DNA from: Plumapathes pennacea
Lineage: Eukaryota; Cnidaria; Anthozoa; Antipatharia; Myriopathidae
DNA: 64,000 nt
Direction of reading: 5' to 3'
Assembly (NCBI GenBank): GCA_964036295.1
Contig: OZ038473.1
Span: 9,393,501 to 9,457,500 of the forward strand
In this document: positions 1 through 64,000 of the stretch, in pieces
Layout: the number at the start of each line of letters is the position of its first letter
Position numbering within the stretch: position 1 is the stretch's first letter
Made by a program: the position numbers and the translations under genes
Notes under the pieces: model-generated
Database searches by the model: none
What the model was told of the DNA's origin: nothing
The model's input: the letters and a program-made list of their open reading frames with translations, nothing else

Positions 1-146
1 TTTTGTTTGTGTTAATCTGTATCTGTGTTTATAAAATAACTATGATACTACGCGCGCCCTGATTGGCTAAATAACCGTGTTAGATGAGAGTATATTACAC
101 GCTGACGCAATACGCAATGTTTTTTACTTGACTAATTATTTTATAA

Positions 147-334
147 AAGAAATATATAACGTGTTCCCGTGTAATATAGCCTCATCTAAACACTTGGGAA
201 GTTGGGAGAACACTCGAGTAGCGCCGGAAACCACTCGGCGGCCTCGTGGTTTCCTTACGCAACTCTCGTGTTCTCCCAACTTCCCGCGTGTTTAGATGAG
301 GCTATATTACACGGTGACGCGTTATATATTTCTT
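147..334. mobile_element. Foldback (inverted-repeat) element
   Basis: Two arms of about 70 bp (147-217 and 264-334) are reverse complements with few mismatches. Each carries the core TAGCCTCATCTAAACAC next to a run reading GGGAAGTTGGGAGAACAC. The loop is about 45 bp and GC-rich. There is no coding capacity, so this looks like a MITE or snapback element. A related piece of the arm appears at 82-105. Confidence 0.75.
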
Positions 335-690
335 AAGTATTACACGACTTCACATTTTCGAGTGTAAATACAGGCCAAAACGAGTGCAAAGATGGAAGCG
401 TATTGCACTCGTCAGGATCCAGATCAACTTGTTTATTAGCTTACGTGATCAATTTTCGCAAGCAAAATTTACGTACGCGTCATATTTTTGTTCCATTTTG
501 CGCGGGGCGGACAACGTTTGGCCTGCTTCGTTTCTCGTGTAATAAACAATTTATTATACACGAACAGTTGTGCAATAAGACTGTATTTTTACTCGTCAGT
601 TTTGTTTTTTTCTCGCCTGAAGCAGGCTCGAAAAATAAAACCGACTCGTAAAAATACTCCACGGTATTACACTCCTTCCCGTGTAATAAC
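335..690. repeat. Dispersed repeat, copy 1 (second copy in a LETM1 intron)
   Basis: This block aligns by eye with 55918-56255. Both begin TATTACACGACTTCACATTTT or nearly so, share a GATCAACT.GTTTATTA segment, a GCCTGAAGCAG segment, and end in a TTACACTCCTTCC-like run followed by GTGTAA. The two copies differ at many scattered sites, so both are old. The ends are roughly inverted (TTACACG / CGTGTAA), as in a MITE. Overlapping short open frames here are not credible genes. Confidence 0.7.
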
Positions 691-918
691 TTCTTTGTAT
701 TCGTTTCCCTGCAAGATCGTATTGCGAGAGTATGGCGCACGGAAAATGGGGCAAGTCAGAGGAAGGCTTTTCCTCTCCCTGTCTCGCCCCAGTTCCTGTG
801 TGCCAGCTCTTCTGTGCTCGCAATTGGGCTCTCGCATACGATCTTTGGGAGTAAGAGCCTAGTACAAGCCTTTTGTGATCTTGAAATCTCCAACTGTTGT
901 TTCTTTCTTCTGGCGCAG

Positions 919-1029
919 ATCGCACAGAAATTTCGTCTGGAGTATAACCACGAACCAGTTGGTACAATCAATAAGATAGTCACCGTGCCGGATTGTCCAG
1001 TCAGAATCAAGTTTGAGGACCGCGCCTGA
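919..1029 (+). CDS. Last coding exon of an unidentified gene (5' part not found)
   Basis: A pyrimidine tract and CAG end at 918 (TTCTTTCTTCTGGCGCAG), followed by an open frame to TGA at 1029. The 36 residues are IAQKFRLEYNHEPVGTIN, then KIVTVPDCPVRIKFEDRA. The composition is that of a folded protein, and the frame is closed upstream only by intron-like sequence. An AATAAA lies about 150 bp after the stop, which fits a terminal exon plus 3' UTR. I do not recognise the family. Earlier exons are either left of the window or were not detected in the repeat-rich first 900 bp. Confidence 0.5.
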   Translation: MAQKFRLEYNHEPVGTINKIVTVPDCPVRIKFEDRA

Positions 1030-1179
1030 TTTCAGCACATTCCAAACTTTTAATGGTCAGCTGGCCTGATTACATTGATGCATTGCCGAACGGAGAAATG
1101 CTACTTACGTGCTAAGTGCTGCAAAAAATGCATGGTTTTTGTTATGTCTTTTTTTAGTAAATTAGCCAGAAATATTATA

Positions 1180-1185
1180 AATAAA
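1180..1185 (+). promoter_or_regulatory. Polyadenylation signal AATAAA
   Basis: A canonical AATAAA lies 151 bp downstream of the TGA of the terminal exon ending at 1029, on the same strand. It is the likely poly(A) signal of that gene. Confidence 0.45.
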
Positions 1186-1559
1186 GAAGGAAACTCGATC
1201 TAATACTCCGCTACCGGTTGTTCTCTTGCCCTTCCTCGCCCTCCCCCGTCTTTCGGCCTTGTTTAGCTTTCTTTTCACGTCTGCCTCAAACCTGCGTCGA
1301 AAATTCAATTCCTTTGTCTTGCGTTTGTTTCTTTCATTCTGTGATGCAGCAGAATACTTAAGATTACTTTACTCAAACAAGGCGGTGTGGTAGTCTACTA
1401 TAGCGACCTGACCCGTATAGCAGAGATATCGTGAATCGCCACTGCAATTTGCTGAGCAGTGTCGCTGCTCCGATTTTGAAGCTCGCAAACAGCAAGAGAT
1501 TGGCAGCTGGACACCTGTGCTTTCCTTACCGACTGTCAAGTGGACTCCAAATATGACTA

Positions 1560-1783
1560 AGGGCGCGTTCGATTGAGTCTATTCCGGAATAGGAATAGCT
1601 AAAGTCACCGAAAGTGTTGTTTGTTGCGGGGGGGAATTTTGTTCGAAATTGTTTTGAAAACCGTCACACTGACATTTCGAATGGCTACATATGCAGTTCT
1701 CTGCCCAGGTCAGCTCCAAACCTAATAACTCTACCAATCAACATTACTATTCTTATCCCGGAAGAGACCCAATTGAACGCGCC
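1560..1783. mobile_element. MITE, family with GGCGCGTTCGATTG ends, copy 1
   Basis: Terminal inverted repeats: the left end reads GCGCGTTCGATTGAGTCTAT and the right end is its approximate complement, ending CCAATTGAACGCGCC. Both arms carry TCTATTCCGGAATAGG-like sequence. There is no ORF. Related copies are a partial one at 34848-34990 and a diverged one at 56590-56800 inside a LETM1 intron. Confidence 0.75.
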
Positions 1784-3131
1784 TTAACACTTTTGATAGT
1801 GAAAGTGATTCTCGCGGTTATGAAGCAACTTAAGCGGTTGCAAGCATAGATCGGAAAATTCAGGCTTCAACAGGTGCCGCGATACCGGTGGTGCGGGGCT
1901 ACCGAGGGAGGGGCTACCTTTGCAACTGTTAGGGTTACTTTGACTATGTATGTTTCGCAGTTCACATACATATCATTCATCGTGTATATTATCACGTGTG
2001 TTCTAAAGTGCCACCAATTTTAGTTTACGGCTGTCGAGTGCAATTTTCTTACGGCACGAACAAGGTTTTGAAATCTTAGTCGTGGCTTAAGCATGTCGTA
2101 AGGTATGCAAGTAATATTTGTGAAGCCTGCCAGGATTGAAAGGAATAAAAGCTTTGTAAAAGAAAGTGTGTCTTGCTTTCTTGGGGTAACTCTTCAAATA
2201 CTTCCAAATATTTTTCTTCGAGTTGCAAAGGTCAGGAAACGTTTTGGGTGAGGAGTCGTTACTAGACTCCCGAACGAGGGGTTCACGGTCAATACGCTCG
2301 AAAGCAAAGAATTTTGGCTTGTAAGTCGAACTTATGATGGGAGAAAAAAAACAGAGCATCCTCAGGTAAAAACCCTCAAAAGCGAGACGAAACCCAGCAT
2401 GCAATGCCGGGTCAAACTCTCCAAAGTGGATACACGAGAGAAGGATGCAAAGTCCACTGCTTTCCCACAAGCGACAAGTGTACAGGCCAGATGTAAGTTT
2501 GATGCTTGGTTGTCAGGCTGCAAATGTGCGTCCTTCGGGACAAAAATAAGTAGATATTCTAAAAAATAGCCCTCAATCCCCCTCCCGTGGTCAAGAGCCT
2601 GGGCACGAATCGACGCTGACACGTAACGTCGAACGCGGGCACGTTCAAAATGAGAGGCCATCTTGGCATTGTGTTCTAAAATCTCCCACGGCTGTTGTCG
2701 CCATTCGGTTTCAGTCCACCTAAACGCGCTAACCGCTCGGCAGTCAGCCTGGTGAGAAGGGAAAGAGGGACTGGAGACTAAACATCGCTTTTTCCCAGGC
2801 TCTCCCGACAAAATGGCGGCCTGTTTGGACATGAAGAATCGGGCACAACTGAATCGACGGCCAATCTGCATGGTTAGCGACAATTACTACCAGGGAAAAT
2901 AACCTCAAATATACTGTGGGTGAAATTGTGACACCACCGCCTTTGGGTGAAGCGAAAACACGAGCCGCTCATAAGGACAGACTCTGCTACAAACAGCGAC
3001 AAAGGATCCTCGCAAATACATCATACCAATATAGTTTGCAGGAATGAAGGTGAGTTGTTGCTTCAGTGACATCTTCTTTATTCCTTATATTCTCTGTGCC
3101 CTGTGTTTGACCACTCCTGGTAATGAAAGGG
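1784..3131. other. Intergenic, no supported gene
   Basis: No credible exon was found. Open frames at 2087-2470 and 2362-2883 on the minus strand lack splice context and recognisable domains. At 3044 the sequence ATGAAG is followed directly by a strong donor (GTGAGT), which could be a two-codon first exon of a plus-strand gene, but I could not find a convincing next exon. Confidence 0.4.
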
Positions 3132-3397
3132 TTAAAGAGAACCTCTCACCGTAGATGCTTTACGCGCCCATGTTTATATTTCCATCCGGAGCTCGACTTT
3201 CCTGAGGCACCCACGTTATTACTGATTGATCTGGCTGTCGCTGATTGCCGAATTTAATACACTCTCTGAGTTTGTGTTGATTTATTTTGCAATAAAACGT
3301 AGAAAAACATAGGAATCCGTCATTTTCGTGTGATACGAAAATGGCTGCCGTCAGTCACTGGGCGCGGTAAGCATCTACGGTGACAGGGTCTCTTTAA
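3132..3397. mobile_element. TTAA-flanked MITE (piggyBac-like)
   Basis: Both ends begin at TTAA (3132-3135 and 3394-3397). The terminal inverted repeats are about 38 bp, with the shared core CACCGTAGATGCTTACCGCG (left arm has TTTACGCG). The element is 266 bp and has no ORF. The TTAA target and absence of coding capacity fit a non-autonomous piggyBac-type element; the family assignment is inferred from the target site only. Confidence 0.7.
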
Positions 3398-6187
3398 AAT
3401 AGCACCTATATTATTTAACGGATACGTTTTCGTCAGAAAGGATTTGTGCTTCCCCTTGAAATAGGGGCAGAATGCAACTTGAGAAATACGACCAATTGTT
3501 AGGAACTCAATATCTCTCAAAGTTATTTTTTTCCCCTGTTGTTCAAGATAGAAATAATTATATTAGCTCACATTGGCAGAGGACCAATAATTGTTTCTTC
3601 ACAATTGACATAGAAATCAAACATATTCTGTTTTCCCTGGTTTTTATTCATAAGTCCTGTTTATTAGTTGTCCCAGTTATCCCCTTATCCACCCAGTACA
3701 GTAGTTTTTAAACTTAAAAGCATCATGGGGGAAGCCCTGTTTCCCTTCAGATATCCCGAACCAATTATGCTGACATAACCTTCAATCAAAGTACCAATAA
3801 GTGTAGTGTTCAATCCTATTTGATCATGCTTTCATTCAGGGTAAGCTTGGCCAAGCACTTTTTAAGACAGGTTTTCCTGATACTCTGCACACAGAGATGC
3901 CAACTCTTAAGATATCAGGAGACATTCAGCGAAAATTTTTCAAAAGAAATTTTTCTGTGTTGTGATCTATTTTCAACATATCTGCCCGAATTTGTTGTCC
4001 TTTTTTGATTTTCTGTTTTACCCCTTGAGAATTGGCTCAAATGAAAATTTTGATCAAAATAGCTGCTGTTGCAACCTGTCATCACTCGTCAACTGATGCG
4101 TTTCATAACACTGACATATTACATGAAATCTGGCAAAACACAAGTATTGCGTGTGTGATTTGTCAAAGTGAAACCATGAAGAAATCTACTGTTTGTTGAG
4201 CAAAAAACTGCTGAAGGATGAGGTCTTGGGCTAGATTATGCAACACTGCTTTACATCAAAGCATATCAAAGTGACATCTGGCTGACAGATTAGCTACTTA
4301 TGTCAACAAGCACCATTGGGGCGCCAAAAATCTTCAGGCGTGATTTTCTCTGCATCTGAAAAACACGTTTTGTTGCATTTTCTTGAAGTTCCAGTTCAAG
4401 TGAGTTTCAATGGATTGGGTTGGAATTTTGCACAAGTATCGACCGATATGTTAACTTACAAAATTGTGTCTCCGATTTTTTGTTTTCATTTTAGAACCCG
4501 AGTTATTTCGTAAACAAATTCCCTAACAAACATGTCGCCCAACTTTGACTTTAAATATTTTCCGTACCAAACAAAATATCAAAAACACTCTTTTTCAGAT
4601 CAACTTATCTGAACTACAAATAATTTATTTAGGTGAGCGAACATGTCAGCAAAAACTTCTGTTAGATGCAATGAAATTTGTCACAGTAATAGGCCTTATT
4701 CTCTCATTAACAGCCTGGGGCGAGGATGTCATGACCACAGAATAGAAACTCATGCAGGGGAAAGTAAGTATTTTCTGTCCCTTTCCCCAGCACGGTCATG
4801 ACATCCTCGCCCCAGGCTGTCGGCGAGAATACGAATAAGGCCTACTTGTATGAAACAACTCTCACAGATGTTGTATTTTGTTGTGCTCGGGAATGGCTCC
4901 ATGATGCCTTAAAGAAATCATTTCACTCATTTTCCAGCTGGCAAGCTTTCCTTTTATGTGGGTTTCCAGTTTTCCAATTTCCAATTTATATTTTTAGTTA
5001 TGAATACAGCAGTGTAGTTTGTTTCAGTTGTGGTTCTGTGATAGAATGTGTGATGAACACATTCACTTTCCTTATTAGGAGCAAAAGACCTCATTTGCTC
5101 CTACAAAAGTCTTCCATCAGTCATTATGTGAAGCAAAGCTAATGTCATGACTGACTGATTGACAAACGTTCTAAAATGAAATGGAGGTCTGGATTAGTAC
5201 CCTCTCAAGGCTCAGGGGCAACTTTCCATCAAAAATCAGCTTTAATCTTTGTCTGAAAAAATTATAACATATTTACCTTAAGTAAACCACATCTGAAATA
5301 ACAGGGACTAGAAACTCAATATTTTCTCTATTGCACCATCAAAATATAGACCCTACAAAATCAACAAGTGCAGATGCATTCACCTACTGTATATGTTGGC
5401 TGTGTAACAGCAAGCTGTCACCAGGTGTCAATGTGACATATGGTCTTGGTGTGTAGTAAGGGCTAAAATGGGATTTTCTTTTTTTTGGAATGTTTTGCAA
5501 GAGCAGCCAGAATCATTGGTATTTTTGGTGCATACAATATACTAGGGAACTAGAGAGTTGTGCCATGAGCCAACAACTCGATTTCTGAAGCTTTGTAACA
5601 TTTATAATAATTTACATGTATACAGTACAGCTAAAACTAAGCAAACCAAAAAACACGTTCAAAATGCATATTGAACAAAGGTAGGGTTAGGTGGGGTTTA
5701 ATTTGTTTATCCTCCAAGCATTGATATCAATGTTGTGACTTCCTGTATAAAGTTGAATGTACTGAACCAAAATAAGTGTGCCATTTTCATGATTGCCGAG
5801 ACATAATTCTGAGTGGCTGTTTGTCAAAGCTGTTTATTTCAAAGTTAAGACAATATTTTAGAACTTTGTTGCTTTACCTGACAGGGTATACAGGAACCAC
5901 ACTTTCAAACTGTGTTTGTACTCTAGAGTTGCTTTATGTTCTATGGTAACGTGATAAATATGAGGACTGGTCATCAAGTAAGCTGTGTACTGACTTTGAT
6001 CACAAAAGACTTTAAAACCTTTGTCTAATCCTCATGTAGTACTAAGATCTGTGGAAACAGTGGTCTTATTTCAGGCTTTTAGAATATTTTAATAAATTTT
6101 GAAAGAACTGAAAACATATGTTGACAGCCCCTTACTAGACTTACTGTGCTGGCCTTTTTCAAAATAATGGCGGGCTAAACAAAGCGT
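3398..6187. other. Intergenic, AT-rich, no supported gene
   Basis: Several short plus-strand open frames occur (3472-3711, 3820-4008, 4316-4513, 4545-4745, 4798-5142), but none has a recognisable domain. A possible 35-bp exon at about 4599-4633 (after TTTTTCAG, before GTGAGC) is too short to support. The only clear structure is the palindrome at 4711-4819. Confidence 0.4.
4711..4819. repeat. Perfect 26-bp inverted repeat with a 57-bp loop
   Basis: The arms at 4711-4736 and 4794-4819 are exact reverse complements; the left arm starts CAGCCTGGGGCGAGGATGTC. Inside lies a second short complement, GGGGAAAG against CTTTCCCC. Perfect arms suggest a young element or active gene conversion. This could be the ends of a tiny MITE or a hairpin RNA. 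Confidence 0.8.
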
Positions 6188-6388
6188 CTGTCGCTTCATT
6201 TGCAGAGCAACAGCAAAAAATGGGGGCAACCATGACAATGTACAGTACAGTATGAGGCTGGTGTGGACCATGGGAAGAACATGAAAAGACTGTTGACTAT
6301 ATACTGTGGACAGTTTCACATGGACATGAAAAGTAGCAAGGAACAAGCAAGTCTTCAGCAAGGTTGGTCTTGTTGTCTTGTTTGATGT
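6188..6388 (+). repeat. Exon-like block, copy A of a tandem duplication (broken frame)
   Basis: After CTTCATTTGCAG the sequence AGCAACAGCAAAAAATGG..., continuing to TTTGATGTCCTAAAATA, aligns with 8032-8197. Shared landmarks are CAGTATGAGG, GTGGACCATGGG, GGACAGTTTCA.(A/G)TGGACA, AAGCAAGTCT and TTGATGTCCTAA. The equivalent reading frame is interrupted here. It looks like a duplicated exon or a decayed repeat; the 3' end is the insertion site of the foldback element that follows. Confidence 0.5.
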
Positions 6389-6397
6389 CCTAAAATA

Positions 6398-7720
6398 CGG
6401 TGTCGGACAAATGCAGACTGCAGACTGCAGACTAGAAATAAAATAAAATAAAAACAAAAAACAAAACTTTACATAAAATAAAATAAAACAAAACACCACA
6501 TCACGGTGCAAATACAAAACAAAAACTTACGTAAAATGCTGTGAAATAAGTTTGATTGGTTCCCGTGAGCTTGACAAACGATATCATCCAAACCATTGCG
6601 GAAATTCATCATCCAAACCGACTTATTGGATCAGAAAATTCCTTCCTTCTCTCAAGCGTTCCTGATCCACTCAATACGTATGTACTTTTCGACCGCACCC
6701 TTCCCCCCTCAACCACATTCTTGTACTTGCCCCATTTCTTGTACGGTCATGATCTCCAAACTAACTGAATAATGCGCACTTAAAGTGGGGACAGGCAAAT
6801 TGCAGGTAATGACTTGGCTGTATATGACAAGAAATTCAAGGTGTTCATTTTGCCGGTTTGTTTTGTGAACATGAACTTAATCGCGCGACTTGGGGCTTTT
6901 GAGCCAATCAGTTTCTATCTTGAATGATCATTATACAAAGCATTTGGGGAGCTTCAATAAAAAATGTATGTATGTATTTAAGCAGTGTATGCGGGTCAAC
7001 TATGTTGTTATATGTGGCTTCATCTTTGGGGCGCAATGGGTTAAAACACTTGCTGATTTGTTTACATGACCAGGGGCTGGTGTCATTAACTGAGTATATG
7101 ATAAACATGAACTTGACGAAAAAAACGAAGAGTACCAAAGTGATGACATCAGAAAAATACCTGTTGCAGAATTCTTTACTTGGACAAATTATCCAGATAA
7201 TGGTGGTCAAAATTTTTGGACTGAGATGTAGTAATTATACAAATGTCTCGTATTCATTACTGGTTTGCATGGCAGTTCCTGTGATTGGCAGCACAAAACT
7301 ATTTGGCAGGAAACTAAAAAACCAGAGCTGAAAGTTTTGAAGTTATCAAATACGAAATATTTCGGTTGCTGTGCAGTCATATTGCGTAGCAAGACCACAC
7401 GAGAGATGGGGCGAGCACAAAAATGTGGTTGAGGGGGGAAGGGTGCGGTTGAAAAGTACATGCGTATCGAGCAGATCAGAAACTCTTGAGGGAAGGAAGG
7501 AATTTTCTGATCCAATAAGTCGGTTTGGATGATGAATTTCCGCAATGGTTTGGATGATATCATTCAAACTTATTTCACTGCATTTTACATAAGTTTTTGT
7601 TTTGTATTTGCACCATGATGCGGTGTTTTGTTTTATTTTATTTTATGTAAGTTTTTGTATTTTGTTTTGTTTTATTTTATTTCTAGCCTGTGGTCTGCAG
7701 TCTGCATTTGTCTGACACCA
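6398..7720. mobile_element. 1.3-kb foldback DNA element with 9-bp target duplication (MULE-like)
   Basis: Arms of about 345 bp (6399-6745 and 7375-7719) are reverse complements of each other, from the outer GGTGTC.GACAAATGCAGAC to the inner poly-pyrimidine run. The element is flanked by the 9-bp direct repeat CCTAAAATA at 6389-6397 and 7721-7729. The roughly 630-bp centre has no convincing transposase; an open frame at 6924-7331 has no domain I recognise. Long terminal inverted repeats with 9-bp duplications are characteristic of Mutator-like elements. A paralogous segment near 8185-8200 reads through the same site without the element. Confidence 0.8.
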
Positions 7721-7759
7721 CCTAAAATAACAATGTTCAGGGTCTTACTGGACCCATTT

Positions 7760-7920
7760 GTTGATCAGAGATACATATCATACAGTAAGAAGAACTTGGC
7801 TTTTGATAGCTTGCTACTGTAAGCTGGTTTAACTATCAATATTCTCACTCCATCACTCATACATTTCTTCTCAAAAGGTTGAGAGAATCTGCAATTTGAG
7901 CTGGGGAGTGAAAGGGTTAA
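7760..7920. mobile_element. TTAA MITE family (CTTTCACTCCCAAG ends), partial copy
   Basis: Shares CAGTAAG.AGAACTTGGCTTT, a CATCACTCATACATTTTCTTC-like run and the end GGGGAGTGAAAGGGTTAA with the full copy at 51401-51606. The 5' end is truncated. Confidence 0.65.
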
Positions 7921-8031
7921 GTAGGGAAGTGTTGAATACCATTACCAATTACTGGCACAATTTCTCTCACCATATATGCTGGCTAAAACAGACATCTATA
8001 CATATTCTGTACCTTCATTAATTTTGTAGAG

Positions 8032-8197
8032 CAACATGGAAAAAAATGGGGACAAACACAACACGACAACACAGTATGAGGTTGCTGTGGACCATGGGGA
8101 CAACGTAAAAAGGCTGGACAGTTTCATGTGGACACGAATAGCAGCAAGGACCAAGCAAGTCTGTAGAAAGGTTGGTGTTGTTTGATGTCCTAATATA
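8032..8197 (+). repeat. Exon-like block, copy B of a tandem duplication (open frame)
   Basis: Preceded by an acceptor-like TTTTGTAG. From the ATG at 8036 a 49-codon frame runs MEKNGDKHNTTTQYEVAV, then DHGDNVKRLDSFMWTRIA, to a TGA. It is the intact counterpart of 6188-6388, which has broken the frame. No family is recognised. It could be a real lineage-specific exon or a repeat that happens to be open. Confidence 0.35.
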
Positions 8198-8691
8198 AGA
8201 ATATTTCACGAATTGCAGGGGCTGATTTGAAAGCATTTTGTTGAGAACACTATATTGTTTTCTCCAAAAATCATCAATTTTGAGAGCTTAGATTTGGGAA
8301 TATAGACAACGTTGTGTCTGAGGAATATTGATACAGAAATCAGGATTTGCAGATGATTCTTATAAAGATTGGCTCATATACAAAAAGTTTTCTTGACCAG
8401 TGCATTTTTTCAGCCCTTGTTTGGGCCTCAGACGAAGGAGGTCAATGCATCTGTGCAATCTAATGCATCATTATCTCTTGTGACATAGTGTATGGCTCTC
8501 TCAAGATTGCTATGCAGGACTCCAAAGATAGAGTACAGTAAAATTTATATATTTAGTAGTATTCACTGTACAGTGGTTACATTCATTTCTGTACAAAAAT
8601 TGTCTTTCTGCTCTATAATATCTCACAAATTTTGCTGATTATTTCCTCTGACAGTAATATTAACCTAAATCTCAATTTGTTATGGAATAGT
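8198..8691. other. Intergenic / likely 3' flank of the minus-strand gene
   Basis: No exon or repeat was recognised. As the region just downstream of the stop codon at 8692 on the minus strand, it should contain that gene's 3' UTR. I see no unambiguous poly(A) signal. Confidence 0.35.
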
Positions 8692-11600
8692 CTACAAGTT
8701 CAGTCTCTGTGGTGGCCTGATTGATCTTTGAGTGCGTGGTCTCTTAGCACTGGGTGGTTGACTGGCACCCTCTTTCTCATGGTCATTGTTGGCCTTGTGT
8801 GGTCGCTTTCTGCTGGTGCTGCATCTTTGCTTGTTGTCAGCTTGCTGCTGCCTCACACCCTCTGTATCAGAGAGTTGTTGTGGTTGAATATGGTCAGTGG
8901 TAGACCTTTGGTGGCTGACAGCTTGCTGCTGACTTGCTGCTCCAACTTCATCAGATACTTGAGGTGGTTGACTCTGATCAGTGGTAGATCTTTCACTGGC
9001 AGCTTGCTGTTTCTTTGCACTCTTCTTAGCAGTCACCCGACGCCGTCTCTTTCGAGCACTCTTTGATCTTGGAGGCTTTGGCACCTTGGGCTCGGGAACC
9101 TTCACCCAGCCAGTCTCTGGCTCTTCTGGCATCGTCACCAAGATCAAAGGAGGCCTGCCGGGTGGCGGGGGTTTGAAGCAATCGAGCAGCCGCAAGTACA
9201 GAATGTACGCATCCTCCTCATCCTAGAAAGAAAAACACATAAGCAACTGTACAGTACAAAAACAGTAGAGTAAAAAAATAGCTTGTTTCTAGAAACTGTG
9301 ACAGAATTTTCAGCCTCTATTTCTCAATATATATTTTTGCTCATATTCATCTAATTACAGATATGTACATTTTTTTCTTTGTTCAACTGTTTTATTCAGT
9401 TTCAAGTCAGATGCATGAACAAGAAATATACAATATACCATGACCTATCAATGTACATGTGTGCCTTGTGTGAAGTGTGGATTTGGACGAATCTAGAAAG
9501 GTTGAAATTTGAATGTCCCAGACAACAAGGCCAAGTCTATGACATTTCTTCAAAGACAGCTGCTTGCCACCCCTTATTTCTTATAATTTATAGTCATACT
9601 ATGTAATCATCCGGCCGCCTGGTCATGCTGGGTTTGGTGGGGTATTGCATTTCTATTGGCCGTCGTTCAGAAACAGGTTGAGATAGCAGCAACAGCGCCT
9701 GCGCAGCTTCGACTTCTGCCACAACCTGAGAGGAATAGAAAATGAGATTTGTTTAGTTTCTCTTTGTTCAAGGTGATTTTCAACTGTCCACGAGACTCGC
9801 TTGTGTGATTTTAGAGAGATTTTTTCATAACTTTCTGGTGTTCTGGTAATAACGCAATAATCGGCGTAAATATTCTGTTTTTAAAGAGGCCTACGCATTT
9901 TATCCGAACATCTATAACATTAATCCATTTCTATAATTTTACAACGTGAGGAGCCCATCAGATAACGTATATTTTTTCCAGTGCGCGACTTTCAGAACGT
10001 AGGGGCTGATGTTTTGAAACATGACGCAAACATTACTCGTGAACATTCATCCAGAACATACGCTAAACCCAAGATATTTGCGGTGCGCATTTTTCAATCT
10101 GCTTCACGAAAATTTGAGAATGTTCCGCGTTGGTTTACGCAAACCTACAGTAAGGAGTGTGGTGTCTGTACAGTCATATCGAAAAAAGAAGTTTTCACAC
10201 AACTGTGTTTGTTTATAGAATTCATTTGCAGAAAGCCAAAAAGTTTTAGGGGCGAAACCAGCCTGAAACTTTCGTGAAATGCAATTCATTTTAATGTCAT
10301 GATGTACTTGTTTTGTCCTTGCTACTTCGATAATGTTTACTGAAGTTTCTGTTATCCTACCTTTCTGAACCACTTGTTGTACTTTGAGAAGTAAAAGTAA
10401 CGGACACATGCGAAGACGTCCTGTAGAGAAACACAAAGATTAAAACAAATTTCTACAAATTCTACTAACAGCTCGTGCTTTCGGGATCAAACAACATCGC
10501 ATCAGTTTGTTACCTTTTCTTCCCAGGCGATCTTAGTAAAATCTCTGCCATACTTCATTAAGCTGAAACAAAACATAAATAAACATAGAATATATATATA
10601 GAATCCCTTGCTTGGTACCTTTTTAGTATACCGCCGCGATTAGCAGAGCGTACACCGAAGTCGGATTTTAAAACATGTATTAGATTACTCACTACCTTAC
10701 GAAATGGGATAATGTACTGACTTAGTCATTGGTACGGATAATTTGGTCATAATCGAGTTACCTCAGACAGCAACATTGCAACTATGACAGTGAATACAGT
10801 AGCAACAACAACAACGACGACAGTGGTGACTTACCGGAGGGCAAAGATCCTCTCCTGTCGCTCTGTCCATTGCCGACGTTCAAAATCAGAGATGTGACCG
10901 TACTTTATCATCTGTTCCTCAAATATCTTAGGGTCGACCCATTCTGTTGATGAAAAATGGCTCTGATTATTTTTAAAACACAGCGAATCAATACAAACAA
11001 ATCAATACAGCACTTTGTGATTCGCTGTATTGATTTGCGTTGTCAAGCGTTGCGCTTTGCTGTGCTGTGATGTTGTGTTGTGCTATGCTATGCTATAGTC
11101 GAACTTCCACTAACGGTAACGTGGATTCTTTGCCCCGATGTCTTACCTTCCCTGGGTGGTCCGGTGTAAGGTTCTCTTGAGCAACCGGCTTCAATGTCGG
11201 CAAGGTTATTTTCGTCATACACCTGAAAGTTTGAGAAAAATTGTCGTAATGAGGTGGTCATCTCCAGTGATAAACTGTTTTAGGCGAAGTTCCTGTCAAA
11301 TCAGACACCTGGTGCTAACATACATTTTACTCTCCTGATGAAACTACCATCGGAATTTTCCTAATCTAACCGTCGGCTTTACTTCAGTCTAGAGTTAGCT
11401 CTTTTTGTGGAACCGCAAACAAGAATACAACGTCGTAGAGCATGCCTGTCGTACCCTGACTTTCACCACATCATTTCAGAACAAACTGCTATTTAAAATA
11501 CCTTGAAACAAGTTTGTTTGAAAGACTTGAGATGTTTTGTGGACTTGTGAGATCGCGAAATATCCAACTCCAAAACTTTAGCAATACTCGTGCATTAGAA

Positions 11601-11829
11601 AGGATTCGTTGGGGGCGTAACCTATCACAAAACAATACCTTGGTATGTCGGGTTTGTGTCTTACCTTTTGGTAATTTTGCCTGGTATCGTACCGGGGCGC
11701 TTTGGTAGCATTTCGCTGACTGAAAAAAGCAACAAACATTGCTCAAAACAGGACTGTAAGTTCTACGAAAATAACGATGCCGAATGATTGTTTTACGTAC
11801 CTTTTTTGCTCTTTTCGGGCAGATTCCAT
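8692..11829 (-). CDS. Basic, probably nuclear protein with a SANT-like segment (eight exons, about 344 aa)
   Basis: Eight exons join without a break (minus strand, 5' to 3'): 11829-11801, 11719-11665, 11222-11147, 10943-10835, 10562-10514, 10420-10361, 9725-9600, 9222-8692. All junctions are AG/GT and all phases fit, giving 1,035 nt. The protein starts MESARKEQKRSQRNATKAPR. Residues ~55-117 are rich in W, Y and F with the pattern WTERQERIFA..MKYGRDFTKIAW then YFYFSKYNKWF, which resembles the helices of a SANT/Myb-like chromatin domain. The C-terminal third is low complexity: proline stretches, a basic run (SARKRRRRVTAKKSAKK) that would serve as a nuclear signal, and repeats rich in S, T and Q. 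An upstream in-frame ATG at 11976 exists; 11829 was chosen because it precedes the spliced frame directly. I do not recognise a named orthologue; the SANT call is by pattern only. Confidence 0.7.
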
Positions 11830-12639
11830 TGCTATGCAACGTTTGAATACAGAGTGGATGGTTAACAGATCGTTTAAAAGGCAAAACTTTGCTTGTTTCT
11901 TCAGAGACTTTGTCGTAAAGCAACGCCTGTGAAAACTTTTCACTGGAGTGAGAGTCCTGACTTTTTGTGATGTCACAATCGATACTGGTAGACCAATGAA
12001 AACGCTCCATCGTGGAAGACGGAGAAATGGCCAATTTTAGTGGTTTTGTTGAACGAAAGTATAATAAATAATCGTTCTAAATTCTATGGTACAAAAACGA
12101 GCCTGATTTTGCTAACGTCAGCTCTGTATTCGTACGTTAAATCCGTTGAAAAGTTATTTTTTCTTGCTGCGCGCGCTGCTTTCGACAGCATGATCCCAAC
12201 GTGCATTGCTCGCGTCAGCTTTAGTGCCGGAAACAAGTTGTCATCTTCCCTCCCCTCCCCCAAGGAGAAGAATGTGTTTCTTGATCATAGTCAATCAAGG
12301 ATAGTATATTCCCGCGTGCGCTCTACACTCCTTTGTAACAAACTGTTTTAATAACCTATACTGTCTTCCTTGTGCAAAATAAGAGAATTCATTTCAAGTC
12401 AATTTTCTTTGTACAGGACTTCAGAGAAGGAAATAATGGACAAGGCAACTGGGACTGGATATAAATGATCGGCCGCCTTCATGAGGAACGCTGTTTTTCC
12501 TTGAAGAACCGTTTCTTAGCACAACTAAAGTATAAAGGTAAGAAAGGAAGAAGTGTATTGTCTACTTGAACAGAGACACACGATAGAAAAAAGTTTAACA
12601 CGAGAAAGCGAGATCAGAAATACTGCAATTAATCGCTAT

Positions 12640-14135
12640 TCGTGAGCTTTTACTGTTTCGATGAAGACTTCTGTCGAGTGTGGAATATTTTTAAGTAGCT
12701 ACTTGCGAATTTATAGTTTTTATGAAGACTTCGTGGATTATTCATACGTCACATTGTCTGTGTACACTATAAGATTTTACTGTGAGACTTGGTATCTTGA
12801 GCGCAGAATAGGCTTTAACGAGGACATGTATCTTGAGCGCCGAATGTTTATACGCCGCTACTCGTGAATATCTAGTTTTCATTAAGACTTATATCGTGAA
12901 AGCGCGAAGTATTTATACATCGCTACTTGTGAATCTCTAGTTGTTATGATGACTTGTACCATGCGCTCGGATTATTTATAGGTCGCGACCTGTATACATT
13001 GAAGGCTTTTACGAGGACTTGTATCTTGAGCGCAGACTATTTATACGTCGCTGCTCGTGAACCTTGTACTTTTTATGAAGACTTGTATCCATAGCGCAGA
13101 TTTTACTGTAAGACTTGTATGTTGAGCGCAGAATAATTATACATCGCTACTCGTGAACTTTGTACTTCTTATCAAGACTTATGTCCGAAGCGCCGATTTA
13201 CTGCAAGACTTGTATGTTGAGCGCAGAATATTTATACATCGCTACTCGTGTACATTGTAGGTTTTTACGAGAACTTGCATCTTGAGCGCAGAATATTTGT
13301 ACTTTGTACTTTTTCGAAGACTTGTATCCATAGCTCGGATTATTTATACGTCGCTACTTGTGTTATACGCTGTAGGCTTTTACGAAGACGTTCATCTTGA
13401 GCGCAGAATATACATCGCTACTCGTGCACATTGTAGGTTTCTACGAAGACTTCTATCTTGAGTGCAGAGTATTTATACGTCGCTACTCGTAAATCTCTGG
13501 TTCTTATGATGACTTGTATCGAAAGCGCAAATATGTATACGTCGGCCTCGTGATTTACTGGTGCTTATGAAGGCTTGCATCGAAAGTGCAATGTATTTAG
13601 ACATCGCTACTTGTGATTTTTTAGTCCTTATGAAGACTTGTATCATGAGCGCGGATTATTTAAACGTCGCTACTCGTGAACAGTATAGTTTTTGATGAAG
13701 GCTTGTATCAAGAGCGCAAAATATTATACGTCGCTACACGTGAACTATAGAGGATGAAGGCTTGTATGTTGAGAGCAAAATATTATGCGTCGCAACTTGT
13801 GAAGCTCCAGTTATCAAGACTTGTATCCTGAGTGCAGAGTATTTATACGTCGCTGCTCGTGATTCTCTAGTTCTTATAAAGGCTTGTATCGTGAGCGCGG
13901 AATTTTTATAACGTCACTAATCACGATCTTTTTAGTTTTGATGAAGACTACGTCGCATGTGAACGCGGAAAATCGTGTCGCTGCTCGTGAACATTGTAGG
14001 TCCGATGAAGACTTGTTCGCGAGCGCAGAATACTCATCTTTATAGTTTTTCTTTGAAGACATATAAAAATGTTGGCAGCGCAGTACATTTGTGCGTCGCG
14101 TCTCGTGAACGTTATGGGAGCAGGAGTAGGGTACT
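12640..14135 (+). repeat. Minisatellite array 1, ~62-bp unit, about 22 diverged copies
   Basis: The unit reads roughly GACTTGTATCTTGAGCGCAG, then AATATTTATACGTCGCTACT, then CGTGAA..TTGTAG.TTTTTATGAA. Copies are imperfect and vary between about 55 and 68 bp, with the best conservation in TTGAGCGCAGAATA and TACGTCGCTACTCGTG. No long frame runs through it on either strand. The same unit occurs in reverse orientation at 17150-18050. Confidence 0.9.
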
Positions 14136-14144
14136 GAGATAACA

Positions 14145-14650
14145 TGCCGTTTGTGAAGCAATTGACAACAGCGTCGGCAAGCAATTTGAAAATGTTTGTT
14201 CCTAATATTTGTGCTTCTGTGAGTGCATACTTAGTTTCTTTGTGTATGTCTTTCCCCCATTACTTCTGGAGTTTGATTGCTTATCTAATGTCAAAAGCAC
14301 TGACATTTTATTGTGTCAACAAGTAATAAGCACGTTGTTCAAAATTGAAAGAGAAGCATTCGCTTTTTCTTCTGAAATTAGTCGCATTGTTTATTCTGCC
14401 GCTTTCATCGCTGCCTTCCCTTCGCTGCACAGACAGATAGCCGGTGTTTATTTCAGTACTTTGACATCTAAACTTTGTCGATTAACTAGTGTTCTATATT
14501 TTTCAATTCGTTTTCAGTGAAGGCATCTTCTGTTCCTGACTGCTGCGAAGTGTTCAATCGTCAAGCGAAGAAGACTGTCCGCGGCGACCTAAGCTGTAAG
14601 TAGATAGTTGGAAGTTAGCCCTTCATGTGTAGACGCCTTCTAGATTCTGC
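14145..14650 (+). repeat. Ancestral copy of a tandem segmental duplication carrying one exon-like unit
   Basis: This aligns with 15075-15545: both have a GACAACA.CGTCGGCAAGCAATTT segment, a TTTGAAAGAGAAGC segment, a CACAGACA.AGCCGG segment and a TTTCAG acceptor before the exon. At 14518-14595 there is an exon-like unit (acceptor TTTTCAG, donor GCT/GTAAGT) whose frame reads VKASSVPDCCEVFNRQAK, then KTVRGDLSCK, and stops inside the donor (TAG). The second copy of the segment has this unit expanded thirteenfold. Transcribed status is unknown. Confidence 0.6.
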
Positions 14651-15463
14651 AAGGTTACTCATGTACAGGGTACAACACCAGCACTAACTACTTGCAATTT
14701 AGCTGATTGATATATCTATTCTCACTACATCATGTGTACATTTTCTTTTTTGATCTTTGGGAGAATTTTAATTCTGTTGTTTGGAAGTGAAAGGGTTCTA
14801 CAGCGACCTTAAGATCGAGTTTAGTTTGTCCCTCTCAATGTTGCTACTTTTTTACAACAGGATCCATATCTTTGCAGTGAATATAAGCTACAAGAAATCC
14901 TGTGTTGCATGATTGAACAACTGGCTGAAAAGTTTAATGGTCAATTACCAGCTGAGGTACATGTACTAAGCTTCCTACTTACCAATTGTGCCATGCAAGA
15001 TCTTCTCTTTGACTTTGAAATGGCACACGACAGGATCACGAGCGCTGCAAGTAAAATATTTTCCACATTTAGAACTCCATATATAAAGCGAGTGACAACA
15101 TCGTCGGCAAGCAATTTACAAATGTTTGAACATTTGTTGTTTCTCTTCTTTCGAAAGTTCGATTGCTAATTCCATCCCGGTAAAATACATTGTGTCTTCA
15201 AATTATCAGCACTTCGTTTGAAATTTGAAAGAGAAGCGAAGCAGTCGTCCAACGGCATAAATTTATCAGTCCCAACAGTGCACGTGCGCTTTTCCTTGTG
15301 TAATTAGTCTCATTGTTTTATTTTTTGGCTGTTCGTGAAAATATTCAAATTCGCCTTGTTTCTCTTCGCTCACAGACACAGCCGGTTTCATACTTCAGTA
15401 TTTTGGCATGTACATGTAAACTTTATCGATTAAACAGTGTTCCATACCTGTATTCCTTTTCAG

Positions 15464-16347
15464 TGAAGACATCTTGTGTTCCTGACTGCTGCGAAGTGCA
15501 CATTCGTCAAGCGAAGAAGGCAATCCGCTGCGAAGGCATCTTCTGTTCCTGCTAATGTGAAGCACACATTCGTCAAGCGAAGAAGGCAACCCGCGGCGAA
15601 GGCATCTTCTGTTCCTGCTAATGTGAAGTACACGTTCGTCAAGCGAAGAAGGCAATCCGCGCCGAAGGCATCTTCTGTTTCTGCTACTGTGAAGTACACA
15701 TTCGTCAAGCGAAGAACGAAGTCCGCGGCGAAGGTATCTTCTGTTCCTGACTGCTGTGAAGTGTACATTCGTCAAGCAAAGACGGCAATCCGCGGCGAAG
15801 GCATCTTCTGTTCCAGCTACTGTGAAGTACACATTCGTCAAGCGAAGAACGAAGTCCGCGGCGAAGGTATCTTCTGTTCCTGACTGCTGTGAAGCGTACA
15901 TTCGTCAAGCAAAGACGGCAATCCGCGGCGAAGGCATCTTCTGTTCCAGCTACTGTGAAGTACACATTCGTCAAGCGAAGAACGAAGTCCGCGGCGAAGG
16001 TATCTTCTGTTCCTGACTGCTGTGAAGTGTACATTCGTCAAGCAAAGACGGCAATCCGCGGCGAAAGCATCTTCTGTTCCTGCTACTGTGAAGTACACAT
16101 TCGTCAAGCGAAGAACGAAGTCCGCGGCGAAGGTATCTTCTGTTCCTGACTGCTGTGAAGTGTACATTCGTCAAGCAAAGACGGCAATCCGCGGCGAAGG
16201 CATCTTCTGTTCCAGCTACTGTGAATTACACATTAGTCAAGCGAAGAACAAAGTCCGCGGCGAAGACATCTTCTCTTTCTGGCTGCTGTGAAGTGCACAT
16301 TCGTGAAGCGAAGAAGGAAGTCCGCGGCGACCAAAGCTGTAAAGAAG
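15464..16347 (+). repeat. Exon-derived minisatellite, 13 copies of a 66/67-bp unit
   Basis: It begins after a CCTTTTCAG acceptor and ends in GCGGCGACCAAAGCTGTAAAG, the same boundaries as the single exon at 14518-14595. Thirteen copies of a core ATTCGTCAAGCGAAG lie between. The first spacings are 66 bp; from about 15,700 on, spacings alternate 67 and 66, giving a 133-bp higher-order unit that differs at CCTGACTGCTG against CCTGCTACTG. Because 133 is not a multiple of 3, no frame crosses more than one dimer; the many 66-135 aa open frames here are repeat artefacts. Confidence 0.88.
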
Positions 16348-16788
16348 GTAGTTGAAAGTTAGTCCTCCAGAGTAGTTGTAAACGTGTACATTAGTAAAGA
16401 ACTGACCACAACAGTTCTTCTTAGAGTTTAGCAGTTTAGTAGCAGTAATACTTTGTATAGCACAGGTAGTGTACAATCTTGTAAAGATTCTTGAACAAAC
16501 TAATAAAGAGTTCAAAATAATCTTCTTGAAAAAAAAAAATCTTGAAAGAATCTTGTAAAAGTTTCTTGAACAAGCTAATAAAAAGTTCAAAATAATCTTC
16601 TTGAAAAAAAAAATCTTGAAAGAAAAGTTTTTAAAATCTTTATATACAAATCCTCCCCAAGCCCCCTAACCCCCCTATTCGCTCAGCTAGTTGAATGTCG
16701 CTCACCCATCGACTACCGCCCATCCAACCACCCTGTAGCGACCTCAAATTTAAAGAGTCGGAATTGTGACGTCAGCAAAGTTTGCTGT

Positions 16789-17011
16789 GTACCATGGGCT
16801 GACATCATATTAAATTTACCATGTAAGGTGACCATGACCATAAAAAAGTGTTCATTAAATATCATATTTATTCATGCAGTACAAATGTCAAGCAGGGATT
16901 GGCTCTTGTAATGGCTTTTACGCGTGCAAGAATAAACATGATGTAATGATACGCTTTGATAGTCACAGTTGCCTTACATGGAAAATTTAATATGATGTCA
17001 GCCCATGGTTA
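16789..17011. mobile_element. Foldback MITE between the two minisatellite arrays
   Basis: The arms read ACCATGGGCTGACATCATAT followed by TAAATTT.CCATGTAAGG at 16791-16828, and their reverse complement at about 16973-17010. The element is roughly 220 bp with no ORF and an AT-rich loop. Confidence 0.8.
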
Positions 17012-17149
17012 CATGGACAATAAATTGAAGACAAGACGAGACAATCTTTATTCGCACTCGCATATTACAATTAATTTTACAAGTACCGTCAAATATTCCT
17101 ACAGAGAAGAGCGCAACTGCTTAGAAATAGCTTAGAAGAGCTAATAGAT

Positions 17150-18050
17150 TGCTGAACGTTGGAGTATTCTGCGTTTAAAACACAAGTTTTCGTAAAATCT
17201 TGCAATGTACACAAGTAGCGATTTATAAATATTCTGCACTCAAGATACAAGTCTTCTTAAAAATACAATGCACATGAGTTGCGACGTATAAATGTTTTGC
17301 GATCGAGATACAAATCTTCGTGAAATCCTACAATGTACACGATCAGCGACGTTTAAATTTTCTGCGCTCAAAATACGACACGTAGCGTTCAAAATGCAAG
17401 TCTTCGGAAAATCCTACAACGTACCCGATTAGCGACGAAAAAATATTCTGCGCTCAGAATACGATACGTAAAATCCTACAATGCACGCGACTAGCGACGT
17501 ACGAGTATTCTGCGTTGAAAATGCAAGTCTGTAAAGTCCTACAATGCACACGATAAGCAATGTATAAATAGAGTTAGCTCGAGATAGAAGTCCTACACGG
17601 CTAGCGACGTACGAGTATTCTGCGTTCAAAATGCAAGTCTTCGTAAAATCCTACAATGCACGCGACTAGCGACGTACGAGTATTCTGCGTTGAAAATGCA
17701 AGTCTGTAAAGTCCTACAATGCACACGATAAGCAATGTATAAATAGACTTCGCTCGAGATAGAAGTCCTACACGGCTGGCGACGTACGAGTATTCTGCGT
17801 TCAAAATGCAAGTCTTCGTAAAATCCTACAATGCACGCGACTAGCGACGTACGAGTATTCTGCGTTCAAATCGTAAATTCCTACATGACTAGCGACGTAC
17901 GAGTCTGCAGCGTTCAAGATACAAATAATCGTAAAAACCTTCAATGTACACAAGTAGCGATGTATAAATATTTTGCGATTAAGATACAAGTCTTCTGCGT
18001 ACAAGATACAAGTCTTCGTAAAGTCTTACAATGCACACGAACATAAAGCT
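17150..18050 (-). repeat. Minisatellite array 2, inverted relative to array 1
   Basis: About 14 units of roughly 62 bp read AGCGACGTACGAGTATTCTG, then CGTTCAAAATGCAAGTCTTC on the plus strand, which is the reverse complement of the 12.6-14.1 kb unit. A 172-bp higher-order block is tandemly repeated (about 17488-17660 and 17660-17832). Short minus-strand frames of 61-67 aa repeat with this block and are not genes. Confidence 0.9.
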
Positions 18051-18784
18051 TTCACTGGTACAAACCAAAACTCCAAAGGAATTCAAAAAGACGGGTTTGT
18101 AAATCTTTTAAAAAGAGAACCTATCCGTTTTAATTCACGCACAAATTTTATCAATGAAAAAGTCGGGTTTTACCAGGTTGAAAATATGCGCGCAAAAATA
18201 TCGAACATCTCACCATTTCTGGAAAGCTCATTCTAATAAAAACAAAAACAAAATTAGCTAACCTGTCTCCATACAGTTCCAATGACCAAGAATACAACGA
18301 CTTGAATTATTCTTCAACGTTCATTTCCAGCAACAAAAGTCCTTGTGAAATTGCCAACCGAGTATAGGGAAGCGTGAAGTCTAAGAGTTCCACAAAGATA
18401 CCACTAGTGTTTTTGGGACTTCTAACTTGATCTCTGGAGAAAAAAAATATATCGTCACTAAAATACAATCCAGTTGAAACAAACAGACGAAGAAAATATG
18501 CAAGGGACACCAACGCTTTTCATAAAAACCACCCGAGTCCAACCACGAATCTCACTGTTGTTTGTAGACGTCGAACTCTATTCTTGTCGAACCAATAGTA
18601 GCTTTAACCTAAAGTTACACTATTTCATTGGTAATAAAAATAACACACGAACGAAAACAGGACCGAGCTCTTCTGAATTTAGTTCGATCGAAGAAGACTA
18701 CATTCAAACGCAAACTTCTCGCAAATTGTTCATTGACAAGTATTTCGTTTGTGTACTGCACAAGTTGAAGCAATTACCACTCAC
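18051..18784. other. Intron-like or intergenic sequence
   Basis: A minus-strand open frame ending at 18307 sits behind possible acceptors at about 18440-18465 and would encode the tail DQVRSPKNTSGIFVEL, then LDFTLPYTRLAISQGL. It can be joined in frame to the exon at 18785-18840 only by using a weak acceptor (ATTTTAG). Otherwise nothing was recognised. Confidence 0.3.
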
Positions 18785-19026
18785 CAAAAAGGCAGACCTT
18801 CCATGAACTCCTCTGGTTTGAACTGTTCGTCAATAAAGCTCTGCGGAAACGAAGAACACGTTGTTACTAACGGTCTTCAGGCGAGGATAAATACAAGACC
18901 CAGGAGGCTGTTTGGCAAGAAATACTTTCACGAGGCATAGAGCAGTTTGACTTTAGCTTAGGAACAGCAACATTTATCCACAAACCAAGCAATACTCACC
19001 GAAAAACCTAAACTTTCGTTCGACAT
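18785..19026 (-). CDS. First two coding exons of an unidentified small gene
   Basis: Exon 1 (19026-19000) reads MSNESLGFS and ends at a perfect GTGAGT donor. Exon 2 (18840-18785) follows a CCGCAG acceptor, continues in frame as SFIDEQFKPEEFMEGLPF, and ends in phase 2 at another GTGAGT. The acidic, aromatic pattern (IDEQFKPEEF) resembles the short N-terminal segment of membrane-trafficking complex subunits, but I cannot name the family. The 3' exons are uncertain; a candidate last exon ends with TAA near 18307. The segment just 5' of the ATG includes a repeat shared with 24.42-24.53 kb. Confidence 0.45.
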
Positions 19027-19114
19027 GTCCGCTCAGCTCAGATTCAAATTGATGAATAAAAATGCAAATTCGTGAGTTGGCGCGCGTGCACATGGAATGT
19101 AAAATCCTTACATT

Positions 19115-22100
19115 CGAGTGGCATAGATTAGCATAGCACTGCCAGGCAGTTCTTTGGCATAACATTATTTTGCATTACACAACGACACTGCACGCGACAG
19201 ACCAAAAGCAGAGCATATCCGCCTCGGAAGGGTTCGCCGCTTCTCTTTCTCAGCCGTACTACACGTGCCAGTCGCACCCACACCCTGCTCCTACTCAAAT
19301 AGTGCCACGCCCTGAGTTTTACGATTCTCTGACTATCTTTTTGCAGTGCCTTACAGGAAGGTTTCACCTGTTTCTGATACAAACTAGGAAAGACTTCGCG
19401 TTTAAAATGGTCACATTTTCGCCAGGATATGGCCAGATTTTCGCAGCTTCATACGAAGTCCTTGTAACTCAGATTATGCACAAACATATTGAAGTCCGAG
19501 AATTCATCACTATGGATAGCTGTCGAACGCAGACTTTCACGGAAGAGCAACACTAAGATGCTCAATGAATGAAAAGAACTGCATGTACCAATATAACAAT
19601 AGTTCGGGACTGTCAGATAAATGTATGTGGACTACTTATTGTTGTGATACCTTGGCCAAAATTCATCCAATTTGTACGCCGATTCCTTCCTAATGTGTAG
19701 GCTGGCAAAAATTCCCCCCCCCCCGAAAAAGTGGTAAGGCGGCACATCAGGGTGACAGACGGTCACAGCAAGGTGACAGACGGTCACGTCAGGTTGAGTA
19801 ATCCTGGTCTTAGTCTTGACTTGCCGAAGGCGGACCAAGTATTAAAATGGGAAGATTTTTTTTATTGGGATCGAGAATTGGCTAACGCTGATTGGTTGGG
19901 GCACTGGTCAGTGATGTCATTTTTTTCCATGAATACTGTCATGAGTTAGAAATATTAATGATGTATTGAAATCAGTGAAACAATATGAAATAGAATTGCA
20001 CAACTTCGCAATGTAGAGAAATGTACGATGAAACAAATGCTCAGAACTTTGAAAACGTGAAGACACAATCTGAACGAAGGAGCTGGAGAATCCCAGTGAG
20101 TGACGACACGCGGGAAGCAACTTTGCCGCTCGGCCGGATAGACTTCACAGATTTTGTCCAATCGTTTAACTTGGAAGTACTTTGTCTTCTTTTACTCTGC
20201 ATTGTTTGCATATCATGCACAGCTTAACTTTGACACCTACATATTTATCAGAGGCCATGATACTCCAGCCTGGGCTGCATCCAAATTAAATACGTGCGTA
20301 AAGAGAACTGTGCCGTTCTTCTTTTGGCTGAGTTTCAAGTTCAATAAATTTAATATCTACAAGGTCTACAAGAAACATCAAGAACGCAGACTTTCAGGGA
20401 ATACCAACACTGAGATGCGCAATAAATGAAAAACGTTTTGCCCTTGATACTATCGTACAAATTAAAGGAAAAACGCATGTACCAATATATCATTAGTACG
20501 CAGTATCGGGACTGTTAGGAAAATGTATGGGGCTACTTATTGCTACGATATCTTGGCTAACACTCAACCATTTTATACCCCGACTAGTTCCTGGTGTCCC
20601 TACTTAGGGCCCTCCTAAACTCTAGAACAGTACAGAATTCCTGCTGAGGGATGATTTTTTGCTAAAGTAACGGGTGATTTTAGAGCCGTTTTGAAGTCAT
20701 TTAAAACTGGCATTGTTCAACAAACTCACCTAATTTTTGCAGTTCTCTCACCACCTTTTCGGCATTGTCTCATACAGTGAAGATGCGTCTGTTGCTGATA
20801 CACACTAGGAAAGATTTCGCATTTAAAATGTTAAATTTCGGCCAAGATATAACCAGATTTTATCCACCCCAGACAAGTCCTGATAACCCAGATTAGAACC
20901 TAATATGTTATGATCTGCCTGTATATGAATATGCGTACAATATGTATAGACTTTTTTTAATTTGCACGGAAGCCATAAATGCACCTAGACATGATAACTT
21001 CTCAATCTCTTCTTCACCATTGGTATGAGCAGTAAGTGTGTAAACGCCTCAATAGTCACTAATAACTTTTCAATCTATTCTCTTCATAAATGCTAAGGCT
21101 CATAAATTTAATGAGGCGTCTGAAATATGAGGAAATGTCAAATCAAGGGTGGAGTCCCGGGGGGGGGGGGGGGGTACTCCCATATAAGCCATATAGGTAT
21201 GTGCCGCCCCAAAGGGTATCGTTTTCAAGCATTTTTAGTCTGAAATAGGGCATCGATTTTGCCTTTTTGGTCTGAAATAGGGTATCGATTTTGTCTTTTT
21301 GGTCTGATTTTAACAGAAATATGTCGCCGCGGACATTGCACAGCAAATGGAAGAAAACACAGGGCGGAAATCGTTGCAAAAGAACAAAAAATCTCTAAAC
21401 AAAGGTCTGAAATAGGGTATACATTTTGGAGTCAGGTCTGAAATAGGGTATACATTTTTGGAGTCAGGTCTGAAATAGGGTATAGAAAATCAGGTATTTT
21501 GGTCTGAAATTAGGGTAAGGGTTTTCAGGACCGGGCGGCACACCCCCACCCAAAGTTTCCCCCCCCCCCGGGGGTGGAGTGGTGGGAGGGGGAGGGGGAG
21601 GGGTCAGACAGCTTTGCTGATTGTTCTTCATTATGATGTTATTAGGGAAAGAATATTCAGAAAATTAAGACTTGTATGCATCCACTATATTGATGTACAG
21701 CTTCAGAATTATGCCCAGAAAAACCACATGCAGTAATTCCGCAACACCATTTTTGCAAATCCCTCAATTGAATTTACAGCTTACCCCTATCATACAATTT
21801 TCCCTTCACCAGCCACTCTTTCGACCATTAAAAATACCAAAAAGCATTGCTTGCTATACCCTTTCTTATAACTGAGGCTTGAAAAGGGACCTCTTTCAGG
21901 CCAAGCCTAGCTCCCACAACTATAGTCAATAACAGGAAATTTTAGCCAAGATATAGCTCCAAGTTTTACCTGCCACAAAAAAACATCCTTATAACTCAGA
22001 TTATGCCTTGAAATGTCAAAGTCTGCGAGTTCACCAGTGTGTAGCACTGTCACAGAAAATCACAAGAATACAGGGAAAACCAGCACTGAGATACCCAATG

Positions 22101-25100
22101 AATGACAGAAGTTTTGCACTTAATACTATGTACAAGAAAATGCACGTACCAATATATCATCAGTATGCAGTATCTGAGTTGTAAGGTAAATGTGCATGTA
22201 TGGGGAATCAACTAGTTGTGATATCATGGCTGAAATTTTTATGCCAATTACTTCCTGGTGGCCCTGTTTAGACTGGCCAAATCCCTAAACATATATAGGT
22301 CAACCGCCCTCCTAAATTCTAGAAATTGACACATTCGTGCTGAGGAGTGATTTTTTGTTTAGAAAATCAGCGATTTTAGAACCATTCTCAGGGCCCTTGA
22401 AAATGACGCTATTTCATCAACAAACTCACCTGTATTTTGCAGTTCTCCCACCCTCTATTACAGTGTCGCACAGTGAAGATGCGTCTGTTGCTGACACATA
22501 CTAGAAAAGATTTTGCAATTTAAAATGTTACATTTCAGCCAATATATTATAGCCAGATTTTATCAGCCCCAAGCAAAGTCTTTATAACTCAGATCATGTG
22601 CCTTAAAATGGTAAAGTCTGTGTGTTCACCAGTGTGCAGCACTGTCTAAATAAAACTTCAAGAATGCAGACTTTCAGGGAAACCAACAATGAAATGCTCA
22701 ATGAAATGACAGGAGTTTTGTGCTTGATACACTATCGTACAGTATTTGTTGTCAATATCATTACTGAAATTCAACCAGTTTTTATGCTAATCAGAACTGC
22801 ACAATGTGCTGGTAAGCTGAAGCCACAGAATAGGGCACAAAGGCCACAGTGGTAGCGAGCATTACCCCTTGATCTACCAAAAAAAATTTTTTTTCTGAGC
22901 CCAAGTAATAGCAGCCATGGACAGCTGTTTCGGCCTTATTAGGCCTCGTCAGCATGGTATAGCAATACTTGGGCTCGGGTTCCCACATTGAGGTAACAAG
23001 CTGTAAAATCGTAAGGCTTGTGGGATGTGGCTCAGTTTTTATGCTGATTAGTTCCTGTTGGCCCTGTTTAGGATAGCAAAAGTCCCCCAAAATATACTGT
23101 ACTAGCGGGACCCCCGTAAAATACGGGGATCGAATTTCTTTGTTCCTAATGTTTTTTCTGTCTTTTTTTTTCCTGTTTGAATTCCATTTTGAGCATCTCG
23201 AACGCACTATACTGTGTTCAAGTACAAACCTCTTTGAGCATTTACCATTCAACCGTATTCGACTCGTCAAACCACCGACTGATCGACATCAAACTCTCTC
23301 TGTAGCACTCGACCCGTAGCACTCGGTGAATCGCCGATCGATCGACATTCGAAATCTCCCCGTTTTTAGAAACTCTTTCTTTCTTTTCTCCTTTTTGAAT
23401 TCAATTTTGAGCATCTCAAACGCAGTTTACCGCGTCAAAATACAAATTTCCCTGTAGTGCATGTACCACTCGACCGTACTGTTCGGTGCAAATCCTGTTG
23501 GCCCAAACAAAAACATTTCCAAGGGAAATGCATTTCATGCAAAATTCTGTGTAAATATTGCATTTTTAGAACTGCCAACATCTTTTTTCTGAACATTATG
23601 CATTTACACATTTTGGAAATGTTGGGTGTATGCAAAGTCATAGTAAATATGGTGGAATTTTCACAGAATTCTCACAGATTCATTGCACTTTAATGGAAAA
23701 GTAATGGAAGTTTAGCTTAAAATACTCAATCAGAAGGCCATGTGAAAAAGGCCATAATTTTCATGGCCTCTGGGAAGATTCAACTGGCTCTTCTACATAA
23801 GGCCATGACAATATATCTTAAAACTGGCATGCAAAAAGAAAAATATGGAAAAAAAACTGTATATTTTGGTCTGAAATACACGTAGGGTCAGGGTTTTGAG
23901 AACTGCCCAAAATTCTGACAAGCAACCCCCTTGTTACCCCCCCCCCCCAAACAAAATAAACAAACAAACAAAGAAAAACAAAAATAAACAAAATACAAAA
24001 ACAAAACACCTGGTAATGCTACAGGTACCGTATATAACGAACATTCATAATTATGCGGGTTTCGACAAAAGACTGACCCACCTTTATAAAATGCTGACCC
24101 CCCTATGACCCCCTGTAAAACACTGACCCCCTCCAAAAATGCTCGAGCTGTGTTTTCTGAGGCTAGCGAAGTGAACCGAAGAGTCATCATTAAAATGCTA
24201 CGCTCGAAACACGTAAAGCGTTTCAAAACACCATACCTTCAAACTCCTGATACATCTCCAGATCCGCTTGATTACGCTATGGTGATGATTGCTACAGTAT
24301 TCCGTACAGCCTGCCTGTTTACAACAGAAACCGCAAATAAACTTGGCCTTTGGTGTTTTGTTGCCCTGCATGCCATGTTGTTTTGGCTTAGTAATAAGAA
24401 TGTGAAATTCTTAAAATCGAGTGGCACAGATTAGCATGACACTGCCAGTCAGTCTTTTCGCATATTATTTAGCATGCATACACAACGACATTAAACGACG
24501 AAATAAATCAAAGCACGTTCGCCTCAGAGGGGTTCCAGGGCGTCTTCAGAAGATATGCACATGTTTCATTTTTGGGTTGCTTTAAGCGTCCGTGTAGCAA
24601 TGCCAAACATAGAGGCAATGGCCGACTCACGGATGGTTTCTTTTTTCGATAAAGTTTGAAACCACAAAAAATCTAAGTCCTACTTCGCCAACCCCCCCCC
24701 CCCCCCCCCCCGAAATATAACGTGCGCAGCGAGCATGTTCGAGTGCGTGACTAAAGGTTCTCTATTTATTGTTTGGTTAATAATATTTATGGCAAAGATC
24801 ACGGGAAGCTGAACATACAAACCTATCAATAAAATAAGCCAACTTAAATATGAATACATTGTTACAAAAATGGGGTGGGAGCGTTTGGTAAAACTCGACG
24901 GCAAATCAGAGTTAAGAAAAAACCGATTTCAGCGTCTCAGTAGTCAGCCCCCCATAATCGCATTACACAAAACAATGGTTTGGAAACCGCGCCAAAAGTT
25001 GTACATACTGAGTGAGTGAGTGACATATTGTAGACAGCAAAGACTCCCCGATATGTTATGCATATCCGTGAGTCAAAAAGGAAAGTTGCGTCTAAGGCTG

Positions 25101-25110
25101 ATGAAGCGAT
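19115..25110. repeat. Region of decayed segmental duplications, no intact gene
   Basis: Several stretches are diverged copies of one another. A GTGGCA.AGATTAGCAT block occurs at 19115-19230 and 24418-24530. A block running from ACACACTAGGAAAGATTTCG through CCAGATTTTATC.GCCCCA to CAGACTTTCAGGGAA, ACC..CACTGAGATG and ATGTACCAATATA.CA occurs at about 19.36-19.70, 20.40-20.60 with 20.77-20.92, 22.05-22.30 and 22.46-22.72 kb. Further fragments lie at 25.11-25.20 and 36.66-36.95 kb. The same block flows into the upstream part of both TPR-CHAT loci, so these are probably remnants of the locus duplication. Confidence 0.6.
21150..21580. repeat. Low-complexity block: poly-G/poly-C runs around a GGTCTGAAATAGGGTAT repeat
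   Basis: A run of G near 21160 is followed by at least five copies of (G)GTCTGAAATAGGGTAT spaced 30-45 bp apart, and a run of C near 21560. Related fragments occur at 23867-23880. Non-coding. Confidence 0.7.
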
Positions 25111-25318
25111 TTCGCTTTTAATGGTTTAAAGTTCGGAAAATTAAATCCAGATTTTATCAGCCCCATATACAGTCCTCGTAGATCAGATTATGCGCTAAAA
25201 TGTCATAACTTACGTTTTCACCACATTGTTGCTCTATGACGCAAGTTGGTAGCACAGATGACAGCATCACGCCCAAAGCATCCGGGTCGACCAGATTCCG
25301 AGAGTGGGCGGGTCTGTG

Positions 25319-25326
25319 TGACGTCA
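25319..25326. promoter_or_regulatory. CRE palindrome TGACGTCA upstream of TPR-CHAT locus 1
   Basis: A full cAMP-response element consensus lies in a segment that is conserved between the two TPR-CHAT loci (25257-25510 and 38755-39020). The same octamer is kept at the homologous position 38821-38828. This is suggestive of a CREB/ATF-type binding site in the ancestral promoter. Confidence 0.45.
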
Positions 25327-25548
25327 GAACATCGACCAATACATACAACGCTTTGCAGGTATCCATGCTACTACAGTAGCTGTGACTCTTACGTCTTTGA
25401 TTCCTGAAAGATTAACATTTACATTAAGTACAAAAGCGTACCCTAAACAGACATCGCACTGCATATTCTGGGTTTCAGAATACCAAATAAAGTTCCTGCG
25501 ATACAGCGGTTCCTGTCTTACCCTATGTGTACAGTCCCCCAATGAAAT

Positions 25549-25639
25549 TGAAGGTCACATGCATTTTTCCGACATGCGCAGTCGCTTATGACATGCACGT
25601 CACTGAATCGTTCTCTCTCGATGCTTAACTTCAGCTGAG
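25549..25639 (+). other. Candidate non-coding first exon, copy 1
   Basis: Conserved block ending AGCTGAG directly before GTAAGT. It has homologues at 27436-27524 and 39942-40023, each also ending at a donor. Together with the conserved acceptor just before the TPR-CHAT start codons, it suggests a 5' UTR exon. RNA evidence is needed to prove transcription. Confidence 0.4.
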
Positions 25640-27435
25640 GTAAGTTTACTTGATACAGCAGGACTTTATCCTTTATCCAAATAGGAACAAACCTCTATTG
25701 TAACCTCTAAAGGTGGGGCTGGCACAATCGTTGTGCTTAATTGGTAGAGGAAACGTTTTGAGCCTTGTTGCTGTGCCCAGTTGTACAATTGAGACGCGGG
25801 AAACCTCTGACTCAGATTTCCGCAAAGATGCAGCAAAATGCGTATCCCTTTTGCATCGTATTACAAAATAGTTCCTAATGGCACTACTGCGAATGTTTTA
25901 CAGACATATTTAAGGGACTTATGCATAAAAATTGCCTAACGTTTATACGTTGCAGTCATGGTGCGTACACTGTAAATTTCGCTGAAAACTATATTGGTCT
26001 ATGTCACGCGTCCTTGTAGTTTATTTCAACATTTCCTTAAAGTTCAGCCTGATTAATAAAGTCATCTTTGTCTCTTACATTTTTAGAATTTGTTCAGATG
26101 TTTAATGATGAGTGAAGACAGCGAATGTGAAACGGGAATAATAATTTGTGCGAACCCACGCAATTTCTAAACTTAGTTCAACAATGGCTTTGACATACAT
26201 GCTTGAGCACAGCATGACACTTGTAAACACAAAAACAAAACCTATGTTACATTTTCACTTTCGTAGTTTTGGAGGGGGCAGATACATTTATATTCTGTGA
26301 ATTTCTTTCGAGGTGGACGTCTTTTGTAGGCTTACATAAAGTGAAACTGAGCATACCCTATAGTGTGAGGAAACTCTTGATACCTTGCACAGATGATAGC
26401 TGATTAAACTATCAATTCTCATTACATCACTTATACATTTTCTTTGTAGAACGTTAGGAGAATCTGCATTTTAAGCTTGGCAGCAAAGAGTTAAAGTGAA
26501 ACGTTTTCTATGGTGTCGAGTATGAATTTACTGTTTACATTTGTAAAGTTCTCGATGAGCAATCGTGTACTGAACTATTCAGGGCATGAAAATCGGCACT
26601 TCATCATTCCTTGCAAGGAGGACCTTTGATGTTCAGGAGAATAGTGTAATGGTTAAAAAAGCGGCATTCTCAAATGTGTAAACATAGGTCCACAAAGCGT
26701 ACGTGAAGCTATTTGCTAGTCGATGACAGTCTTAAATTTTTAGGGTCAGCTCAGATGTTTAATGATGAGTGCAGACAGTGAAAGCAGAAATAATAATTTA
26801 CGCGAACCCACCCAATTTCTAAATTTAATTCAACAATGGCTTCGGCATACATTACTATGAGCACGACATAACACCTGTCAACACAAAACACAAAACCCGT
26901 TACACTTTCACCTTCATAATTTTAGAAAGGTACAGATACAGTATTTCTGGATTTCTTTTGAGGTGGACGTCTCGTGTAGACCATGCTTAATGCATTAAGT
27001 GAATCTGAGTTTCTGTCCGAAGAGCAATGAATTTCGATTTCTTCTTCAGTTTCTTACCAGAATTATATAATACAGTAAGGAGAACTTGGCTTTTGATAGC
27101 TTGCTCAGATGAAAGTTGATTAAAATATCAATTCTCACTACATCACTCATATATTTTCTATACAAAAGGTTGGGAGAATCTGTATTTTGAGCTTGGCAGC
27201 GAAAGGGTTACTGCAGAGTTAAACTTTTTCTATGGTATCGAGCTGTGGTGTTTGTCGACCACTAGAATATGAGTCTACTGTTTACGTCCATAGAGTTTTC
27301 GATAAACAATCGTGTACTGAACTATGAGAACATGAAAAAAGGTACTTCATCATACTGTGCAAGGAGAGCTGTTAATTGTCAAGAGAATGGTGCAATTTTT
27401 CAAAAATATTTTCTTGACAAATAAACAAAAAATTG

Positions 27436-27524
27436 ACGGTCACATGCATTTTTCCGACATGCACAGTCGCTTATGACATGCACGTCACTGAGTCGTTCTC
27501 TCTCGATGCTTAACTTCAGCTGAG
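27436..27524 (+). other. Candidate non-coding first exon, copy 2 (nearest to TPR-CHAT gene 1)
   Basis: Same block as 25549-25639 with a few substitutions, ending before GTAAGT. If spliced to the acceptor at 29630, the 5' UTR intron would be about 2.1 kb. Confidence 0.45.
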
Positions 27525-28655
27525 GTAAGTCTACTTGATACAGCAGGACTTTATCCTTTATCCAAATAGGAACAAACCTCTATTGTAACCTCTAAAGGCG
27601 GGGCTGGTAAATCGCTGTGCTTAATTGGTAGAGGAAACGTCTTGAGCCTTGTTGCTGTGCCGAGTTGTACAATTGAGACGCGGGAAACTAATGACTCAGA
27701 TTTCCGCAAAGATGCAGCAAAATGCGTATCCCTTTTGCATCGTATTACAAAATAGTTCCTAATGGCACTACTGCGAATGTTTTACAGACATATTTAAGGG
27801 ACTTATGCATAAAAATTGCCTAACGTTTATACGTTGCAGTCATGGTGCGTACACTGTAAATTTCGCTGAAAACTATATTGGTCTATGTCATGCGTCCTTG
27901 TAGTTTATTTCAACATTTCCTTAAAGTTCAGCCTGATTAATAAAGTCATCTTTGTCTCTTATATTTTTAGAATTTGTTCAGATGTTTAATGATGAGTGAA
28001 GACAGCGAATGTGAAACGGGAATAATAATTTGTGCGAACCCACGCAATTTCTAAACTTAGTTCAACAATGGCTTTGACATACATGCTTGAGCACAGCATG
28101 ACACTTGTTAACACAAAAACAAAACCTATGTTACATTTTCACTTTCGTAGTTTTGGAGGGGGCAGATACATTTATATTCTGTGAATTTCTTTCGAGGTGG
28201 ACGTCTTTTGTAGGCTTACATAAAGTGAAACTGAGCATACCCTATAGTGCGAGGAAACTCTTGATACCTTGCACAGATAGCTGATTAAACTATCAATTCT
28301 CATTACATCACTTATACATTTTCTTCGTATAACGTTAGGAGAATCTGCATTTTGAGCTTGGTCGAGTATGAGTTACTGTTTACGTCTGTAGTGTTTTCGA
28401 TGTGCAATCGTGTACTGGACTATTCAGAGCATAAAATTGGCACTTCATTCCTTGCAAGGAGGACTTTTAATTGTCAAGAGAATAGTGCAATGGTTAAAAA
28501 GCGGCATTCTCTTGGCAATTAAACCAACCCAGCAAATGTGTAAACCTAGGTCCGACCGCAAAGCGTACGTGAAGCTATTTGCTAGTTGTTGATAGGCTAT
28601 AACAGTGCTAGCCTGGTTTTTCACGTCTCAAAATAAGACTATGATAGTTAACAAA

Positions 28656-28968
28656 TATTCGCCGAAGTGGAGGTGAATAGCGGTGGATATCTACCGAGCC
28701 GTTTCGGCGAATATAAATGTATCTGTCCCCTCCCGCTATTCACCTCCACTTCGGCGAATAATTGTTTTAGTATATACCACACAAGTTTAATAGCCAACTC
28801 CTAAATAGCTATTTTATTTCCGACAAAGTGGGCAAAAATTGGGTTCGCGCGCCATTTTGTTTTACCGGAAGCCGCCGGGAGGTGAATAGTACTTGATATT
28901 CCGAGATTGAGGAGCCAATCAGAGCGCGCAAAAAGCACTATTCACTTGTGCGGTATATACTAATGGAC
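28656..28968. mobile_element. Nested foldback elements
   Basis: Inner pair: TATTCGCCGAAGTGGAGGTG with its exact complement (28656-28683 and 28733-28760). Just outside it, AGTATATACC.CACAAG at 28768 pairs with CTTGTGCGGTATATACT ending near 28963, enclosing GC-rich sequence. Two MITEs appear to sit side by side or one inside the other. Confidence 0.7.
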
Positions 28969-29688
28969 GATAGTTCGTGTTCAAACGGGCGTGAGGGTTA
29001 CGTTCAAACTGGCATCGAATATCATCACCGTTTAATCGGGGTTTTACACTAAGCCATGCAGCTACGTACTATGCATGACCAAACACAAATTCACAAACAT
29101 GACAGTTTTTTATAATTATTTTGAGCTGATTGACATAAAAGAAGCAAAGTATAGCTTGCCAAAATATTTCAAGTCTTTGTGTAAATTTCTGCGAGGTTAT
29201 TTAGATTTTGACTCGTTATAAAAGTTTCGTAAAGTAACACACTCCAGCAAAACAAACCTGTTTCTCGTGCTCTTCTAACGATGGTAAAAAGGATTCACGG
29301 TAAAGTTACCTGTCGATTTTTCAGGGGAGCAGAATTTCCACATACAGCCAAAAAATTGGCAAAACTCACAGCCACCATAATAGTGCTTTGATTCACCACG
29401 TGGGAGAGAGCCAATAATATATTAAGAAGACCCCTACCTGGAGAGGTAATCTAAATCTTGGGTTCTGACATTCTGTCGCCAAGTTATAACATTAGCACGT
29501 TAACTCTTCACTGAAGTCTTTCTGTCTTTGAGTTAAATAGATAACAAAACACAAGTATAAACGTACAAGTGTGAGAAACGGACCCTAAGTAAAACTTCAT
29601 GGTGATATGTCGTTTTTGTTTTGATTTCAGAAAAAAGTGTCGAATTCGCAAACACTACATAAATCATACCACAAATTTTTAACCGAGA

Positions 29689-32600
29689 ATGGCAGATGAG
29701 CATCACCAATTAATGGAAGTAACAGAGTTTCTCACCAGGCTATTAACGATTGCTAAAGAAAATAGAAGCGAAGTGCTCGAAGGAAATGCCCATGAAGCCC
29801 TTGGTATCTCTTATCAAAAAGCCAAGAAGAACGAAAAGGCCATAGAACATTATGAAAAGCACCTGAAGATCTCAAAGCAAATCAAAGACAGGAAAGGCGA
29901 AGGAAATGCTTATGGTCGTCTTGGTGACTGTTATGTTTCACTCAGTCATTACGACAAGGCAGTAGAACATTATGAAATGCATCTGAACATCGCAAAACAA
30001 ATTGGAGACAAAGCTGGTGAAGGACGTGCCATAGGAAACCTTGGAAACTGTTATCATTTTCTCGGCCAATACGCCAAGGCAATAGAACATTCTGAAAGGT
30101 ATTTGAACATCACGAAACAAATTGGAGACAAGGCTGGTGAAGGAAATGCCATAGGAAACCTTGGGCAAAGTTACAATTCTCTCGGTCAGTACGACAAAGC
30201 ATTAGAACTTTTTGAAATGCATCTGAACATCGCAAAACAAATTGGAAACAAAGCTGGTGAAGGAAGTGCCATAGGAAACCTTGGAATATGCTATCGCTGT
30301 CTCGGTCAATACCATAAAGCAATAGAACATCACGAAATGCATCTGAACATCGCGAAACAAATTGGAGACAAAGCTGGAGAAGGAAGTGCGAAAGGAAACC
30401 TTGGAATATGCTATTGCTGTCTCGGTCAATACCACAAGGCAATAGAACATCATGAAATGCATCTGGATATCGCAAAACAAACTGGAGACAAGGCTGGTGA
30501 AGGAAGTGCGAAAGGAAACCTTGGAACATGCTATCGCTGTCTCGGTCAATACCACAAGGCAATAGAACATTATGAAATGCATCTGAACATCGCTAAACAA
30601 ATAGGAGACATAGCTGGTGAAGGAAAAGCTAAAGGAAGACTTGGAACTTGCTATCGCTGTCTCGGTCAATACCACAAGGCCATAAAACATTTTGAAATGC
30701 ATCTGAATATCGCCAAACAAATTGGAGACAAGACTGGTAAGGGACGTGCCATAGGAAACCTTGGAACTTGCTATAGTGGTCTCGGTCAGTACAATAAAGC
30801 GATAGAACATTATGAAATGCATTTGAACATCGCGAAACAAATTGGAGACAAGGCTGGTGAAGGAAGTGCCAAAGAAAGCCTTGGAAATTGCTATAGTTGT
30901 CTCGGTCAGTACAATAAAGCAATAGAATATCATGAAATGCATCTGGACATCGCGAAACAAATTGGAGACAAGGCTCGTGAAGGAAATGCCATAGGAAACA
31001 TTGGAAATTGCTATTGCTATCTCAGTCAGTACCACAAGGCGATAGAACATCATGAAATGCATCTGGATATCGCAAAACAAATTGGAGACAAGGCTGGTGA
31101 AGGAAATGCCATAGGAGGCCTTGGAAATTGCTACTGCTTGCTTAGTCAGTACCACAAGGCGATAGAACATCATGAAATGCATCTGAATATCGCGAAACAA
31201 ATTGGAGACAAAGGTGGAGAAGGAAGTGCCATAGGAAACCTTGGAACTTGCTACCGTCTTCTCTGTCAGTACGATAAAGCAATACAGCATTATGAAATGC
31301 GCCTGAATATCGCGAAACAAATTGGAGACAAGGCTGGTGAAGGAACTGCCATAGGAAACCTTGGAACTTGCTATCGTTGTCTGGGTCAGTACGACAAGGC
31401 AGTAAAACATTTTGAAATGCATCTGAGCATCGCAAAACAAATTGGAGACAAGGCTGGAGAAGGAGGTGCAATAGGAAACCTTGGAACATGCTATCGTTGT
31501 CTGGGTCAGCACGACAAGGCAATAGACCATTATGAAATGCGTCTGAACATCGCGAAACAAATTGGAGACAAAGCTGGTGAAGCATGTGCCATAGGAAACC
31601 TCGGAAACTGTTATCATTCTCTAGGTCATTACGATAAGGCAACAGAACTTTATGAAACAGCCCTGAACATCGCGAAAAAGACTGGAAACAAGGCTGGTGA
31701 AGCAGGTGCTATAGGATACCTTGGAAACCGTTATTTTTCTCTCGGTCAGTACAACAAGGCAATAGAACATTACAAAATGCGTTTGAACATCGCAAAAAGA
31801 ATTGGAGACAAGGCTTGTGAAGGAAATGCAATAGGAAAACTTGGACACTGTTATTATTCTCTTGGTCAGTATGACAAGGCAATAGAACATCATGAAATGC
31901 ATCTAAACATCACGAATCAAATTGGAGACATTGAATCTGAGGCCATCTCATACCAACACCTCGGAGCTTGCTATTTTATGCTTGGACAATACGACAAAGC
32001 TGAAGAATACTACAGAAAAAGTATAGATTCCTTCGAAAAATTGTTCAAGAATGCTCCACAGCAGGATCAGTTTAAAGTATCTATTCAAGACAATTTTCTT
32101 ATTACTTATAGACAGTTGGTCACAACTTTGCTTTGTAAAGAGAAGAATGAAGAAGCTCTCGTGATTGCTGAGAGGGGACGCTCAAGAGCCCTGGCTGAGC
32201 TTTTAGTCGCTCGTCATGCTGAACGGCCAAATAATGCTGCTAAAGTCAAAGCTTTGGAACTTGATGAAATCCTTCAAGTAGTCAAGGCTTTGGACAGCAC
32301 AGTCATTTATTTTGCTCTGCTCAAACATGACATCTGTACCTGGATCATACAACGTGACGGAAATGGCATTGATTTTCAGTTTGAACTCCACTGCCAGTTG
32401 GGTGATGTTTCGATTTCTCGTCTCATCAGGAAAGCAGCAAAGTTACTAAATCCGCGTGGCGTCGTCAAGTGTGAAGATCGTTCACTGTCGTTTCTGTACC
32501 CTGACGAGTCGAAACAAAAGACAAGGAAACGAGGAGCCGAATTGCCGTCCGCCATTAACCCTGCACAGATTCCAGGTTCACAGCACAGTTGGTGGTGTGA

Positions 32601-33972
32601 CCGAGCTCCAGGTTCGGCAAGCAAGGAATGGAAACAAGCAGCCAAGACACGGTCCCCAGAAAGCAAGAAGAGTGAAGAAAAGGAAGAATCACAGTTGAAC
32701 AGTGTGTTGAAAGATCTGTTCCAAATCCTTTTTAGTCCTGTGCGACAGTTTGTAGAAGGGTCACAAGTTGTTGTGGTGCCCGATGGTCGAATTGCATTCG
32801 TTCCATTTGCTGCTCTTGTAGATGGAGACGGTCACTACGTGGCAGAGACCTTGCAAGTCAGACTTGTTCCTTCACTGGCAACAGCAAGGATGATCATGGA
32901 GCGACCAGAAGAACCAGAAGTTCAAACTAGACCCTTGATCGTGGGAGACCCAGAGGTAGAGAAATTGCAGGAGGGCGAAGAAATTATTCCTGTGCCAAGA
33001 CTACCGTTTGCCAAGAAAGAAGCTGAAATGGTTGGAAAGCTTCTTAATGTGGAGCCTTTCATGGCAGAAAGAGCGACCAAAGAGAGTTTTCTTCAAAACG
33101 TTGAAAACGCCAATTTGATCCACATCGCGTCACATGCAGATATGGACAGAGGGGAGATCTTGCTCGCCCCAAGCCCTGGAAACGACAGCAGAAAGTTCGA
33201 AGATGTCATGCTGACGATCAACGACTTGGAGCACAAGCGATTGAGGGCAAAGCTGGTTGTCCTGAGTTGTTGTCACAGCGGTCGTGGTGAAGTCAGAGCA
33301 GAAGGAATTATTGGCATCGGTCGAGCATTCCTCGGAGCTGGAGCTCGTGCAGTTCTCGTGACGCTGTGGGCCGTTGAAGATGAAGCCACCATGTACTTTA
33401 TGAAAAAGTTCTACGAGCACCTGATCTGTGGAAAAAGGGTGAACGCAGCACTCAACGAAGCCATGAAAGCCATGAGAGGGTTCGAGAAGTTCCGCCATCC
33501 TCGTTACTGGGCTCCGTTTGTCCTTATTGGAGAAGACGCGGCTCTTTTTGGTAAGTGCCAGAGTGATTCTATATACGTCAGATATGTTAAGAAAAGCTGT
33601 GCGCTCTATACAGAATCGCGAAACTCATCTAGTGTCGTAAGGAGTATCAATTATTCTTCCAAGTTTCCTATAGTTGCAATCAGAGTAAGCAGAACACTGG
33701 CGAGTGGTGTTTTACTCCAGAGTGGAATTCATATGTGCCAGCTTTCCATTAAGTCGTTGGTGCTGTGGAGTCAAAACGTCAGTCACCAACAACAGTTTTC
33801 CTAGAGACTACTCTAACCCGGACGATCACAACCAACCTACTGTTAACACTCTTGGGTTCAAACCATTTGCCACCGATAATACCGTCTCTACCCCAGTAGG
33901 TCGTGTACTTACTAACTAGTTGCAAACTGATTTTTCCACATTTTTCTATTTGTAGACGCAGGCGGAATTTAA
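29689..33972 (+). CDS. TPR-CHAT protein 1 (tetratricopeptide repeats plus caspase-like CHAT domain)
   Basis: Coding exons 29689-33550 and 33956-33972 give 1,292 residues. Residues ~45-785 hold about 19 TPR units, most of exactly 40 residues, consensus GNLGTCYRCLGQYDKAIEHY, then EMHLNIAKQIGDKAGEGSAI. A linker and helical region follow, then a CHAT domain from about residue 1010 to 1285. CHAT is a caspase-fold peptidase family; the expected pair is present as His1149 (HIASHADM) and Cys1195 (LSCCHSGRG), so activity is plausible. TPRs are protein-binding superhelices, so this is probably a signal-responsive scaffold protease. No signal peptide or membrane segment is seen. The frame runs on to 33804 if the intron is read through; the spliced end ALFDAGGI is preferred because the paralogue shows the same donor, acceptor and short tail. 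A conserved acceptor at 29630 places a 5' UTR intron upstream. Confidence 0.88.
33768..33875. repeat. Dispersed repeat in the last intron of TPR-CHAT 1
   Basis: GTCAGTCACCAACAACAGTT through to GGGTTCAAACCATTTGCC matches 49054-49165 (same order, about 80-85% by eye). It is absent from the equivalent intron of TPR-CHAT 2, so it inserted after the gene duplication or was lost there. GGGTTCAAACC resembles a pol III B box, but no A box is evident. Confidence 0.6.
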
Positions 33973-34305
33973 GCACATCACAGGTTCATCAGGAGTCAAG
34001 GTAAATCGGTGAAACATCATTGGTATCAAAATATACAGAAGAATGGTTTTGAGCCTAATTAGGTAAGAATAGAATAATCTGCACGTTTTGCTTGTAGAAT
34101 CTTGGCACGTGCTTGGTAATACTAGAATTGATCTTTCATGTACGAGTTCATGATGACACTGTGAACAGATACCAAAGTTGTACAGAAGAAAAAGTTAAAA
34201 ATATCCAATAAGCCAAACCAAACTTTGAGCTTTACTCAAACAGTGTCGGTGGTTATAGATGGTGCATAAGGACCCATGATTAGTGGTCATTAATACTGCT
34301 GTGTG

Positions 34306-34440
34306 ACAAATTTTTACAAAGCGTTTGATAAGGTGTCACACTCTCTATGTCAGAAGATTCTGAACTATATTATCTGGAGGCGAGGTTACAGCCAAACAAT
34401 AAATTGCTTGATACCCTTTATTAAATGCATTTGACAGATT
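34306..34440 (+). pseudogene. Reverse transcriptase fragment of a non-LTR retrotransposon
   Basis: One frame reads FYKAFDKVSHSLCQKILNY, matching the conserved (D)F.KAFD.V.H..L stretch of non-LTR reverse transcriptases. It is only about 45 codons long and is not flanked by other domains, so it is a dead remnant. It starts just beyond the point where similarity between the two TPR-CHAT loci ends (about 34255). Confidence 0.6.
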
Positions 34441-34847
34441 CTCTCGTCACCAATACAAGACTGACCGCGAGCCGATCACACATCAAGGACGATGGTGGAA
34501 ATTCCCCATAGTACCCATTCAGGTTCACCAAGCCGCCCTCTGAGAATTGTACAGATATTGAATTATGCTATTGCTCTCTTGGATATGTATAAAGTAGGAA
34601 TTAGTGTCCGATCACCAACATTGTGATTATATATAGTAGAGAAATATCCATTATATCTTTGCTCTCTTAGTTATATCATCAATATAAAGTACGAACTAGG
34701 AGTTCCATAATGAAAGTGAATTGCTGCTATCCTCACGCACTGATATATAGCATCTCGTTGCTTTATTTTCCATACTTTGTCCATTCACTAAATCGGTAAA
34801 TTGGCTTCGTTTGAGACCAAATTGGGTCAGTTAGGTCAAAGGCAATC

Positions 34848-34990
34848 GAGAGTTCGATTGGGTCTATTCCGGATTAGAAATAGCTAAAATGACCCAAAGT
34901 TTTGCTTGTTCTGAGGGAGATTTTGTTTGAAATGAATGTTTTGAAAACCTTCATACTTGCATTTTTAAAAGCTCTCGATCCATCTGAACC
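34848..34990. mobile_element. MITE, GGCGCGTTCGATTG family, partial copy
   Basis: Reads GAGTTCGATTGGGTCTATTC, then CGGATTAGAAATAGCTAAAA, matching the left half of the element at 1560-1783, including a TTTGAAAACC..CA.ACT segment. The right end is lost. Confidence 0.6.
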
Positions 34991-37426
34991 CATCGAAACG
35001 CACCCCGAGTATACACACTGGAGGTACGGGCTGAAAACTAGGCCACGACATTCCGACGTTGCCTAGACAACGAGCAAGAACGCTTCGATATAGACACAGT
35101 CGGAGATTCGATAAAACGGGACGCGCATTCAACAAATCGAGCATACGCGCGATGCAAGTCGGAAACATAAACAAGCGGCACCACAATTACAGAGTGATGT
35201 TTATTTCTAACTCACACGATTATGACAAGTTTGACAATGGTCTCTACCGAGTACCGACTGATGAAACAAATAAGCTCTTGACCCAAACTAACCGGATAAC
35301 TGTGGAATATGCACCAGCATTTTGTATCGAGTATACAGTGTTGTTTATAGCAGAGTTTTTCAGGAAAATTGGGCGGTGTTTAGTTAAATGCCTGTTTCGT
35401 TATCAACCACGTTTTGCTCTGGCGACTTCGGCAAAGGAGATAAACACTCACTGTACAAGTTGAGCATCATGTCATTGCGAGCACGTTCGTAGCCGATAAC
35501 CACGTTTCTAAAATCAAGGTAACGCCTTTTCGGGCCTGCATTGCAACCCGATGACTCGTACTGAACCAACAGAATGTGTCGAATAACATCCGACCGAAGG
35601 ATTCGTTTACACTCATTCTTCTTCGGTCGGTAAAGCATGTGCTGAGCATCATGACGTCGTGCGCATGTGCACACAGCTGCGTTCAATTGGCCAGAACACG
35701 TCACGTGAGGAATCCGGGCAGACGTTTGTGGTCGTCTAAAATCGTGTCTCTGCTACGTTTATTGTCGTCGTGCGCGTGTGCATATGGCCGCGTTCACTTC
35801 GCCAGCATACCTCACGTGAGGAATCCGGACAGACGTTTCCGGTCGTCTAAAATAGTGTCTCTGGTGCGCATTGTATGCTGCCTCCTTCGTCGACAGCAAT
35901 TAGTGGTCGGTTGCCAGCAAAGTAATTATGTAATATATAGTAGAGGAAATCCAGTACATTTTAGATTAACTTCTACATAGATGTGACACCAATATTAATA
36001 TGCCACATTTTATAAAATTAACACTGATTAACGCGATTTTTACCTTAGCGTTGAGAAAATTTTCCCTTTTTTATGGCTTCTCCATTGGCTTGTTATTGTA
36101 AAACTCGCGCTATATTTATCTTTATGTATGCTAACATAATCGCTGCAACTTTCGTCATTCATCGAGAATTGCCTTGGAATTCTTTGCAAAAATTCTGAAT
36201 TTCTTGAGGCTTCCGAGCAACGGCGCTACATAGAGAAACGCAGACTTTGGTCTGTCGGTGAAAATATCGTATAAAATGTCAGCCCTATACTCAGATTTGC
36301 AACTCATTATTAAGCATATCCGAGTTATAAGGAAACTGCATTGGGCGCAGATGAACTTTGGTTATAAAATGGCCGAAAGTCATCTATTTTAGATAAAGAT
36401 TCTTTCACGGTGTGCCTGATAGGGTATTAGACTACCAAAATAAGTCTCACGCACTCAGAGCGTTTAAACTCGGAGGCGTTTAGTGCAAAGATGCTTAAGA
36501 TATCCTGAAGACATTTAAGACAAGCATTCCTTTCGAGGAGGCGAATTTTGTTGAACAAAACTGGTAAACTAGAACTGCTTTGAGACTTTCTTAAACGTTG
36601 GCATTGTTTTAAGAAACTCACCTGATTTTTGGAGTTCTCAGAGCGTCTATTCCGCAGTGCTGCCAACTTAACTTGCGTCTTCTAATGATACACACTAGAA
36701 AGGAATGGAAACATGATCAAATTCTGGCCAATATCCCGTAAGAATTGTACACTGTACATCTACCCTCATATCTCAAATACGTATACTAATGTAAATTTGC
36801 GTTCTTTCTATATGAAGCACTGTACAGAAGAAGCCTCAAGAACCAAGATATTTAGCAAACAAAAAACAAAAACAAAAAACAAAACAAAACAAAACAAAAA
36901 TCACCAACAAAATGCTCATTGAATGACAGCAGTTGCAAGCTTGATATTATCGGACAAAAACGGAAAAGCATTTGCTCCTCTAACAGCACAATATGTAAAT
37001 GTCCAGGGCGGGATCTAATCCATTATACAATGTTGCACAAGTAACAGGTTTAACACCTTTATATCGTACAACGGTCAGATTGATTATTAAAACTTGCAGT
37101 GGTTATCCAGCATAAATTATCATTTCCTTCAGTTCTAAGCAATGGTTGTGTTTCGGTGGTTTCGGGTTATGAGAGTCTCTTATATTTTGATCAGTTTAAC
37201 AACTTTCTATTAACACTTTCACTCATAAGTTCAAAACGCAGACCTTTTAAAAGAAATTGTACGAGTAAGATAGTGAGAGCTTGAAGTTCAATCAGCTTTC
37301 AGAACAGGTATCAGAGTCCAAGTTCTCCATACTGTAATGTATTTCACTGGTAAAAGACTGAAGAAGAAAATTAAAGATTAATGTTACTTTTAAATTCCCT
37401 CTCTGGGAGAAGACTGCTAACATGTT
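34991..37426. other. Intergenic, no supported gene
   Basis: Open frames at 35059-35463, 35576-35980 and 36427-36666 have no splice support or recognisable domain. At 35700-35860 a block of about 110 bp (CACGTGAGGAATCCGG.CAGA, then CGTTT..GGTCGTCTAAAAT) is directly repeated. 36.66-36.95 kb holds a fragment of the decayed repeat found at 20-22 kb, ending in an A-rich (AAAAC)n tail at 36860-36900. Confidence 0.4.
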
Positions 37427-38400
37427 TTATTATATGACTGTGACGTAGTTTTACCATATAAGGTCGCAAAAGAGTGCCGGTACGGGAGCGTATTACACAC
37501 TTCAAATCCGTATTACACTGTAGAAAACCGGTTTGACCGGCTTAGACGCGCGCGTATCACAAATGAATCAAAGATTTTTCTGAGTGCAAGGTAAAACGGT
37601 GCAACGAAAGTCTATGACTTTTCAGATACAAGACTCTTCCATCGAAAGAAACTGTTACTGCATAATTTGTCAGGGAAGAGAAAGCACAGTTCAGTTGGTG
37701 GAAAGCGAACAATCGCCATGGACAAACGGCAGTTCTGACTCCGTAAAGTTTTCTGCACGATGCCGTCACTGTAAACACTGCAAAATGATTTTCGCCGTGT
37801 ACGAACACTGTTTTGTGTGGTTCCTTTGCTGGAAGGGGTCTTAAACTTTCTACAACCAGGAAGGAAATCGGTGAGTTGTTAATAATCTTGACATACAACG
37901 TGTCGGCGGTAAAAATCCTAGTTGTGTTATGAAAGTTTCAGATTCTTCAACGTACACATTCGCTGGCTCTGTTCTTGTGTTTATTCCTTAGCTACTCCGA
38001 GAAAATAAAAACCCTGTTTTGAGTACAAAGCTGCTTGCTACTGAAGAACAAAAATGGTTAAAAGTTTAAGCGAAGTGATCGATTTCAACCGCTCGAAGCA
38101 CGTTTGTTCGCTGAATACTTATTCTGTCGAAGCAAGCACTTTCGTCTCCAGCGCATTTATCTCAGCACATTTAATCTGAATTGAACTTCGATCATTTGGT
38201 GGCATAACTTCTTTAATTTTCTCTGTCAAGATTTTTAAATCGATGACCGGATTGGAAGCTGTAAGTGAATCTTTGTGTAAATGAGTGTGCGCACATTTTG
38301 CCTGGGATTGAATGAAAACAGTTTTGCTCGAAGTCTCTGTTTTATGTTTGCTGAAATATATTTTATATAAAGGTAAAACTACGTCACAGTCATATAATAA
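37427..38400. mobile_element. 974-bp element with exact 29-bp terminal inverted repeats
   Basis: The left end (37427-37455, starting TTATTATATGACTGTGACGT) and right end (38372-38400) are perfect reverse complements. The interior has scattered short frames only (for example 37557-37898 minus, 37584-37844 plus) and no recognisable transposase. It is probably a non-autonomous DNA transposon. I could not identify the target duplication. Confidence 0.75.
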
Positions 38401-38407
38401 ATCCCTC

Positions 38408-38542
38408 ATTCGATGGTTTAGCGCGTAATACGGGCCGGCATTTTACTCGTTACTCGCATTTTTCCTCGCCCCGCGGCGGGGCTCGGAAAAATACGTGCAA
38501 CTCGTAAAATACCGGCCCGTATTACGCGCTAAACCATCGAAT
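38408..38542. repeat. Near-perfect 135-bp palindrome
   Basis: Arms of about 60 bp start ATTCGATGGTTTAGCGCGTA on both strands and meet at a GC-rich centre (CCCCGCGGCGGGG). It lies 7 bp after the end of the 974-bp TIR element. It is probably a compact foldback MITE. Confidence 0.8.
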
Positions 38543-38820
38543 AAGATGTATATACTCCTTGAGTTATTTGTTCTTTCATTACTGAGAGTGATCAATTTTC
38601 TAGTATATTTTTTCCCGCAGCATGAAGAACGGGGTAATTTCAAGCAATTCAGCCCTGAAATCTCAGTCCATCATTCATATATCCCCTTCTTAATAATGCC
38701 TTGGTAATACGCTAAAATGTTAAAACTTGCCTTTTCACCACTTTAGCTGCACAAATGACAGCATCACGCCAGGAAAAAAGCGTCCAAGTCGACCAGAATC
38801 CGAGTATGGCCGGGCCTGTG

Positions 38821-38828
38821 TGACGTCA
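38821..38828. promoter_or_regulatory. CRE palindrome TGACGTCA upstream of TPR-CHAT locus 2
   Basis: The same octamer in the same context (CTGTG/TGACGTCA/GAACATCGACCA) as at 25319-25326 of locus 1. Retention in both paralogues supports function over chance. Confidence 0.45.
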
Positions 38829-39062
38829 GAACATCGACCAGTACATTCAACACTTTTAGGTGTCCATGCTGCTGATAGCTGTGACTCTTGCGCCTTAACT
38901 TCCTGAAATATTAACATTAACATAAGTACAAAGCGTAATTCCCTAAAACTGACATCACACTGATTATTCTGGGTTTCGGGATACCAAATAAAATTCCTGC
39001 GAAACAGCCGTTCCTGTCTCAGGGAATAAAATAGAACACATTCTGTGTCCAGTCTCCCCTAT

Positions 39063-39924
39063 CAATCTCGTACCCAGACCGTCTGATGTCTTACGCGCAC
39101 GCCCGACGAAATCAAAGGCTCTGGCAGAATCCGATTTTTAGATGATCTTGATTGGATATTTCGAATACAACGCAAAACAACCGGAACAACACCAACGACG
39201 GCGGAACTTTCACAGCGGCGATGAAGTATGCGGGGACCCAGTTGATTGCACCTGCATAAGGCAGCGAAGATAAAAAGACGAATCAGTTCTCTAGATTGCA
39301 ACTTGACCCAATGGTGGCTTTGCAACCAATGCTGCTCCCTGCTGTCGTTGTTAAACGCGGCCTTCGCGATCAAGCACTTCAAATTTTGAAGCAACCTCCC
39401 GTCGGTACACTATGTCTTTAGGCAACTTTGAAGCATATATCTGTCCCTACAGAACCAGCTGAAAGCGACGAAGTGAAGTCAGACATTTGTACTCGTACCA
39501 TACTCTTTATTTATTACAGCGGTAGCTTGTTTACTGTGCAGCTGCTTTGTATTTGCGCGATACCTGTACGGATTATGTGTACGGTATTCTTCATATGTAC
39601 GTCGTGAGCATGGCAACTTGACCAGGCCAACAGAGTTACTGTATTTGCAGTATCGATAAAATCAGTCAATTAATCGATGGACTTGTCGTATAAAAGATCC
39701 GTTGGTGCAACGGAAACATCCTTTTACGGTAACGATATAGTGGATTCATTTTCCGGCAAACCCCATACAAAACAATAAAAGCTACCAAAAACCGGAAAAA
39801 TAAATCTGGCTTGCCATGTTACCCGCAGGTATTTTACCCATACAAAGGCTCTGGCATTTTACCCAGAGCCTTTGATTTCGTCGGGCATACGCGTATAACA
39901 TCGGACGGTCTGGGTACGAGATTG
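39063..39924. mobile_element. 862-bp TIR element inserted in the TPR-CHAT 2 upstream region
   Basis: Ends are inverted: CAATCTCGTACCCAGACCGT at the left and its complement at the right, with similarity extending about 75 bp inwards through GCCCGACGAAATCAAAGGCT. It is flanked by imperfect 10-bp direct repeats (TCTCCCCTAT, TCTCCTCCAT). The homologous stretch of locus 1 (about 25525-25545) runs straight through without it. A minus-strand frame at 39062-39394 shows no recognised domain. Confidence 0.75.
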
Positions 39925-39941
39925 TCTCCTCCATGAAATTG

Positions 39942-40023
39942 ACGGTCACGTGCCGATTTTCCCGACATGCACAGTCGCTTATGACACACACGTCGTTGAA
40001 TCGCTCTCTCCCTCTCAGCTAAG
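39942..40023 (+). other. Candidate non-coding first exon of TPR-CHAT 2
   Basis: Homologous to 25549-25639 and 27436-27524, ending AGCTAAG directly before GTAAGT. Splicing to the acceptor at 41259 would give a 5' UTR intron of about 1.24 kb. Confidence 0.45.
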
Positions 40024-40449
40024 GTAAGTGTACTTGATATAAAAACGTTATCACTTTTCCAAGAGAAAACTGACCTCTACTGTAACCTTTAAAGGAGAGG
40101 CTGCTACAATCGTTGCGCTTAATTAAATACATAGCGAAGGTTTTGAGTCTTATTGCTATGCCGCGAAGGGTACAAGGCGCCGGAAACTTATGAAAGATGC
40201 AGTAAGACGCGTATTCCTTATGCATCAAATTACAAGATAAATCCTAGTGGTACTGCTGTGAACCATTTAAAGACATTTTTAAACGATTTATGCATAAAAA
40301 TTGCCCAATGTTTATGCGTTGCAGTCGTGGTACATAAATCTCGCTAAACACCATTTTGGTCTATGTCCTTGTGAATAAGTTAAACGTCTCCTTGACAGTT
40401 CAGTCTGATTAATTCAGTTATCTAGTGGTATAGTAAAGTAATCTTTGTT

Positions 40450-40790
40450 TCTTACGTTATTTAATCAGTTCAGATGTTGAGTGCAGACAGCGAATGTGAA
40501 AGCGGAAGTAGTAATTTATGCAAACCCAAGCAATTTCTAAATAATTTAATAGTTTAACAATCGGCCACATGCATGACACTTGACAACACAAAATATTAAA
40601 CTTAAGAATGAAAATCACCTAAGCTCTACAGTCATGGTACTTTGTAACTCGCTGAAAACTAGTCGAAATCTAGTAGAATAGTAAATTTATCTTTATCCCT
40701 TGCATTTTTAGAATAATTTCAGATGTTTGATATTGAGTGTAGACAGTGAATGTGAAAGCGGAAATAGTAATTTACGTGCAAGGCACTTTG
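40450..40790 (+). repeat. Two diverged copies of the 5'-region B repeat
   Basis: CAGATGTTGAGTGCAGACAG at 40471 and TTTCAGATGTTTGATATTGA at 40718, each followed by CAG.GAATGTGAAAGCGGAA, correspond to the B segment at 26.09, 26.75 and 27.98 kb. The ancestral locus therefore already had more than one B. Confidence 0.55.
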
Positions 40791-41326
40791 TGAATAAGAA
40801 GAACTTGCCGTCTTTTTTCGCAGGTGACAAATATTTAAATGTCAGATAGTTTGTTTTGATAATTTCCTAACAAGCTGAAAGAGCCGCTGGGCAAATGTAA
40901 TCCATTTTATACATTATCTTGTCGTTCAAGTGTTTAAAGAAGTTAACGAACAGCCCTAATTTCTAAAGAATATTGCACAATCAAACAATAAGTCCCTGAC
41001 TATTTGTGGAGAAAAGCTGTATCCCTGGGACCCGAAGCACCCTTCCTCCCTAGTCACGCAACACGCGCCAACCAATAACACATTTTTTTACAATAACAGT
41101 AAACCGCAGTCTCTGCTCCCAAGACAAATTTAGGTTTCTCATGTGAACGGTTCGACAGCTTTCATTACATAAAAAAAATATACATGAATAGTGGAGTGAG
41201 AAACGGAATCGATCCTAAGAAACGGTTTATGTGAGTATGTCGTTCTATTTTTATTTCAGACAATGATGCCGAATTAGCAAACACTACATAAACCATACCA
41301 TTAACTTCTAGTCAAGATTTGCACAA

Positions 41327-44300
41327 ATGGCAGATGAGCACCAACTAACAAAAAAAAGAGAGTTTTTAACCAGACTACTGAGGATTGCTCAAAAAAATGG
41401 AAGCGAAGTGCTGGAAGGAAATGTCCATGAAGCCCTTGGTCTCTCTTATCAAGTCGCTAACAAGAACGAAAAGGCCACTGAGCATTTTAAAAAGCACCTG
41501 AACATTTCTAAGAAAATTAAAGATAAGAAAGGCGAACGAAATGCTTATGACCAACTTGGTTACTGTTATACTTCACAAAATCAGTACAAGGCAATAGAAA
41601 TTCAAATGTATCTGAACATCGCGAAACAAACTGGAGACAAAGCTGCTGAAAGAAGTTCCATAGTAAACCTTGGAAATTACTATCTTGTTCTCGGTCAGTA
41701 CGACAAGGCAATAGAACAGTTTGAAATGCATCTCAACATCGCGAAACAAATTGGAGACAAGGCTGGTGAAGGAACTGCCATAAGAAACCTTGGAACTTGC
41801 TATCATTGTCTCGGTCAGTACGACAAGGCAATAGAACATCATGAAATGCATATGAACATCGCGAAACAAATTGGAGACAAAGCTGGTGAAGGAAGTGCCA
41901 TAGGAAACCTTGGCAGTTGCTATCGTTGTCTCGGTCAGTACGACAAGGCAATAGAACATCATGAAAAGCATCTGAACATTGCGAAACAAATTGGAGACAA
42001 GACTGGTGAAGGATATGCCATAGGAAACCTTGGAACTTGCTATAATTGTCTCGGTCAGTACGGCAAGGCAATAGAACATTTTGAAATTACTCTAAAAATC
42101 GCGAAACAAAGTGGAGACAAATATAGTGAAGGAAGTGCCATAGGTAACATTGGAACTTGCTATCTTTCTCTCGGTCAGAACGACAAAGCAATGGAACATT
42201 TTAAAATGCATCTGAACATCGCGAAACAAATTGGAGACAAGGCTAGTGAAGGAAGTGCCATAGGAAACCTTGGAACTTGCTATCTTTCTCTCGGTCTGTA
42301 CGACAAAGCAATGAAACATTATGAAATGCATCTGAACATCGCAAAACAAATTGGAGACAAGGCTGGTGAAGGAAGTACCACAGGAAACCTTGGAGAATGC
42401 TACAAGTGTCTCGGCCAGTACGACAAAGCAATAGAACATTATGAAATGCATTTGAGCATCGCGAAACAAATTGGAGACAGAGCTGGTGAAGGAGGTGCCA
42501 TAGGAAACCTTGGAATTTGCTATCGTCATCTCAGTCAGTACGACAAGGCAATGGAACATTTTGAAATGCATTTAAACATCGCCAACCAAATTGGAGACAA
42601 GGCTGGTGAAGGACGTGCCATGGGAAACCTTGGAACTTGCTATTGTTGTCTCGGTCTGTACGACAAAGCAATGAAACATCATGAAATGCATCTGAACATC
42701 GCAAAACAAATTGGAGACAAGGCTGGTGAAGGAACTGCCATAGGAAACCTTGGACTTTGCTATCGTTGTCTCGGTCAGTACGACAAGGCAATGGAGCATT
42801 TTGAAATGCATCTCAACATCGTGAAACAAATTGGAGACAAGGCTGATGAAGGAAAAATCATAGGAAACCTTGGAAACTGTTATAATTTTCTCGGTCAGTA
42901 TGACAAGGCAGTAGAACAATTTAAAATGCGTCTGAACATCGCGAAACAAATTGGAGACAAGGCTGGTGAAGGAAGTGCCACAGGTAACATTGGAACTTGC
43001 TATAATTATCTCGGTCAGTACGACAAGGCAATAGAACATTATAAAATGCATCTGAACATCGTGAAACAAATTGGAGACAAGGCTGGTGAAGGAAGGGTCA
43101 GAGGAAACCTTGGAACTTGCTATAACTATCTCGGTCATTACGAGAAGGCAATAGAACATTTTGAAATGCATCTGAACATCGCAAAACAAATTCGAGACAT
43201 TGAATCTGAGGCCATCTCAAACCAAAACCTCGGAAGTTGCTATTACATGCTAGGACAATACGACAAAGCAGAAGAATTCTACAGGGAAAGTTTAGAGTCC
43301 TTCGAGAAGTTGTTTAAGAACGGTCCACAGCAGGATCAGTATAAAGTGTCTATTAGAGACACTTTTATTACTACTTATAGATTGTTCGTAACAACTTTGC
43401 TTTGCAAAGAAAAGAAACAAGAAGCTCTTGTGGTTGCTGAGAAAGGACGCTCAAAAGCTTTGACTGAGCTTTTAGTTAACGCTCTTCATCCTGAACGACC
43501 AAGTAACGCTCCTGACGCGAAAGATTTGCAACTTGATGAAATCCGTGAAGTGGTCAAGGCTCTGGAAAAGACAGTCATCTATTTTGCGCTACTCAAACAT
43601 GACATTTGTACGTGGGTCATACAACGTGACGGAAATAGCATTGAAGTTTTGCCACAAGACCTCAACTGCCAGTTTGATGTTTCCATTTCTCGTCTGAGAG
43701 ATTTACTCTCGCTCATCGAAAAAGCAACCAAGTTACTAAATTCAAGTGGCGTCGTCAAGTGTGAAGATCGTTCTCTGTCGTTTCTGTACTCTGACGAGTC
43801 AAAACAAACGACAAGCAAACGAGAAGCCAAATTGCCGTCTGCCATTAACCCTGCAGAGATTCCAGTTGCACAACAGAGTTCGCGGTGTGATCGAACTCCA
43901 GGTTCGTCAAGTATGGATTGCAAACAAGCAGCCAAGACACGTTCCCCGGAAAGCAAGAATCGTGAAGACAAGGAAGAATCAGAGTTGAACAGTGTGTTGA
44001 AAGATCTGTTCCAGACCCTTTTAAGTCCAGCGCGACAGTTTGTGGAAGGGTCACAAGTTGTTGTCGTGCCTGATGGTCCACTTGCATTGGTTCCATTTGT
44101 TGCTCTTATAGATGGAGACGGTCACCACGTGGCAGAGACCTTGCAAGTCAGACTTGTTCCTTCACTGGCAACAGCAAAGATGGTCATGGAGCGCCCAGAA
44201 GAACCAGATATTCAATCGAGTCCCTTGATCGTGGGAGATCCAGACGTGGATAGGGTTCAAAAGGGTAAAGAGACGAAGTATCCAATAAGACTTCCGTTTG

Positions 44301-45350
44301 CCAAGAAAGAAGCTGAAAGGGTTGGAAAGATTCTTGGTGTGGAGCCTTTCACGGCAGAAAGAGCGACCAAAGAATGCTTTCTTCAACACGTTGAACACGC
44401 CAATTTGATCCACATCGCGTCTCATGCAGATATGGACAGAGGGGAAATCTTGCTCGCCCCAAGCCCTGGAAACGCCAGCAGAAAGTTCGAAGATGTAATG
44501 CTGACGATCACCGACCTGGAGCACAAGCGCTTGAGGGCAAAGCTGGTTGTCCTGAGTTGTTGTCACAGCGGTCGCGGCGAAGTCAGAGCAGAAGGAGTTA
44601 TCGGCATCGGCCGAGCTTTCCTCGGAGCTGGAGCTGGAGCAGTTCTTGTGACACTTTGGGCGGTTGACGATGAAGCCACCATGTACTTCATGACAAAGTT
44701 CTACCAGCACCTAACCCATAAAAAAAGGGCAAACGCAGCACTCAACGAAGCCATAAAAGCCATGACAGGAATGGAGAGGTTCCGCCATCCCCGTCATTGG
44801 GCTCCGTTTGTCCTCATTGGAGAAGATGTGGCTCTTTTTGGTAAGTGACAGAGCTGGGGATTCCATATACGTCAGTTATTGTAAGAAACTCTTTGCACTC
44901 TATACAGAATTGCGACATTGATAAAGTGTTTATAAGGAGTATCGATTATCCTTCCAAGTTTCCTAGTTGCCATCAGAGTATATAAGCAGAACACTGGCGT
45001 GTTGTAGTATTTTACTCAGAGTTGAATTCATAAGTGAATAAGTTAGATAGTTTGTGATATGAGGAGGAAAAGTGTAGAGAGCCTTCTATTGGCAGTATGG
45101 TGAAATAAGTTGTGGACTTACAAAAAATTAACATGTTGTTACAAGAAAAAAGTTAAATAGGTAGCAAACTGACGTCAAAGATTGAAATGAGTAATGACTC
45201 GTGTAGTACCGGAAAGGGAATTTGTGAATAAGTAAAGTTCACAAGATCGATAATATCATCCCTTCCCCAGGAAGTCGTGTACTTACTAAAGCCATAGCTG
45301 CAAACTGATTTTTTCATATTTGTCCTTTTGTAGACGAAGGCGGAGAATAA
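41327..45350 (+). CDS. TPR-CHAT protein 2 (paralogue of the gene at 29689)
   Basis: Coding exons 41327-44840 and 45334-45350 give 1,176 residues. It starts MADEHQLTKKREFLTRLLRI, closely matching gene 1. About 16 TPR units (residues ~44-655) are mostly 40 residues long; unit 2 has lost one residue (QYKAIEIQ where gene 1 keeps YDKA). After the linker (PESKNREDKEESELNSVLKD), the CHAT domain carries His1033 (HIASHADM) and Cys1079 (LSCCHSGRG), so the caspase-like pair is intact. The spliced tail is ALFDEGGE, matching ALFDAGGI of gene 1; without splicing the frame ends ALFGK at 44848. Relative to gene 1 it lacks about three TPR units but keeps 13 more residues in the region just before the linker. 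Function is inferred from the family; the ligand and the substrate are unknown. Confidence 0.88.
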
Positions 45351-45630
45351 TCACATTGCAGGTTCATCAAGACTTGAGGTAAATAAGTAAAGTCTTTAGT
45401 TGAAGATATACGTTGAGGAATGTTTAAGAAAGTATATAAGAATAAAATAATCGACCCGTTTTGTAGAATCTCGGCACGAGCTTGGTAATACTAGAATCGA
45501 TCTTTCATGTATTCCCTGTTAACACTAAGAACAGGTATCAAAGTTGCACGGAAGAAAAAGGGAAAGAAATGGGGAAAAAATTCCAATAAGTCAAACCGAA
45601 CTTTGAGCTTTACTAAAAGAGTGTTGGCGT
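45351..45630 (+). other. 3' flank of TPR-CHAT 2, homologous to 33973-34255
   Basis: GGTTCATCA.GA.T.GAGGTAAAT, GGCACG.GCTTGGTAATACTA, TCTTTCATGTA and CTTTGAGCTTTACT occur in the same order after both genes. AATAAA at about 45444 is changed in copy 1 (AATAGAATAA). This marks the right edge of the duplicated unit. Confidence 0.6.
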
Positions 45631-46516
45631 GAGTATCGTCATCAAAATCTCCCGTTTTTTTAAACATGCGGCAGTTCCCCATACCCAGTAAACTGACAGC
45701 TCAACTTCTTTCTAAATTCATTTTAGATGTCCAGAAGAACAGTGGTGCCAATATTTACACTTTCTGCCAGTGGCAGCCATACTGGATTTTTTATGAGGGG
45801 TCCTGGAAAAAGCATTACACACAGTCAATTTGGTGCCAAGATATCACACAGGAGCTGCTTAATACCTCCTAATATTTCATGAGTTATAAGGGAACATCGT
45901 GGGGCGAAAGACGTTTGCCATTCTCTCGCCTGCAATTCAACCAATTTAAATGCAGATTTTTTCCTTCTGAAGAGATCGAGGTCTGAGCAGTTTCTAACGC
46001 GACAAAATATCAAATTTGTATAAAGATGTCATTTTTCTTTTGCAAAGCTGCTAAATTTACTCCCGTTTAGAAGCTCTTTCAAATTACTATTCGCTTGTTG
46101 TTGCTTTGTACAGGAAAGTCTTTTCGGCAGTGTTTCGGTTAGAGGAGCAACTACTTTCAAGCTGGTCACTGCATCACAAGAAACTGAGACAAAAGATTTG
46201 TCTGGTGTTATGGCTTGGTCGTGTTAGTTTTGTTCATTTGCTTATGTGTCTCGATCAATGTATTAAACTTGTGACTTATAAAGTAGTAGCTGTAATGCAT
46301 TTTAAATTCAGAATAGCCTAGATTTTTTGTGTCAACTGGAATCTCTTCCCAGATATTTGATAGAGTACCCTGGTCCCAGAGGTTTTCTAATCCTCAGAAC
46401 GAGCACTGAGCCGTGGAGCGACGAAAAAAAAACTCTGGGGCTAGAGTATTGATAAAGTAAATCTGAATCTGTGCATACCATAGACATTAAAAAAATATAT
46501 TACACACCAATTCTGT

Positions 46517-46550
46517 GTAATATCTTTTTTTTTTTTTTTTTTTTTTTTTG
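46517..46550. repeat. Poly-T tract beside a small palindrome
   Basis: A run of more than 20 T follows ATATTACACACCAATTCTGT and GTAATATC, a short inverted repeat that resembles the ends of the TTACACG elements seen elsewhere in the window. Confidence 0.5.
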
Positions 46551-47139
46551 CATACCTGGTATTGTGTGAATGTACATCAGATGCCTTTGTTGAGAAAATA
46601 TATCTGGACTGTCAGGGCTGTCACTCAAGATTTTGTGTGCAAATGTAAACATTTATGTTTGAAGATATTTTTTGAGGTTAATAATATTCAAGGAGATTAT
46701 AGTAAGAAATGGCTTTTGCCCTGCTGTGTGCAAATAATATACAGCATATGCATATATTTTGGTTGGTCCTAATTCTAGTTAGATTACTTTTAGTAGGTAT
46801 TACCCCAACTCATAGATAATACCATACTGCAGATAAGGATAAATTGGGGAGTTGAAAACTTTATTTAACACCTGGATACTTAAAAAGCAGCAAAGCTTTA
46901 TGCTGAGAATTATAAGATTCTTAGATACTTTACTGTTTATATGTTTTATTGAGATTTTTATCAATATTTAATGCACTTCTTTTGTTCAATGTTGGGAATT
47001 TCAACTTTAGCTCTTTTTTTTTTTTCAGCATGAGCACATAAGTTTTTTCTTAATTGATAGATAATTCATTAGCAATACAGTAATCTAGAAGATGTTGAAA
47101 TTCTTCTTTCATGACAGTTTCTAGCTCAATATTGATGTG

Positions 47140-47900
47140 TCACAGGAATAAAATTAAGTTGTGTCATCAGCAAAGATCCTGAAGGACACTGATGTCTGGA
47201 GCAATTCCCGACATTATTGATTTGTTGAATATGTTTGTTAGAGGGGCTGAAAGTGACTGACCATCTATGCGTATGAGCTTATTAGGGATATCTATGGAAG
47301 CCACATTACTGTCAAGGTCTGAAAGGATAAGCCCAACTTGATTAGAGGTAACAGATAAAAGAATAATGCTGGATTGCAGGCTATTAGAAAAGAACTTAGC
47401 AATGTTTATGTTATTGTTCTGTTGTATAGATGTTGCTATTGACTGTTATTAATAAAGTACTCATTAAATTGATTAACTATATCTCGTCTTCCTGTGTATG
47501 TGACATTGTTTCATACAAGTCTGGATGGGTTGTTTGGCTTTTGGCCTTTTTTTTATCAGAAGATTCCGCATGTTTTTCAGATTATTTTTGTTTGAATTAA
47601 ATTGGTGTCTATTGTTTTTTGGCATCATTGCAAAAAAAATGTGTGGTACACTACATTTTTTGTTTAGTTTTAATTGATTTTCATAGCCCACTGGTTATCC
47701 GGGGTTTACATGAAGCTTTTGTTTGATTTTTACTTCTGACTGGTTTAATGGGGCATGTCGGTTAACAACACCTTTTAGTGTTTCTACAAAATTACTTACA
47801 TTGTTGTATCATCCTCAGCTATGACATTGCCCCAGTCAATTAAGCTTATATCATTCAGATAACAATCTGGGTCTGCCAACTTTGGAGAAATCCTCACAAA
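47140..47900 (-). pseudogene. Non-LTR retrotransposon (LINE) remnant
   Basis: In several minus-strand frames the order is that of a LINE ORF2: NFVETLKGVVNRHAPLNQ (endonuclease-to-RT linker, 47.8 kb), then KNNLKNMRNLLIKKRPKA, then DLDSNVASIDIPNKLIRI, then LTNIFNKSIMSGIAPD (start of the RT domain, 47.2 kb), then FADDT close behind. The FADDT box normally lies well over a hundred residues further on, so there is a large internal deletion, plus frameshifts and stops. It is inactive. Confidence 0.6.
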
Positions 47901-48159
47901 AGCGTTTGATCTTTTGCCTTTTTCGAGCTCAGCACGGCGGTGGCGAAACAACTACTCGTTGTACATCGAACTAGGTTCTATTCTACGTAGCAACACTTAC
48001 CACATACCTCGATCCATTCTGGTCCCTGCCGTTAACTGCGTCGGGTATGGAGAAGTGCATCTTTCCGGCCAAGTACAATGTTAAATCTTCCGCCATTTTC
48101 CATGAAGTTGGTCACGTGGTCACAAGTGGTCCAAGCAGTGGGGGTCTGGGAACTTCTAA

Positions 48160-48210
48160 ATGCTCTTGTCTCCCCCCCCCCCCCCCCCCCCCCCCCCCCA
48201 CCCCACCGCC
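48160..48210. repeat. Long poly-C tract
   Basis: About 29 consecutive C, then CACCCCACCGCCC. The overlapping frames at 48032-48259 (poly-Gly on one strand, poly-Pro on the other) are artefacts of this tract. Confidence 0.85.
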
Positions 48211-49053
48211 CTTTTTTTGGATCACAATGAAGCAAGATAGCGCATGAAAACGTTGACATTTTGGAATAGCAAAGTAAATCGTTACACTTTTAATCCATTT
48301 CCATCCTATCGGTTCGAAAAAATCAGTTCGTGTATTTGGCCTAAAAGTGCTATTTAACTATTTTTGACATTGGTTTCTATTTTTGCCCCAATTGAAGAAC
48401 ATAGAAGCCTTGCACGACAGACCGGACAAGCAACGGTTCGGTTGTTCGAAGCTCGATCAAGTTAACCCAGGATTTTAGCTTAAATCATAGCAGGGAAGTC
48501 GCTTTGTGAACAAAAGCTTCTCATTTGTAGGATTATAAATGACAACAAAAGTTTAGACCAAACTCAGGGTTAGCTTAAACCCCGCTTTGATCAACAAGGC
48601 CCTCAGAATCGCTTTGTATTTCAAGCCAGACTACAGCGCAGTGGATCGAGCATTTCACTTCAATAAGCTAAGTTCAGCTGCGCGAGGATCCCTTAGTCTA
48701 AAAATCCAGTTTCAAGTAGGTTGCTTGTCAAACTTGGTCAACAGAAAACATAGCACTACTTCTTGATCGCAAACTTTCTCCCCATTATTATTATTATTAT
48801 GAATATCAGTCGCGTTCTGGTCAGACCGGCTCAGTACACTTGAACTGGCACAAGCGAGGCTTTTATTGGCATAAACTCAGAAAGTGACCTTTGAGTTCGT
48901 GTATGTAGCTCAGGATAATAATGCATTGGCTGTGATTGTTTCAACTCCTTGAGCGGCGGTCATCTTTAGAGTCAAGTGAGGAGGTTTCGTCAGATGGTGG
49001 TATGATGGTTTCTGCCAAAACCTCTTCGCTGGACTCTGAAGATGGCTTCCGCT

Positions 49054-49165
49054 CAGGGAGTCAATACGTCAGTCAACAACGACAGTCTTCCTGGAGGCTA
49101 CTCTAACCCGGGCGATCATAACCAACGTACTGTTCACACACCTGGGTTCAAATCATTTGCCATGT
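49054..49165. repeat. Dispersed repeat, second copy
   Basis: Matches 33768-33875 in the last intron of TPR-CHAT 1 (GTCAGTCAACAACGACAGTC to GGGTTCAAATCATTTGCC). It lies 3' of LETM1. Confidence 0.6.
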
Positions 49166-49345
49166 CCCGATAATAAATTGCAAACATTCTCTATAGTCGC
49201 CTTTGGCTGCTTCATAGCAGCAGCAAACTATTCTGTGTACTGCCTCACTTCGAAGCAAACATGGCGACAATTCATTCGACTTGGCACACACCCATATAAG
49301 ATTTGAGAAATAAAATCAGGTTATCACAATATTTCCTTGTTTTGT

Positions 49346-60359
<11,014 letters not shown>

Positions 60360-60843
60360 GGTTGATTATTTTGAGGTAATTCATAACTTTAACCCATCCT
60401 CGCCTAATTCACATAGCGGCCATGCAGAGTCTGGCTGACAAAACTAATATTTTCTGGTCGAAAATACGATGTTCTGTCCAAAGTCCTTCACATTCATTCG
60501 GTCAGCGGCGTTGCGGAAAAGTACACGGGAAAATCGATGCCAGCGTGGGGGAGGGGTGGGGAGCGGCTCCTTGACCGAGTTGGATCCAGACTCTCTGCAT
60601 TGATCAGTCAGTATAAATAACGAGCTGCTTATAATAGTACATGGAAAAGCTCAACGAGAATCTGATACATTGCCCTGTTACACAAAGGAAATTAAAAAAT
60701 GCTTTAAATATATATTTTCGCGGTCGCTAACCGTTCAGGGGAGGGGTGGGGATCATTTCCCGCAATGCCCTGTGGGATATTATGTGAAAGTGGGAGGTGC
60801 AGCGAAGTCCGGAAAATACGATAAATCACGGAACTGAAGAAGG
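60360..60843. promoter_or_regulatory. Shared LETM1/WDR1 bidirectional promoter
   Basis: 484 bp separate the LETM1 ATG (minus, 60359) from the WDR1 ATG (plus, 60844). There is no TATA box at a convincing position. A ZNF143-like motif, CCCGCAATGCCCTG, lies at 60760-60773. Two copies of GGGGAGGGGTGGGGA lie at 60548-60562 and 60738-60752. The arrangement fits a housekeeping promoter driving both genes. Confidence 0.6.
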
Positions 60844-63274
60844 ATGTCCATGAAACAGAGTAAGTATCCAGGCATTTTATAACCTCGTTAATATTCCAAC
60901 AGTGCTTTTATTCGTACAGACGAGCCTTTGAGGTTTTGTAGGACAGATAGTGGATCGAATTTATTGCTAATTATCCCCAGTGCTCCGTGTTTGACAATGA
61001 TATATTTTCTCGATCGCAGAGGCGCTTTTCGCGACTTTGCCTTGCATGAGGAGAGGAAGCCCCACCGTCCTGAAAGGTGATCCCAAGGGCAAGACTTTCT
61101 TGTACACAAATGGAAACGGCGTGATCATCAGAGATATCGAGGTAGGTTTGATAACTTGCACAAAATTTTGTCTTATTAATTTATTGTAGAATAATCCATT
61201 GCCGCGCAAAGATTTTTAAATATTTACTCTAATATTTGATGTGTGCTCTTGTTTTACTTCAAGTGTAAAATCGGTCGTTCTTCACGAATAGAAAAATACT
61301 TTCAGCGGCGTATGTAGTGCAATGAATCGAGAAAAAACTATTTACCTTATATGGGCAAAGTTGCTGAATGACCGTAACTCACAATAAACACAGGCGACGT
61401 GATATCTTTATTTAGCTATTTTCTCTTCCTTTATGACATCTTGTCTGCATTAGTCATGTTCAAGCTGATAAAGACCTACTGTGTTTGTATGGCCACACCA
61501 AAAAATGAAAATAAATTTCACATCCCTGAGTACTCCTAGATCGGTGAATACATTTTAATTCTTTGACTTGCACATCTAGCCTTGTGAGACATCAGTTGAC
61601 TTAATCAATGCATTAAATGAGTGAAAACACATGATCTACAGCTCTTAGGTTGAAGGCTAAATTGTTTCACTCTGTCACTGTGTGCAGTAAATGGTCATAA
61701 ATATGTACAAAGTACAAGGAGTGGTATAATTGGAAATGTATATGAAAAACCTGGATTCAAAGTGTGATAGCTCAGATCCTGTACTACAGTAATACTATGC
61801 TTGTTCCAGCATACTGTATCAGGGTGTGACGAAAGCTTGTGTACCTTCAGTAGGCCTCCAGGGCCCGGTTTTTCAAAGCACGATTAGGCTAATCCTGGAT
61901 TAGATCTAAACTTTCTTGTCTTTTTTTAGCCTTAAAATGTGAAAGTTTCATCCACAACGACTTTCTTGATAAAGTTTTAAGCTGGAACAAGCTTTCTAAT
62001 CCATCTTCAAACAAAACCCAGCAGTTTATTGGCAGAGAGGTCGAGAGAATGAATTTCGTTAATCTTGGATTAGCTTAATCGACCTTCGAAAAACCGGGTG
62101 CAGTATGGTACATGTATATACATGAAGATATGACATTGTAGCTCACTTCACTGTTGCAGAATCCAGCGATATCTGATGTCTATACACAGCACTCCAAGGA
62201 AGCGACTGTGGCTGCCTATGCACCAAGCGGGTTTTACATTGCTTCAGGAGGTGAGTGTTACTATTATTTTGCTCTGTGATTGGAGTGGAGCTGATGGAGT
62301 TGAATATTGATATTTTCAACAATAAAATATTTGACATTATAGGCTGGGGTAATTTCAAGCACTGTGCTCTACAGTGGTGGTGTTAACAATAACAACAGCA
62401 ACAACTTCTATTTGTACATAGAATAATTTATTATACAGACACGAGTGTTTTACTGGAAAATATACCGTGTGTAAAATCCATACGAAACTACATCCGGGAC
62501 CTGAGTGGCGTATTTTCCAAATCCTCACTAGTGAGGATATCATTGGCATTATTTCCCGCTTTTGCACGGTTGTTTGTGCAATTTCTCATAAAACACTCGT
62601 GTCTAATATAATAAAAAGAAAATTACACGGCAGCTTGAAGATATGGATTTTATTTTCGAGTGGTAAAAACAATATTTTACTCACTCGCGAAGCGCTCGTT
62701 TGTAAAATATTGTTTTTACCACTCGAAAATAAAATTCATATATTCGCGCCACCGTGTAATATCCTTTATATATTTTTAAATATATTTAAAAACACAGTGT
62801 GGTTTAGAGTTGTGGGAAAAAATGTACAGGATGCTAGAAAGAACTAGTAAGTTAACCCGTTAACTTCCAAGCTCAAAATGCAGATTCTCCCAACCATAAA
62901 ATAAGAAAATATATGAGTGATGAAAAGAGAATATATTTTTTAATCAGCTGTCATTTGAGCAAGGTATCAAATGCCAAATTCTCCATACTGTAATATATCT
63001 CCGGTGGAAGACTGAAAAGAGAAAATTGAAGTTGATCACTTGGGAGTGAAAGGGTTAATTGTGTCAAGCATCCTGATATGAATGTTAGAAGATGGTAACA
63101 GCAGATGTGTTCTCTTTCCTTTGCAGATGTTTCTGGCAAGGTTCGTATCTGGGATACAACCCAGAAGGAACACATTCTGAAGTATGAATATCAGCCACTC
63201 TCAGGAACAGTCAAGGACATAGCCTGGTCACCAGACAGCAAAAGAATTGTTGTGGTTGGAGAGGGAAGAGAAAC
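60844..63274 (+). CDS. WDR1: WDR1 (actin-interacting protein 1), first four exons, continues past the window
   Basis: Exons 60844-60859, 61020-61141, 62160-62250 and 63127-63274 join in frame (377 nt, about 125 residues). The protein starts [20 protein letters not shown], then [52 protein letters not shown], then [18 protein letters not shown] and [16 protein letters not shown], which is the start of the first seven-blade WD40 propeller of AIP1/WDR1. The family has about 600 residues in two propellers and promotes disassembly of cofilin-bound actin filaments in the cytoplasm. All junctions are GT/AG; the last donor here (AAAC/GTGAGT) leaves phase 2. No further exon was found up to 64000. Confidence 0.93.
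61861..62098. mobile_element. MITE with GGCCCGGTTTTTC ends in a WDR1 intron
   Basis: GGCCCGGTTTTTCAAAGCAC at the left and CGAAAAACCGGGTGC at the right are inverted. The interior (AATCCTGGATTAGATCTAAA, AACAAGCTTTCTAATCCA) matches 59204-59450. It is 238 bp. Confidence 0.8.
62425..62762. mobile_element. Two adjacent foldback elements in a WDR1 intron
   Basis: First: TTATTATACAGACACGAGTG pairs with CACTCGTGTCTAATATAATA (62429-62616). Second: ATTACACGG, then GATTTTATTTTCGAGTGGTA pairs with its complement (62622-62760), loop AATATTTTACTCACTCGCGA. The second has the same ATTACACGG ends as elements near position 1. Confidence 0.75.
62852..63058. mobile_element. TTAA MITE family, inverted copy in a WDR1 intron
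   Basis: TTAACTTCCAAGCTCAAAAT at the left and CACTTGGGAGTGAAAGGGTT then AA at the right. It is in reverse orientation relative to 51401-51606 and lies just 69 bp before the exon at 63127. Confidence 0.8.
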
Positions 63275-64000
63275 GTGAGTGGGTGACTCTCCTAACAGGG
63301 TTCAAAATAATAATAATTTATTAATATTAATTAAAATATTATTTGATTAATTATTAATGGTTATCCAGTTGTCATGGACAACTGAAAACATGCTGGGACA
63401 ACCAAATAGTGTGCAATGTCCCAGTGGGCAACCGATGGCTCTGAGAAAAAAAATTCAAAAGGCTGTTTCCGAGATACAGTAACTGCAAACTCTTACTTAT
63501 GAAAATTAGTTTTCATTCTCATGCAAATCAAACTCATTTCATAAGAAAGGTTTTGCACTTGGCCTTGGTTTCAAACAGAGGCAACAGGCATCTCGGAAAT
63601 GGCTTTAATTTTGTGCTGGCATGATGGTGCTACTTTTCAACATAATGTGGAGCACCAAGAGATTGGATGAGGCAACTAAACATGACTTGTTGGTCGTCAC
63701 TGGGACAATTGAGAACAAAGTTAATTTTGAACCCTGTTTTTGTATATAGAAGATTTTACACAGTCATAAAAATGGTGATGGAAAGTCATGGAATTTGAAA
63801 CTTGTATTCCAGGCCTGGAAAAGCCATCGCTGTATTTAGGATAATACAATATTATGTTCAGGTCATGAAAAACTAGTGGAATTTCAAATTTTTATCAAAG
63901 TTTTGAGCCAGTGGCTGATAAATCAAGAAATTTGGAAACTTTTTGTTAACAGTAAGCATCAAAACATTTGACTGCCAGTGTTTTTGAGAGGTGTCAATTT

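What the first reader, a model, noticed from the sequence alone, without database searches (positions are those of the whole stretch)
25110..45630. Paired TPR-CHAT genes with intact caspase-like His/Cys in both copies
Seen: two full-length genes with 40-residue TPR arrays and a C-terminal CHAT domain carrying HIASHAD (His1149/His1033) and LSCCHSG (Cys1195/Cys1079). Known: CHAT is a caspase-fold peptidase family, and bacterial TPR-CHAT proteins are the protease partner in type III-E CRISPR. Inference: the pair may be an animal immune or death-signalling module in which the TPR superhelix senses a ligand. The substrate is unknown, and the two paralogues differ in TPR number, which could change specificity.
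Basis: partly seen in the sequence, partly recalled or inferred. Interest (0 to 1): 0.85.

Follow-up and report, generated by a model that had tools for sequence, protein, structure and literature searches.

The report
Tandem coral-type TPR-CHAT protease genes
Two neighbouring animal genes, probably from a coral or a close relative, each encode a long repeat-built binding arm joined to a caspase-like cutting domain with its two catalytic residues kept; they fit a gene family already known to be hugely expanded in corals, and their repeats vary mostly at the residues expected to touch a ligand.

Summary
Two single-exon ORFs (29689-33804, 41327-44848, + strand) encode 19 and 16 forty-residue TPRs and a C-terminal CHAT domain (PF12770, E 1.4e-59 and 1.3e-56), about 72% identical. 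His1149/Cys1195 and His1033/Cys1079 align with the His and Cys of the 10 plasmid CHATs I aligned (of 115 records hit) and, weakly (E 0.013), with Csx29 H615/C658, whose mutation abolishes cleavage (PMC10028731). The fold model is closest to Craspase TPR-CHAT. His-Cys distance could not be measured.

It is not a new kind: TPR-CHAT (TTC28-like) genes number 276 and 304 in two Acropora and 362 in a Pocillopora (PMC12314368). Apoptotic or immune roles are proposed, not shown.

What I add: variation among repeats sits on concave ligand-contact positions, omega 1.95 (LR against 1: 14.1) versus 0.43 elsewhere; CHAT windows holding the dyad are the most constrained. The signal is strong in copy 2, not significant in copy 1, and also occurs in cyanobacterial arrays, at least one apparently without CHAT. 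It supports diversified binding, not immunity as such. No partner gene in 20 of 89 ORFs scanned.

The parts
29689..33804 (+). Copy 1: TPR-CHAT ORF, 1371 aa, 19 TPR units, single exon
29773..32052 (+). Copy 1 TPR array (residues 29-788)
   Evidence: tandem-repeat array 29941-31930, period 120
32704..33534 (+). Copy 1 CHAT domain (PF12770, residues 1006-1282)
33133..33135 (+). Copy 1 catalytic-position His1149 codon
33271..33273 (+). Copy 1 catalytic-position Cys1195 codon
33556..33804 (+). Copy 1 read-on tail of 82 codons plus stop, where copy 2 has TGA; or not translated if the GTAAGT just before it is a splice donor
41327..44848 (+). Copy 2: TPR-CHAT ORF, 1173 aa, 16 TPR units, single exon
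   Evidence: model of the whole protein
41408..43321 (+). Copy 2 TPR array (residues 28-665)
   Evidence: tandem-repeat array 41586-43199, period 120
43742..43945 (+). Insert between the first CHAT hairpin and the CHAT core of copy 2 (residues 806-873), predicted disordered
   Evidence: pLDDT below 50 at 806-873; the like at model residues 220-273
43994..44824 (+). Copy 2 CHAT domain (PF12770, residues 890-1166)
44423..44425 (+). Copy 2 catalytic-position His1033 codon
44561..44563 (+). Copy 2 catalytic-position Cys1079 codon
39933..40593 (.). Upstream block of copy 2, about 70% alike to 25542-26234 and 27430-28118 upstream of copy 1; role unknown (promoter or 5'UTR exon are guesses)

Best explanation
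The pair are tandem-duplicated members of the anthozoan TPR-CHAT (TTC28-like) family and work as latent intracellular receptor-proteases. The TPR superhelix binds a ligand or partner peptide through the variable residues of its concave face; binding shifts the TPR-CHAT linker and reorders the loops that carry His and Cys, so that the CHAT domain cleaves one or a few signalling substrates. Shown here: architecture, the dyad in the family's catalytic positions, fold kinship of copy 2 to Craspase TPR-CHAT and separase, stronger constraint round the dyad, faster change of the concave face. Inferred: catalytic activity, allosteric activation by a ligand (by analogy with Csx29), the substrate (a gasdermin or similar death effector is a candidate by analogy with fungi and bacteria), cellular location, and an immune or stress role.
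For: PF12770 and 40-residue TPRs in both ORFs. His and Cys align in 10 of 10 plasmid CHATs that I aligned, chosen from 115 records with a match, and in 35 of 35 further bacterial rows of A4 (these were fetched with two patterns, one of which contains the His motif, so the His count is biased). By the profile alignment (E 0.013, positions counted by me) they fall on Csx29 H615 and C658, whose double mutation abolished cleavage (passages of PMC10028731). AlphaFold model of copy 2 residues 590-1173: pLDDT 83.7, pTM 0.84; the ten best Foldseek hits are type III-E TPR-CHAT/Csx29 complexes (best E 3.6e-12), with the DdvA CHAT protein and separases after them. Ka/Ks between the copies in the two 60-codon windows holding His and Cys is 0.24 and 0.13, the lowest of the CHAT-core windows, against 0.40 for the whole core (few changes). 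The four most variable TPR positions are 5, 12, 15, 16 = canonical 2, 9, 12, 13, all among the seven most variable, concave positions named in PMC1261162 (passages); omega 1.95 for 2, 5, 9, 12, 13 against 0.43 for the rest, LR against omega=1 14.1. Literature: a TPR-bearing CHAT protease activates a gasdermin in Podospora (passages of PMC12881547); 56 TTC28-like genes were differentially expressed, mostly down, in corals given an actinobacterium in a heat-stress study (passage of PMC10668361); [quoted passage not shown]
Against: No activity, expression, ligand or substrate data. The concave-face signal is not special to these genes: omega at those positions exceeds 1 in 12 of 13 cyanobacterial TPR-CHAT arrays (LR above 3.84 in 6 of 13) and in both complete arrays without the CHAT motif (4.24 with LR 21.2; 1.65 with LR 3.0). 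In copy 1 alone it is 1.25, LR 0.9. For the four-position set the bootstrap of the counting method includes 1 (0.92-2.56). Position 5 of the canonical set is a conserved Gly here with omega 0.31. Ka/Ks for the whole post-TPR part is 0.41, which is not tight. No gasdermin or other effector in the 20 of 89 ORFs scanned. The separase P1-pocket acid could not be placed in these proteins, so no substrate preference is offered. Published authors also suggest a cell-cycle role (PMC9145168).
Confidence: 0.55

Rival explanations
1. TTC28-like scaffold: the proteins act in cytokinesis or trafficking as TPR adaptors, and the CHAT fold is a docking domain whose dyad is kept for the fold or by recent common descent.
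For: Human TTC28/TPRBK, named as the putative human homologue, is described with a role in cytokinesis (section 15 of PMC12314368; passages of PMC9145168). The TPRs match LGN/Pins, a cell-polarity adaptor, among the best natural TPR structures.
Against: The windows with the dyad are the most constrained of the CHAT core; a cell-cycle scaffold would not be expected to reach hundreds of copies (PMC12314368) with fast-changing concave faces.
Confidence: 0.2
2. Symbiosis or self-recognition receptor-protease rather than pathogen or death sensor: same chemistry, but the ligand comes from the alga, the microbiome or another colony.
For: A 'tetratricopeptide repeat protein 28' is listed under establishment and maintenance of symbiosis in a paper's section on loci under selection (passage of PMC10363134); copy number differs between haplotypes (section 15 of PMC12314368); TTC28-like genes change expression when a bacterium is added (passage of PMC10668361).
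Against: All indirect and for other family members; nothing in the window speaks to the ligand.
Confidence: 0.15
3. Mostly neutral tandem amplification: recombination-prone arrays expand and drift, and many copies, perhaps copy 1 with its lost stop, are not functional.
For: Flanks are duplicated as well; tandem duplication is the published mode of expansion (PMC12314368); copy 1 lacks the stop of copy 2 and its concave omega alone is not above 1.
Against: Both frames are open over more than 1170 codons; Ka/Ks 0.41 after the TPRs; omega 0.43 for the other TPR positions.
Confidence: 0.1

Closest known systems
Coral TPR-CHAT domain-containing proteins / TTC28-like family (PMC12314368, PMC9145168, PMC6208414)
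   Same: Long TPR stretch then one CHAT; tandem duplication; variable TPR length
   Different: Nothing found that sets the window genes apart; the word 'catalytic' has 0 hits in the main text of all three papers, so the dyad seems not to be discussed there
Csx29 / TPR-CHAT of type III-E CRISPR (Craspase)
   Same: TPR then CHAT; best Foldseek hits; His and Cys in the same positions (weak alignment)
   Different: Csx29 has eight TPRs and is switched on within a Cas7-11 complex by target RNA (passages of PMC10028731); here 16-19 closely alike TPRs and no CRISPR-like gene in the window
Separase
   Same: Caspase-type protease domain at the end of a helical arm; Foldseek E from 3.3e-9
   Different: Not reached by sequence (in one search only the best 60 of 241 hits were shown, all of those seen being TPR or CHAT proteins other than separase); P1-pocket residue not placed
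TPR-bearing CHAT protease that activates a gasdermin in Podospora (PMC12881547, passages)
   Same: TPR plus CHAT; death-effector protease
   Different: The fungal gene sits in a cluster with its gasdermin; no such neighbour was seen here (20 of 89 ORFs scanned)
LGN/GPSM2/Pins TPR domain
   Same: 40-residue TPR type
   Different: No CHAT; GoLoco motifs instead (recalled)

Membership tests
CHAT peptidase family (PF12770) | Match above Pfam's curated cut-off | tested here: met
   202.4 and 192.6 bits against a cut-off of 24
CHAT peptidase family (PF12770) | His and Cys in the catalytic positions | tested here: met
   Invariant in A2, 12 of 12 rows, and A4, 37 of 37 rows; on Csx29 H615/C658 by the alignment (E 0.013)
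CHAT peptidase family (PF12770) | His and Cys side by side in the fold | tested here: inconclusive
   Both lie at or just after predicted strands and the fold matches CHAT structures; no coordinates, so no distance
CHAT peptidase family (PF12770) | Proteolytic activity | not testable with these tools
   needs a bench assay
Coral TPR-CHAT (TTC28-like) family | Long N-terminal TPR stretch followed by one CHAT | tested here: met
   definition from section 15 of PMC12314368
Coral TPR-CHAT (TTC28-like) family | Phylogenetic placement with coral copies and TTC28 | not tested
   No eukaryotic sequence collection was available
Craspase (type III-E) TPR-CHAT, Csx29 | Cas7-11/gRAMP and Csx30 genes alongside | tested here: not met
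   No further ORF of such length in the window: apart from the two TPR-CHAT ORFs the longest stop-to-stop frame is 472 aa and antisense to copy 1
Gasdermin-protease two-gene module | Gasdermin gene adjacent | tested here: inconclusive
   None in 20 of 89 ORFs scanned; shorter exons and the other ORFs were not scanned

The most novel reading that the evidence does not exclude
Coral TPR-CHAT proteins are an animal repertoire of one-piece receptor-proteases: the side chains at canonical TPR positions 2, 9, 12 and 13, repeated 16-19 times and reshuffled by unequal recombination, form a combinatorial recognition code under diversifying selection, wired directly to a conserved caspase-like cutter. 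It would be an NLR and its caspase in one polypeptide.
Probability: 0.25. Interest if true: 0.8.

Novelty: new member of a known kind. Interest (0 to 1): 0.4.

Why it matters
The family is among the most expanded in some reef corals, and I found no tested function for it. A kept dyad together with a fast-changing binding face turns a vague 'TTC28-like' label into a concrete, testable claim: ligand-gated proteolysis. If true it would link coral stress and immune biology to the TPR-CHAT proteases known from CRISPR and from fungal gasdermin systems.

Tried and rejected
Recent bacterial or plasmid origin of the genes: not supported; the 40 plasmid records listed of 115 show 24-37% identity, and the genome contigs and viral-contig scans gave only distant relatives (best-segment identity 26-36% in the 80 kept of 529; 24% and 37%). 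Earlier scans with the two window copies alone found none.

Concave-face selection as a mark of immunity: rejected as too strong after the cyanobacterial controls. The 13 arrays are those of 92 loci in which my pattern found six or more chained 40-residue units. Of the nine arrays, L122 gives the same figures as L031 and is taken as the same array. The other eight showed no CHAT motif in the stretch held, but one search lists CHAT matches in frames of the same length on the same contigs for four of them (L094, L095, L102, L110); for L093 and L118 the list, which is capped, does not decide. Only L097 and L099 are frames complete within the locus and without the motif, and the frame of L097 is parted from a longer one by a TAG, so it may be a piece of a broken gene.

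Substrate preference (Arg at P1, as in separase): tried by counting from the catalytic Cys with the numbers in passages of PMC9729208 and the alignment; two registers were possible, so dropped.

Motif counts on 92 loci: the His pattern was found in 90 of 92 and the Cys pattern in 90 of 92. Of the four misses L008 is a pattern failure (it aligns); L011, L012 and L041 were not followed up. Three ORFs with internal stops (L014, L040, L066) were left out of A4, and A4 used 35, picked by hand, of the 71 bacterial ORFs of at least 760 aa. IQ-TREE's codon runs gave no omega that I could read from the part of the report printed, so I wrote a small likelihood script.

A second structural aligner was not on the machine.
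Full report
What is there. Pfam finds TPR_12 and related TPR models over the N-terminal part and CHAT (PF12770) at the C-terminus of both. BLASTP aligns the two at 72% identity over 1171 columns (the local alignment is shifted by whole units within the repeats); the CHAT halves are 79% identical. tblastn with the parts after the TPRs finds only these two copies in the window. Unit counting gives 19 and 16 TPRs.

Gene models. Each coding part is one exon. An acceptor-like TTTCAG lies roughly 60 bases upstream of each ATG (sequence), so an upstream non-coding exon is possible but not shown. At the end, copy 2 stops with TGA right after ...LFGK; copy 1 has TGC there and runs on 82 codons. Both read GGTAAGTG at that point, which resembles a splice donor, so either the tail or splicing is possible; only RNA can decide. 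Flanks are duplicated too.

Catalytic residues. In an alignment with ten plasmid-borne CHATs chosen from the 115 records that tblastn found, His1033 and Cys1079 of copy 2 fall in invariant columns. They are also invariant in the 37-row alignment A4 (35 of 35 bacterial rows), with the caveat that these loci were collected with two patterns, one of which contains the His. A profile of eight CHATs reaches Csx29 at E 0.013 and puts the two residues on Csx29 H615 and C658 (positions counted by me from the printed alignment), the pair whose double mutation abolished Csx30 cleavage (PMC10028731, passages).

Structure. With A4, AlphaFold2 gives pLDDT 83.7 and pTM 0.84 for residues 590-1173 of copy 2, with one disordered insert. 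Foldseek against the PDB fills its first ten ranks with type III-E TPR-CHAT/Csx29 complexes (best E 3.6e-12), then the DdvA CHAT protein, separases and SAVED-CHAT. The TM-scores by query length are only about 0.2-0.5 and rmsd mostly 10-18 angstrom; a different hinge between TPR and CHAT would do this, but the overlay of the catalytic part alone was not seen. The whole of copy 2 gives pLDDT 78.1, pTM 0.66 and a long run of helix pairs; its first 90 residues or so are of low confidence. Coordinates are not returned, so the His-Cys distance remains unmeasured. Copy 1 was not modelled.

Selection. Between the copies, Ka/Ks after the TPRs is 0.41; in the CHAT core 0.40, and 0.24 and 0.13 in the 60-codon windows that hold the His and the Cys (6 synonymous and 6 non-synonymous, and 9 and 4 changes, so rough). 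Among the 29 internal TPR units (16 and 13) the most variable positions are 15, 5, 16 and 12. Counted from the Leu-Gly and Tyr landmarks of the TPR consensus (recalled) these are canonical positions 12, 2, 13 and 9. PMC1261162 (passages) names 2, 5, 9, 12, 13, 33 and 34 as the most variable positions, all on the concave face, and 2, 5, 6, 9, 12 and 13 as ligand contacts in two solved complexes. Nei-Gojobori counting gives omega 1.56 for 2, 5, 9, 12, 13 (bootstrap 1.04-2.36) against 0.35 for the rest; 1.51 for 2, 9, 12, 13 (bootstrap 0.92-2.56); and 1.21 for all seven. Of up to 500 random five-position sets none reached the non-synonymous divergence of the concave set (0.405; highest 0.342). 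A codon likelihood model gives 1.95 against 0.43, LR 14.1 against omega=1. Single positions: 5 (LR 8.4), 15 (17.1) and 16 (12.6) exceed 1; 12 does not quite (3.7), nor does 27, which is outside the set (1.85, LR 3.4); 8 (canonical 5) is 0.31. By gene: 3.81 in copy 2 (LR 22.0), 1.25 in copy 1 (LR 0.9). Shuffling labels on the tree leaves the estimate near 2 in 3 of 3 trials, so tree errors do not drive it. Units are not independent and repeats recombine, so the tests are indicative. I had seen the entropies before running the omega tests; the five-position set is the helix-A part of the literature's set.

Controls. The same test on 13 cyanobacterial TPR-CHAT arrays gives omega above 1 at those positions in 12, with LR above 3.84 in 6. 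Nine further arrays from six genomes: L122 repeats L031; of the other eight, seven are above 1 and five have LR above 3.84; four of the eight lie in frames for which one search lists CHAT, and only two (L097: 4.24, LR 21.2; L099: 1.65, LR 3.0) are frames complete within the locus and without the CHAT motif. So the pattern is, at least in part, a habit of recently amplified TPR arrays. It supports 'a binding face that diversifies', not 'immune receptor' by itself. The six genomes, which hold cyanobacterial loci of mine, have 22-62 CHAT matches each, so large CHAT repertoires are not confined to corals.

Neighbours. A LETM1 gene lies downstream on the minus strand (LETM1_RBD E 7e-19; EF-hand E 9.7e-08). 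Twenty of the 89 stop-to-stop frames of 90 aa or more were scanned with Pfam: no gasdermin, NACHT, CRISPR or death-domain match; three matches of E 0.007-0.04 lie below their curated cut-offs. Shorter exons and the other frames were not scanned.

Literature. Searches. PMC12314368 (section 15, first part, and passages) describes this architecture as TPR-CHAT DCPs: 276 and 304 genes in two Acropora, 6 to 362 across corals, 15 in Nematostella, 1-2 in the majority of other metazoans, with variable TPR length; it suggests partner diversity. PMC9145168 (passages) reports expansion in Montipora; PMC6208414 (passages) proposes a role in apoptotic signalling or bleaching. PMC10668361 (passage) reports 56 differentially expressed TTC28-like genes. 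PMC8195603 (passages) notes TRADD-N fusions to TTC28-like TPR. PMC10197012 (passages) links CHAT proteases to fungal gasdermins. I found no statement on dyad conservation or concave-face selection in the passages seen; 'catalytic' has no hit in the three coral papers. The searches listed are the only basis for that, and most subscription papers are not in the library.

Verdict. Observation confirmed; known family; mechanism by analogy. Best guess: ligand-gated CHAT proteases (0.55).

Noticed in passing
window 49895-58659, - strand: LETM1 gene in pieces (LETM1_RBD at 55383-55664, EF-hand at 49895-50269; the frame at 57832-58659 is assigned to it by eye), a normal mitochondrial gene next to the pair.
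   Followed up: partly
window 15465-16330: Minisatellite of 66/133 bp, 13 copies of the 66-bp unit, open in several frames on both strands.
   Followed up: no
window 25542-28598: Upstream region of copy 1 is itself locally duplicated (70-82% identity) and matches one block upstream of copy 2.
   Followed up: partly
window 7800-7905, 27090-27213, 28258-28378, 51493-51591, 53081-53200, 62867-62970: Dispersed repeat of about 110 bp, perhaps a short mobile element.
   Followed up: no
window 47167-47445, - strand: ORF resembling a worn LINE-type reverse transcriptase fragment (judged by eye; no Pfam hit).
   Followed up: no
window 13016-13891 and 17165-17970: Two degenerate tandem arrays of about 60-65 bp units that look related and in opposite orientation (by eye).
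   Followed up: no
L004, L058, L090 and genomes G001-G006: Filamentous-type cyanobacteria carry 22-62 CHAT matches per genome in the six searched, with neighbouring CHAT genes in L004, and concave-face omega above 1 in 12 of 13 arrays.
   Followed up: partly
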